Shown: positions 1-64,000 of the stretch, in pieces
Layout: each line of letters starts with the position of its first letter
Numbering within the stretch: the first letter of the stretch is position 1
From: Berberis thunbergii
Lineage: Eukaryota > Streptophyta > Magnoliopsida > Ranunculales > Berberidaceae
NCBI GenBank assembly: GCA_003290165.1
Contig: QNQO01000537.1
Span: 186,001 to 250,000, forward strand
Direction: 5' to 3'
Length of the DNA stretch: 64,000 bases
The notes under the pieces: generated by a model
What the model was told of the DNA's origin: nothing
The model's database searches: none
Seen by the model: only the letters and a program-made list of their open reading frames with translations
Position numbers and translations under genes: made by a program

Positions 1-255
1 GACCTGGGCATGCGGAGACTTGGATTAGTACGGATTAGTATTAGTTTTAATCGTCACTTGCACTTTAATTAAGTTAATAAAAGTGATTTGAGGACATTAC
101 ATGATCATATATTTTGTTCCCCCAAGTGCCGAAAGCTATTGTAGGTGGTGTGATTCACAAGTCCTTTTTAGACCACATTTTTGAACAACATATATATCTT
201 TTTTAGGTGAAGAAATTAAGCCCTGTTTGAAGCTAACGTCTTTAATCCAAAACAG
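1..255 (+). other. Intron and upstream part of the first PPO copy
   Basis: No coding sequence is visible here. The stretch ends in a normal plant splice acceptor (AAAACAG), directly followed by the PPO last exon at 256. The second PPO copy has an intron at exactly the same codon position (6896-7048), so this is most likely the 3' part of the equivalent intron, with the first exon lying before the window. Confidence 0.6.
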
Positions 256-864
256 GTGAGGGATTGCCTCAGAAGAGAAAAACTCCGTTACGCATACAGC
301 CAGGAACAGCTCCCCTGGCTTGATGTTCGAAAGAAATACAGGAAACATCGGAAGAGCGGAGCCAGGAAGAGAAGTGCTGGAGACTCCCTACAACTTGAAC
401 CAATTGCTGAGTTTGGATCACAACCACGGGCCTTGAAGGAGCCCATTCGTGCTCTTGTCACAAGGCTTAAGGTTTCTCGAAGCAAGGACGAGAAGGAAGA
501 CGCAAGCGAGGTGCTTGTTGTTGATGGCATTGAAGTACCCCATGGACAGCCAGCAAGGTTTGATGTTTATGTCACCAAGCCTATCGAGGGGCTTGCTGGG
601 CCAGACAGTGGTGAGTTTGCGGGTAGTTTTGTGAGGATTCCGCATACCCATGGTAAGGATAAGGCCCATGTTGTTGGTGGGCAAAAGACTGCTCTGGAGC
701 TGGGTCTCAGTGTGGTGCTTGAGGACATTGAGGCTGAAAGTTCTAGTAAGTTGGTTGTGACTTTGGTGCCTCGTCTCGGCGAAGTCACTGTTAGTGGACT
801 TCGCATTGATCTGTTTGAAGTTGAGGAAGATGATGAAGCTAATAATGATGACGGTGAACTGTAG
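256..864 (+). CDS. PPO: Polyphenol oxidase (catechol oxidase), last exon, C-terminal KFDV domain
   Basis: This is the final exon of a plant polyphenol oxidase, a copper enzyme of the thylakoid lumen that oxidises o-diphenols to quinones. It reads open from VRDCLRREKLRYAYSQEQLP to a TAG at 862-864. The C-terminal PPO1_KFDV domain is clear, with ARFDVYVTKPIEGLAGPDSG, GEFAGSFVRIPHTHGKDK and KLVVTLVPRLGEVTVSGLR. The protein ends in an acidic tail (EVEEDDEANNDDGEL) that is longer than in the copy at 5694. The copper-binding tyrosinase domain must lie in an exon before the window, so integrity of the whole gene cannot be judged. The exon itself has no stop or frameshift. It could be a functional gene or, like 12,622-13,069, an orphaned exon. 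Confidence 0.85.
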   Translation: MRDCLRREKLRYAYSQEQLPWLDVRKKYRKHRKSGARKRSAGDSLQLEPIAEFGSQPRALKEPIRALVTRLKVSRSKDEKEDASEVLVVDGIEVPHGQPARFDVYVTKPIEGLAGPDSGEFAGSFVRIPHTHGKDKAHVVGGQKTALELGLSVVLEDIEAESSSKLVVTLVPRLGEVTVSGLRIDLFEVEEDDEANNDDGEL

Positions 865-918
865 TTGATTGTGTTCGCATCACTTCTGCAATCAATCTAT
901 CCATCTATCTATGTACTA

Positions 919-924
919 AATAAA
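919..924 (+). terminator. Polyadenylation signal AATAAA of the first PPO copy
   Basis: AATAAA lies 55 bases after the PPO stop codon in an AT-rich 3' UTR, which is a normal position for a near-upstream poly(A) element. The call rests on motif and position only. Confidence 0.45.
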
Positions 925-1139
925 ATGTTACCATTGGTTTAATTAAGTTAGAATTTGGGTGAGTGTTATTAGTAGTAGGGGAAAATAGGAATCAAATTGC
1001 TATGTTGATCAGTATTTTCTACTGAATTTAGAATCGGTGTACTAAGTATCATTGGATGTGATTGGTCACTGCTCCAGAAATAATTTTCACTAGCTGAGGA
1101 AAGAAGACTATTGCATAGTCATAAGCAAAACGTGCCAGT

Positions 1140-1449
1140 CACTACACCAAATTGGCACTTTTGTAACATCTCTCAAAACAGTATCGCTTTTTAGATGTTA
1201 CAATTCACCAAACAATTTTAAATCAAAATTAAATTTAGTCAAAAAATGAAAAAACAGTAACACAAAAAAAATAATACAATAAGTTGGATCACCATGAATA
1301 GTATCACTTTTATAATGATACTCTTCATGGTGATACTATTATTGTATCATTTTGTTTGTGAAAATGTGTAAAGTTGTTAAGTAAATTATTACACTTCAAA
1401 AGTGATACTGTTTTAGAGGATGTTACAAAAATGCCAATATGATGTAGTG
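1140..1449. mobile_element. CACTA-type MITE, 310 bp, TSD AGT
   Basis: The element begins CACTACACCAAATTGGCA and ends in the inverted TGCCAATATGATGTAGTG. The TIRs stay similar for about 50 bp (for example TTTGTAACATC against GATGTTACAAA). The flanks are AGT on both sides (1137-1139 and 1450-1452), the 3-bp duplication expected of CACTA elements. The interior is AT-rich with a palindrome around GTATCACTTTTATAATGATAC and has no coding capacity. A similar sequence at about 3842-3898 has the flanks joined as GCCAGTCTAT, which looks like a paralogous empty site. Confidence 0.85.
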
Positions 1450-1741
1450 AGTCTATTTGCACAGTCAAGTATTTTGAAATGGAAGTCTAATAAAAAGCAG
1501 AAATGGACAACAGGAAAGGCAACTATGGAACCTAGTACAAACTTCAATTTTTTTATATTTTTTTTCAAAAAAGAAAAAGAATATTATATAAAAAGGGACT
1601 TTCTATACGTAATTGATAAAAGTTTTCATTCTTTATTACATTATTGCCGCAGATACATGCATCCATTAAGATTGCGTAAAACATCATTGACTGTGTAATC
1701 CAATACACCCCACCCACAGAAAATTGTAATATTTTTCGCAT

Positions 1742-1930
1742 GCGAAATTCTAAATGTCGAGGGAAAGAGCGAGGAAACCAGCGAGGTTTTTGAGGTGGTG
1801 GGGGTGAACCGTTCACCCCCCTCGAGATGCGTGCGCGGAACACATCTCGAGGGGGGTGAACGGTTCACCCCCGCCACCTCAAAAACCTCGCCCTTTTCCT
1901 CGCCCTTTCCCTCGACACATAGAAAAGCTC
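1742..1930. mobile_element. MULE-type MITE copy 1, 189 bp, TSD TTTTCGCAT
   Basis: This is a near-perfect foldback. The left arm runs through GTCGAGGGAAAGAGCGAGG to GGGGGTGAACCGTTCACCCC and the right arm repeats it inverted. It is flanked by a perfect 9-bp direct repeat TTTTCGCAT (1733-1741 and 1931-1939), the target-site duplication length of Mutator-like elements. The termini resemble GAGCTTTTCTATGTGTCGAG, shared with the copies at 1952, 4469 and 11962. It has no coding content. Confidence 0.85.
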
Positions 1931-1951
1931 TTTTCGCATCTAGTTTTGATT

Positions 1952-2086
1952 GCTTTTTCTAAATGTTGAGGAAATGGGTGAGGGAGGGGAACGTGACCTT
2001 TTATCCCCTTCAAAATGCGTACCTTCACAAATCTCGAGAGGGACTCGCTCGTTTCCTCGCCCTCTCCCTCAACGCCTAAAGGGCTC
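1952..2086. mobile_element. MULE-type MITE copy 2, 135 bp, TSD AGTTTTGATT
   Basis: This belongs to the same family as copy 1, with terminal repeats GCTTTTTCTAAATGTTGAGG and, inverted, GAGCCCTTTAGGCGTTGAGG. A direct repeat AGTTTTGATT (1942-1951 and 2087-2096) flanks it, consistent with a 9-10 bp Mutator-type duplication. Only 12 bases separate its left TSD start from the end of copy 1. The interior is more diverged than in copy 1. Confidence 0.8.
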
Positions 2087-2099
2087 AGTTTTGATTGAG

Positions 2100-3326
2100 A
2101 ACTTTCAAGTTGTTTTGCTGCTTTAACCTGTAGACAAAATGTCAAGTCAAATAGAATAGAAAAGTGATGAAGGACATCTTATTATTTTAATATAATTAGG
2201 TATTTTATTTTTATTAGAATTTCAATTAAGTAGTTGTTATTTTTGGTATTACAATAAAACATAGAAGGTTTATTTATAATTTAGTTAGGAATAATTTTTT
2301 TAATTTTAATGGAGAGAAACCCAATTAATGAAACGTCAAACATATTATCAATTAATCAAATTACATTTCTCCTAACTATCATCCTCTTTATTATGTCTTC
2401 TTTTACACTTGTCCCTAAATTCTCTTTATTTTACAAATTTTCTCTATTATCCCTTTGAGATATCTAAATCTTCTTCTTTTAATATCCGCCGAGCCAATTG
2501 GAATCAAAACCAATTGTTTGTATTCATTGTTTTCACCACGTCCTTTGTTTGCACCCCCTTCCTGCTCCATTTCTTTCAATCTTTAAAACATAGTTGTCCC
2601 TGTTTGTTCAATCCATTTTTTGTCATCAATTTGAGGGAAAAAAACCCTCAGCCATGCCCCTCCCTCCCAACCCATTGTTGCCCTTCTTTCATCGGAGTTG
2701 CACATCGTTCCACATCAAAGTCTTCATCGTCTGCAAACTATTACTACACAAAAAATGCCAATAGATAGGGTTTTGACCCTGCCTAAGCCCATTAGACAAG
2801 GGCTCAAAGCCTTGCTTATTTGTGGTCTAGCAAATATTTTATGACACATGAGTGTTTGAAAATCTTTACATGGCTAAGTCACCCAAGGAGTTCCAACTAC
2901 TCACATTCATTACTCTGGATGAAGACCCGGCAGCTAGTCCATTTTCAAACTAAATCTGGTACTGATTTAGAAGGAGTTAATGAGCAAGAAATATATTTCT
3001 GGAAAGCTTTCTATCTCAGGATTCTAAAGCATTTTACAGATCTCAATTTAGAATCTTATAGAGGAAGATATCATCAAATCATTCAGGGTAGGTCAGACAA
3101 GTTGGGCTGCGGGAATAGTCAAGCTTGCATTCAATAAGTCTTACCGTGTTTGTAATTAATGTTGTATTAGGAAGAGTAAAAGCCTCTTGGAGGGTTGTTC
3201 CAAGAAAACTTATATATAAAGAGTACTAAACTAAGTATACTAAGGCAACAATTGGGAAATAGAATTGAGACCTTTCTCAAAATCGTTTTTTGTAACTCTC
3301 TATCTCTTGGGCAATCCTTGAGCAAC
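2100..3326. other. No recognised gene; unrecognised open frame 2820-3137; LTR-like tail
   Basis: The AT-rich sequence from 2100 to 2800 shows nothing I can name. An open frame of 105 codons at 2820-3137 (+) includes LNLESYRGRYHQIIQG but matches no family I recognise. About 3160-3326 carries a TATATAAA box and a context like the promoter end of a copia LTR. That fits the copia pol fragment just downstream at 3413, but the assignment is weak. Confidence 0.3.
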
Positions 3327-3412
3327 AATTCTAGCCGGCCCGGGTTTTCTGCCTGGTCCACGGCTTGGACCCTCTTGGGCACGTGTGCCTAGGAGGGTGT
3401 GGACATGTGCTC
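3327..3412 (+). mobile_element. Single terminal repeat of the AATTCTAG(C/T)GGCC element family
   Basis: The sequence starts AATTCTAGCCGGCCCGGG and runs through GGCACGTGTGCCTAGGAGGG to GTGTGGACATGTGC. It matches the long left TIR of the element at 8446-9335 in order and spacing, with substitutions. No partner end is visible nearby, so this looks like a solo or truncated end. It abuts a copia RNase H fragment. Confidence 0.55.
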
Positions 3413-3510
3413 TCTTGATGTGCTATACGACTTCCTACGGGATCTCATCAAGGATGGTGTAGTTAATCTTATGTACTCCAGGAGTGAAGATCAAGTAGCA
3501 GACATCTGCC
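3413..3510 (+). pseudogene. Ty1/copia pol fragment (C-terminal end of RNase H)
   Basis: Reading in plus frame gives LYDFLRDLIKDGVVNLMY followed by SRSEDQVADI, the hallmark C-terminal stretch of copia RNase H (usually followed by FTK or LTK). The rest of pol is absent and the frame runs on into AT-rich noncoding sequence. It is a small orphan remnant of a copia retrotransposon broken upstream by the TIR sequence at 3327-3412. Confidence comes from the SEDQVADI motif. Confidence 0.7.
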
Positions 3511-3519
3511 CTTACATCT

Positions 3520-3845
3520 ATCTTTTGGATTTTTCATTTTGTCTTTCATATTTCATAATTTTTACAATAAAAATCAACAATTCTCAAACATTAATTAATT
3601 ATACATAAATTCCTAATATAATATCTTTGAAGCCTATATAATTATCTACCCTTACAATAGTGAGAGTGTAATATGTGGCGATAATAAATTCATAGTATAA
3701 ATAATTAACTTTTATGATTATTTTGCTTAAAAGTTTATAATCAAACCTTGTAAAATTTTGATTTGTACTTATTATTAAAATTTTAAAATTTTAAAATATA
3801 ATAAAAATGTTGAATATTCAAATACCGCGTTCAATAGCTAAGGAA
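3520..3845. repeat. AT-rich repeat segment shared with 12,340-12,590
   Basis: Both segments contain the same ordered words: TTTCATATTTCATAATTTT (or a close variant), ATTAATTATAC, ATTAAAATTTT and finally TTGAATAT followed a few bases later by CGCGT. The second copy ends immediately before a PPO last-exon relic, so this is probably part of a segmental duplication or an unrecognised element within the PPO cluster. No coding potential is seen. Confidence 0.45.
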
Positions 3846-4468
3846 AGATAAAGTCTATTGCAGAGTCATAATAACAAAAAAAAAAATTGCCAGTCTATAA
3901 TGCAGCCAAATAAAGCTATAAACTGCTCCCACTGAAGGATGAAAACTGTCCACAATCAATCCCCACCTCCCAAGGATAAGATTCCTAATAAAAGTTGAAA
4001 CTGTAGAAATTATTACGTCTGACTTCTCTTTTAAATATAAGTAAATAAGTATACAAGCTCTTCATGAATGAGCTCCTACTCACTGACTGAGCGTGAAAAT
4101 ACAATGTACAAGCTCTTAATGTTTAATTGCTATCTCTGGTTTTTGGAATGTATCACTGATAGGGCTACTATGTGTGCCAAGCTTGAAATAGCAATAAAGG
4201 CTAATTATATATATAAAGTCATTTAAAAAAAAAGGGATCAATTGAGATCAGAGATATAGACTACTTTTTATAGACTCAGCGCATGTGAAAAAAATCAACT
4301 GGTGGGAAACATGATTTGCAAGGGAAGAATAGGCCATCGTTATTAATTATCACATTAGGAGTGTGACATTGTAGAACACGGAATATTTAACTTTGACTTA
4401 TGGAGCATAAGGACGACGATCTGATACTAAATGTTGTGTCCTTAGTTGTGAATGCAGTTAACTAAGGG
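3846..4468. other. Intergenic; paralogous empty site of the CACTA MITE at about 3842-3898
   Basis: No gene is seen. About 3842-3898 resembles 1096-1141 (AAGGAAAGA, then GTCTATTGCAGAGTCATAA) and continues through GCCAGTCTAT without the MITE present at 1140. This supports duplication of the PPO downstream region before that MITE inserted. The rest is AT-rich sequence without recognisable features. Confidence 0.4.
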
Positions 4469-4612
4469 GAGCCCTTCTAGGCGGCGAGGAAACGGGGAGG
4501 GGGTGGGTTTTTACCACTTATCTACCTCAAGATTCGCATGGACATGCATCTTAAGGAGGATGGGCGGTCACACACACCCCCTCGCCCGTTTCCTCGCCAT
4601 TTAGAATTAGCG
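4469..4612. mobile_element. MULE-type MITE copy 3, 144 bp, TSD AACTAAGGG
   Basis: The terminal repeat GAGCCCTTCTAGGCGGCGAG is matched inverted at the right end (CTCGCCATTTAGAATTAGCG). A perfect 9-bp direct repeat AACTAAGGG flanks it at 4460-4468 and 4613-4621. The interior keeps the family's G-rich and C-rich arms (GGAAACGGGGAGGGGGTGGG against CCCCCTCGCCCGTTTCC). It sits about 1 kb upstream of the PPO gene at 5694 and could contribute to that gene's distal upstream sequence. Confidence 0.85.
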
Positions 4613-4621
4613 AACTAAGGG

Positions 4622-5626
4622 TATAGATCTACAAACTAAGCACAATCATAATAGTTACTTTTTATTCAACTGGAAGAAAGCAATCTACTCACGGGTGAAA
4701 CTTGACAACGGATTCAATATCTCTGAACTTGATGACAACTCCTTCCTGCTGAGAGCACACGACTAATGGATCGCAGTAATAATTAATTCACCCTGTCAAA
4801 AGGATGAGTTTCTCTGAACAATCATTAAGAAACAACTCTTCTATATAACTATTCTGAATAGCCCATTAATACTGCTTCGAATTGAATATAGAGGTTGATG
4901 TTAGCTCATTCTGTTTAAAAGTACTTATCATAACCCAATTTGATAAAGCAGAAACTGTTTTAGTTAATTAGTAATAGATGAGAGTGCCTCTATGTGTTGA
5001 CACTTGCCACCACATTTTCTGTCACCTTATAACGCAGTTCAGTAATACATCACAGAACAGATGAACAATTTCCTAAATGTTGAAGGGAGGTTGTGCATTC
5101 ATTAGCTGTTGGATGCATACGAGCAAGATATACAAGGATATTCTCTGTAATAAACTGAAAACTTTACACACTCGTATTAGAATAGTATATCAGGAAGACA
5201 TTTCATCAAATATCACCCATGGTCACGGAACATGTAATTTAATGCAATCCAGTTAAAATTATATCTCCATATCTTCCAAAATTAATTCTTGATTAATATA
5301 CTGATAAGATTCGCAAATATCTTCAAGAACATGATAACTTGGATTGGGTCTCTGTTGGCAAGGAGGCAATAGCAGACTGGACAGTTCAATAACAATATAA
5401 TAGAATGCAAGCGTGTTATAAAAAATGATTTCTTCAGCAGTGACCCCATTACGTGGACTAAATTGGTAAATCTAATTCTTGAGTGCTACATTAAGTAATT
5501 GAAAATAATCATAATCAACCATCTACCACCATGTGCTCGCATTTACAATAAAGATGACGCCCACGTTGTTCACGCCCATTACCATTCAATATCAAATTTT
5601 CTTCATTTTCCATTGTGTCGATTTTC
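4622..5626. other. Upstream region of the second PPO copy
   Basis: No coding sequence is seen. The last roughly 150 bases (from about 5520) have recognisable similarity to 9835-9980 upstream of the third PPO copy, so this is the conserved proximal promoter of the family. Beyond that I see nothing specific. Confidence 0.4.
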
Positions 5627-5634
5627 TATATAAG
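5627..5634 (+). promoter_or_regulatory. TATA box of the second PPO copy
   Basis: TATATAAG lies 60 bases before the ATG at 5694, leaving room for a short 5' UTR of about 30 bases. The equivalent position in the third copy is the degraded CATATAAT near 9952. The call rests on motif and spacing. Confidence 0.65.
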
Positions 5635-5693
5635 CACTAGTCTTCTTCTGCTAAACATACACTCAAACCCATAGTTTGCTTTGGCAAGACACA

Positions 5694-7624
5694 ATGTCTC
5701 TCTCCCTCTTGGCCAATCCTATTTCCTCATCCTCCAGTTTTTCTGGCACTCCTCTTCAGAAGACCAAAGCTCGCTCAGCAGTTCAGTTGAGTAAACGCGT
5801 AACTCAGATATCATGTGAGCGAAAAGAGTCCAATGATATCCATGTGACCGACCGGAGAAATGTCCTCCTTGGTCTAGGAGGACTATATGGTGCTACTGCC
5901 ACAGTTGGCAGCCAAGGCCTGGTGGCTACTGGTTCACCCCTTTCACCACCAGACCTATCGAAATGTCACAAGGCCGTTGATGACGAGACTCATCAGAAGG
6001 TTGAATGCTGCCCGCCTTATACAACGACAGATATCAAGGACTTTGTCCCACCATCACTCTCGGAGCCACTACGAGTGAGAAAACCAGCTCATGCACTGAA
6101 TCCTGAAGAGGTGGAAAAATTTAAGCTTGCCATCCAGAAAATGAAGGAGCTTAAACCTGATGATCCATGGTATTACATGCAACAAGCCACCATTCATTGC
6201 ACCTACTGCAATGGTGCTTATGATCAGGTGGGGTTCGAACCACCGGTTCTCCTACAGGTCCATGGGAGCTGGTTTTTCCTCCCCTGGCACCGATACTACC
6301 TCTATTTCTGGGAGAAAATCCTGGGTAAACTAATTGGTGATCCCACATTCGCCATTCCATACTGGAACTGGGATACACCCAATGGCATGTACATGCCTGG
6401 AATGTATTATCAAGATCCGTCATCACCTCTTTACAATGATAATCGTAATAAAAATCATTACAAGGCGGTGTTGGACTACAAGTATGCTTATGGTGACCCA
6501 ATCCATCAACCCCACAAGAAATTGAAGAAGTAAAATCGAGTAATCTATGCCATATCCGTAAAATGTTTGAGGAATCGAAGAATAATCCTTCACTCTTCAT
6601 GGGGAAACCTTTGAAAGCTGGAGAGCCTGTTCCATCGACTGCTTCAGGCAGTTGTGAAAATCTGCATAATACAATGCACCAATGGACGGGACCAACTGTG
6701 TCACCATACTATGATATGGGAAATTTCTACACTGCGGCACGTGACACCATGTTCTTTGGTCACCACGGCAATGTGGATCGTATGTGGGATATTTATAGCA
6801 CTCAGAGAGGACATAAGCGTGAATTCAAGGACCCAGATTGGCTCGAGTCTGCATTCGTCTTCTATGATGAGAATCGCCAAGTGGTCAAGGTTAAGGTATG
6901 ATTATTCTGAAACTTACTAGTGATTTTTGGACTCTGTTTTGAGTTATTTAGCTTACTAGCTAACTATTTTTAAGAGATACACGTCTCAATGTTTTATCAT
7001 TTTAAAGTTAATTTTTGCACCTGTGAACTAATTATCAATCAATAACAGGTGAAGGACTGTCTCACACCACAACAACTCCGCTACTCATACAGCCAAGAAA
7101 AGCTCCCATGGATGGATGTCCGCAGACAATGCAGGAAACTCAGGGCCAAAGCTAGCAAAAGAAGTGCTGGTTCGTCTATACAACTGGAACCAGTTTCTGA
7201 ATTCGGACCAGAACCACGGATCTTAACCGAGCCAATCCGGGCTCTTGTCACTAGGCCCAAGATCTCACGTAGTAAGAATGAGAAGGAAGATGCGACAGAG
7301 GTACTTCTCATTGATGGTATTGAGGTTCCCCAAGGAAGCCCCGCAAGGTTTGATGTTTATGTCACCAAGCCCATTGAGGGACTTGTAGGTCCAGACCGCG
7401 GTGAGTTTGCTGGAAGTTATGTGAAGATTCCACACACCCATGGTAAGGATAAGGAACATGCCGGCGGACCCAAGACAGGCCTGGAGTTGGGTATCAACGT
7501 ATTGCTGGAAGACATAGAGGCTGAAGGCTCGGATAAATTGGTTGTCACATTGGTGCCTCGTTTGGGTAAAATCACTGTTAGTGGGATCCGCGCTGATCTG
7601 TTCGAAGTTGAAGATGATGAGTAG
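5694..7624 (+). pseudogene. PPO: Polyphenol oxidase, nearly complete two-exon gene with a one-base frameshift
   Basis: Exon 1 runs from ATG 5694 to 6895, the intron is 6896-7048 (GT-AG), and exon 2 ends at TAG 7624. The N-terminus is a Ser-rich chloroplast transit peptide followed by a thylakoid-transfer region with twin arginine (DRRNVLLGLGGLYGATATVG). The CuA site keeps HCTYCNGAYDQ (about residue 168) and VHGSWFFLPWHRYYLYFWE (His about 190 and 199). CuB keeps LHNTMHQWTG and FFGHHGNVDRMW. The DWL domain (DPDWLESAFVFYDENRQV) and the KFDV domain (ARFDVYVTKPIEGL) follow. The defect is near 6497-6510, where one base is missing, so the frame runs into TAA at 6531-6533. The next frame continues at once with family sequence (EEVKSSNLCHIRKMFEE). 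As written, the protein would stop before CuB and be inactive. A sequencing error at this one base is possible. I used ATG 5694 rather than the in-frame TTG at 5676. Confidence 0.9.
6896..7048 (+). other. Intron of the second PPO copy
   Basis: The donor is AAG|GTATGA and the acceptor ATAACAG|GTG. It interrupts the coding sequence between the DWL and KFDV domains. The same junction word (GTGARGGA) begins the last exons at 256 and 12,622, so the intron position predates the duplications of the cluster. Confidence 0.8.
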
Positions 7625-7669
7625 TGTGTTTGTTTTGGTGTATGTTTCCCTTTGTCACCCTATGTTATA

Positions 7670-7675
7670 AATAAA
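7670..7675 (+). terminator. Polyadenylation signal AATAAA of the second PPO copy
   Basis: AATAAA lies about 45 bases after the stop codon in an AT-rich 3' UTR, a position similar to that in the first copy. Confidence 0.45.
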
Positions 7676-8445
7676 TGGCACTAGAAAGCCAGTTGGAATT
7701 GGATGAGTATGAATTGAATGGAATTTCTATGAAGTTTTTTTTAATTTGAGTGGTATGTTGTAGTCTCCTCTAATTTCTAAACATGCAAATGCATTTGTTT
7801 CCCTGCATTCCCTATAACTTATTCTCAAATCTACCAATAGGAATATCGTGTAGATCTCGAAGAAGTTGAATTTTCCTCCCTCACACAGAAAAAATTCACC
7901 TACAAATAACGAATGCTCCGAGCTTCAAATGGCTTCCTCTCTATTACGATCTAGGTGGTCTGCTTTGATCCCTCAAACGTTTTGATCCATGAATAGTAAG
8001 TATTTCGTCAGTGGATCAATTTAAATCCGATATGGCTGCAAAGTTTTCCAGAAAATAGCAAATCGAACACTGTACTATTTGATGCTATAACTGAATCATG
8101 CTAGGAAGCTATCTGCTTAATTGATATTCGTCATTAGATCTCTCAGATGCTTCCATCATGGTAGAGGATTGAAGCCACTACTAAAATTTAGAAGCTCTGG
8201 ATTTGTATGATTGAAGATTATTGAACAAAGTAAGAGCAATCATAATAATATACTTAATGGAGTCCTCAGGATTTCTTAATATCAATGTGACGACAATCCT
8301 ATCCAACCAATATCGCTAACAGATTGCTATCAACAATCAATAAGTATAAGAGTTGAAGAGTACTACACCCAATGTTAAGTACAATTATGTATAGACATGA
8401 CATGTGACTGTTCCTACTATTTTAATTCGAATTACTTCAAGCAAA
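7676..8445. other. Intergenic, nothing recognised
   Basis: The sequence between the second PPO copy and the long-TIR element is AT-rich, lacks long open frames in context and matches no element type I recognise. Confidence 0.4.
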
Positions 8446-9335
8446 AAATTCTAGCTGGCCCGCCTTTACAGCCCGCCCTATGGCACGGACCCCAGGCACG
8501 TGCCTGGGAGGGTGTTTGGCACGTGAACCTCGGTTCCAGCGAGAAGCTCTCAAGTTATTTGATACTCTTTTCTCCTGCGCAAGCTCTTTCTCCTCTTTGG
8601 CAAGTTCCTCGTCCTCGTCCTCCTGCGCAAGCTCCTCCTCCTCCTCTTTTGGCTTTGAAAAACAGGGAACCAACTGAGTTCATCAACCTCAATAAAGAAA
8701 CTGAAGGTTTTTGCAGCATTAGAAGTGAAAACAGCTCTGACATAAACTTAGATATCTCAAGAACACCAACAATTGATAGCTCTGTCTCTCCCCCCACCAC
8801 AGCCATTCAAGTAGACCCTTGTTTCCATCATCCATCAGGCCCACAAGTATCACTCAATTCCTCCAAAACTCCTCAAAATCAAACAACCTCCAATGCACAA
8901 AGATGGAACAACAAACATCATCAGTTCATCAAGAAGAGAGCTTTTGCAACATGTTCTGCGGCATCGATGATCAACCGGGTTTTTGGCCATGGCCTGAACA
9001 GCACCAATTCCATTGAGAGTACTCAAAACTCAAAACCCAAATCCAAATTTCAGATACCCAATTTGAAGAAGAGTGGGAGCTTGAATGTGAGAGAAATCAA
9101 TCAAGCTATTCTATTAGCTTGATTTTGATGGTGCATGCATTTGGTGTACAGACTAGACATAACATCATCATCATCCATTTAAAATGTCAATGGGGAGTTG
9201 AAGATCAGTTTGGGAGAATCAAAGTTGTTGGAGCAACTTAAGAGCTTCTTGCTGGAGAATTGTTCACGTGCCAAACACCCACCCAGGCACGTGCGTGAGA
9301 GGGTCCGTGCTGTGGAGGCAGGCCAGCTAGAATTT
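8446..9335. mobile_element. Long-TIR transposon (about 890 bp) carrying a coding-like segment
   Basis: The left end 8446-8528 (AAATTCTAGCTGGCC through GGGTGTTTGGCACGTGAAC) is repeated inverted at 9262-9335 (GTTCACGTGCCAAACACCC through GGCCAGCTAGAATTT), giving TIRs of 74-83 bp. No convincing target duplication is visible, so the superfamily is open; long TIRs would fit a Mutator-like element. The interior contains an open frame unrelated to any transposase I recognise (see 8529-9122), as in Pack-type elements. Confidence 0.7.
8529..9122 (+). other. Coding-like segment inside the long-TIR element, unidentified
   Basis: A plus-strand frame stays open across the element interior and stops at TGA 9120-9122. 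After a Ser/Pro-rich low-complexity start, it reads as Asn/Ser-rich protein with TPTIDSSVSPPTTAIQVDPC, RWNNKHHQFIKKRAFATCSA and a C-terminus GSLNVREINQAILLA. A further open stretch, NGELKISLGESKLLEQLKSF, occurs at about 9190-9255. The composition looks more like a host regulatory or disordered protein than a transposon protein, so a captured host fragment is likely. I do not recognise the parent gene. No start codon or promoter can be assigned with confidence. Confidence 0.35.
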
Positions 9336-9375
9336 ATCTTCGTTTTCTTAGTAAGGACGGTGTCGTTTCAAGCCA

Positions 9376-9551
9376 AAATTCTAGCTGGCCTGGGTCAACC
9401 AGCGAGGTTGTTGCCTGGGTGGGGCAAAAAGACAATTTTGCCCCCCCTTTTTAACTACATTTTTAGAGAGTGTTTAAAGAGTGGAGGGCAACATTGTCTT
9501 TTTACCCCACCCAAGCAGCAAACAGGCTGGGGGACCCAGGCCCTGTAGAAT
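9376..9551. mobile_element. Short TIR element related to the long-TIR family
   Basis: The left end AAATTCTAGCTGGCCTGGGT and right end GACCCAGGCCCTGTAGAATC are inverted relatives. The arms continue with CCTGGGTGGGGCAAAAAGAC against GTCTTTTTACCCCACCC. The first 15 bases match the terminus of the element at 8446. About 176 bp long, noncoding, and only 40 bp from its larger relative. A partial relative (GTGTTTAAAGAGGGGG) is visible near 11,690-11,710. Confidence 0.6.
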
Positions 9552-9834
9552 CTCTAAACATATTTTACTCACAATTCACGTGTTTACAAATAAGACACAT
9601 TTAAATATATAGAAGGGATTTGTTTCGTGGTGTCTGTTTGCTGCGTAAGATTTTTAATATCTACCTTAAATATTAAATTGGTTGATGTTGGCCTTTGTGT
9701 TATTATAACTAAAATCAATTATAAGTTTATGTTAACTCATTCTGATAATAAATTTAGGATTCCATGGAGTGTAAGTAAATAAAATAAAATTCATCAGTTT
9801 CACCTATATAACCAGACTTCTGTATGGCAATTCA

Positions 9835-11160
9835 TTAACCACTGCATTTACTCATTAAAATCTTATTATGTGAAGAACACAATTATCCCCTTGTGATTCA
9901 TGTCCATTATATTTACTGCCAAATTTTAATCCTCTTTAATTGTATCAATTTCCCATATAATCCCTAGTATTGTTCATCTTCTAAATACACACCCAAACAG
10001 GTAAACCCATTGGTAGCCAACGCATGGCGGCCATTGGTGCTCCAATTCAACCACCAGACCTATCAAAGTGTCACTCTGCATGCCATTGACAATAAGAGTA
10101 GGTTGCCAGTCAATTTCTGCCCTCCTTGTTGTGGCATGGCAGATATCAAGGACTTTGTGCCACCATCACAATCGAGCCCCTGTGAGTAAGGAAAACAGCT
10201 CACAAATTGTCTCCCGATGAGTTGAACAAATTTAGGGAGGCCATTGCTGCAATGAAGTCTCTCATACCCCATGATCCATGGAACTACAGGCAGCAAGCAA
10301 CCATTCATTGCACCTACTGATGATCAGGTGGGATATGACCCACCTGTCCTCCTACAGGTATATGTACCCTAATCCAATATTCCCAACACCTCATGACACC
10401 CACGACTTGGTCTCATTGCTCTCTCGATATCATGTTTAAGGAATCTCATAATAAGCCTTCACTTTTCACGGGGAAGCCTTTGACAGTTGGAGAGTTGTGC
10501 CATCAAATGCTCTAGGGCTGAACCAAAAAAGAGACCTAACCATTTAAACCAATCGGTTTGCTTTAGGTTTGGTTTCGGTTTTAAAAAATTTTAAATTAAA
10601 ATATTCGGTTCAATTTTTTGTTTTTATGTGATTTTACTCGATAAAACTGAACCGACAGAATACATATAATAAATAATATATATTTTATTTAAAATATTAT
10701 AATATGTTTAAAATAGTCGATCGGTTCGATTTTATTTCGATTTAAGTTGGTTCGATTCGGTTATAATTTGCATAAATTTGATTTCGATTCAATTTTGTCA
10801 ATGGTCAATTCGATTTCGGTTTAAAAATTTTGAAACCAATCAAAGTCGATTCGATTCACAATTTAGATAAAAAATCGAACCGCGGATTCGATTTTCAACC
10901 CTAAACTGCTCGAGAAAGTTTGGAGATTTTACATAACACAATGCACCAAAGAGAAGCCTTAATATGATACGAGAAATTTTGTTAATACAGTACGTGACTA
11001 TGTTCTTTGGCCACCATGCCAAATTGCCAATGTGGATCTCATGTGGGATATTAATCATAGTCACAGAGGGCATAAGCGTTATATTTTATGACTTCAATTG
11101 GCTCGAGTAAGCAGTCAATTTTTTTTGACGAGAATCGCCAAGATGTAAGGCTTCAGGTGT
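9835..11160 (+). pseudogene. PPO: Polyphenol oxidase, heavily decayed copy
   Basis: Promoter-like sequence (9835-9980) is homologous to that of the copy at 5694. Coding similarity then runs from about 10,025. IQPPDLSKCHS matches the mature N-terminus but the whole transit peptide region is missing. Later pieces are SPDELNKFREAIAAMKSL, DPWNYRQQATIHCTY with the next few CuA residues deleted, and GYDPPVLLQV. Most of CuA after that is gone. KPSLFTGKPLTVGE, then a hAT MITE (10,513-10,903), then CuB remains (HNTMHQ in another frame, and ANVDLMWDI) follow to about 11,158. There are several stops and shifts of frame. It cannot encode an enzyme. Confidence 0.85.
10513..10903. mobile_element. hAT-type MITE, 391 bp, inserted in the PPO pseudogene
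   Basis: The left end TAGGGCTGAACC and right end TTGAAAATCGAATCCGCGG (read inverted from TTTAGGG) form TIRs typical of hAT MITEs. The flanks AAATGCTC (10505-10512) and AACTGCTC (10904-10911) are an 8-bp duplication with one mismatch. PPO coding similarity resumes directly after the right flank, so the insertion hit an exon. The interior is rich in repeated CGGTT/AACCG words. Confidence 0.8.
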
Positions 11161-11961
11161 GTTACCCTATCCAATGTCTCATGTTTTCTTTTGATATTTC
11201 TGACATTTCTAATTTATTATCACGAAAAACAAACAAACATACAGAAACATCATGGGACTTCTAAACTATCTTCGTCTACATGGACATTCCATAATATTAA
11301 TTTCCTCTTTACCAATTGTTATCAAGAAATTTTACTCGTTTGAGACCATCTCTCAAATCTTTTAACACTCCAATATCTATTAACAAATCCATCCGAACTC
11401 CGTGAGCTCCGCTTGGGAACAGTAAAAATTGTGTCTTCGACTTCAATTTTCTCTTTCCAAAATGCCCATCCAAATTTATCACATTTACAACAAAAACCAA
11501 CATTGGATGAACACTAATAGGGGTGAATTTGGTACATTCAACAACAAACAATAAATTTTCAAACTATAAACAGTACTGCTTTTCGATTCCATCAACGCCT
11601 TTTCAATTTTTCATACATTTTACATAAAGAAAATTCTAAACAGCCTGATTTTTGCTGCCTAATTTACTGTCTGAAGGGCAAAATGGAAAAAGTGTTTAAA
11701 GAGGGGGTTGGGGACAAAAATAAAACCTACACTACCTTGAATTGCTCTTTACATAATATTCATAAAGACCATGAACAGTAATTAAGAGATTTGTATACTT
11801 AGGAAGATTTCTTTTAAATATAATCTTAAACATCATTCTATGAACAGTAGTTGTCTTTCACTTTAAATCTGTCTTTCCATGACACCCAAACATGTTCTTA
11901 TTGTTTATTAGAAAAATCATTATATGGGTGAATAGTGATTAGAGATAGTTATGTATTTTAA
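11161..11961. other. Intergenic, nothing firmly recognised
   Basis: No gene is seen. About 11,640-11,720 has words shared with the short TIR element at 9376 (AAGTGTTTAAAGAG with a G run), suggesting a degraded relative. Confidence 0.35.
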
Positions 11962-12150
11962 GGAAAATTCTAGGGGTCGAGGGAGGGAACGAGGGAGGAA
12001 GCGAGGGATGGATGAAAGCCATCCATTTGCCTCGAGATAAATGTCATCACGCATCTCAAATTTGATGTGCTCATCTTGAGGTGGATGGGTGGTTACCACC
12101 CACCCCTCGCCCCTTTTCCTCGCTCCCTCCCTTGACCCCTAGCAAAGCTC
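11962..12150. mobile_element. MULE-type MITE copy 4, 189 bp, TSD GTATTTTAA
   Basis: The left end GGAAAATTCTAGGGGTCGAG and right end, read inverted, GAGCTTTGCTAGGGGTCAAG are the family TIRs. A perfect 9-bp direct repeat GTATTTTAA flanks it (11953-11961 and 12151-12159). Its length equals that of copy 1. Arms include GGAGGGAACGAGGGAGGAAG against CTTTTCCTCGCTCCCTCCC. Confidence 0.85.
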
Positions 12151-12621
12151 GTATTTTAATCACTAATGAACAGTTAAAAATAGTAAACACTATTACACAA
12201 TTTCATTATTTACTCTTCACATTAAGAATATTTACAATGCAAACTAGCACCTCATAAATATTTATAAATTATACTTACGTCCCTATTGTAAGTTATTTGA
12301 AGCCCTCAATTTTTTGTATATTCTAAAAAAACCCATATATTTAACTTTTTATTTTTCTATTTTTCCCTTTATATTTCATAATTTTACAATCAAAATAGTC
12401 TTTTATAAGCATTGATTAATTATACTTAAGCTTCTAACACAAATTATTTAAAATCCTTTAATTAGTTATAAATTATAGATTTATCCTTAAAGTTATAAAT
12501 AATTATTTTATTTAAAAATTTAAAATAATTTTCACTTATTATTAAAATTTTGTAATAAAATACTAAAAGTATTGAATATCCGCGTACATGGAGTGCATCC
12601 GCCCCTAGATGATCTACAACG
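12151..12621. repeat. AT-rich sequence; 12,340-12,590 repeats 3520-3845
   Basis: See the entry at 3520-3845. This copy ends with TATTGAATATCCGCGTAC about 30 bases before the PPO exon relic, with no PPO first exon in between. Confidence 0.4.
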
Positions 12622-13069
12622 GGTGAAGGATTGTCTCGCACTGCAAGAATTGGGCTACGTTTACATCCAAAGGAACCTCCCATGGATGGATGTTGGTAAA
12701 CAGTGCAGGAAACAACTAAAGCCATAGCCGAAATGAGAAGTGTTGGTGAGTCCATATCACTGGAACCATCTATCGAATTTGGAACACCATATGTCATACA
12801 GAGCCAATTCAGACTCTTGTCGTCTCTCGTAGCAAGAATGAATGAAAAGGAAACTGCAACCGAGGTACTTCTCATCGATGGTATTGAGGTTCCACATGGA
12901 AACCCAGCAAGGTTCGATTTTATATCGCAAATCCCATTGAGGGGCTTGTGGGTCTAGACTGGGGTGAGTTTGCTGAGAGTGATTATGCATACCCGTGGTA
13001 AGGATAAGACCCATATAGGTGGTGGACACAAGATATGCTTGGAGTTGGGTCTCAGTGTACTGCTTGAAT
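12622..13069 (+). pseudogene. PPO: Polyphenol oxidase last-exon relic, truncated by a retroelement
   Basis: The relic starts with VKDCLALQELGYVYIQRNLP and continues in shifting frames with MRSVGESISLEPSIEFG, EVLLIDGIEVPHGNPARFDF and LELGLSVLLE. These correspond to the KFDV-domain exon of the copies at 256 and 7049. Stops and indels are present. No first exon precedes it, and the acceptor AG has been lost (GGG before the exon start). Similarity ends at about 13,069, before the final 40 or so codons. About 55 bases later the retroelement LTR begins at 13,124. A PPO-like C-terminal tail at 40,532-40,573 may be the missing end of this or a sister copy. Confidence 0.85.
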
Positions 13070-13123
13070 TATTTTTTCAAGCGAGCAACGGTTTTGAGGA
13101 TTTCCAAATTTTATATTAATAAT

Positions 13124-13846
13124 TAATGATACATAAAAACGATCACACCTCTAAGCCATATATGTGTCATGATAATCTCGAGAAAATATGGGTCCTAGCA
13201 TCAGCTCAAAACTGATCCGGCCCAAGCGGTTCTAAGCCCACTCAATTCAGTCCGTTAGGCGGACCCGATCTCTCACAGCATGCTAGGCCCACACGTCTCA
13301 CATCTATCTTCAATACCCATAAGTCCTACTAAGGCAAATATCTCGAGGATCAGCTTCAGACAGGCAACTATAACTGCTATCTGCTTCCAACCAGGAAGCA
13401 AATATCAGAATAAATTCCACACAGAAAAACTCCATTCGACGGATTTTTTTTTTACTAATACTAACTAACAGGTTTGAAAAAGCTTTTCTACACAAATGTT
13501 TCATCGATTGCTCTTGGATTGTGAACCATCTCTCCCGTATGTAGGAGCACGAGGCTAACAAGGAACTTTTCTTCTACAGCACGACTCCTAATTAGAAAAG
13601 GATCTCTACAAAGATCTCCTTCGAAAACTACGCCTATGATGGCCTGGTAGAACCAGGACTCCTTGCACTATAAATAAGACGTGAGGTTGGTAAGCTAAGG
13701 ACGCTACAAATTCTCTGTTACAACATTACACCTTCAAATCCTTGTTTGACTTTAGCATCAGAGTGTCATCGGCCACCACAACGGTGGTCCGTGGCTCGTG
13801 TCCGTTACTTGTGCAGGTCAGCAGGGAGCGAAAAATGACTGCATCA
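13124..13846 (+). repeat. 5' LTR of the first gypsy-type element
   Basis: The start (GATACATAAAAACGATCACACCTC) recurs at 20,264 with few changes, through GATCCGGCCCAAGCGGTTCT (13,213 region) against CCGGCCCAAGCGATTC at 20,355. A TATAAATA box at 13,669-13,676 fits an LTR promoter. The end is placed just before the primer-binding-site-like sequence. The boundary is accurate to a few bases only. Confidence 0.65.
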
Positions 13847-13917
13847 TTTTGGCATCGTCTGTGGGGACGACAAAATTCTTAACTTTACAGCGTCGTCTCC
13901 TTTCAAAACCCATAGAG

Positions 13918-15310
13918 ATGGTGACCACTAGGTCGGGCAACAACGGAGAACCAAGATACACGTCAAACGCTCAGGTTGTCCCTATACCACCTCTTTCAGT
14001 AGTTCCTGTCGTGCACAGGCACCCGACTCATGGTCCCACGCCGACGACAACAATGATGGACCTCAGAATCGATTCGCTGACATCTCAAATATAGCAGATC
14101 GCCAAGGCAGTGGAGGCTCTCACGTGACAGAATCTACCACCTGCTAATGGAGACCAGGAGCAGCACGGACCTCCGCCTCTAGAAGATGATAGGGAGCAAG
14201 CACAGGAGATTCAAGCCCCCGCTAGTTCTCATTGGACTAAGGGAGGTTGCGTGGCTAACGCTGAGCTCGCCGCCAGGACAAGAAGGCTCGACCCTAGGAA
14301 CCTTCTCTGCATAAGGGAACACAATCCGAACGTATTGTACCGCCTCTCCATCCCATCATTTGTGGATCAGATCATGAATGAGGCCCTCTCGAAGAAGTTT
14401 TCTCCTCCGAAACTCGACTCCTACGACGGAACCATTGATCATTTCGACCACCTGCACCATTACCAACACGTAATGGCCCTTAAATAAGGATCTAAGTCTG
14501 TCATGTGCAGATCATTTCCCACAAATTTGAAAAGCTCAGCACTGACGTGGTTCTACAGCCTTCCGCTGAAGTCGATCAACTCCTTCAAAATGCTGGCAAA
14601 GAAATTTCTGACACATTTTGTCGAGAGCTAGCAATTTCGAAAAGGTCAACACTACATACTCCCCCTAAAACAGAGGTCCGGTGAGACACTCCAAGTGTAT
14701 GTCACTCACTTCAACAACGAGCTGACCCTCATCGGCGGGTGCAAGGACGATACAGCCGTGACGACCTTCATTGCGGGACTCAAAGAGGGAAAGCCCTACG
14801 AGGACCTCACCCTAGAGCCCCCTTTGGACATGACGAAGTTCTTCAAGAGCGTCCGAAGACACATCACCTGGAGGAGTCGAGGACCGCTAAAAGGGAAGCT
14901 GAATGCGAGAATAAGCCCTTTGCTCCTAGGGACAAGAAGGAAGAAAAGTGACGGGAGGATGAGGAACGAAGCAAAAGGAAGCGCAGTGACGACACGCCAG
15001 ACCTTTCTCAGTTCAGGTCAAAAATATCATCCTACTATGTTGGATCCAGAGCTGTGACACTCTTAAATGCTAGTCTGTCAGACGTACTAAACTCCATGAA
15101 AAGTTGGGAGGAACTGAAGTGGCCCTCGAAGACATGAAAAGACCCCTCCAAGTATGACACGGCAAGTACTGCGCGTACCACAAGGAGAGCAACAATGACA
15201 CCAATGACTGCAAGAGTCTGAGGTATGAGGTCGAGTACTGGATTCGCAAAGGAAAACTGAATAACTTCCTGAAATCTGAGAAGCGATCAGAACAAACCAA
15301 GGACAAGGGC
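13918..15310 (+). pseudogene. Gag remnant of the first gypsy-type element
   Basis: From ATG 13,918 (MVTTRSGNNGEP) the plus strand encodes a retrotransposon Gag broken by stops at about 14,092, 14,128, 14,485 and 14,629. Recognisable pieces are PPKLDSYDGTIDHFDHLHHY, SALTWFYSLPLKSINSFKML, KKFLTHFV and LKQRSGETLQVYVTHFNNEL, which follow the retrotransposon gag domain order. A basic region (about 14,930-15,000) follows. No complete CCHC knuckle was seen. Confidence 0.7.
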
Positions 15311-15499
15311 ATTAGTTAAAGAAATAGAGAAGGAGATTTCAGGGATAATATACGCCCTTCATGGAGCCAGGCAGAATGAAGACCAGTCGTACAAGTCTCG
15401 CAAGCCGACTCTACTGGATATGTAGACACAATCCGTTGGTAAGGACGATTGCATTTGCTACTCAAGAGTGCAGAACCCCATTCCTACATTGACCTTTAC

Positions 15500-15912
15500 G
15501 GACAAGGACCTCGATGGAGTCCGAGCGCCAATCAACGACACCCTAGTCATCTCGGTCTCCATCGCAAGTGAGAGATGAAGAGAGCTCTAGTGGACATAGG
15601 AAATTCGCTCAACATTTTATTCTACAACGTGTTTCGCAGCATGGTCCTCAAGGAAGAAAACTTGTCGTCTTCAGAACACCCGTTGATCGGATTCAGTGGG
15701 GAAAAATGTTTCCAGATTGGAAAGATATATAAGGTTGGCTACGGTGCCAGAAGAACCGCAACTGAGGAAGGTCTTATTTCTGGACTTCATGGTGGTAGAC
15801 GCACCATCATTCTACAATTTCATCCTGGGAAGACCATGGCTCCACCAGATGGAAGCAATGGTCTCCACCCCTCACCAGTGTGTTAAGTATACTGCTATCC
15901 ATTCTGAATGAA
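15500..15912 (+). pseudogene. Aspartic protease remnant of the first gypsy-type element
   Basis: RALVDIGNSLNILFYNVFRS corresponds to the retroviral-type aspartic protease active-site region; the usual DTG triad is DIG here. HPLIGFSGEKCFQIGKIY follows, and in a neighbouring frame VVDAPSFYNFILGRPWLHQ, so at least one frameshift is present. The sequence degenerates after VSTPHQCVKY. No reverse transcriptase follows. Confidence 0.7.
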
Positions 15913-17020
15913 CAATACGTGGAGATCAACCTACGGCACGAGGCTGTCATTACGCCACACTTCAACAGATAGAATGCTCCTAGATTAAGCTACATCCAGC
16001 AGAGCAACCTGACCCAGTGTTGGGCCAAATGACAACAGATACATCACTTTCAAGCTGTACATGAGCAATAAACTCTTTCGCCCAGCAAGTCGAAAAGGCC
16101 ATGGCAAGCGAGAACACGTCCCCCAATATTTCGTAGGTGCGGAGATTTGACCCTCTACAAGTTTTACTCTTCATTAACTTATGTAACGCCTCGACAGTTC
16201 GCTAAGTGATCCGCGAGAGCAACCCGAATTCACTTCAAAGCCAGAATCAATTTCTCTCCGTCAACAATTAGTTTGCTTTAAGTCATTTGTTTCCCTTTCC
16301 ATAGTCAATATTGAGATTCAGTTCTTAAAAAACTTATGTGATTTGCAATCATTTAAGAAATAAAAGAAGAATTACCAAAACAAACTCTATTGATTATTGG
16401 AAAGATGTAACAACAAACACCTTGAGGCAGATACAAAAGACTACATATTACGAGCATCTGAATATAGTGTGACATGAAGTAAAAGACTTGTTTAGACAAC
16501 TCTACTACGAGAGGCATCCGAAGGAAACTTGCAGACCCTCCGATGCAAGCAATCTGTGAAGGACATCAAATAACGAAATTCGCTCAACCCCTTCCCAAGA
16601 TAAAAACAGGGTGTAAAAGGGGATTGAAATGACAGAGCAGTCAAATTGCTCCGTCAAATCACTCCAGGAAAGTTTTCATACGACAGCGATGTAGACCTCA
16701 CAATGGGTTGTTGATTTCCTCAAGAGACATCCCATATCCCCTTTCCAACTTCCCCAAACAGCTTGGAAGAAAACATATGAGGATGGCCACGAGCAGCGAC
16801 GTAGTCACGGTCTCAGAGTGCTATTAAAAGAGATCATTTTTCTCATATGTGGAGTGGCTGAGATTTACCACTTCTAGAAGCATCGCACATCGACCAACAC
16901 TTCGATCAACCATTGGTTAGCATCGGAGGCCGAACACACAAAGGTACAAGTGGTACGGTGTAACACCAAGGCATCTCCCTTGGTAGGAAATCCGTACTAC
17001 TTCTCCGCGATGTGAGCTAC
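15913..17020. other. Noncoding interior of the first gypsy-type element
   Basis: No recognisable RT, RNase H or integrase motif is seen on either strand. The place where pol should lie is occupied by unrelated sequence, so this element is probably non-autonomous or internally deleted. Confidence 0.45.
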
Positions 17021-17029
17021 CACTACGCA

Positions 17030-17470
17030 GGTGTAGATAGTCTAGAAGGTGGAAGCTAGTTAGCCACAACCTGATTCCGATGGCTCGCCATGGGACCACT
17101 GTTTTTCAGCTTGGCCGTCGAAAACTTCCAAATTTATAGCTTGATGCGCCCAAGTGTACATGATTTGGAAGGTGAGAGCCTAGTATATCTTGAACTGATT
17201 TCAATGGCTTGCCACGAAACCACTGCTTTTTCAGTTTGGTCACCAAACTTTTCTCTCGAATTCGTAGCCCCCACCGCGCGGGGAGGGTGTAGATGGTTCG
17301 AAAGGTAAGAGCTTAGTAAGTCCTGAACTGAATTCGATGGCTTGCCACAGGACCACTGCTTTTTAGCCCGGTCGCCAAACTTTTACTCCTCGAATTTGTA
17401 GTCCATTTTGCTCGATCATAAGTGATTCGAAAGGTGGGAGTCTCAAGCAGCTCGCCACGCGACCACCACA
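17030..17470. repeat. Tandem repeat of about 125-130 bp in the element's 3' region
   Basis: Three to four diverged units share the order GATTCGAAAGGTGGGAG(A/T), GAACTGAATTCGATGGCTTG, CCACAGGACCACTGCTTTTT and GTCGCCAAACTTTT. The GGCTYGCCAY word occurs near 17,084, 17,208, 17,339 and 17,452. Similar short tandem arrays are known in the 3' untranslated regions of some Ty3/gypsy elements. Confidence 0.6.
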
Positions 17471-18019
17471 CTCTTTTAAAACATCGAACGCAAACATGAA
17501 TCTAGCTGAGTCAGAGTATTTACGTTCAAACGGACTGACATTCTAATGTTAGCAAAGGCCCCTCGCGCCGATATAAAGATTGTATAGCTAGTGCCCAGAT
17601 AAAAGCTACTTAGGATGTCAACCCAATCTTACAGCGCTTAACTCGCCACGAACGCTCTGACACATACGCTTGGCTATCTAATGCACTTACAACAACAGCT
17701 ACAACTGATCGGTCAGGCACGCAAGGTAAGCCTAAAGCAACTTACCTTGGGGACAAGACACTGCTCGAACGACTCAACCCCCAACTAAACTGTTCACAAC
17801 ATGATCACTATCGGACATGACCTCAGACGTTAGCAACACAAAGCGGTCAAGCTCTTTATCGCAGACAAACCAGTCAACGTCTCATTGATTCAACCAACCT
17901 ATGCCAAAGCAAAACGAAAATGCAAAACGAAAAACATGCAATAGAGACAACAAACACAAAATGGATAAAATTATTTTCATTAATGGTCAAAACGAAAAAG
18001 GAGTACAAACACACAAAGT

Positions 18020-20060
18020 TTACTCCTTATCAGGAGAAGGTACAGAAACGGAAGAGCTAAGCCTAGTGGAAAAAGGAACATAAGTTGCCTCCATGCGTGC
18101 CACGGCTTGGATATCAGGGCTCAAATTGTCTTTCTCGCCCGATGACACAGAGGTAACAGACAAGTCTACATACGGCATCTTCTTATAATGGTCGAGATCC
18201 CACTCGGGATGCTCCACCTTCATCAGCGTCACCAGCTTCAGTCGATTATGTACAACCTAGCGGAACTCACATTTGCCTTGTTCCCAAAGAAGTTCTTCCT
18301 CTCGCACATTCGCATCAACAAGTTCGCACTCCAATAGCTCTAACTTGCCAGTCAGCGCTTCAACATGACTGCTCTGTGGCCAGACTGCTCTTCAAAGCAC
18401 TAAGTTCATGCCACTCCAATTCGAGCTGGTCATCGGCCTTTCTCACCTCTCAAACGTAGAACTTCACATCGGATTCCAACTGTTGCTTCTCAACAGCCCA
18501 GTCAGCTTCCTTCGAAGCTCTATCTTCAACAAGAAACAACAGTTCAGAATATGCCCTAGCCGCAGATTCCTTCGCAACCTCTACTTCTCGACGGATCTGG
18601 CTCAATTCCTGCTTAAGTTCGTCCCTCTCGGACATCGCCTCTGAAAAATCACGCTCAAGGTCCTCCAAACGATCCAGCCTCTTATCCTCGGCCCACTTAT
18701 TCAGCTGCATAATTTCATAAAGCGCATCGGAATACAGTGCCTGTATGTGCGAGAAGACACGCTCCAAGGTGTATACCCTCTCGTGAGCCGTCTCGACTTC
18801 CATCCCAGCAACGACCACATGGCTTAAATGAGACATACCCAACATGAGGTACTTCCAGTCATTATCTATACACCCTTCTAACGTATCTTCCTCGGTTTTT
18901 GGAGTGTGATCCATCAGTCAGTTTTGATGCCTGTGTATATGTTTCCTCGAAGCATACTCTACGTCCACCTCTTGGTGTCAGATCTGTAAACTCATCTTCA
19001 CCAAGTCTGGTGCAAACAGGCTTATCTGTGCATCTGGATAAAGCTTTCCCGGATCAGGAATCACGTCAGTGCCACCCTTCGCGATTTTCACTGTCCTCGG
19101 GCTCTTCTCAGTGGCCTTCCCCTTGTCACTAATAGTCGGCCCTCTGGTGCGAGACGACTCGATGGGATTCAGAGGGAGAGGAGGGAGAAAATTATCTCCA
19201 AATGACCATCCAACACTTCTAGCTATGGCCTATAGCAAGACGTTCAACAATTCGGACTATAGGAGACATGGCCAGTGTCGCGGCTACTCTCAGATGAAGC
19301 AATAATAGGGCGATCAGATTCTATGATTTCAAGTAAATCTTTACGGGAGCCTTCTAACAGAACTGTCCCACAATCACCACCAGGGGAAACTGCCATTGCA
19401 ACCCACACCAGACGGTCATTCAGAGCTTCAAACTGTCTACAACTCCTTTAAACCACATATATGTTTTATCCAAGCTAGAAACATCAGTCTCCGCCCCAAC
19501 AGGCTTAAAAGACTTGCATTTTTCTCTCACTGGAGTGGGTTGTGCCGAGGATGACCCATCTCTAACACGGGCCCTCTTCCTCACAAAGGAGTCAAGCATA
19601 TTTTAGATGACTCCTCCGCATCAGATAGAACGAGAGCTTTTGCCCCCAACAACCTTCCTCTTTGTTGAAGGGGCCCCATCTTTCAACTTAATTCGCGATG
19701 TTCAGTACAGAGTGGGGGCAACGTGCCATTTGTCCCAACTACGGATGAAGTTGAAAATCCTTATAACATTGACCGTGTTCTTTTTCGACAAGACGCGAAA
19801 CGTCTCCATGGTGTTTTGCTCCACTAAAGTAAAAGGAGTAGTAGGAAACCTTTCTGCAAAAAATGACAAGCAATGATCAGTTAGCCCACTATCAAATATG
19901 TCAAAGTCATGAGGAAAGGGTTAAACTTATGAAGCGACCTGAACTGTCGCTTGAGCCGATGACCCTTACATCGAAAATACTTCGAATCCGCAGGGGCTGA
20001 GAAGCATTACTTTTGCCAGAACTTGAAGTCATCAGAGTGGTATCTTCGAAAGCAAAGAAA
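18020..20060 (-). pseudogene. Antisense accessory ORF relic of the gypsy-type element, coiled-coil protein
   Basis: Reading the minus strand from about 20,030, the protein begins MTSSSGKSNASQPLRIRSIF and continues FDIFDSGLTDHCLSFFAE and ETFRVLSKKNTVNVIRIFNF. After several stops a long coiled coil appears (18,914-18,450: LEDLERDFSEAMSERDELKQ, ELSQIRREVEVAKESAARAY). At least four in-frame stops interrupt it (for example near 19,693 and 19,619). It lies antisense to gag and protease, between the tandem repeats and the 3' LTR. Extra antisense ORFs of unknown function occur in this position in Tat-lineage gypsy elements. I do not know its role. Confidence 0.5.
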
Positions 20061-20260
20061 GTAGAAAAGTTAGGCTCTATACTGCGAATGACTTAAATAG
20101 AGGTTGGGTTCCCGCCTCTTTTCCGCCGAACCAATGCACGTTCAATTAATGCAGTGCGCGACTCAAGGTACGATTCAAACTCAATCATCATGAGCGGCGC
20201 ATCCCTCCAAGAGATGACTTAGCAAACCGATGTGACGACCCACTAACTCAGGGGAGTAGC

Positions 20261-20371
20261 TGATGATACATGAAAACGGTCACACCTCTATGCCACACAC
20301 ACGTGTCATGATGATCTTGAGGAAACACGGGCCCTAGCATTAGCCCAATACTAATCCGGCCCAAGCGATTC
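20261..20371 (+). repeat. Truncated 3' LTR of the first gypsy-type element
   Basis: TGATGATACATGAAAACGGT through CCCAAGCGATTC matches the first about 110 bases of the 5' LTR. It is preceded by a purine-rich CAGGGGAGTAGC that could be the polypurine tract. It ends exactly where the LTR of the second gypsy element starts (20,372). The remaining LTR sequence is not found after 40,475, so the junction is not a simple insertion. Confidence 0.7.
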
Positions 20372-22111
20372 TGATTACGCCCAAACAATACGCGCGGTCA
20401 ATTGCAGTAAAGATTGGGGTGTTGATCCCACGAGGAAAAACGATATACAAAACAAGGTCAAGGAAGAAAAACTACGCGAAACTAAAGTTAAGAAATTCTA
20501 ACAAATATAAAGTAAGAAATTGAATTTAGTTTAATGAAAATTAAGTTTGGAAAAAATCACAAGGTTCCAAGAATCCCTCCTAGATTTTACGCGCCAACTA
20601 GTATTGATTCACTATGATGACTCAACTACGTGTTTCACATCCCAAACAACGTAATCGAAAAAATAGTCTTTTATGCATTAATATATCCTAATGTAAATGG
20701 ATTTTAGATTTCACTTTTTCTAGAAAGCACAAAGGTTGGTCATATGTGATGTCATAAACTTACAATATATTCGGAGATAATAACGTAATAAATGACGATC
20801 ACATATAACTAAGCTACCGGAATCAATTGATCTTTAAACATTCCACACATAAGAGAAGCGTGACTAAGCTTATATGGAGAAGAAAAGATAACCACCGGAA
20901 TAATAATAATCTACGAAGAAATTTATGAAATCTTTGTCACTAAAATAACATAAATTTCTATATTAAATAAAAGTGATAATCATTAAACAACATTATTCAT
21001 CGTGAAAGCTTAAAGCAAATCAAATACTAATTTAGTGCGTTACATCTAAGAGTTCACATCTTCGCCTTGTGTAAAGTTTAGTGACGCATGGTGTTGGTGA
21101 TGAAAGCAACAACGGAGGTGGAATTAATCGACATGGCAGCGCGTGGTAAATCAGGAATGCGCACACTGCTGGTGTGTGTCCACTGCTGCTCTACGTGTCC
21201 ACTCCCTGCTGTCCTGCTGCGTACTCTGCTGCTCTGGACACCGTGTTGGCTGCTGCTGGACCGACCTTCTCTTCTCCTGTATTGCGTCGTCGCTCCCCTC
21301 CTGCTTTTTTGTTCCAGACGTCCTCTTGTTGCAAAGAAAACAAATAATAATATATCATATTGGTTGTTGTCATCTTTTTGGTTAAAAAGCCCCCTTGCCC
21401 TAATTGGGCCCAAATTAGAAACCAAAATACTCATTCTATGTTGGTGGATCCCCAAGCCAAATCCAATTGGAAACAAAAAGGTGAGGCCCTTTTGTTTGGA
21501 TTATGTTTTAATAAAAGGAAAAATGGGTTTGGCTATGTTCATCCATATCACTTCTTTGTACCACCAAAATTCAAAACTAATTTCCTTCATTTTTCCTTTG
21601 GTTTTTGTAATCTTTGGCTTGAGCGTCTCCCGCTCCACTTCGTTAATTTGTCTATGAATTTCAAAATTCGCCACGCTAATGCACTTTTGACATTTAAACT
21701 CCAAATCCTACAAAAATACAAAAATAGAACAATTAAACTAAAATACACTAATCGAAACACTAACAAACATAAGTTAGGAGGTATATTATGTAATAATTAT
21801 GTGAATATAAGATACCCCCAAGCCTACATTTTCCTAGTCCTCGAGCAAAACAAAATTAAGAATAAAATCCTAACTCACTTTCATAGGAATCACGGTTGCA
21901 CTTACCTTAATGTGCAACAAGGCTTTAAACCCCTAGATTACCTCTAGTGGACGAGTTATAGTCTCGTGAAGGTTTCCAGAAATGTTTCCCCCAAACATTA
22001 CTGACTCAATAAAACAAAATCTATTTTTTAAAAACATAATGCAAAAACAAGGGTATTATCCTTTATTTTCCTCAGAGTAATTTTCTAATTGCTTAAAATT
22101 CAAGAAAAACA
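20372..22111 (-). repeat. 3' LTR of the second gypsy element (about 1740 bp)
   Basis: Plus-strand TGATTACGCCCAAACAATAC to CAAGAAAAACA is repeated at 38,764-40,475 with scattered substitutions and small indels. The ends are TG and CA. Open frames within it (such as 21,088-21,657) also occur in altered form in the other LTR and are not taken as genes. Confidence 0.85.
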
Positions 22112-23347
22112 ATAAACTAAAAATGTCACAATAGTATATCAATAGAGTATAATAATTTAATAGTATCTAAAGGTTAAATAAATTTCAGAATCATTTTCAA
22201 CTCGAAGTGTGTGTGTGAGAAACCTTATCAACATAACTCTTCGTCTCATAGTAAAGATGTGACGAGATAACCTTTAGAAAGTACGTTTTGAGCACAAATC
22301 TCTCATGTCACTCAGAGATTGGGCACTCAGTTTATATGTTAGAAAAATGATATAAATTATTGAAAATGCAAACGTCTCACATATAATATCATCATGAAAA
22401 ATGGAATTTTCAAAGAGTGAAATGAATATGATCTCATGGACAAGAATATTGATTACTTTTGAGAATGTTGAATCAAACACCATAGTTCTTGCCTATTCAA
22501 TCTCCACATCTATTAAACCAACTTTCACTTAAGATCAATTAGGTCTTTACTAGGTTATGATGGGGCTTGGATTATGGCAAACAATAATGGACAAAAAGGA
22601 TACAAGAATTTCCTGAGAATGGCTACACCCTTAAATAAACACATAGGGCATTGAAGAACAAATCAATGTTGTACACCATTAACTTTTTCTTCATTATTTT
22701 CTTTTGCAACTTTTTTTAACCCCTTTTTTCAACCTTTTTTTTTGTATGTTTTTCCCCATTGATACAATCCAACACTTTTACTTTGAAGGCGCATAAAATA
22801 TCTATTTTCAACTCTTTTTATTTGTCCATTCCATAAATATATCTCACCGTATACATTCTCGAAAAACTGGGTAAGGATAAAATAATAGAGGTATTACTCC
22901 TTGATTGGAGTAGGTATTGGGAATGACGATAACAAAGAGAAGGCTATTTAAAGGCTCAAAGGGCTGCAAATGGATATTTATTATTGGGTAGGCTAAAAAG
23001 CTAAAAAAACGGTTTAAAGAAAGAAATGCCTATATTACTTCATAAGTTCTAGTTAGTACTAGGACATCTCAACTAAATAAAACAAGAAGTTCTAGTGTAA
23101 AGATTCAATTTTTATGTTATTCATAAAGCAATCAATAAGAAAATCAAGAATAATGAGATCATCAACGAAATAATGCGGACTCAAGAAAAATCAGAGTGTA
23201 ATTAATAACCCTCAAGAAATAAAGAATGGCTCAAAAATCACACGGGTTAAGTCTCCACTATTATTCTAAGGTTTTCTAGTTCAATATCACACTAATCAAC
23301 TTCAAATCATGTTGACTTGGCTTATAGTGCATGAATAGTCGAGTTAA
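22112..23347 (-). other. 3' untranslated interior of the second gypsy element
   Basis: AT-rich sequence without recognisable coding potential. It belongs to the gypsy interior and continues at 32,526 on the other side of the CACTA insertion; TAA is present at both junctions. Confidence 0.5.
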
Positions 23348-23377
23348 CACTACACCAAAAGGGCTGATTAGCTACAC

Positions 23378-23480
23378 AGGGGTGGCCACGGTTCTAAACC
23401 GTTGGTGTGTTTGCCACGGCTAAAAACCGTGGCTATAGTGACCCACGGCTTAAAACCGTTGCAAATGTGCACGTGTGTTG
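23378..23480. repeat. Left subterminal palindromic repeats of the Pack-CACTA
   Basis: Successive units GCCACGGTTCTAAACCGTTGG, GCCACGGCTAAAAACCGTGGC and CCCACGGCTTAAAACCGTTGC are imperfect palindromes of about 20 bp. The same motif fills 32,171-32,520 at the other end. Confidence 0.75.
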
Positions 23481-23749
23481 CACGTGGACCTGTGGAGAAG
23501 TAGGTCGAATTCTGGCGGGCGAAATTTTGGGAAAAAAATTTGCTTCCCGCGTTCCCGCTCCATCTCCCCCTTTTCTCAACCCTTTGCTTCTCCATCTCCC
23601 GCTCCATCTCCCCCTTTTCAACCCTTTGTGAAAAAAACCCTAAAATTTCAAGGAGAGGGAAAGAGAGAAGGAGAAGGAGAAGGAGAAGGAAAGAGAGAGA
23701 AGTCGAGCAACCCAAGCAGTGTCTGTGTTTGTACAAGCAACAAAACACG

Positions 23750-24321
23750 ATGGGGTTTGGCCATCTAGCCATTCGAGCTTCGAGATCCTCCTCCTCCTTC
23801 GCAGCCTTCAATCGAGGAGTTTCTCTTCATCTGCCAATCACCATGGGGTTTGGCCATCTCTAAACTTTTTCCTTCAATTTAGGGTTTTATTCGTCAACTA
23901 GGATTTCCTTTCTTGTTATTGATTTGAGCCATCTTTTAATTCAATTTTTTATTTTATTTTATTTTATTTTATTTTATTTTATTTTATTTTATTTTATTTT
24001 ATTTTATTTTATTTTTTCAACTGTGAAATGATGGAATTGGTTTTGATCAGATGAGACGGCGAAATGGGAAAAGATAACATATCTGGGAATCGGTTCTTGC
24101 ACCATCATGGCATTCTACAATTTGTCCAAGGGTCATCCCCACTTTGAAGAGCCTCCGGTAAGTCTTTTACTAATTCTTTTCAATTGTATGACTGTGTTTC
24201 TTATTTTGGAAATGTAGCTAGCTCGTCTCTTTAACTTTGTATATTAATCATGACGTCGTCCGTTTGATGAATCTTGCAGGCATACCCTTATTTGCACATC
24301 AGGAACAAGGAGTTCCCCAGC
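23750..24321 (+). pseudogene. COX6A: Captured cytochrome c oxidase subunit 6a, partial, three exon pieces
   Basis: The mitochondrial inner-membrane subunit COX6a is recognised in two spliced pieces. One is 24,051-24,157 (ETAKWEKITYLGIGSC, then a membrane segment and SKGHPHFEEPP, ending at GTAAGT). The other is 24,280-24,321 (AYPYLHIRNKEFPS, also followed by GTAAG). A presequence-like piece (SRSFSSSANHHG, from 23,812) lies before a pentanucleotide-filled intron. It is not in frame with the nearby ATG at 23,750. The usual last exon (the GPDGLFE-type end) is absent. A downstream acceptor at about 24,620 opens a short tail IVEVPPKQIK and a stop, so a chimeric product is conceivable but unproven. 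Confidence 0.75.
23951..24016 (+). repeat. Microsatellite (ATTTT)n
   Basis: About 13 perfect ATTTT units lie within the intron of the captured COX6A fragment. Confidence 0.95.
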
Positions 24322-24871
24322 GTAAGTTTAGATTTCTATTTTTTTTTTTAATGTTTTAAGCTCATTGAAAATTGAAAACTTTTCATCTATTAAGCTCAAT
24401 ATTGTAATGGCCTACTGAGAATAAAATCTATTGAATTTGGGTACATGGTTGGTGCACTAAGTAGTATGATATGATAGAATTTTAAGTTAGATATCCAAAG
24501 TTTTGTGCTCCCAATTCTGCATGAATTCCTTAATTTCAATAATCTTGTGAAATAAAGCACCATTTCATGCTTTCATATATTTTTTTTCTTTAATATTACT
24601 TGTCCGCCATCTTCCCATAGATCGTCGAAGTACCTCCAAAACAAATTAAGTGAAAGATTATATAAAGTTAATATTTGCGGTTTGTTTGACCCAGTGTCAT
24701 CATTATCACCTGTGTAACAATGATATGCGTAGTCGGCTACACCTACATGTGTCCTTGTTGGACTCGTGTATGAATGTCAAAAACATCAACACTCAAAATT
24801 CTCACTACTTGGGATCCATGCAAATGGAGTGCATAGGTTTTCAAATGTACGATCATTCTACTATTTATATT

Positions 24872-25126
24872 GGAATTGAAAAGGCACCCCAGGTCTTCTT
24901 CTTCTCCTTCTCTATTACCCCTTTCTCTGTCTCTCTATTGCTTGGTTTGGTTTGGGTTCCATTTCTCTGTAAGTCGCAAATTGGGTTCTCGCATCCTCAT
25001 TTAATTTCAGAGGAATTGAAAAGGCACCCCAGGTCTTCTTCTTCTCCTTCTCTATTACCCCTTTCTCTGTCTCTCTATTGCTTGGTTTGGTTTGGGTTCC
25101 ATTTCTCTGTAAGTCGCAAATTGGGT
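24872..25126 (+). repeat. Exact 115-bp direct duplication of a PROSC-type exon end and following intron
   Basis: 24,872-24,986 and 25,012-25,126 appear identical (GGAATTGAAAAGGCACCCCA through AAGTCGCAAATTGGGT). A third, 48-bp partial copy is at 25,652-25,699, directly attached to the PROSC-like exon. The words encode (E/K)KA(P/L)Q followed by a pyrimidine-rich tract. Short segments have therefore been copied repeatedly within the captured region. Confidence 0.85.
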
Positions 25127-25330
25127 GATTTGATCGAATGGGTTAATTGGAATGTTGGAAGAGATGCAAACCCAGTGCTGGAAAGAAGGTTAGATCTTCT
25201 CTCTTTATTTATTTTCAAGTTTTAATTTTTTTAGGACTATTTGGGTATAATATTTTTGTTCTAATTGTTGTTCTTTGTTTCAGATTTTGGAGAAGTTGTT
25301 GAAGAGGGGTGGAAAGCTTAAAGGTTTTGT
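25127..25330 (+). other. Unidentified exon-like pieces
   Basis: WNVGRDANPVLERR (about 25,148-25,189) ends near a possible donor AAG|GTTAG. After a CAG acceptor at 25,283, ILEKLLKRGGKLKGFV continues. The pieces read as conserved-looking protein next to the PROSC fragment, but I cannot assign a parent gene. Confidence 0.3.
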
Positions 25331-25558
25331 CCTTGTCTCTCTCTCTCTTGTTCTTTCTCCACTGAATGTTTGTTTTCATGCTTTGTGCATTGCTTTTTGT
25401 TTAAAATTAGAATTTGGGTATATTTCAATTTGTAAAATTGATCAATCTGTACCCTTGGTTTTTTGGGGTTCTTGTTTAGTTGTTAAAGCTTAATGGGTTT
25501 TTTTTTTTTTGTATGAAAGTGATTTGATCTTGTTTGGGTTGTTTGTTTTTGTGATTAG

Positions 25559-25663
25559 AAGACCAAGCCATTCTCCCTCATTCGCCAAGTCTATGATGAT
25601 ATTGCTGGGCATCGATGTTTTGGCGAAAACTATGTGCAGGAGTTAATTAAAAAGGCACTCCAG
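25559..25663 (+). pseudogene. Captured exon of a PLP-homeostasis (YggS/PROSC family) protein
   Basis: The exon follows the acceptor GATTAG and reads KTKPFSLIRQVYDDIAGHRC and FGENYVQELIKKALQ, the conserved region around the PLP-binding lysine of YggS/PROSC proteins (SKTKP, GHRxFGENYVQE). Compared with the family there is an extra residue or two before AGHR. It is a single orphan exon of 35 codons; the rest of the barrel is absent, so it has no enzymatic or PLP-binding role by itself. Confidence 0.75.
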
Positions 25664-25899
25664 GTCTTCTTCTTCTCCTTCTCTATTACCCCTTTCTCTT
25701 GTCTAAAACCAAATGCATGGTTTCATTGATTTTATTAGGGTCAAGGTTCATTCCCATAATTCTTCATCATCTTCAAATGGTCGAATCATGTTAGCATGAT
25801 AAAGTAGAAATGGATCTTCATCCCACTCACATAAAGCCCTTTCATTTTTATTTGTTACTTATATCAATAGGACACATGTTAGCATGATAGAGTAGCATC

Positions 25900-27300
25900 G
25901 ATACAATTGGAATATATGAAATGGTTGAGGATCCGCATGTACTTCCTCAATATTTTTTCTCCTTTCTTATCAGAACTAAAAATTTTCAATGCATAGAGTA
26001 CAAAATACATCTATTAGCATGAATCCAATCTCTGCCTAATAAAGTTAAAAAATTAAGTGCACCATCTATGACAAAGAATGTTTTCTCTGAATGGTTTACT
26101 CCTAACTATTATTTCTAATGGCACAATTTTTTGGCCATCGTTTTATCTTTCCAATAATCCAGAGATAGTAATCCTGGTTGTCACTAACTCAACATCTTGT
26201 TTATTTATTTTCTTCGAAGTATTAGTAATAATGACTGATGCATCATTGTCTACTAATGCCATGTTTTAAAAGTTTTCCATTAAACCCTTTGATAAATAGT
26301 GGTTTTACATTTAACCATTTCTTGAGTTGGTTCTTCATAAGTATAAGGCAAGTTGGCCGAAGTGAAATAAAACTATGGAGTAGTCACCTCTTCACTCTCA
26401 TTCAATCAAATCTCTAAATCATCTGAACCAGCAGGAATGTTATCCATTTCCTTAATTCTCCTTGGCAGCAAATGTCTAGCTAATGTGGTAGCCATGTTTT
26501 TCCAAGTCAATGAGCATATCTAGCAACAAATCATTTTGTAAACCTGTGTTTACATATTCCTTTATTTTTCCAAGTTCCATGTACTCCTCCATGTCATCTC
26601 TAATAAACCTCGGATTTGGTTTATTAGAAACAGTCTGCACATAAAGTATATTTTTTTTTATATTCCTCCTGTAAGTCCATGTTAGTGCTGAACTGGGAGT
26701 AGGAGATTTCAACTCAGTGACACTCCATTTGGTTTAGGCTTCACAAACTTGTGTTTATCCTTAATAGATAATGCTTGCTTTCTTTGGACTATCATTGGAT
26801 CCTGCAAAATAAATCAGTCAAGTACACCCAGTATTAATCCTTTGGGTGGATGTTTTGTAGTTCCAGGCCTGTTTATTAAGGTTTTTTGCCTTTGATTTTG
26901 CTCTAATTTGACTTCATGCAATCTAGGCCAGCAATGAAGCCCATGCTCAGTCTTTCAGAAATAGGTTTGTTGAACTTAGTTTCCCTAGGCAGGACTAATT
27001 GTGGTTCATTAACTTTCATTTTCTTGTGACTTTCTTCACCTGGGAATTCACTGCCACAAGCTACACATTAGTGTTGAACACAAATGTTGGTTCCTTTAAA
27101 TACTCCCTTGTTGGACTCATGATTTACATTACCAAGATTCACACGCATTTCATTGGCCGTTTGGAATGTATCCTTGACAATTCCCATTGTTGAGTCTGAA
27201 AACTTGAGTTTTTCCTTTTTTCAGCAACTCTTGAATTTTGTTCCTAGAATCAAAACATTCATTTGCAGTGTGAGACCAGGAATCATATCATATCATACAC
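25900..27300 (-). pseudogene. Degenerate retroelement gag/protease-like relic inside the Pack-CACTA
   Basis: On the minus strand near 27,290-27,220, SHTANECFDSRNKIQELLKK resembles the gypsy Gag end with a decayed zinc knuckle. ALVDNDASVIITNTSKKINK near 26,265-26,200 resembles the protease active-site region (usually LVDTGAS). An open stretch of 78 codons at 26,476-26,712 lies between. Many stops are present. It suggests that a retroelement fragment is part of the captured DNA. The assignment is tentative. Confidence 0.35.
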
Positions 27301-28107
27301 ACAGTCACTGACACCCATAATTGGTATGATAGGCTGGTGGTCAAATTTGATTCATATTGGTATATGTATGTCATATTTGATTCAAGTTTAGCACTAACTA
27401 TAGATATGTAATTGCTACATGCATGTTGTTCTGGTTCTCATTTTCCTCCCTTGTCTTTGCACACAGTTAAGCAACTTCCCATCTATCTATTTAAACATTT
27501 ATGCCATTTGACATGTTTTTGAGAGTTTACATATTTGCATTGTAATAGAAATCTTTCCACCTCAATGTTTACCAATATAAATGATCATATCTTTCCACCA
27601 TTTGACCTATACACCATATTTCGGATTCGAAAGCAAATTTTCTTGTAAATTAAATTTTATTTTACTTCTTTTCTTTAATTTTTTTTTTGCAACTATGCAA
27701 TCAATTTAAAATATAAAATTATTATGGTTTTTAGTAACTCTTGTTAATGAAAGAAAAAAAAAACATATTGTTATGGTGAACTTAAGTGAACCTCTGTATG
27801 CCCTAGTGTGTTTTTATGCAGGTGTTTTTATGGAAGTGAAGTGAATTTCTGTGTTTTTATGCGGTAGTATCGTGGCAATATGGTGTTTTGACTCTATATG
27901 TTAATTTGGGTTGTTGAGTTGCCTTTTGAAATTTTAAAGAGCCGGAGAGCAAGGCCATTCACTCTAAAGCTAGATGTTGTTTTCTGCATTTCTGCATTGT
28001 GGTAAAGTGATTATGGTTCTTGTTTACATGCGTTTGTTGTCTAGATTTATAGCATAATTACGATCAGTTGCATTTAGGGATTCTTGACTGTTGTTATGTT
28101 AACATAG

Positions 28108-28234
28108 GTTGCTTATGTCTTGGGCCAGCTTCAGAACAAAGCTACTAATGCTGCACTTTCCAGAGTGCTCAAGGATGTTGAAGAGCATCCTATGGTTAGA
28201 CATGAAGCTGCTGAAGCACTTGGATCAATTGCAG
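28108..28234 (+). pseudogene. DOHH: Captured exon of deoxyhypusine hydroxylase
   Basis: The exon is bounded by ACATAG and GCAG|GTAAC and encodes [17 protein letters not shown] and [18 protein letters not shown]-like repeat units of deoxyhypusine hydroxylase, the di-iron enzyme that completes hypusine on eIF5A. One His-Glu metal-binding pair (RHEAAEALG) is present. The other metal ligands and HEAT repeats are absent. At 42 codons it is an orphan exon, not a working enzyme. Confidence 0.8.
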
Positions 28235-28817
28235 GTAACAGTTGATATATATATATATTTTGTCGCACATACTTCCAGGAAGCTAGTATCCATTCCTACA
28301 ATGTGCTATGTCATGCTTCAATAATTTTCATAGCTGAATAAAATGTTCACTGCTCACTTGGCAAAAGGTGAGTATACTGGTGCAAATTGTGCTAAATTAG
28401 CACATATTACAATTCTTTGACTAGAATATGCTACTAGGCATGATTCACTTCGGTTTAGACCAATCATTCTAAAAATGGGCATGCCTCTGAAAACTTATTG
28501 TATAATATTTCAGCTGCTTCAGTAATTGCTTCTCCCTGTTGTTAGACTTTTTATCCTATACTATTATACATTTAATTTGAAAAATTGTAAATTAATGATT
28601 ATAATGGATCTTAATTCTTAAACTACAATCATTGCACGAATATACACATAACACGCATACGCAGAAAGTTAGTACAAATATAATGCAAGGAGAATAAACA
28701 AATTTGTTGAGATGACCAATATCCAAGTTTTACCTTTGATAGAATACCTACAGTGTGTTGCATTGTTAATTTCTTTCATGCATATGGTTTTAACTAGCTT
28801 TACAATCTTTGAAACAG

Positions 28818-28925
28818 ATTGGTCCTTTGCGTTGTTGGCCAGGGGTGTTATGCCTTTCGAGGTCGATTGGAGACATGGATGTTGGCGAATTTATAGTTCC
28901 TATACCCTATGTTAAACAAGTTAAG
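28818..28925 (+). pseudogene. Captured exon of a PP2C-type protein phosphatase
   Basis: After the acceptor AAACAG the 36-codon exon reads IGPLRCWPGVLCLSRSIGDM, DVGEFIVPIPYVKQVK, followed by GTGCGT. This is the CLSRSIGD..VGEFIVPxPYVKQV block of plant PP2C phosphatases, where the Asp of SIGD helps bind the metal centre. The usual PGG is PGV here. The other catalytic motifs are missing, so this is a fragment. Confidence 0.8.
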
Positions 28926-30094
28926 GTGCGTGTCTTTTTCTTGACTATACATTGATTTTCTTGGTTGATGATTTTCGATTTGTCAAGACCACAATTCTAT
29001 TCTTGAATTCTAGTTATTTTATTTTATTTTTATATTTTAATCTTAAACAAGATTTAATTAATGAAAACAGTAACTCGGTGAAAGGGGAATCACTGAGAAT
29101 CTGAGCAAATTCCTTTTATTTGTAAGTGACCGAATTGTATTTAAGTGAAAGGGCAGACCGTGTTAATATATGAAACTCCTTTTTATGTGTTAAAATTACT
29201 CAAAGGTATTATCAGCTTTACATTGTTTGCTTTAGTGTGCATCCTATCCACTCAATTGCTATAATAAATTACTGCATGCCCTCCTTTCAGACATTTAAAT
29301 CACATTTATATGACAGCTTCATAATTTGCTCTGATTACAAGAATGCCATGCATTGCCATTTTGTCTAAGATGAATGTCCTTTTATTTGGTATTTCTGCTA
29401 CTAAATGGTGTTGGCGTTAGATGAACTCATCGAATCTAAACTAGGTGTGGTATGCTGCTAAATATTGATTAGGTACCTGAGGAATTATTACATATGTGCA
29501 TTTTAATTTGGTACCTGAGGAATTATTACAGATCAGCCTTTCCATATGTGCATTTTAATTTGGGATAGCATATTTTATCTTTAACAGTAGCTTTTTCTTT
29601 TTGTTCTGTCTTTTGCTAGCTGACCATCTCAGTCACTAGCTTGTATTTTTTTTCTCTGATCTCCCCTTTTAATGAAAGTCCAATTTTATTGATTAAAAAG
29701 ACTATTATTGTTATTTTTTTCCAAGTGTTTTGGATTTTCATCATGAAAGAATGCATACTTTGGCTGTACCTGTAGTTATAGACACTTTTGACCTCATCAT
29801 TCTGTATTGCTTTTTGTGGACAGCTTTATATCCATTACATGTGTCTGTCAAGAGTGGAGAACTAACTGTTTACTTTGGAGAGGCTACTGGGCTATGCTCT
29901 GGTCATCTTTTAAATAGCTTTTGAATGACAAATAAATAGCATAAACAGATGATAATCTTATACTTTGTTTTGATAGTCTTGTCATTCATTGCGTTGGTTC
30001 AGTACATTGGATCATCTATGACACAACTTAATCATGTGTTTCTGTCATATCTTGGCAATATATCATTTTTAAGTTTATTCAACTCCTCGAACAG

Positions 30095-30208
30095 GCTCTT
30101 ATGTACCCACTTCTGGTTGCGTGTAAATCAATAAGTAATTTGCGCAGAGCAGCAGCTCAAGAAGAGGTTGACAAGGTTCGGCAGCATAGTGGTGTACTTG
30201 TCGATCAG
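30095..30208 (+). other. Captured exon, parent gene not recognised
   Basis: It is bounded by AACAG and CAG|GTAAAC and stays open for 38 codons: [18 protein letters not shown] and [20 protein letters not shown]. It is highly exon-like in splice sites, length divisible by three and amino-acid composition. I cannot link it to RecA or any other family with confidence. Confidence 0.45.
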
Positions 30209-30290
30209 GTAAACATCAAATAGTATGTTCCTTTACTTCCTTATTTTTATATTATTGGTTTATCTATATTACTCTATTGTTGTTGGTATT

Positions 30291-30352
30291 CACTACACCA
30301 AAAACCCCCATTAGCAACGGTTCTATGCCGTGGGCGCAAGCCATTGCCACAT
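30291..30352 (+). mobile_element. Internal CACTA left terminus
   Basis: CACTACACCAAAAACCCCCA and the next bases (to CCGTGGGCG) match the inverted right end of the Pack-CACTA (32,525 inward) with one mismatch in 46 bp, a much closer match than the outer left end offers. It is preceded by ATT. It therefore looks like the original partner of the right end, defining a 2235-bp inner element (30,291-32,525) that carries the RecA fragment. Confidence 0.8.
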
Positions 30353-30565
30353 ATAGGTAATTGGAATCTCCAGACATGTATAGGTAACCTTCATAGTAGT
30401 GAGACACATGCAACTTGAATTTGGAATTTTGGATCCGACATTCATGGTGTAATGAAAGCTATCATCTGAGTCTTAATGTGATATATGCTATGAATCACTT
30501 GATTTATCAATGCTAGTAATCAAAGCGTATTTGTTCAAGTTGTGACTTATCTATCTGAATTTCAG

Positions 30566-31703
30566 GTAGCTGCCCTTGTACCTAAAGGTGAACTTGACGG
30601 TGAAATGGGGGATGCACATATGGCAATGCAAGCAAGGCTAATGAGCCAAGCACTTCGCAAGTTGAGTCATTCCTTGTCTATGTCACAGACCATTTTGATC
30701 TTTACAAATCAGGTAATTTATTGGGTATTGTTACCAGATATAAAACCTAATATTGGAATTAAAAAAAAATTCAACTTTAACAAAATGTATTTCTAAGCAA
30801 TATTAGAATTGAAAAGGATTACATACTTCTCTGTGTAGATGAGATTAATGTAGGGATATGTTCTATAATTTGGATCAGTGGTGAACTATTTACTTTGTAA
30901 AGAAGAGAGAAGGAGGGGAGGTTGTTTACTCTAAAAGCTAGAGCTTCTTGGATCTCTATAAAGCCATTATCTGTTTTCCTTTTAATTTACTATAATTTAA
31001 TTTTGTGATTATGCATTTTCTTTAATAGAATAGCCTATGCATAAAATGTATTTTGTGTTTTTCAGATAAGATCAAAATTGTCCACATTTGGATTTGGTGG
31101 TCCCAGTGAAGTGACGTCAGGGGGTAATGCTTTGAAGTTCTATGCATCAGTCCGGTTGAATGTCAGAAGGATTGGGATGGTCAAAAAAGGAGAAGAGGTA
31201 AAACTAAGCTCCACTGAAATACAATGGAATACTATATGGGTATAGCATAGCATTTTCTATTAGTATGACTGATGTATGTTTTGATTTCATTTTTGTTGTT
31301 CAAGACCGTTGGAAGCCAAGTTCTTGTGAAGATTATTAAGAACAAGCATGCTCCGCCATTCAAGACTGCACAGTTTGAGCTTGAATTTGGCAAGGGGATA
31401 AGCCGTGAGTCTGAACTTGTAGATCTGGGGACCAAACATAAGTTCATTATAAAAGGCGGAGGGGCTTTTTACAGCTTTAATCGCCAAAATTTCCGTGGTA
31501 AGGATGCTCTCAAAAAGTTTTTGGCAGAGAATGAGAGTATCCGGGAAGAACTGACTGAGAAGCTTCGAGAAAAGCTAATGCACACTGAGACAGAGAAGGC
31601 AAAGGAGTCTGAAACAGAAAGTCCTGATGAAGAGCCAAAGGAAGTGGTGATTGTCTCACCAGATGCGGCTGATGAGGATGCAATTGCTGCTGTGGAAGCA
31701 TGA
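30566..31703 (+). pseudogene. Captured 3' half of an organellar RecA homolog
   Basis: Three exons with good splice sites (30,566-30,712; 31,066-31,197; 31,305-31,703) encode [78 protein letters not shown] and GGAFYSFNRQNFRGKDALKK, ending in an acidic tail and TGA. This is the mitochondrial/plastid-type bacterial RecA that promotes DNA strand exchange. The frame is intact throughout the three exons. The 5' exons with the Walker A loop, and Walker B up to the VDS preceding VAALVP, are absent, so an ATP-dependent recombinase cannot be made. The open frame suggests recent capture. Confidence 0.85.
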
Positions 31704-32170
31704 GTGTTTCAAAATTTCCAAAGTTATATCTAATCAAGGCCCATACATTTGGTTCTTGACAAAGTCTGATTGAATGTGGAAGGAGACGTGAGTGGAAATA
31801 TTCCCGTGCTACCCAGGTTTACATTTTCTGGACACTTGGCTCAGGTGCTATGAATTACCATTCGAATCCATTAAATGCAAGTTGACTGCAAATGCGTATA
31901 TTGATGAGCAAATGGGTTGTTGGATGATGTAAGTTTTGTGGCATTGCACCTCTGAGTGTCTGATGTATGTAGGGGGCTGTTTGTTATGTTGGTTTCAGCT
32001 TCGTTGTTATAACATGTTTCAGACAAATTTCACATTTCAGTAAATATATCTGTATTGATTACATACAGTATGCAATATCTAGTAACATTCATTCAATATT
32101 ATATACTACGACACACATTCATGCTTTTAGAGTTCTATCAGTGTAGGAGTGGAAATCAAAAAAAAAAAAA

Positions 32171-32520
32171 TTGCCACGGTTTTAAATCGTGGCTAACTGT
32201 TGCCACGGCTTAAAACCGTTGCTACTTAATTAGACACGGTTTAAAACCGTTGCTAATATCTACACCTTGTCATAGCTTAAAACCGTGGCTATTTTTGCCA
32301 CGGCTAAAAACCGTTTCTATGCTTCTTGCAACGGTTTAAAACCGTGGCTAAATTCTGAAAATCACCACCCCTATTCAAGCATAAAACCGTTGCTAAACAT
32401 TTAGCAACGGTTTTGAACCGTTACAAATAATTTCGCGACGCCCCTGTAGCCCACGGCTCTTAGCCGTGGCAATGGGTTACGCCCACGGTATAGAACCGTT
32501 GCTAATGGGGGTTTTTGGTG
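32171..32520. repeat. Right subterminal palindromic repeats of the Pack-CACTA
   Basis: About ten units of the form GCCACGGCTTAAAACCGTTGC or its inverse occur, ending in the TIR at 32,525. These are presumed transposase (TNPA-like) binding sites by analogy with En/Spm. Confidence 0.75.
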
Positions 32521-32525
32521 TAGTG

Positions 32526-33232
32526 TAAAAAGTCTCATGAAATACATCTAACATAAGGATATTATCAAATATCATGATTTCCACTAATATAACTGTGACA
32601 TGTGCTAGTATGTGTTTTCTCAAAATAAAGGCAACAAAAATATTCTCTAAAATAAAATAAAAATACTCAAAACCCTTTTTTCACTTTTTTTTTTTAAATT
32701 CACCATGAGTTCAGATTTCAAATGCATTTTCATAAAGATTGTACACAATTACCGTAATCATCTAAGTATTCAATGGAGATTGAGTAGAATACAAAAATGA
32801 CTCGATTTAATTGTAAAATACGTTTTAAGCTCAAAGATTTTTGAAAATTGCACAAAAAATCCAATAAACCACACCCCCAAACCTAAACCAAACATTGTCC
32901 TCATTGTATAAAATAATAATCATGACAAATGAAGGAAAAAGAAGAGAGGGGGGTTAGAGTGATATTACCATGGTGAAGCTTTACCAATTTCAAATAGACA
33001 ATGTCCTCACAGTCACCAAAATATAAGAAAAACATACCGACGGGAGAAAGGAACATATGGGATGAAGGGCTCCAATTGACTCCAGTAGCAACACCTAAAA
33101 TAACCTGAAACACTAAAAGAAAAACATAAAAGCAAAAACCTAAACTAAAATAAAAAATAAAAAATAAAAAAATGAAAAATAAAAATAAAAATAAAAACCT
33201 AAACTAAAGATAGGTGGAGAACATCAAATCAA
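32526..33232 (-). other. Gypsy interior downstream of pol
   Basis: AT-rich noncoding sequence follows the integrase on the minus strand. It belongs with 22,112-23,347. It includes a stretch of A-rich simple sequence (33,150-33,205). Confidence 0.4.
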
Positions 33233-36200
33233 GTAGACAGGGGCAACCAGAGATATCTCTTCTGGCACCTCTACCCGCTCCACATAGTGCTTCAAACGTT
33301 GTCCATTTACTATAAATAATCTCCCATCTATTGGATCTTCAATTTCTATGGACCCATTGGGAAAACTTGTTTTACCATGAATGGGCCCGTCCATCTCGAT
33401 CTTAGCTTGCCAGGATGAAGATGAAGGCGTGAGTCATAGAGATAGACTCGTTGGTTGGGCTCAAAATGTTTCCTCAGAATTTGCTTATCATGAGCTGTTT
33501 TCATCTTCGCCATGTATATTCGGGAATTGTCATAGGCATCATTCCGCAACTCCTCAATTTCAGCCAACTGAAGTTTCCGCTGAATACCTGCATCATTAAG
33601 ATCAAAGTTAGTGCTTTTTACGGCCCAATAAGCGCGATGTTCTAACTCAACAGTTAAATGACAGATTTTTCCATATATAAGCCGATATAGAGACATCCCG
33701 ATAATTGTCTTATAAGCGATACGGTAAGCCCAAAGTGCATCAAGAAGGCGCAAGGACCAATCCTTCCTATCAGGATTCACCATCTTCTCGAAGATTTGTT
33801 TTACTTCTCGATTTTCCAACTCAGCTTGGCCATTTGTCTGCGGATGATAGGCATTGACAACCTTGTGATGAACTCCATACCTGCGCAACAAAGCTTCAAA
33901 AGAGCGATTACAAAAATGAGTCCTCTGATCACTAATAATGGCTCGTGGTGTACCGAAATGGGATAGAATGTGTTCTTTGATAAACTTGACAACAGTGTTG
34001 TTGTCATTGTTTCGGCATGCCATAGCCTCAACCCATTTGGACACATAGTCCACTGCAAGCAAAATATACAAATATCCAAAGGAATGTGGAAAAGGTCCCA
34101 TAAAATTAATCCCCCAACAATCAAATATCTCAATGACAAGGATGGGGTTAAGGGGCATCATGTGTCCCCGAGACAGTGCACCTAACTTCTGGCATCTATC
34201 ACAAGAACGACAATAATTGTTAGTGTCCTTAAACAATGTAGGCCAATATAATCCAAACTGTAAAAATTTTGTAGCGGTCTTTTTCATAGAAAAATGGCCT
34301 CCACAAGCTGCACTATGACAAAAATGTAAGACACTTTCAATCTCACCTTCAGGGATACAACGCCTCATGATTTGGTCGGGGCAATACTTATATAGATAAG
34401 GATCATCCCAATAAAAATTTCTTACCTCGACTAAAAATTTGCGCTTATCTTGAGCACTCCATGATGATGGAACTTTGCCGGAAACCAAGTAATTAACAAT
34501 GTGTGCATACCTTGGTACTTGAGTGACGGCGAATAGGTGTTCATCAGGGAAGTCATCACGGATGGGTGGGCCATTGGAAGAGTCAAAGAACTCCAAAAGA
34601 GACAAGTGATCTGCCACAACATTCTCGACCCCCTTCGTATCCTTTATAGTTAGATCAAATTCATGCAGAAGTAAATCCATCTAATCAATCTTGCCTTAGC
34701 ATCCTTTTACAAAGAATGAACTTAAGAGCCGCATGGTCTGTAAAAACAGTGATAGGTGTACCAATCAAATAAACACGAAATTTATCTAAAGCAAAAACTA
34801 CAGCTAGCAATTCTTTTTCAGTAGTCGAATAATTCTTTGAGCATCATTAAGTGTTCAACTGGCATAGTAAACAACAAATGGATTCCCTTCAGTTCGTTGT
34901 CCGAAGACTGCCCCCACAGCATAGTTGCTTACATCACACATTATCTCAAATGGTAAAGTCCAATCTGGTGGTTGCATGATGGGGGCAGAGGTGAGCCTAT
35001 CAATGAGTGTTCGGAAGGCGTCCTCACACTCTTGTGTCCATTGGAACACGACATCTTTGACCAGGAGGTTGCTTAATGGTCTAGAGATGGCAAAAAAATT
35101 ATGTATGAACCTCCTATAAAAACCCGCATGCCTTAGAAATGATCTCACATCCTTGACACTTTTAGGTGTAGGTAATTTAGAAATCAATTCAATTTTAGCT
35201 TTATCAACCTCGATTCCTTTATTAGAAACTATGTGTCCCAGAACTATTCCATAGGGAACCATAGAATGACATTTTTCCCAATTAAGCACCAGACCCTTCT
35301 CTTCACATCTACTTAAAACAACCTTCAAGTAAAGTAAACATGAATCAAAGGAATCACCAAAAACTTCCATATATTTTTCAACCATGTCACTAAAAATACT
35401 CATCATGCATCGCTGAAAAGTAGCCGGTGCATTACACAAACCAAATGGCATACGCCGAAAAACATAAGTACCAAAAGAACATGTGAAAGTGGTCTTATCC
35501 TGATCCTCTAATGCAATCTCAATATGATAATATCCTGAATACCCATCTAGAAAGCAATAGAAAGAATGACAAACTACTCGCTCTAAGATTTGGTCTATGA
35601 ATGGAAGTGGTAAGTGATCCTTGCGAGTGACAGAATTAAGTTTCTTATAATCAATGCACATGCGCCACCCTGTAACTACCTTAGTAGGAACAATCACCCC
35701 CTCATCATTAGTCACCATTGTTATTCTCGATTTCTTGGGAACTACTTGAGTTGGACTAACTCATTTGCTATCAGAGATGGGATAAATGATGTCTGCATCT
35801 AGCAATTTTAAAACTTCCTTTTTCACCACCTCTTTCATAGTAGGGTTAAGTCGTCTTTGAGGATCTCTACGGGGGTTAGCTCCTTCTTCTAAGTGGATCC
35901 TATGAAAACATATTAAGGGGCTAATACCTTTAATGTCAGCTATAGTCCAACCTAATGCAGATTTGTGCTCATGTAACATATTAATCAATTCTTCTTCTTG
36001 TGAGCTATCAAGCACGGAAGAAATAATAACAGGAAAGGTATCACCTGGTCCGAAGAATGCATGTTTAAGTCCCTCAGGCAGTGGAGCTAGGTCAACTTTC
36101 GGAGTTTCCACAGTGGATGGTTGTGGTTTCTTTTTTTCCTTTGGCAACTCCTCAAAGCATGGTTGCCATTGTCGCCCTCCTTTATCCTTTAACCCTGAAA

Positions 36201-36800
36201 CAACGAAAATATCAAAAGCATTGTCAGGATAAAGTGAATTCTCAAAATTAGAAATAGAAATGAGGTACTCTAAAGTTTCAGAATCTGCGCTCAGGAGCGC
36301 CTCCTCTGATATCAGCGTGTCTATCATGTAGGTATGATGACACTCATCATCATCATGTGGTTGCTTGCTAATATTGAATATGTTGACCTCCAGAGTCATG
36401 TTCCCAAAAGACAGCTTCATTAGACCGTTCCTGCAATTGATAAGAGCGCTAGCTGTGGCAAGAAAAGGTCTACCTAAAATAATCGGAACTGTAGACTCCA
36501 TATTAACCGCAGAATGAGTATCTAAAATAAGAAAGTCGACAGGATAGTAAAACTTATCAATCTGAAGCAAGACATCCTCGACTATTCCTCTTGGCTTCTT
36601 AATCGATCTATCTGCCAATTGTAGTACAACGGATGTGGGTTTAATCTCTCCTAGACCCAGTTGCAAATAAATAGAATATGGCATCAGATTTACACTTTCC
36701 CCTAAATCCAACAAGGCTTGGCCGAACTCATGAGTCCCAATCTGGCAGGTGACTGTAGGACACCCTGGATCTTTGTACTTGGGTGGTGTCCTCTGCTCAA
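33233..36800 (-). pseudogene. Gypsy pol: protease, reverse transcriptase, RNase H and integrase, inactivated
   Basis: On the minus strand the order is protease (ALLDLGESVNLMPYSIY), RT (GWRMCIDYKKLNS, FCFLDGYSGYYHI-like YCFLDGYSGYYHIEIA, RRMPFGLCNAPATFQRCM), RNase H and integrase (H2C2 zinc finger with CRSCDRC, then the core). Several lesions are visible. A TGA replaces the usual Trp near 35,757. The RT catalytic block with the Asp pair is deleted (EVF joins GDSFDSCL near 35,365). Frame breaks occur near 34,810-34,870. In integrase the first catalytic Asp is Asn ([10 protein letters not shown]); the second Asp (SDQRTHF) and the Glu ([10 protein letters not shown]) remain. A frameshift at about 33,350 precedes the C-terminal end. 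It cannot move by itself. Confidence 0.9.
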
Positions 36801-37549
36801 TCACCGCACTTACCTGTTCTATCAAGAAGGCAGTTTTCTTGACATGATGTTTCATCTTGATAGTGCATAGATCCTTGATGACCCTCGTATAAGTTGGTAC
36901 CTGTTTAATCACATGCAACAAAGGTAAGTTAATTTTAACCTGTTTCAAGTGTTCTAGAATCTCACCATGCATTTCTAATTTCTTTCCAGTAGGTCGTAGT
37001 GCTTGAGGAAAAGGAACTGAAACTGGAATGTTCTTGTTGGGCTCATCCTCAGGGATGCTCTCCTTTGCACTTGGGGAGGTGCCTATAGTCAGGGACAAGC
37101 TTGACCCGTCTAAAATCTTACCACTCCGAGTAGCGATGGCATTAACCTCTTTGACATTCTGAGAGTCTGAAGTAGAGGTTTGTGCCATAAGTTGGCCCTT
37201 TGGATTTGCTTGAGGCTGTGACGAAAATTGGCCCCGTTCTTGTACTGTTAATGAACTTGTCAGCTTGGTTATCTGGCCTTTGATCTCTTTGTTCTCTTCT
37301 GCCAATTGTGTCAATGCAACCTCAAATTTTTGATTAGTTTTACCTTGTGCCTCTATAAATGCATGCAATGTGTCTGATAAGGAACTTCTGTTAGATTGCA
37401 CATTGTACGGAGGTGCAGGGTATGACCTAGGTGGTTGTGCCTGTGAGTGTGTAGGTTGGTCTGCCTCGGACCTCCAGCCAAAGTTAGGGTGATCTCTCCA
37501 GCCAGAATTGTAAGTGTTAGAGAATGGTGAATAAGGCTTCTTGTACATC

Positions 37550-38592
37550 CCTAAGGCGTTAAATTGTTCATCATAAACCCCTCTCATCTCAGTCAAGGTT
37601 GGGCAATCCTGTGCGAAGTGTTCAACTCCCCCGCATATAAAACAGGCGTCCTGTAGCTCAACTATGGCAACAGTATGTGTGGGCCTACCATCCTTGGTCT
37701 TAAGTTCCTTTAACTCCCTAGTTACTCTATCCAATTGGGCTATAAGGCTATCCTCTTCCCTAAGTTGGTAAACTCCAGCTGGGCGTGTTCTATCCGTGCT
37801 CTCAGTAGCACTTGGACCAGTCCAAGTATGAGCCTTTTCAGCCAAGTCATTCAGGTACTCAATGGCTTCGTCAGGGTCCTTTTGCAAAAACTCTCCATTA
37901 CACATGCAAAAACTCTCCATTACACATCATCTCAACGAACTGACGTTCTCTACTGGTGAGCCCCTCATAAAAATAACTGACTAAGTGCCAACTCTCATAC
38001 CCATGGTGTGGGCATGTATTCAAAAGATCCTTGAACCTTTCCCATGCTTGATATAATGTCTCGCTATTCTTTTGGGTGAAGGAAGAAATTTGTTTCTTTA
38101 GAACGTTGGTTTTGTGGTGAGGAAAGTATTTATTAAAAAATGCTTGGGTCATCTCCTCCCACGAACCTATAGACCTTGGTCGCAAAGAGTATAGCCAACT
38201 CTTTGCTTTTTCCTTAAGGGAAAAAGGAAAAAACCTTAGTCTAACCGAGTCTACAACCTCAACTCTGTTGTGAAAAGTTGCACAACTTCCTCGAATTCCC
38301 TAATGTGAACATAAGGATTCTCACTCTCTAGGCCATGAAAAGTGGGTAATAATTGTATCATACCCGGCTTAAAATCTAGCTTGGGTGTACTTAGTGCAAA
38401 CATGATACATGATGGAGTAGCAGTGCGCGTGGGGTGGAGATAGTCCTTTAGCGACCGAACATAGTCATCTTCGTGATTACTCATGGTGTTGGAATTAGAA
38501 GTAGAACTTAATTTGGCCTCAATGTGAATTTGTGGGTGTTCTAAATTTGGGATCCTAATTAGCCTCCCTAAGTGGTCTCTATTCCAACTCAC
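37550..38592 (-). pseudogene. Gypsy gag with CCHC zinc knuckle, frameshifted
   Basis: The minus strand from ATG 38,592 encodes SLKDYLHPTRTATPSCIM, LLPTFHGLESENPYVHIREF, then after a frame change RFFPFSLKEKAKSWLYSLRP, NKYFPHHKTNVLKKQISSF and a CX2CX4HX4C knuckle (CFICGGVEHFAQDC, near 37,640). One frameshift lies near 38,255. A second comes from an exact 22-bp tandem duplication (37,883-37,904 and 37,905-37,926). Downstream, gag continues into protease and RT in one frame. Confidence 0.9.
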
Positions 38593-38739
38593 TCCCCCAA
38601 AGTTTTTTCTTGCAATTTTTTTAGAAATAAAATTAAAATTAAACTGGACCTAAAACCTAAAAATAGAATAAAATAAAATAAAATAAAACAATAAGCAAGA
38701 AAGATAATACTCGAAACCTTCTTTGTAGAATGTCGCTTG

Positions 38740-38759
38740 TTCCCCGGCAACGACTCCAA
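38740..38759 (-). other. Primer binding site of the second gypsy element
   Basis: Read on the minus strand, TTGGAGTCGTTGCCGGGGAA lies 4 bases inside the 5' LTR end. It has the form of the TGG-starting primer binding sites next to plant gypsy 5' LTRs and fixes the element's orientation. Confidence 0.7.
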
Positions 38760-38763
38760 AATT

Positions 38764-40475
38764 TGATTACGCCCAAACAATACACGCGGTCAATTGCAGT
38801 AAAAATTTGGATGTCGATCCCACGAGGAAAAGCGATTTACAAAACAAGGTCAAGGAAGAAAAACTACGCGAAACTAAAGTTAAGAAATTCTAACAAATTT
38901 AAAATAAGAAATTTTATTTTGTTTAATGAATATTAAGTTTGGAAAAAATCACAAGGTTCCAAGAATCCCTCCTAGATTTTACGTGCCAACTAGTATTGAT
39001 TCACTATGATGACTCAACTACGTGTTTCACATCCCAAACAACGTAATCAGAAAAATAGTCTTTTATGCATTAATATATCCTAGTGTAAATAGATTTTAGA
39101 TTTCACTTTTTCTAGAAAGCACAAAGATTGGTCATATGTGATGTCCTAAACTTATGATATATTCGGAGACAATAACGTAATAAATGACGATCACATATAA
39201 CTAACCTACGGGAATCAATTGATCTTTAAACATTCCACATATAAGAGAAGCGTGACTAAGCTTATTTGGAGAAGAAAAGATAACCACCGGAATAATAATA
39301 ATCTACGAAGAAATTTATGAAATCTTTGTCACTAAAATAACATAAATTTCTATATTAAATAAAAGTGAAAATCATTCAACACCATTATTCATCGTGAAAG
39401 CTTAAAGCAAATTAAATACTAATTTAGTTCGTTACATTTAGGAGTTCACCTCTTCGCCTTGTGTAAAGTTTAGTGACGCATGGTGGAGGTGACGAAAGCA
39501 ACAACGGAGGTGGAATTCATCGACTTGGCAGTGCGTGGTAAATCAGCAATGCGCACACTGCTGCTCTGCGTGTCCACTCCATGTTGTCCTGCTGCGTACT
39601 CTGCTGCTCTGGACAGCGTGTTGGCTGCTGCTGGACAGACCTTCTCTTCTCTTGTATTGAGTCGTCGCTCCCCTCCTGCATTTTTGTTCCTGCCGTCCTC
39701 TTGTTGCAAAGAAACAAATAATAATATATCCTATTGGTTGCTGTCCTCTTTTTGGTTAAAAAGCCCCCTTGCCCTATTGAGCCCAAATTAGCAACCAAAA
39801 TACTCATTCTATGTTGGTGGATCCCCAAGCCAAATCCAATTGGAAACAAAAGGGTGAGACCCTTTTGTTTGGATTATGTTTTAATAAAAGGAAAAATGGG
39901 TTTGGCTATGTTCATCCATATCACTTCTTTGTACCACCAAAATTCAAAATTAATTTCTTTCATTTTTTCCTTTGGTTATCTTAATCTTTGGCTTGAGTGT
40001 CTCCCGCTCCACTTCGTTAATTTGTCTATGAATTTCAAAATTGCCATGCTAATGCACTTTTGACATTTAAACTCCAAATCCTACAAAATAGAATAATTAA
40101 ACTAAAATACACTATTCGAAACACTAACAAACATAAGTTAGGAGGTCTATTATGTAATAATTATGTGAATATCAAATACCCCCAAGCCTACATTTTGCTA
40201 GTCCTCGAGCAAAACAAAATTAAGAATAAAATCCTAACTCACTTTCGTAGGAACCACGGTTGCACTTACCTTAACGTGCAACAAGGCTTTAAACCCCTAG
40301 ATTACCTCTAGTGGACGAGTTATAGTCTCGTGAAGGTTTCCAGAAATGTTACCCCCAAACATTACTGACTCAATAAAACAAAATCTATTTTCTAAAAACA
40401 TAATGCAAAAACATGGGCATTCTCCTTTATTTTCCGCAGAGTAATTTTCTAATTGCTTAAAATTCAAGAAAAACA
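38764..40475 (-). repeat. 5' LTR of the second gypsy element (about 1712 bp)
   Basis: This is the mate of 20,372-22,111, starting TGATTACGCCCAAACAATAC on the plus strand and ending CAAGAAAAACA. The first base of divergence from the left LTR's surroundings is at 40,478. Confidence 0.85.
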
Positions 40476-40610
40476 ACAATGATTAGTGGTGTATTCATTT
40501 TCGTATTGCTGGGTGAAGTAAGTATTGTTGGGTTCACATCAATGTCTTTGAGGTTGAAGAAGATGATGATTAGTGGTGTATTCATTTTCGTATTTCTTCT
40601 ATTTTAGATC
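40476..40610 (+). pseudogene. PPO: PPO-like C-terminal tail next to the gypsy LTR
   Basis: 40,532-40,573 reads VHINVFEVEEDDD and TAG, matching the end of the PPO KFDV exon (RIDLFEVEEDDE at 256-864; ADLFEVEDDE at 7624). Sequence upstream of it, where KLVVTLVPRLG should be, is missing. A 29-bp word starting ATGATTAGTGGTGTATTCAT occurs at 40,479-40,507 and again at 40,566-40,594, so the stop codon region and 3' UTR are duplicated across 87 bp. It may be the lost end of the relic at 12,622-13,069. Confidence 0.6.
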
Positions 40611-43600
40611 TTGATGCTCTAAAGATCTTGGAAATTTTGGGTTGTTAGCACAATTTAATGTCATTTGTGTGGACAAGAACATACAAAGCGACCTGTCAAT
40701 CAAAATTTTCTATTAATTGTAGCAATGCCCACTTCTATGTTGCTAAAGTCTGAATATTCATGACTATAACACCCCTAAATTTCACAAAGCTAATATTTTT
40801 TATTTTGAATTAAATGAAATAGAGTTACATTTAATTGAATTTAAATTTTAGGGTTTTATTTTCATGAGTTTTGGAGGACTACCCTTAGAATTTTAGTGGG
40901 AGCGAATAGCTACCCACAATATTAAAAAAAAACCTTCATTTCCTTCTTCTCTTGTGAAACAGAGAGAGCAAGCTTTGTTCTTCCTCTTATCCTTATTCGG
41001 TAACAGCGGCTGGCGTTGAGACGTTGCCGCACGTTTCTTCGCTCAACCTCCTTTCTCATTCCTCTATCTTCCCTTTCAATCCCTTCATATTTCGGTGCCA
41101 AAAATAGGTTTGCAAGCATGGGATTTGGCGGTGTGTGATGTTGCGTTAGAGAACGGTCGATGTGGCAATGGTTAACGCGTGTTCGTTCGTTTGCCTGCCT
41201 ATATGTTGATCGAGTTTCAATTCTCTGTTCAAATGTGAGTTTTTCTTCATCTTCTTTTCATACATTTTGTCTAGACTAATCTATGTATTTGGGATAGATT
41301 TTTATTGAATTGTTCATATTTGGGATGAAGTGGATTTTGAGAAAACCAAACCAATATACATTCTCTGTTGTGTAAATGGGAAGTTAAAATGTTTTGTTTT
41401 CTAGATTTGAGGAGTATGTTGAGTAATTATCACTACTTTTTATGAGTTTTCTTTGTTTTTCAATTGTTCTTCTTTGTTCATTGCTTGCAATACGATATAA
41501 ATGGATGTTTCACGATGTCAGAAAACTATGCCAAGTTTGAAAACGTATGTGTTGAGATTGCCTTTGAATTATTTGATGAAATGCACACGAGAAACTTTTG
41601 CACAATTTTGTTATAAATCTGGGTGTGTGAGAAAGCATGGTAGGTGTGAGAGTATGTTAAAACTGTATGTGGTCCTTACACAACAAATTAAGTATAGATG
41701 CATTCCTCCCCACCCCATACTCCATAAAAATCTATACACTGACCTTGTCATGGCATCTAAAATTAACCCAAATGAGACTTGGAAAGCAACTCAAAGTAAT
41801 TAAATGCATACCCATTTGATTTGTTGACAATGAAAATAAATGACATATGGCGGAGTTATATGTTTTGTTTGTTGTGTTTGTCATTGCCTTCATTTGCATG
41901 AGTTATACTATTAAGAACCCTCATTTGTACCCACTCATTATTTGTGAAAGCATCGAAGTTCCAATGGGGATAATTAGTATGAGATAAATAATTAGATGTG
42001 GATACATAAAAGAAAGAGGTTTAGGGACAGTAGGCTTGGATTTGGGTTCTTCAAAGAACTTGCTGCCAAGGAGGGCCTTACCGCAACTTGACGTTGAAAT
42101 GCCAATTTTATTAGCTAACTTGATGATGGATCTTAAGATATAATTGATTAACTTGACAAGTTAAATTGAGATCACAGATAAGGGATTGGTTCCATGCATG
42201 TTTGTAGGATTGGATTGTGATACATGATTGATCTTTTCTATTGATAACCATCCAGTATGTTAGGATTGTAATTGGTTTTGAGATTGGACTTTCAAATGAG
42301 AATCCAAGGAACCATTTGGACATGAGACATTAGTTAGAATCAACAGGCTGTTGCCGAGGAGATCAATGGTAGTTATTGTTTACTTTATATGTATGAATCA
42401 AGTGTGAATTTCCATCTTTAGTAGAGCTTGGGGCTTGGGGCTCAATGTGAGCTGAAACTGAAATTTGTCCGGTAATTGGACTGATCTTGTGTAGTTTTTT
42501 TCCCGGAGTTTTGATTGGGTTTTTGAGTAGGTATAGTATCATGTGATATATCAAAAGTTTTCAGTTTAAGTCTAGTTTCTAAAGGATTTGACGGTATGAC
42601 AATCTGAGTTGTGTACAGGAAGATATACTCATTTTAGTGACAATAGCTAAATCAGCCGAAGGCTGACAGATGGCCTGTTTTGTTTGTAAAATCTGTACTA
42701 TTATAGACATAATAATGGGGTGTGCCTTATATGGTTGGAAACCTATTTGTGTCTACTTTTTATTGCCCCAAACGGTATGAAATTTGGAGTTCTAACGTGA
42801 GAGTTATGTACATTTGAGTGATAATTGGTCAAGCTATTCGGTTAGGACAGCTTGTTCATTTCGGTGTTGTTGGCAGGGTTATTTATTTGACTGTTTTTGG
42901 ATTGAAACATGGTTGTTTATGGTATATTTTGGGTTTTCTTGAGTCGCATTTGATGTAAAAGAAAAATGTTGTTTGGAGCCGAATGAAGTTACAATTGATC
43001 GCCCGAATAAGGTTGGTTGCTGGGATGACTGTAGGGTCAAATTGATTTTATTTCAACATCGAAATTGGGTTGTAATGGGATTATTGTGATAGCTGAAATT
43101 AGGGTGTATTGGTTTTGTTGTGCGGACTAAAGCGTGATTTTCTCGAGATTGTGTTATGGGCTGCAACAAGGATGTTTCCGGTTGAGTTTGGGGAAGGCTA
43201 CGATTGACCTTAGATGGTTGGTTTTAGTAGATTTTGGGGGTTGTTTGTAGCAATGTTTAAAGCTTATTTCAGCTAATTTAAGTGGGCCTTTCAGCTAAAT
43301 TTTGGATGTTCTAATAAGTTGATTTAGAGGGATGTTCTAGTTGATATACTTGGTTGTACGTACGAATCAGTCCAAGCTGTTGTTTGTTTCAGTTGAATTT
43401 AGAGTTTTCTTTTTATTGAGTTCCATGCTTCGGTTTCTACAGTTTGATGGATCTAAAATGCAAATCCCTTTTGTGATTCTCTTGCATTTTAGTTGTTTAC
43501 TTTGCCTTAAAGGATGGGGTGATATAAATGCAACTTTTGTGATGAACATTTTGAACTCCTTTGCTATATGCGGTAATGTATGATAATGATAATTTGAGTA

Positions 43601-44036
43601 TGGTTTATATATATATGTTATTTTTTGTTTATGGTTAACCATGTTATTAAGTAACGATGTTTTATTCCATAGCTTGAATTAGACTCAATAAGGAGTTATG
43701 ACTGAAAGTGTGATGTTATGATACTTGTAGGAACTTAAACCCTCTTATTGAATGGGTTTGATCCCCGCTCTGCTATATAAAATTTGTTTCCAAAATATGC
43801 TATGTTTCCCCACTGAGATTGTGATGAATCGATTTATAATTGACAAAGTGTCATTGTGGGAGAAAATTGAAATTTCAAAAATAAATGATATTGATAAACT
43901 TTGATTCCTGAAAATTTAATCACCTGAAATTGTATCACTTAGAACTACCACACCTCTTTTATTTATTATTTCTCCTATCTTATAGAGAAACTAAATAACC
44001 TGTGGGTTGTCTTGTGGATGTGGGCATCCCTTTCTT
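40611..44036. other. No recognised gene; possibly part of a long LTR or noncoding element
   Basis: There are no long recognisable coding frames. The segment near 40,765 (CTATAACACCCCTAAATTTC), followed by a CT-rich and GAGAGA leader, resembles the start of long Ty3/gypsy LTRs. No partner LTR, primer binding site or polypurine tract was found, so I leave it unclassified. An open frame of 100 codons at 41,501-41,803 matches nothing I know. Confidence 0.25.
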
Positions 44037-44613
44037 CAGGGGCGGAGGTAGAATTGCTGACAAAGGGGGGCAAAAAAAGTTTGAAAAACCAACTTACCAC
44101 TGAATGTGGTTTACCGAACCGAACGAAGATTATTATTTTTTACCTCCTAGCAAGCTCTCTCATCTTCTCCTTCTCTTCTATTTTCTCTCCCTCACAAACC
44201 CTCTCTCACTCTGTAATCTCTCAACTCTGCCTCTTATCTCACTTCTTTTTCACTCCCAATTCACTCAGCTTCGCCAAAGAGATCAACCCCAATCGCCACT
44301 TCCCTTCCCATTTTCTCTTTGAATTAACCCCAAACCACCTCCTCTTCCATTTCTTCGTAGCAGCTGGCTATATCGGACCCTGAAACGCAAACATATCGGT
44401 AGCAGAGAATGTATACAAAGGGGGCAACCTAAACTTTTAAAATAACACATAATTTAATTTTTAGTGGAGTCGAAAGTCAAGATTGTATACAAGGGGGCAA
44501 CCTAAACTTTTAAAAGGGGGGAAATATAAAAAAATATAAGTAATTTAGTGAAATTTTTCAAAAAGATAAGGGGGGCAACTGACCCCCTTAGCCAAAGGGT
44601 AGATCCGCCCTTG
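44037..44613. mobile_element. hAT-type non-autonomous element, 577 bp, TSD CCTTTCTT
   Basis: The ends CAGGGGCGGAGGTAGA and (inverted) CAAGGGCGGATCTACC are typical hAT termini. A perfect 8-bp duplication CCTTTCTT flanks it (44,029-44,036 and 44,614-44,621). The interior has an internal repeat (GTATACAAAGGGGGCAACCT near 44,411 and again near 44,485) and a pyrimidine-rich tract. No transposase is encoded. Confidence 0.9.
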
Positions 44614-44621
44614 CCTTTCTT

Positions 44622-45459
44622 ATAGAAAAACTAAAATAACTTTCAGATTAGTCTTGCGAAAAGGTGGTGGTTTTGGAATGCCTAAAATAGGCTTGATATT
44701 TATCCGTAAAAAATGTGATGTGACTTTATGCGCATTGATAGCCCAAGAGTTTTTTTTGTCACTCATATAGTTAGGAGTATCCGGTGATGCATGCATGTAT
44801 GTGATGTATCCCTACTTGGGCATGGATGACGTTGAAGTCCTCTTTTATATGAAAGAGACATACGTGCATGTATGTTCAGCACGAGGTGGTGCGAATGTGG
44901 TATCGTCTAAGTGATCAATCCGTTAAAAATGAATAATATAATCAAGTCAAATAATTTATGGTCACTATTATTTTAACCGATAAAAACCAATTATTTTAGA
45001 AGTCATATTCATATTGTTTCTAACCTTTTTCATGGAGGATGGCAAGCCTACTGACATTTCTACAGGCCAGACTTGTCATAATCAACATCTTAGTGTAAGT
45101 ACAAGTAAATACGTATTTACTTATCAGGATGATGACATGATTGCCTCGTTAAGGAACTACATTATTTGAATTGTGGTTTTCTTCAATGACATCTTTGCCT
45201 CATTGAGGGACTACCTAATTGTGTGGTTGTTCATGGGTTGTGTTTAAATTTTATGTTATCACTTGCTGATATGTTGATTTTTGGGATGAAGATTACTCAC
45301 ACCAGCTTTATTGCTGACCCAAGTGAGCTTTTGCTTATTGGGAATGTAGCCAACTAGCCTTTCAAGTTTAGAGATTTTTTAGCAGCGTTACTGGAGTTTC
45401 GCTAGTGGGGCTAGCAACGCCAGAATTTGTCTTGGTTAGAGTTTTTATTTGTTTCAATA
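44622..45459. other. Intergenic, nothing recognised
   Basis: No gene is seen. Two related words (ATTGCCTCGTTAAGGAACTAC near 45,140 and TTTGCCTCATTGAGGGACTAC near 45,203) form a short imperfect repeat. Confidence 0.3.
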
Positions 45460-45479
45460 CACTACAAAAAAATGGAAAT

Positions 45480-46110
45480 CAGCGACGGCTAAAAACCGTC
45501 GCTGAATGAGCCAAAACCGTCGCTAAGAGGATTCAGCGACGGCACACCAACCGTCGCTATCCCGTAGCTGCATTTATCGTCGCTATTTGATTCAGCGACG
45601 ACACAATAGCCGTAGCTAATTAGCCACGGCATAAAACCGTCGCTAAAGTGTAAACTACCCGTAGCTAACAGATTTTTTTTTAAGAAAAAATTTAATATTT
45701 TTTATATTAGCGACGGCAAAATACCGTCGCTAATTGATTTTTTTTTAAATTTAACATTTATTTATTTTAGCGACGGTATTTTAGCCGTAGCTAACTGATT
45801 TTTAAAAAAATAATTAAAATTTTTTTATTTTAGCGACGGGAGTTTGGCCGTGGCTAACTGATTTTAAAAAAATATATATAAAATTTTTTATTTTAGAGAT
45901 GGCCTTTTAGCCGTAGCTAACTGATTTTTAAAAAAATATATATATAAGTTTTTTTTGTTTTAGCGACGGCCTTTTAGCCGTAGATAACTGATTTTAAAAA
46001 AAAAATTTAATTTTTTATTGTAGCGACGACATTTTGGCCGTGGCTAACTGATTTAAAAAAAAAAAAATTTGTTTATTTTAGCGACGGCCTTTAAGCCGTG
46101 GCTAACAAAA
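45480..46110. repeat. Subterminal palindromic repeat array at the left CACTA end
   Basis: At least ten units such as AGCGACGGCTAAAAACCGTCG and TAGCGACGGCCTTTTAGCCG recur, from about 45,700 with a period of about 60-65 bp, spaced by A/T-rich spacers (CTGATTTTTAAAAAAATATA). Confidence 0.8.
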
Positions 46111-49100
46111 TAAAATTGAAAAATGATTTTTTATATTTAAATTATATTAATTTTAAAATTTAGCATATACTTTTTTTTGTCATTATATTAATTTTAAAAT
46201 TTGGCAAATTATAAACATCTTAAACCTGAACACAATTAAATTAATTTTCATATACTCAATAAATTGTCCATCACAAAAAAATACAATCCCAAATACTGTC
46301 AACCTCAAATTGAAATAACTACATAAAACAAAATTGTGATCGTCTATGGGACATAAAACAAAATTTTTACATACAACACTGCTATGAACCAAATTACTGG
46401 ACTGATTCCTACAACTTTGAAATCTTCTTCAAGTGATCTGTTGATGTATTTCTGAAAATCAAATTTATTCGCGTTTTGGAGGACCAAATGTGCCTGTTAA
46501 TCACAAACAACATGTTTTACTCACTAAATCTATAAAATTCGTACAAGTAACTCACTTTTACGAAGGATATGACTTACCATTATAAATTCATGTCTCAGAG
46601 TAAAATAATCGACCTTGACGACAGATCGAACGAACTGTCTAAATAAGCATGCCTGAAACAATAAGCAACATATTGTTAGCTAGCTAGATTAATCATTCAT
46701 GCTTATAATAATTGGACTTATTCATGAAGCATGAAGCAGTCATGGCTATCCAATTTAAAAATGGTCTCCAATTTGTTGATTCACAAGTCAAACTCTGTAT
46801 TTTTCAATCTATTCGGAGCGGATTGCAACTTTTTTCAATAATAAATTAGGTGAGTTGTACACTTGATGCGTCGATAATTAAAGCTATATAAAATTAAGCA
46901 GACATTGTAGTCACCCTACCCAAAATGAATCAAATTTAAACTAGATGTGTCTAATAATATACATCATTATACTTGGATACTTGGAACACATACATCATAG
47001 GGCACTATACATTCATATACTTTGCAGATACTTGGAACACATTCATATTTAAGTAGGAAAATTTTGTTATATCTTCACAATTCATTTATCTTATGGGATT
47101 GAATCAAATCAAGGCACTATACATCATTATACTTTGCAGAATTTAATGGAAAATGCATAATAGTGTTGAATTCATAATCAGAGATAATATTTAACAAAAG
47201 AAAACATGGTTTGATTCTTACAATCCAAAGGAAAACGGGTGACTTGTTCCAGGAATTCAACTGCCTTCTCCCGTTTGATGTGTCTCTAACAAATCTAAAC
47301 CTCTCCGGATCTGTAGCACAAATATATTTTAGTACATCTTATCTATTGGAGTAATTCACACATTTATTTTACAATCCATTAGAGTAATTCACACATTTAT
47401 TAATTAGTAGACATTATTGCATATGTGGCAATTTTTTTTTTCTATTCAAAACGAATTAATAACTCGACAATTTTGATAAATCTATCAATCTTTGAAACAT
47501 TCAATTACCATGTGTATACTGATACTCCACTGTTCTTGTGTTAGGAACTAACCTGTGTTTGAATACGTTTCTTTCAGGAATTGATGATATCAAGCTATTC
47601 CAGACTAATTTGATCTGTCAGACAGTTGATATCTTGAAGAACAGAATCTTGCAAGCCACAAACAGAGTTGAGTTGCTGTTACAAAAGACTGACAATAACA
47701 GAGATTGCTTGAGAAGAAGAATTGAATTGAATCAGGCATGTTTCGAGATCGGGACGGGATCGAGATGAGTTTGATCAATCCCAAAATGACCCAAAAAAAT
47801 CGGGTCGGGATCACGGGATGGGATGCCCACCCCTAAAAATTACTTTACCATGAATACTCTCTTACTAGGAAAAAGGACTAAGAAAATTATATTAAAAATT
47901 GTTAGGTGTCATGGGTATATTGGTAATTTCCTATTACAAAATTAGTCTTAAATCTAGCTTTATTGTACATGAGTTTTGAGAGTTTTTTTTTTCTAACAGT
48001 TCTTTTTTATAATACTGTACATGTTTATGCAGAAAATAGTTTTCTTATGGGGGGATGTCAGGAAAATCAAGTGTACCTTGTTTTCCTACTTATGTGGCTA
48101 ATCAAACAATGGAAAATGGAATCTTAACTGAAAAATAAATTTTCAGGCTATCAAGCAGACCCTAAAAAAAAAAACTATGAGATGATGGCCTGCAAGTAAG
48201 CATCAAGCAAAATGAGATAAAAAGGGAAAGGAAACAAAACAATAGAAATACAAGATTTCATCCTATTCTAATCCTCAAAGTGAAACCCTGCTGAATGTCA
48301 AAAGATCCTATAACAACTCTTCTCTTTTTATCTTAATAGATTCTTAAATACAATTCACAAGGATGAGTCCTAAAAAGGACAGGGCCATCCCACTTACAAA
48401 TAGCAACTACAGGAACCATGCTAAATTACAGATTCAAAAAAGAAAACAAAATTTAATAGTTTTAGAGTTAGTAATGTCCCGAGGTTTGCATAAGGTCATA
48501 AGAGTAACTAATGTAATAGATAACGGAGTTGTTACAGGTCTAAAAGCTGAGAGTTAACTCATGCCAGTAGGCGAAGGGACAAGATAAGAGGAAACTTCAA
48601 AGTTCCAGGCAAAGATAAGGTGTCGCTTGCCCTCTGGTGGTCCTAAAATGATACCACTATAACCTTGCTGACGACAGTCATAACTCATAACAGCTTTGCA
48701 TTGGCAGAGTTAATCGCACTGTAGAATGGCAGTTCTCTTTATGTCGCTACCCTACCAAACCAAACCCCCCAGTTGGATTCCCATTTCCTAGTTTACGTCT
48801 ACCTTAGCTCCAGACCTGCAGTGCCAGCAGTTTTTCATGTATACATGCCATCCGAATTAGACATTAGACATTTATGCCTTGTCTCTTGTTAAGATATATC
48901 ACCTGGTATGAACAAGTTGATTTTACTAAGGCCCTCTTGCACAAAACAACTACTATCACCATGTGAGAACACCTAACACATGTATCGTATACAGGCTAGT
49001 TGTATATACAACATAAAAATAATATGTTTATCATAAAAACATTATTTAACTAAGGTTTTTACACAGCTTTTGAACAAAAGCCAATTGATTGTACAAGTAC

Positions 49101-49120
49101 CAAAACACGAACCTTTTAAG
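46111..49120. other. CACTA interior with one exon-like piece and a hAT-end fragment
   Basis: Most is AT-rich noncoding sequence. At 47,578-47,736, after a TTTCAG acceptor, an open stretch encodes GIDDIKLFQTNLICQTVDIL and KNRILQATNRVELLLQK. It reads like a host exon but I do not recognise it. It runs directly into a G-rich fragment (47,740-47,835) ending TGCCCACCCCTA, the inverted form of the hAT-like terminus at 50,209. Confidence 0.35.
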
Positions 49121-49129
49121 CTAGCAATG

Positions 49130-49830
49130 TGTAGTGCATTGCAGTGCAGAAGGTGGTGAAAGCTCACACTGGACTGCGGTTTGGCTGGACTGCAGACACG
49201 CGTAACATTGCAGTCCAGGTGGTGAAAGCTTGGCTGGACTGCGGTTTGGCTGTACAGTCCGCACTCTGCAGCACAGACAGCACTGTGGTCTGCGTAGACA
49301 GAGTGCGATGCGTGCTTCTGCTGTTCGTTTCAGGCGTAGCAGGGCGGAGATTGAAGTCTGCTGGGAAACAGGTTTGGTTCGCTTGCAGGACCCCAAGACA
49401 GGGTGCGATGGTTTTCTAGCTTGGCAGCCAGAGTGCGATGCTGACAGAGTCAGCATTCTGCGGCACGCGCTGTTACAGCGCCAGTGTCTACATTGCTGCG
49501 ATTCAGAGGTCGTGCGGATAAGGGAATGCGGCGTAGCGGAGCAGACGCGTGTCACATTCCGCACTCTGCGCACAGACAGCATTGTGGTCTGCGTAGACAG
49601 AGTTGCTTCTGCTGTACGTTTCAGGCGTAGCGGGGCGGAGATTTACGTCTGCTGGGAGACAGATTTGGTTCGTTTGCAGGACCCCAAGACAGGGTGCGAT
49701 GAATTTTCAGCTTGGCAGCCAGAATACGCTGCTGACAGAGTCAGCGTTCTGCTGTACGCGCTGTTACAGCGTCGGTTTCTGGCTTCTACATCGCTGCGAC
49801 TAAGAGTTCGTGAGGATAAGGTGGGTGCTG
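49130..49830. repeat. GC-rich 301-bp tandem duplication
   Basis: Two units starting near 49,260 and 49,561 share CAGACAGCAYTGTGGTCTGC, GTTTCAGGCGTAGCRGGGCG, CAGGACCCCAAGACAGGGTG and GCTGACAGAGTCAGCRTTCT. GC content is far above the surroundings. A 285-codon plus frame (49,230-50,087) spans both units, but the differences between units are mostly amino-acid changing and the protein resembles nothing known, so I do not call a gene. Confidence 0.7.
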
Positions 49831-49980
49831 TCCAGGTTCCTGGGCGCTGGTTATTTGGGATGAGTTCGTCTGGTGCTTTAAATATGCAATGGACTTCACG
49901 ACAAGTTTTGCTTTTAATTTTTTCTTTGTGTTTTATACGGGTAAAGTCGTCACGTACCCCCATACGTAGCGGTTGTAAGG

Positions 49981-50050
49981 AACACATATACTACACGCAC
50001 ACATATACTACACGAACACATATAGCGCACGAACACATATACTACACGCA
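49981..50050 (+). repeat. Minisatellite, about 16-bp unit
   Basis: About four units of ACACATATACTACACG with small variants are present. Confidence 0.85.
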
Positions 50051-50208
50051 CAAAGAAATAGAAATACGCATTCATGCAATCAAATGAAGGAATGCACAAG
50101 TGTGAACAAAGAACACAATATAAAGCTTCTTTAATTTATTTTAAATTTTATTAACTATTGAAAGTAGTAAGAGATGGGAGATTATGTATAAACATGCCTA
50201 TCTAGTGT

Positions 50209-50365
50209 TAGGGGTGGGCATGGGACGGGATGGGACGAGATATGCCCATCCCAATCCCATCCCGTTCATACGGGATCGGGACGGGACGGGATGGGAAAAC
50301 CTCATCCCGACCTCGTCCCATCCCAAACGGGTTCGGGACGGGACCGGACGGGACGGGATCAGCGG
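50209..50365 (+). mobile_element. hAT-like left end with GGGAC tandem repeats
   Basis: The end TAGGGGTGGGCA is typical of one group of plant hAT-like elements. It is followed by repeated GGGACGGGATGGGAC on one strand and its complement. The inverted terminus TGCCCACCCCTA is at 47,824-47,835, but the two face away from each other, so they are not the two ends of one simple insertion. No duplication was found. The G-runs could form quadruplexes. Confidence 0.5.
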
Positions 50366-51285
50366 GAAGCCTGGACTATTACATTCCCCTACTATTACAT
50401 TTCCCTACTAAAGAATTGTTTTATTGTCTTTCAATTCTTTAGTTGCCTGCAAAGATCTTAAAAACCATACTATTACATTCCCCTATATGGCCTTGAAAGC
50501 TTTACTTCATTTGAAAAAAGAATTCTCAGTACTAGCAATCAGCTGATGCACAAGTAATGTTTTTCTCTTTTAAGCCTATCCTATTTCGTTTTAGTCATAC
50601 TCTAATTCCTTTCTAGCTACACTCCTTGAATAAGGTCAAATGGTAGCATCCACCAAGGAGTGCTTGTGAGGTAAACACACTCTCATTTAACCTATTAATC
50701 TTTAGTTATAGACACCCTATAGCTGACATTGATAGTCGGACATGTGCCCGCATGAATTTCACCCAAGAACCTCATTACACTGGGCTTGGTCCTGTTAATT
50801 GACTTTAAATGAATGGAATTTATGTATATAAAAAATTAAAATTAAATCTATATTTTACAATAACCATTCTGAAATTTTTGAACCATTTATTTGGAAGTTT
50901 GGAAAAAAAAAAAACTCCAAAGTACCCCCTTTGTCTTGTAATAAACAATAATCATCCACTCTTTTCCTAAAACAATGTCATTTTTTTCTCACACTCCTTC
51001 TATCATCTTCTTCCCCAAATCTCCACCAAACAATTTCTGTAAATCATAATATCATCTTCTTTCCCTTCACCAAACAAACTTTTTATATCATAATATTAGG
51101 TTGTTCAAACTTTGTATATCATAATATCTAGCTTTTGTATTTACTAGAACCTTTAATCTGAGCTTAATAAACAGAAAATCGTTAAAAAAAAACTTGCAAA
51201 TGAGATTAGTACCTTGTGTGGAGTCTTGGGCACCTTCCTGGGGGGTTTGGGAGGCGTCGCGGCCTCACAAGAAGCCCCAGAATCA
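50366..51285. other. CACTA interior, nothing recognised
   Basis: AT-rich sequence without coding or repeat features that I can name. Confidence 0.3.
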
Positions 51286-51780
51286 TGACCTAGAACCGAA
51301 GGCGCTTAAGGGGAACCAGCGTACAGCCGCAGAATAACTGCATCCACGCAGCCACAGAATATAAAATACTGCATCCACGCAGCCGCAGAATATCAAAAAC
51401 CCCAACCACGCAGCAAGTCAAGCTGCAGCACTAGCATCGCAGTCAAACACAGCATCGCAGCAGTCCATGTCATCGCAGCCAGAACACAGCATCGCAGCAG
51501 CAGCAGTCCATCAAATCGCAGACAGCAGTCAGAACACAGCATGGCAGCCAGAACACAGCATCGATGCAGCAGCAGTCCATGTGAACACAGCCAGAACACA
51601 GCATCACAGCAGTCCATATCATCGCAGCTTCGGACCGCAGTAAACGCAGCACCCATCCAAACAGAGAACACTCTGTTTTGCGACAGACTGCCCAGTCCAG
51701 TGCGCACCCACCGTGCTGCTGCTCGTCCCCTAATTGCAATCCTGTTTTGCAGTTCCCTGCAGTCCAAAAACAGAGATATT
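51286..51780. repeat. GC-rich CAG-type degenerate tandem repeats
   Basis: Words such as CAGAACACAGCATCGCAGCA and CAGCAGTCCATGTCATCGCA repeat several times, and ATACTGCATCCACGCAGCC occurs in variants nearby. Open frames on both strands here follow from low complexity. Its flavour is like the GC-rich repeat at 49.1-49.8 kb. Confidence 0.6.
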
Positions 51781-53880
51781 CCCAGTTTAGAAAGCATACC
51801 AAGCACATTAGATTTGAATTAGATAACTACAACATACCAAGCACATTCCAGTTTTTAATCCCTTATGTTCATCACATAAGTGTGCCAGAATCATCCTTCA
51901 TGGCCATGATAAAGCGACTCTAACTGACTTGCATAATAAACATACATAATAATAGTTTAGAAGGTCTCTCTATACATAATATACATACAGGTAATTAACA
52001 AGGTTCCTGGTGACTATACCCTGTGGGCCCGACCCATTATGCCACCTATTTCTTAAAGACTTTTGAAACACTTTTGTATCCATATGATATTTCATTCATG
52101 TTTTGACAGACTCACAGTCATTAGTACACCTATACAGGTTTTGAAATACAGAAATCACATCCCAAGAAATCAAGTGTCATTTCATAAAATGCAAAGTGGA
52201 AAATACCAATTTATATTAACGGTCCTTCATCATTAATTCAAATACCACATTATGGGGTTTAACACGGCAGATATTCGATAGATGTGATTTTAATGGGAAA
52301 GAGATCACCTCTCCCAAAACATCAATGCATTTGAAACCTCCATGTCAATGTGACAGAGTGATCAAAATGCAAAATAATTCTAAAGTGCGAGGCCAAAACC
52401 CCAGTGCAATTATGAGAACTAAGAGCTAATAAAATATCACATATTTTCTGTAGGTTAAATGTGCAAATCTTTTCACGGAAAATTACTTCTTCATATTGGT
52501 GAAAACGTATTCAAGGGATAATGAAGACAATTTCCATTTTATCACTATAATAACAGCATTTGCATCTATAAAGTGACTGGCTGAAACAGATAATAAAGCA
52601 CTGAACATGCGAAAACGATGTTGCACGCAGTATTATTTGTATAACATTGTAAAATGGAAAGTTATATGAAAACCAACCCATTCACACCTCATTCTCTACT
52701 GTCCCGTTTGGAAGCAATTTCACAACTTCATGTAGTTAAATGCATCTAAAGCCATAGAAAAATGAATTCTCTAGTTGTAAATCCAAATACTTTTCTCAAT
52801 CAAATGCCTAAATGCTACATGTGCATAAATTATTTTCAGTGGTCCGTGAAGAACCTAATGGTAAAATTCCCTCCTTATAGTATCCAGTCATTACAGGTTA
52901 CAATAGATCTAAACATTGAAAGATAAACAATTGAAAATTCAGTGTTAATTTTCATAATAATTTTCTTTTTATCAGCTACACGGAGAATGAGATCGAATGC
53001 ATTTCATTAGGAAAAACAGAGCGAGTGAGGGTCTCGCAATTTAAGTTTTGGCAAATACCCGTTTCTAGTAATTTTTTTCACCTTAAGAGATTTAATAGAT
53101 TTAAATAAATAAAAAAGTGAAAATGAAATAGTGCACAATGAAGAAATATCAATCAAGATGCAACTAGTACCTCGATTTACTGGGACTAGGATATGAAGAA
53201 ATTAACACGAAAAAGATTTCATAGTTAATGCAAGAATAACCATAAGAATATCCATCTTTTACTTGTGCTAAAAAAAATGCAATACAAGCTGATGAAATAT
53301 ACTAAACCCTCTCATGTTTACCTTCTTTGTTCTATTGTCTCCCTTCTTCTATTTTCTCCCATTGCCCTGTCCAACTTATGTCGCACTAACCTAGTACTAG
53401 CTTTAGTATATGTAAAATAAATAAATAAATAAAATAATAATAATAAAATTTCCATGAGTAAAGAAGTACAACCTTATTCCTTTGAGATGGAGGATCGCTG
53501 TCTAACACCAAAATGATGTGAGAACCATCAATGGGATTCTCTTTATTTAATCTCTCATTGCACCAACCCTATAAATGAAGAACACAGTCACAGACAAGCA
53601 AGATGATAAACTCAATGACAATGATAAAATTGAGATATAAATGTTTTCAAGTGAAAGACCTTGAATGGAATACCAAGGATGTAGTTCTAGTGAAAGTCCT
53701 TATGAACCTTCTCATCCATTTCATTTCCACGAGCAAACTTCATACCACATATAGAACACGCATGCAAAGTTAAAACACATACAGAACACATGCTGCAAAG
53801 ATTCAGATTTAGATGGCACTACTCAAATTTAGACACGGTAATAAAAACCAACCCAAAACGACTTAAAGAGTTGGGGGTGT
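51781..53880. other. CACTA interior downstream of the TNPA-like gene, nothing recognised
   Basis: AT-rich; no coding frames or terminal repeats were identified. It lies 3' of the TNPA-like gene on the minus strand. Confidence 0.3.
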
Positions 53881-56262
53881 CTACGAGGGAGCTCCACTAG
53901 CTCCCTGATCTGAGCCATCTGCTTTCTCACGTTCATTTACCTATGCATTCAGCAAATTGTTACTACTTTTCCAAGCAACCTTTTACAAGCATACAAATAG
54001 CATTCAAGCAGCATTCAGCATACATTTACGCAATTGAAGCATACGATTCAACATACATTTCAGCATTCAAGCATTTCATCACTTTAGCATTCAATCAGCA
54101 TTCAGCATTCAAATTAGCTATGGTTAAAGTTTAATTATTCATGTATTTAGGTGCGTATGGTTAAAGTTTAATTACTCACCCTGCTTGGCTGCGTCGCGGA
54201 TCCCATTAGAGGTTGCATGTTTGACATGAATGCTCTAAATGCCTCCATATCATTGGTCAACGTGTCTACCTTCCGATTGGTTATCTCCAGATTTGCTGTC
54301 GTTGTCTCCAACTTTGCTGTCGTTGTCTCCAGCTTTGCTTCAGTGGCTGCTAGCTTCTCCTTCGTAGCTACTAGCTCTTGTGCAGTTGCATCATGCGCTG
54401 AAACCAGCTGTTGCTTAGTAAGCTCATGTGATTGCACTAGTTCACGTACTTTGGCATTAGCTTCATCCCCCCTGCATTGCGGAGCATTGTTCGAGTGACG
54501 CCAACCCCATACATCTTGGCCCTCCCATGTCCATCCCCCCCATCACATCTCTAAACGCCTCCTCCCTATTCATTCCCTCTTGGCCATCTGTTGGCTGTGT
54601 GAGTTGTTCCATTTGCGACTACATCAAAACAGATGCACATACCCATAAACAATAAATGATCAAATACAGTTTATGATGGTTAACAACCTTTGAACAACAC
54701 ATTAACTAGGTACATTCATATAATTCAATAGAATATAACGTACATATCTCCTTGCTGCTTCAGGCTGAGGGAATAATCCATCAGATAATGTGTAAGTTGG
54801 TTTGAACATTTGCATTCGATCTGGTTCTTGTCCATTTGGGTTTTTTTCTCTCTGGAATAATACAAATTACATTAAAATAATATACATAAGCTAGTACATC
54901 TGCATGCATTAAGGGGTAATATATGAGCGGCATGGCACACAACATACATTATATATAGAAATCATTGGGAAAAAAAATTGCTACCTCTTCCTCCCATTTA
55001 CGTGCAAATGACATGGTTCCACATCGATGAATCATCTTTAATCGGGCGCGATTTGATTTATTTTGTGCACTGACTTTCTGCATACAAACACAAATTCACA
55101 GTTACAATTCTTTTCAATCATATGAACTATCGTACTAGTTAAACTACAGTACTTAACATATACACCTTAAAATTTTCGCTCCTCCAGTACTGTACAAGCA
55201 TCCGCCACTGAGCCTTATCCACCCCATCATCAGTGTGCTCATATTGTTGCTCAAGTGGTCGATCATACCTATGATATGCCTTGAACAAATTGTGTTTCCA
55301 TTGTTTCCAACAATCGCAAGCTTTAGTAAGGACCCATCTCTGTCAAATTTTATAATAAAGTTTTTTTAGTATAATATAATCACATGACGATATATAGAAA
55401 CACTAATTATCAAATTTTAAACACTCGTCAAGATAGACAAATACCTTAGTTTTGTCCGTACAGTTTTCGAATGAGAACTTTGCCTGTGACAAAAACGTAG
55501 TATTCCAATAATTATCAAGCTACGATAAGTAATATAGAAATACGATTTGGGAAAATGTGTTATGTCGTATATTATTAAACTTGCAAGACTATTACCGATA
55601 TTAGCTTCCAAATAGTGTCCTTCACATCTGGTGATATCTTCGGCCATTTGCAAGGTGAAAGAGGCACCTTACTTCCATCCCGTGCAATTATACCAATTTC
55701 AGTAGATACTTTTGCTGTTGTCTTGCCGATAGGTTGTCCAAAGGCATTGCATTTCACCACCATCAATTTTATATGGTTTGGGCCTTCATATTGATGCATA
55801 CCCTTGCGTTTCTTATATCGTTGTACTGCAATTCCAATAGCACCCAAAGTGAAATAAGCTATATATCATGAATATTAAAAAAAAAATCGATTTCCTCAAA
55901 CTATGTCATATCTGGAAGAAAAAAATTTTACACTTGCGATAAGTCAGCAAACATTACCTATACGAACAGCTTCATCCCTATGCCTTGTAGATAGGCGTCC
56001 ATCCGCAATCCTCTCTAGTTGTTGTTCAACTTCATTCATATCATGGTCAGCAAGTTCTTGTTGATCTTCAGATAGCGGCTGTCCCTCTCCAGCAATAGAG
56101 AGAGTAATAGTCTCAGGGACTACAGTATCTGTTTGAGATAGTTGAGACACATGCTGTGACCTTTCCTAACTTGATATAGCTTGTGAAGTAGAAGCATGTT
56201 GTGATAAGGTTGCTCTTCGAGATTGCAACTGTCCTCTTTGAGTTAGACGCCTCATCTCTATA
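53881..56262 (-). pseudogene. TNPA-like CACTA protein (plant Ptta/En/Spm family), multi-exon, broken
   Basis: From ATG at about 56,262 (MRRLTQRGQLQSRRATLSQH) a TAG soon interrupts the frame near 56,170. It then continues with EDQQELADHDMNEVEQQLER. The core exon (55,847-55,600) has HIKLMVVKCNAFGQPIGK and GIIARDGSKVPLSPCKWPKI, typical of the Ptta/En/Spm (Transposase_24) family. Further exons give AQWRMLVQYWRSENFK, NRARLKMIHRCGTMSFARKW and a coiled coil of repeated KLETTTAKLETTTANLE (54,437-54,168). A short last exon (53,940-53,881) ends [11 protein letters not shown] and TAG. Such proteins bind the subterminal repeats. The early stop and an indel near 54,490 suggest a defective copy. Confidence 0.75.
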
Positions 56263-56711
56263 TTATTTTAACCTGTTATAACATTCAAGATTGTACATAT
56301 TCATGCATAGAAAAAATATAAGTTCAGAAAGCAACATCAAATGTATCACAGCCATAGAGCCAAATAGATTGAACCACATATATTAAACCATTGAATAAAA
56401 TATAAGTATCAATCATATACTGTGCATATTGTAAAATAGCATTAAAGTTGAGATGCACAACAAGTATATATTATACTTTATCTTTTACGACTATTCAAAT
56501 TAGAAGCTTGCTCTTGTAAGGTTTTTCAAATGCAATATTCAAATTTCTGTATAATGCTCTATCCCTAAAAGCCATGCAAATGGAGGATCAACCCAAATAT
56601 ATCAAACGAACCCAAAGTTCAAATTAAACGAAACATGGTCATTTAATAGGGTATATCACCCAACATCCAGTCACAAACTCAACATACAGCAAATGGCATG
56701 CGTTAGATTGC

Positions 56712-58030
56712 TAAGTTGGATGGTTATTCAATGCAGTGTAGCCCAATCACATGGAATGGTTCATCCGTTATGATACAATAGAGAAAGTCTGGGATGCAAC
56801 AAAGAAAACATATTCTGATGGTTCAGATGAAGCAAAGATTTATGATCTACATGAAGATCATTTACAATGACACAGAATGGAACACTTGTTGCCAATATCT
56901 TTGATCAAAATCCAGCAAACATTGAAACTAGATGCAGAGAGATTGATCTTGTCCAATTTGTATATTTCTTGTAGGATTGGACAATATCTTTGATCAAATC
57001 CATTGAGAAATCTTGAGGAAGGAACTTAAACCTGACCTTGAGGCTGCATATGCACATGTTAAATGAAATAGCAACCAACAAGTAACCTTGTTTGAATCCA
57101 GTGTCATGCCCGAAGTCGTTGTTTTGGTTGCTATGAGGTCTAAGCAATCAAGGTCATCCATTCAAAACTTTGATGCCACTACACCCGCTCGTAACCGGTC
57201 TCCAATAAAGTGTTCCAAATGTGGTTTAGATAACCACACAATTAAGGATTGTGATGATGTTATTGGTTACCCAGAAGGGTGGGTTCACTAAGGGAAAACG
57301 ATGGACTTGAGCAAAGTTTCATTTGCATCCATTGCATCATCCTAAGAGCTTATATCAAAGCCTCCAACAGGCACATCTAACTCCAAGGCCTTGGCCACCT
57401 TAGGTAATCCCTCCATCATTCCTTCACTTACTTGTAATAGATAATGGATTATTGATAGTTGCGCTACTGATCACATGACATCTAGTATCACTGGGTTACA
57501 CTCTACTAAACATTTAAACAAAACACATGTAACTAATTCAAATGGAACCCCATCCCCAATTATGAGAGAAAGGTCCCTTTCTCTCACATCATCATTAAGC
57601 CTCGATCGTGTCTTAATTTCCCTTTCACTCGACTATGACTTATTGTTCGTTTCTCAAATCATTGATTACCATAATTGTACTGCAGTAAGAAATTGAGCGC
57701 GGGGGGGGGGGGGGGGGGGGGGTGTTGGGTGGCTTTTTGTTCTGTTGCGCCCCATCAATAGAATGCCATCTAGTACTCTTCTCACCATGTTGTCCACACC
57801 AAACCTCAAACCATGAGTCTTGGGTTGTGTTACTTAAGTCCATTTACATCCACACGAGTGTGGTAAGCTGGATCCACATGCATCTTTACATAGGTTATCC
57901 CGTCATGTGCATCATTTGTGTGTCAATTATCCACTGTGTTTATTGTGAGCCCTGAATCATCCCAAGTGGACTTAAGCAATGAATGAAGAAATGGAGGCAC
58001 TCCAAAAAAAATCCACATGGGATTCAACTG
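56712..58030 (+). pseudogene. Ty1/copia fragment with an internal deletion at a G22 tract
   Basis: Gag remains include WFIRYDTIEKVWDATKKTYS, LRKELKPDLEAAYAHVK and a CCHC knuckle KCSKCGLDNHTIKDC (about 57,211-57,255). The protease start WIIDSCATDHMTS follows (usually DSGATDHMT). The sequence then hits a run of 22 G (57,701-57,722) and resumes with degraded integrase-end sequence (HPHECGKLDPHA) and the RT start NHPKWT..AMNEEMEALQKK. Most of protease, integrase and RT is missing. Several stops are present. Confidence 0.75.
57701..57722 (+). repeat. Homopolymer of 22 G
   Basis: An uninterrupted G run lies exactly at the junction between the protease and integrase-end parts of the copia fragment. 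It may be a real microsatellite or an assembly scar. Confidence 0.95.
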
Positions 58031-58299
58031 ATCAACTTCATAACAATATAAAAATTTGGATCTTTACACTAAAATTTGCAAAACAATATAAACCTAACTG
58101 AGAGATTCTACTTCCATCTTTAGACTAAGAGCCTGTGAATTCTACAATATAAACAATATAAACCTAAGAGTCTGTGATTTTACTTTTACTTACCTTGTTA
58201 GAGCACAAAAACCCTTGTTAGAGCACAAAAACCCCAAATTTCTCCCACCGTGAAGTTGAAGAAGATGAAGAATGAGATGATCTTCCTGATGCAGAAGGA

Positions 58300-58790
58300 T
58301 TCCAGGCCCCTTAGCAGGTGACGCGGCGCGGGTTCTTCCTCTCAGACCTTCTTCCTCTGAAAATCTAGGGTTCTTCCCTTCAAAACATTGTTCTTCCTCT
58401 CAGACCTTCTTCCTCTCACAGTTTCTTCCTCTGAAAATCGCGCGTTTTCCTCGCAGAGATTCTTCCTCTCAAAACACCGTGATGCGTTTTGTCTAACCTT
58501 CGTTCTCCCAAAATCGCTCTTCCAAACCTTCTTCCTCTCTCTGCGTTGTCCTCTGCAATGATTCTTCCTCTCACAGGTTCTTCTCGGTGAATCTTCCTCT
58601 CACAGGTTCTTCTTCTCGGTGATTCTTCCTCTCACAGGTTATTCTCCTCAATGATTCTTCCTCTCACAGGTTATTCTCCTCAATGATTCTTCCTCTCACA
58701 GGTTATTCTCCTCAGCAATTCTTCCTCTCTCTGATTCTCGATGATTCTTCCTCTATCCCCTTCGTCCTCTGCAAGTAACCCTCTCTTCAC
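58300..58790 (+). repeat. Tandem repeats built on TTCTTCCTCTCACAGG
   Basis: The word TTCTTCCTCT recurs more than ten times. Between 58,560 and 58,745 a unit of about 32-38 bp (GATTCTTCCTCTCACAGGTT plus ATTCTCCTCAAT) repeats four or five times. No clear coding function is seen. Confidence 0.8.
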
Positions 58791-58869
58791 AAAGCCTATA
58801 ATCCAACGCACGGGAAACCAAATTTTTTTTCGCGCCGAGTGTTTTTATTTTGTGTCTTTTTTTTTTCTC

Positions 58870-58960
58870 GATTAGGGACGGGAAAAACCCGTAGCTAGGA
58901 TTTGTATAACTTAGCTACGGTTATTATACCGTGGCTAAGTAAAATTTTCGTCAATATGTT
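58870..58960. repeat. Small isolated cluster of CACTA subterminal motifs
   Basis: GGGACGGGAAAAACCCGTAGC and TTAGCTACGGTTATTATACC with GTGGCTAAG match the motif of the array at 60.7-63.7 kb. It could mark the degraded other end of the inner CACTA whose right end is at 63,672, but no CACTA terminus is present here. Confidence 0.5.
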
Positions 58961-58999
58961 TTTTTTTCAAATATACACTTATGGACGGCATAAAACGTA

Positions 59000-59430
59000 C
59001 CAAAGTGTTTTTATTTGTCAACCCCAAATAAGTAACAGGTGAAAAATCTCTCAGTTTGACTTTACCATCCAATTGACTCCTCGGTCAAATAAACTGCATG
59101 AAGTTCATCCAAATTCAAAATTCATTTCCCATAATCCATCAACGTACAACTGATATCAGTCACAAATCAATTCAATAAAAACACTTGCCTTGGTTTCAAG
59201 GCCACGAAGCTCGACCTGAGTGAATTGGCTTTGAAGCCAGGGATACGAAACAATAACACCCATAAAGGTACACATTTTAGCCAATGTTTACCAACCTGAA
59301 CAATCCCACCATGAACAAACAAATAGCACACTATAAGGATCTCAAACACACAATGAAAATAAAAATTCAGATCCAATTTCTTATAAAACAAAACACAAAT
59401 GAATCAACACGTAAATGAAGAAATAAAAAT
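59000..59430. other. Unassigned sequence inside the CACTA region
   Basis: A minus-strand frame near 59,310-59,190 ([16 protein letters not shown] and [13 protein letters not shown]) may be an exon but is not recognised. Otherwise nothing is identified. Confidence 0.2.
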
Positions 59431-59575
59431 TTAGATCTTCTCTGATCTGATTTGTTTTTGTCTTCCTTGATCTCATCTTCTTTTATCTGATCTTCTTTGA
59501 TCTTATTTGATCTGATCTTCTTTGATTTGATTTGATCTGATATGATCTTCTTTTATCTCATTTTACACTTGGTGC
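59430..59575. repeat. GATC-rich simple repeat, inverted relative to 60,985-61,330
   Basis: TGATCTTCTTTGATCTGATT-type words repeat here. The complementary form (AGATCAGATCAAAGAAGATC) fills 60,985-61,330, so the two flank the GDPD-like and coiled-coil fragments as an inverted pair. Confidence 0.75.
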
Positions 59576-59880
59576 CACTTTCAGTGGTTTTAGTTCCACC
59601 TGGGTCTAATCAGAACTTTAAATAACAAATGGTTAGTTATCTATACAATATGTATGCACTTGCCAAAGAATTTCACTTCTTAATTCACATTCCAGATTCT
59701 TATTTTAAGAAGAGTATTTTGGTTTGAAATGAATCTTCCATCAAATACACATCTGCGAAGAAATCAGAGACACGGATTAGACCTATATAATAAAAGATGC
59801 ACACCATTTATCAAGCAAACAAAATTACGCCCATTGACACACTGAATAGAGAGAGCGAGAAATGAAATCATACCACTTAC

Positions 59881-60058
59881 TTCTGTAGGCTGCAGCAGTC
59901 CCTGGAAAATCGGTTATCATTCCATCAATGGCTGATCCACTTCTCATGGCATATGTATTGATCTCAATTGTGGGGTATGACAAGTAGTCCCATGCTTGTG
60001 ATGGAAACGTGTTCTGGAATAGAAACACGTAGACAGGGAGGTTGAATGAATGTAGCTT
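59881..60058 (-). pseudogene. Captured exon of a glycerophosphodiester phosphodiesterase-like (GDPDL/SHV3-type) protein
   Basis: Minus strand, after the acceptor TGTGTAG, the exon reads KLHSFNLPVYVFLFQNTF, SQAWDYLSYPTIEINTYAMR and AIDGMITDFPGTAAAYR, then GTAAGT. The SQAWD..DPTxEINxY..G(I/V)DGxITDFPxTAxxY pattern is the end of a GDPD domain in plant GDPD-like proteins, which are cell-wall-associated. It is a single 178-nt exon with clean splice sites; the rest of the gene is absent. Confidence 0.65.
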
Positions 60059-60239
60059 CTACACAATATGGTTAGCACCAGTGAGTATACCATTCCTAGA
60101 CACAGTTTAAATAAAATAAAGGTGTATAGCTTTATCTTCGTTGTGGCACTGCAAGCTGAAAGCTAGAGTGCTTTGAACATTTCATAAATCACATAATAAA
60201 AAAGTCAAGTCCACTAATGCAGTGACAAAGGATGAAATG

Positions 60240-60694
60240 GCTAATGCAGTGATACATTACCTGCAGTGCTGATATTCCTTTCTAAGAGATTCAAGTTCTG
60301 ACATCAAAGCAGGGACCTGCTGAGTATCTGTGTGTGTCCTCTTGAGATCTTGAGTCAGTTGTTGAACTTAAGCAAAGAGCTCCTGTCTTGCAGTGACCAA
60401 GCTTTGAGCTTCAGAATGTGGCTGCTGTAACTCTGCATTAACAAAATCTGCTGCATGCAGATCAACTTCCATCTTAGCTATCTTATCCATGATGCCCCTC
60501 ATATGTTGTTCCTTATCATTCTTCATAGCACCGACTTGGGCCTGCAACCTCTGCAACTCCTGTTGTGCACCAGCAAGTTCTTGCCTCAAAGCTACATGAG
60601 TAGGTGCAAGCCGCTGGTTCTGTGTTGCAAGCTTTTCCATCTCCATATGTTGTGTAGACATCTTCTGTTCTAAGACTTCCGGGGGAGGCAACAT
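60240..60694 (-). pseudogene. Second TNPA-like C-terminal coiled coil
   Basis: MLPPPEVLEQKMSTQHMEME, RQELAGAQQELQRLQAQVGA and AKMEVDLHAADFVNAELQQP form a Gln/Glu-rich coiled coil like the C-terminal part of plant CACTA TNPA-type proteins. It continues after a stop (TTAAGC, near 60,368) with QQLTQDLKRTHTDTQQVPAL. Its N-terminal domain is absent. It is distinct from the copy at 54,168-54,437, so it comes from another CACTA element. Confidence 0.5.
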
Positions 60695-60715
60695 GTCAAA
60701 AGGAGGGAACGGGTC

Positions 60716-61870
60716 AAAAGAATTAGCTACGGTAGAGAACCGTGGCTATAAAACTCATTAGCCATGACACTTTGCCGTCGCTAAGATAAAAATTTTAATA
60801 TAAAATTAAAAGTTTCATTTGCGAGATTCGAACCCAGGTCGCCTGAGTAAAAGCCAGTTCTCCTAACCGGACTGTAAGGTAATGGGTTATTGGTGATTTT
60901 ACCCAGTTCATAAATATATATCTATTTTTTATATAATTAAAAAAAGAATTAGCTATGGTAGAGAACCGTGGCTACTGAGTTTTATTTATCAGATAAAAGA
61001 ATATCAGATCAGATCAAAGAAGATTAATAAAGACCACAGAAGATCATATCAAATAAAATCAGATCAAATAAGATCAGATCAGATCAAAGAAGATTAGATC
61101 AAAGAATATCAAAAAAGATCAAAAGAGTTCAAAGAAGTTCAAATCAAAGAAAATGAGATAAAAGAAAATCATATCAGATCAGATCAAATAAGATCAAAGA
61201 AGATCAGATCAAAGAAGATCAGATAAAGGAAGATAAAAATAAAGCAGATCAGAGAAGATCTAAGAATATTAGATCAAAGAAGATCAGATCAAATCAGATC
61301 AAAAAAATCAAAGAACATCAGATCAGATCAAATAACAGCATAGACTAATTGGTTTAAAAAAAAATTTAACACTAAAGAGATTAGCTACGGCCAATTGGTT
61401 TTAAAAAAATATTAAACAATAAAGAGATTAGCCACGGCCAATTGGTTTAAAAAAATATTAAACAATAAAGATATTAGCGATCGCAAATTGCCGTGGCTAA
61501 TTCGTTTTTCATTTTTATATTAGCGAGGGCAACAAACCGTTGCTAATTGGTTAGTTAAAAAAAATTTAAAAACTAAAGAGATTAGCTACGGCCAATTGCC
61601 GTGCCTAATTGGTTTTTAAAAAAAATATATAAAACTCATTAGCCACGACACTTTGTCGTCGCTAAGATAAAAATTTTAATATAAAAAAAAAGGTTTCATT
61701 TGCGAGATTCGAACCCAGGTCACCTGAGTAAAAGTCAGTTATCCTAACCGGACTGGTAGGTAATGGGTTATTGGTAATTTTATCCGGTTTATAAATATAT
61801 ATCTATTTTTTTATATAATTAAAAAATAAAGAATTAGCTATGGTAGAGAACCGTGGCTAACAAAAAAATT
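60716..61870. repeat. CACTA subterminal repeats with a duplicated 230-bp tRNA-like block
   Basis: Two blocks (about 60,749-60,976 and 61,629-61,860) share CATTTGCGAGATTCGAACCC, AGGTCRCCTGAGTAAAAG and CTAACCGGACT. Read on the minus strand, this contains a T-arm/B-box-like GGTTCGAATCTCGC and a CTTTTAC loop, reminiscent of a decayed tRNA-Lys. Stems are not well formed, so no tRNA gene is called. Motifs AGCTACGG and CCGTGGCTA flank the blocks. GATC-rich simple repeat fills 60,985-61,330. Confidence 0.6.
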
Positions 61871-63672
61871 CACATTTAGCTACGATATTTTGACCGTGGC
61901 TAACAAAAAAAAAATTGCAAACGTTAGCTACGACCCTAGTGTCGTCGCTATATTGGTTTCTTATAAATTTTTTTAAAATATGTATTCGCTACAGTATTTG
62001 GACCGTGGCTAACAATTTTTTTTTTTTTATAAACATTAGCTACGACCCTACAACCGTTGGTACGTTTTTTTATATCCACCGTAGCTAATTAGTTTGTTAT
62101 ATATTTTTTAAAAATTACGTTAGCTACGGTTATACACCCGTCGCTACGCTCTTTTCTATTTTTTTATTTTAAAAAATACATTAGCTACGGTTCTAACGCC
62201 GTCGCTACGTTCTTTTATAATTATTTTGATTTTATAAAATCACACTAGCTACCGTTTGGAAACCGTCGCTAACCTCTTTTCTATTTTTATTTTATTTTAT
62301 AAAATCAGATTAGCTACGGTCCCAAAACCGTCGCTAAGCTCTTTTATATTTTTTTATAAATCACATTAGCTACGGTTTGAAAACCGTCGCTAACCTCTTT
62401 TCTATTTTTTTGATTTTATAAAATCACATTAGCTACGGTCCGAAAACCGTCGCTAAGCTCTTTTATAAATTTTTTATTTTATAAAAATCACACTAGCTAC
62501 GGTTTGGAAACCGTCGCTAACCTCTTTTCTAATTTTTTTGATTTTATAAAATCACATGAGCTACGGTCCGGCAACCGTCGCTAATCTCTTTTATAAATTT
62601 TTTGATTTTATAAAATCACATTAGCTACGGTTCCGAAACCGTCGCTAACCTCTTTTCTAATTTTTTTGAAAATCACATTAGCTACGGTTCTGAAACCGTC
62701 GCTAACCTCTTTTCTATTAAATCACAAAAAAACCTTAGCTACGGTCGTATTGCGGTCGCTAATTAGTTTGTTGTATTTTTTTTGACTAAAAAAATCACGT
62801 TAGATACGGTTATATGGCCGTCTCTAAGGTGTTTTCACATTTTTTTTTTTAAAAATCACAGAAATGTTAGCTACGGCTGTTTGGCCATCGCTGATTTGTT
62901 TGTTATATATTTTTTTTGAAAATCACATTAGCTACGGTTCTGGAACCGTCGCTAACCTCTTTTCTATTAAATCACAAAAAACCTTAGCTACGGTCGTATT
63001 GCCGTCGCTAATTAGTTTGTTTTATTTTTTTTGACTAAAAAAATCACGTTAGATACGGTTATATGGCCGTCGTCTAAGGTGTTTTCACATTTTTTTTTTT
63101 AAAAAATCACAGAAATGTTAGCTACGGCTGTTTGGCCATCGCTGATTTGTTTGTTATATATTTTTTTTAAAAATCACATTACCTACAGTTCTGGAACCAT
63201 CGCTAACCTCTTTTCTATTAAATCACAAAAAACCTTAGCTACGGTCGTATTGCCGTCGCTAATTAGTTTGTTGTATTTTTTTTGACTAAAAAAATCACGT
63301 TAGATACGGTTATATGGTCGTCTCTAAGGTGTTTTCACATTTTTTTTTAAAAAATCACAGAAATGTTAGCTACGGCTGTTTGGCCATCGCTGATTTGTTT
63401 GTTATATTTTTTTTTTTTTAAAATCACGTTAGCGACGGTGGTTAGACCGTAGCTAACAAAAAATTTTCTAAACATTAGCTACGGTGAGAATGCCGTCGTT
63501 AATGTTCGTAGTAGCGACGGGTTTTAAATAGCGACGGTTATGTTAATTTATTTACCGAAAACCGTAGTAGAAATTTTAGCGACGGTTATTTACCGTCGCA
63601 AATCATTTAAATAGCGACGGTTTTTTAAAACCGTCGCTAATTGTCGTAGCTAATTCTGCTTTTTTTTGTAGT
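61870..63672. repeat. Large palindromic subterminal array ending in a CACTA terminus
   Basis: More than 20 units of TTAGCTACGG(T)N..(A)CCGTCGCTAA with AT-rich spacers (CTCTTTTCTATTTTTTTGAT) run up to a terminus that reads on the minus strand TACTACAAAAAAAAGCAGAA (63,672 inward). CACTAC has become TACTAC. From about 62,701 to 63,420 the units are organised into a 250-bp higher-order repeat present nearly three times (for example GCTAACCTCTTTTCTATTAA at 62,701, 62,951 and 63,202). Confidence 0.85.
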
Positions 63673-64000
63673 AGATGATTCTACTTGACGCCTATATCTA
63701 TGAGTCTCATCTAGAAAACGACGATGACCCATATAACAAAACTTTCGAGAGTTTTTAAGATAATGACGTGTTGTCTCCACATTGCAAGTGGGGCATGCAT
63801 ACTTGCCTTTTGTGCTCCACCCAGACAAGTTTGCATATGCAGGAAAGTCATTAATTGTCCATAAGATAGCTGCACGCATCACAAAATTTTATTGCCTTGA
63901 TGCATCGTATGTTAGACGCCCAACATCCCATAATTCCTTCAACTCATCAATCAATGGCTGTAAATATACATCAATATCATTGCCTGGAGCACGAGGTCCA
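63673..64000 (-). pseudogene. TNP2-like CACTA transposase, partial, truncated by another CACTA end
   Basis: The minus strand from the window edge reads GPRAPGNDIDVYLQPLIDEL, ELWDVGRLTYDASRQ, a TAA stop, then MRAAILWTINDFPAYANLSG, WSTKGKYACPTCNVET and YMGHRRFLDETHRYRRQVE. These are hallmark segments of the tnp2 transposase of plant CACTA elements (LWTINDFPAYxxLSGWSTKG, CPxCN, YMGHRRFL). At 63,672 the frame runs into the terminus of the inner CACTA and ends in its repeats. The in-frame TAA (near 63,892) plus the insertion make it inactive. The N-terminal part lies outside the window. Confidence 0.9.

Follow-up and report, generated by a model that had tools for sequence, protein, structure and literature searches.

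In the 64,000-nucleotide stretch of Berberis thunbergii DNA analyzed here (the window), a 9,178-bp element extends from position 23348 to position 32525, beginning with CACTA and ending with TAGTG. TTAA directly precedes CACTACACCAAAA at the 23348 boundary, and TTTTGGTGTAGTG is directly followed by TAA at the 32525 boundary. The outer ends form a perfect inverted repeat of 13 nt, and the exact terminal 13-mer occurs three times in the 64-kb window, each time within the element. TAA stands as a direct repeat on either side (target-site duplication at 23345 to 23347 and 32526 to 32528); two local random 3-mers would agree by chance with a P of approximately 0.02. On the plus strand, the outer left terminus (23348 to 23466) consists of CACTACACCAAAA and three palindromic subterminal repeats (23385 to 23464), and the right terminus (32173 to 32525) consists of nine such palindromes (32173 to 32504) and TTTTGGTGTAGTG. 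A degenerate form of the palindrome motif matched 31 times in the window compared to 0.18 matches expected, with part of the matches lying outside the element. The outer left and right ends were equal at 81 of 102 aligned positions when gaps were allowed (score of 84.5; the highest score among 300 shuffles was 46) and at 29 of 60 positions in an ungapped comparison. Judged from the sequences, the outer left end is also a true partner of the right end, homologous beyond the 13-nt terminus and more diverged than an inner copy described below.

The inverted termini, the 3-bp target-site duplication, and the repeated subterminal motifs at both ends place the element in the CACTA (En/Spm) superfamily. 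The CACTA termini, the matching TAA duplication, and the palindromic arrays at both ends had all been reported in a preliminary description of this DNA. Its further statement that no transposase lies inside also held, as Pfam detected no transposase family in any of the six frames of the element at an E value of ≤0.1, indicating that the element is non-autonomous. A search of the window for an autonomous partner likewise revealed no transposase by Pfam (E ≤ 0.01) in the three plus-strand frames of 45460 to 55061 or in the minus-strand frames of 52000 to 63699 (one frame) and 52001 to 60401 (two frames). The terminal 30-mer had no exact matches in viral contigs, which, being viral, are no test of the host. 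With captured fragments of six host genes and without a transposase, the element probably belongs with the Pack-TYPE elements.

All captured exons of the six genes lie on the plus strand, in the uniform orientation already noted in the preliminary description. The five identities given there (COX6A, a PROSC/YggS-family protein, DOHH, PP2C, and an organellar RecA) were confirmed with PDB, Pfam, and relatives. The count of at least five genes becomes six, and the exon that had been left unnamed is that of TOR kinase. The observation that most splice sites are kept agrees with the splice dinucleotides: in the nine exons examined, the acceptors are AG (9/9) and the donors are GT (8/8), so that all 17 dinucleotides are in place.

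COX6A is represented by exon 2 (24051 to 24157; PDB 7jro_f, E value of 3.5e-15), a 14-codon exon 3 (24280 to 24321; joint alignment to 7jro_f, E value of 2e-29), and a probable exon 1 with a broken frame at approximately 23750 to 23850, which was read by eye and the end of which was aligned jointly. As judged by eye, the donor of exon 1 is not clear-cut, and a 17-nt direct repeat is found around this exon, at 23750 and 23843. The exon of the PLPBP/YggS family (25559 to 25663) matched PDB entries 1ct5 and 1b54 (E value of 0.0013) and YggS entry 1w8g (E value of 0.0039), with a two-residue insertion relative to the best match. A plus-strand repeat at 24872 to 25126 is made up of two identical copies of 115 nt with a spacing of 140 nt, and the initial 55 to 60 nt of the 115-nt repeat are found again at 25645 to 25704, at the end of the PLPBP exon. 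This repeat of 140-nt period is absent from the preliminary description, as are the TOR identity, the inner inverted terminus, and the surrounding LTR retrotransposon. Possible small exons at approximately 25160 to 25190 and 25284 to 25320 had no Pfam match. A minus-strand retrotransposon remnant proposed by eye at approximately 25750 to 27290 was rejected, as neither Pfam nor tblastn searches with the retrotransposon frames of this window supported it.

Farther to the right, a deoxyhypusine hydroxylase (DOHH) exon (28108 to 28234) matched PDB 4d4z with an E value of 4.1e-18; among the matches listed, 117 of 119 relatives shared 34 to 38 of its 42 residues. The PP2C exon (28818 to 28925) is 89% identical over 36 amino acids to a Hevea protein with a Pfam PP2C domain and was weak in profile and structure searches (Pfam E value of 0.075 and PDB E value of 0.2). 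The PLPBP and PP2C identities are based on 35 to 36 residues each. For the TOR kinase exon (30095 to 30208), 404 of 406 candidates had E values of ≤1e-3, and yeast TOR2 was matched with an E value of 4.2e-4. Among the matches listed, 36 to 37 of its 38 residues were identical in 119 of 120 relatives, and the named relatives were plant TOR or uncharacterized plant proteins. The last three exons of RecA follow at 30566 to 30712 (Pfam RecA, E value of 6.3e-18), 31066 to 31197 (Pfam RecA, E value of 6.7e-10), and 31305 to 31703, the last carrying the native stop (Pfam RecA_C, E value of 1e-10; the relatives are RecA homolog 3). By homology, the gene is a RecA3 of the mitochondrial type, of which the 3' end is present. 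Decay of the cargo is low, with changes at near-invariant positions in RecA (1/101), DOHH (0/28), and TOR (1/36).

Between the TOR exon and the RecA exons, the right end is repeated in inverted orientation at 30291 to 30350 (plus strand). This inner terminus is identical to the right end at 57 of 60 positions, the first 36 nt being perfect, and is thus nearer to the right end in sequence than the outer left end is. The first base of this copy is the terminal C of CACTA, and its orientation is inward, like that of a left end. Of the right end, 60 nt with a single palindrome are repeated before the copy breaks off within the next palindrome. Its left neighbor is ATT rather than TAA. No fourth terminus was found in the element at up to two mismatches of the 13-mer, and the right end of an upstream partner was not traceable.

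The element itself lies inside an LTR retrotransposon read on the minus strand. One LTR (the 3' LTR in its own reading direction) is located at 20372 to 22115 and the other (the 5' LTR) at 38764 to 40479; the two are 93.6% identical (K2P of 0.049). Gag-pol open frames, taken from the open reading frame list and named by eye, occupy 33349 to 38649, also on the minus strand. No clear target duplication of the retrotransposon was present at the LTR ends chosen, and the flanks of the Pack-CACTA had no matching copy within the 64-kb window. The LTR pair suggests that the two flanks are parts of a single retrotransposon. The position between the LTRs argues that the six gene fragments are not a native gene cluster, which supports the earlier assignment as a Pack-CACTA with host gene fragments. 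A native cluster or an assembly artefact without any transposon would be favored by the good state of the exons and by nothing else, whereas the exon pieces are short, come from six unrelated genes enclosed by retrotransposon LTRs, and are bounded by CACTA ends with TAA; we consider such an origin to have an almost negligible probability.

The locus is therefore very probably a non-autonomous Pack-CACTA, lying inside an LTR retrotransposon, in which exonic and intronic pieces from six host genes share one orientation. The cargo would have been copied from genes still present elsewhere in the genome, and the 9,178-bp unit would have moved as a whole by means of a CACTA transposase made elsewhere. 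Two routes by which this Pack-CACTA may have been built appear to be about equally likely, fusion of elements and copying of an inverted end by template switching, and either would be expected to leave a trace of the same appearance at 30291 to 30350. In a single origin, cargo would have been acquired through repeated gap repair or template switching, and the inner terminus would have arisen from the right end as an inverted switch copy. The greater closeness of the inner stretch to the right end than of the outer left end, its termination within the next palindrome, and the existence of other local duplications (the identical 115-nt repeats and, by eye, the 17-nt repeat around COX6A exon 1) are consistent with this route. 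However, the start exactly at the terminal base would then be a coincidence, unless copying began at a cut end, and we place this origin just short of an even chance. In a fusion, a 2,235-bp RecA element (30291 to 32525) and an upstream element would have been mobilized together by the outer left end and the shared right end, with the inner left end remaining intact. In favor of this route, the inner copy has the terminal C of CACTA as its exact starting base, has the inward orientation expected of a left end, and is identical to the right end at 57 of 60 positions. The ATT beside it fits a duplication partner that was left behind, and the model has been published (PMC8903248). On the other hand, the inner end shares only 60 nt and one palindrome with the right end, the upstream element has no remaining right end (a deletion that the published model permits), and homology to the right end extends farther in the outer left end (81/102). 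Fusion is a plausible route, although its probability falls somewhat below one-half. We propose only tentatively, and with rather less than even confidence, that the locus preserves an intermediate of stepwise capture, in which two neighboring Pack-CACTAs were mobilized as one and transposons of 9.2 kb and 2.2 kb, both potentially competent, are nested with a common right end. If so, the RecA cassette could be released on its own. The spare inner end may record the assembly history of the Pack-CACTA.

With DOHH skipped, eight exons form a single open frame of 383 codons to the RecA stop, or 365 codons from the first ATG. Together with the kept splice dinucleotides, this frame makes a single chimeric RNA possible; transcription from the left and splicing could yield chimeric RNAs terminating at the RecA stop. 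It is much less probable that the exons already function as a chimeric gene that is driven from the left, splices out DOHH, and is under purifying selection. The intact dinucleotides (17/17), the 383 codons open across eight exons, and the change of near-invariant positions in only 2 of 165 cases would agree with such a gene. However, the low decay is accounted for by recent capture, the omission of DOHH was decided post hoc, and the phase match at the four gene-gene junctions has a chance of approximately 0.03 with assumed phase frequencies as the input. In addition, the first exon of COX6A is, by eye, apparently unable to start the frame, the TOR exon has a V-to-E change at a position invariant in 120 of 120 relatives, and none of the 360 proteins fetched combines two of the captured genes. 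We regard a functional gene as highly improbable.

CACTA elements of the Tpn1 family in Ipomoea are reported to capture host genes. Among the titles listed in a literature search, with most subscription journals outside its coverage, none named the present gene combination, and none of the 10 listed of 74 papers bearing on CACTA elements with Ranunculales or gene capture describes, by title, such an element in that order. Gene-collecting CACTA transposons are nonetheless a kind already known, as the available parts of the reports on soybean Tgm-Express1 (PMC1947982) and Pack-TYPE elements (PMC8903248) show. Like the Berberis element, Pack-TYPE elements are DNA transposons that are non-autonomous and contain captured coding sequence, and capture by fusion of neighboring insertions has been proposed for them (PMC8903248, crediting Catoni et al. 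2019). The examples worked out in the part of that source available are PIF and Mariner elements only a few hundred bases long, and under its fusion model the inner ends are lost by deletion or altered by mutation, whereas a 60-nt inner end is preserved here. Should that inner end be a genuine second left end, the fusion model of gene capture would be directly testable at this locus. Captured gene parts are also described, in the available text, for Cactavine-5 of grapevine (PMC2528002) and for Chenopodium CACTA elements (PMC8978399); those cases involve either a single gene part or two fragments from the same superfamily, in contrast to the six genes found here. A close likeness is also seen in Tgm-Express1, a 5.7-kb CACTA element built from exon and intron portions of five unrelated host genes, the orientation of which the available text does not mention, and with 12 distinct spliced transcripts, all starting at F3H, the gene in which it resides (PMC1947982). 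The Berberis element differs in its genes and host, in its length of 9.2 kb, in its location within a retrotransposon rather than a gene intron, and in the presence of an inner terminus. It has six genes in one orientation, compared to five fragments in Tgm-Express1, and all 17 of its tested splice dinucleotides are kept.

We read the 9.2-kb Pack-CACTA at positions 23348 to 32525, a CACTA element carrying host gene fragments, directly and with a repeat scan. On the left, TTAA is followed by CACTACACCAAAA, and on the right, TTTTGGTGTAGTG is followed by TAA. The repeat scan detected palindromic subterminal repeats of the CCACGGCTTAAAACCGTTGC type (family D1), three on the left (23385 to 23464) and nine on the right (32173 to 32504). 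The boundaries proposed in the preliminary description are borne out. In the 64-kb window, the exact terminal 13-mer has three occurrences: one at each end of the element and one at position 30291. A Pfam scan (six frames, X at stops, E ≤ 0.1) matched RecA, RecA_C, and HEAT_2 on the plus strand, HEAT_2 being the DOHH exon, and a single DUF3388 (E 0.1) on the minus strand. No transposase was among these six-frame matches at E ≤ 0.1, in agreement with the earlier statement that the element contains none.

The cargo consists of fragments of six genes, all on the plus strand. Exons 2 and 3 of COX6A come first from the left; the first COX6A exon, at about 23750 to 23850, is recognizable by its end and, by eye, has a broken frame and an unclear donor. 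A PLPBP/YggS-family exon follows, and then a DOHH exon, for which 2225 of 2327 candidates passed (120 listed); among the matches listed, 34 to 38 of 42 residues were identical in 117 of the 119 DOHH proteins compared. The next exon, from a PP2C, is weak against Pfam and PDB and shares 89% over 36 residues with a Hevea protein that contains a PP2C domain. The sixth exon, left unnamed in the preliminary description, follows it and proved to be a TOR kinase exon: 404 of 406 candidates reached E ≤ 1e-3, and 119 of the 120 proteins compared are identical to it at 36 to 37 of 38 residues. Three RecA exons, including the stop codon, lie rightmost. RecA relatives were scored on the 8000 candidates with the most words in common (7967 passed, 120 listed). 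Among the matches listed, the nearest proteins were named mitochondrial RecA homolog 3 or were unnamed relatives, and the best six (79 to 82%) were from Stephania (three), Coptis, Macleaya, and Thalictrum. This distribution suggests, without proving it, a host close to the Ranunculales and absent from those matches. Acceptors are AG in 9/9 and donors GT in 8/8 cases. If orientations were independent, six genes would all face the same way with a two-sided probability of 1 in 32, by plain arithmetic. Two identical 115-nt copies, spaced 140 nt, occupy 24872 to 25126, and the start of this repeat recurs at the PLPBP exon end (25645 to 25704), a pattern suggesting that local duplication accompanied or followed capture.

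The unusual feature of the element is an inner terminus at 30291 to 30350. This is an inverted copy of 32466 to 32525. Of its 60 positions, 57 match, including every one of the first 36; the likeness to the right end ceases beyond it, and ATT, instead of TAA, adjoins it. The outer left and right ends agree at 13 terminal positions and at 29 of 60 ungapped. With gaps, 81 of 102 aligned positions are equal (score, 84.5), and the maximum score was 46 in 300 shuffles with the first 13 bases kept. Each left end is thus related to the right one, more closely at the inner end but over a shorter length. Two origins of the inner terminus are about equally probable. A 2,235-bp RecA element may have fused with a nearby upstream element, the transposase having used the outermost end on each side. 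A matching model has been published and, as outlined there, predicts that inner ends are deleted or mutated (PMC8903248). A terminus search of the element found no remaining right end of the upstream partner. Template switching could equally have copied the right end inward in inverted orientation.

The direct repeats at 20372 to 22115 and 38764 to 40479 (93.6% identity; K2P, 0.049; 41 transitions and 41 transversions over 1715 sites) were taken as the long terminal repeats (LTRs) of one retrotransposon, based on their identity and on minus-strand frames between 33349 and 38649 recognized by eye as gag-pol. The Pack-CACTA has the last pol frame on one side and the 3' LTR on the other, indicating that it inserted later than the retrotransposon. 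No clean target duplication was found at the LTR ends as assigned, nor a second copy of the Pack-CACTA flanks within the window; we can therefore only infer that both flanks are contiguous in one retrotransposon. Opposite a minus-strand frame of this retrotransposon, a plant snoRNA snoR71 match lies on the plus strand at 37998 to 38104 (54.6 bits; cutoff, 40).

Near-invariant positions were defined at 97% in the RecA set (n = 120) and at 95% in the DOHH (n = 119) and TOR (n = 120) sets. The Pack-CACTA alters 1 of 101, 0 of 28, and 1 of 36 of them, respectively; 43 of 120 RecA relatives deviate as much or more, and 0 of 120 TOR relatives deviate. Recent capture suffices to explain this low decay, and constraint is not needed. 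Omitting DOHH leaves 383 codons open between the start of COX6A exon 2 and the RecA stop, or 365 when counted from the first ATG. If DOHH is kept, it is read out of frame and the final 347 codons are open. Phase agreement at four gene-gene junctions would arise by chance with a probability of about 0.03 under assumed phase frequencies, and DOHH was omitted post hoc; the open frame is weak evidence for chimeric coding. Two captured genes were joined in one protein in 0 of 360 fetched relatives.

The closest precedent found is Tgm-Express1 of soybean, reported as a CACTA of 5.7 kb containing exon and intron pieces of five host genes, which are spliced into transcripts of the host gene where it sits (PMC1947982). 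The Pack-CACTA likewise carries host gene parts, from six genes rather than five. Captured gene parts are also reported for CACTA elements of Chenopodium (PMC8978399) and grapevine (PMC2528002), and capture for Pack-TYPE elements in general (PMC8903248 and PMC13317346). The element is rich in captured genes, and CACTA gene capture itself is already known.

Another CACTA-like unit, larger and belonging to a different family, spans 45460 to 63674, with CACTACAAAAAAA on the left, an imperfect TTTTTTTGTAGTA on the right, and GCGACGG/CCGTCGC-type arrays close to both ends. The bases flanking the two ends differ and form no target duplication. Its 12-mer, with one mismatch allowed, occurs 3 times in the window versus 1.03 expected, and its putative ends are therefore not secure. 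Inside it, a zinc finger like those of ESCO/CTF7 acetyltransferases (53687 to 53764, minus strand; PF13878, E 1.6e-5, 25.1 bits versus a cutoff of 27) is perhaps another captured exon. Elsewhere, the open frames at 220 to 861, 5655 to 6898, and 7046 to 7621 resemble, by eye, tandem polyphenol oxidase genes.
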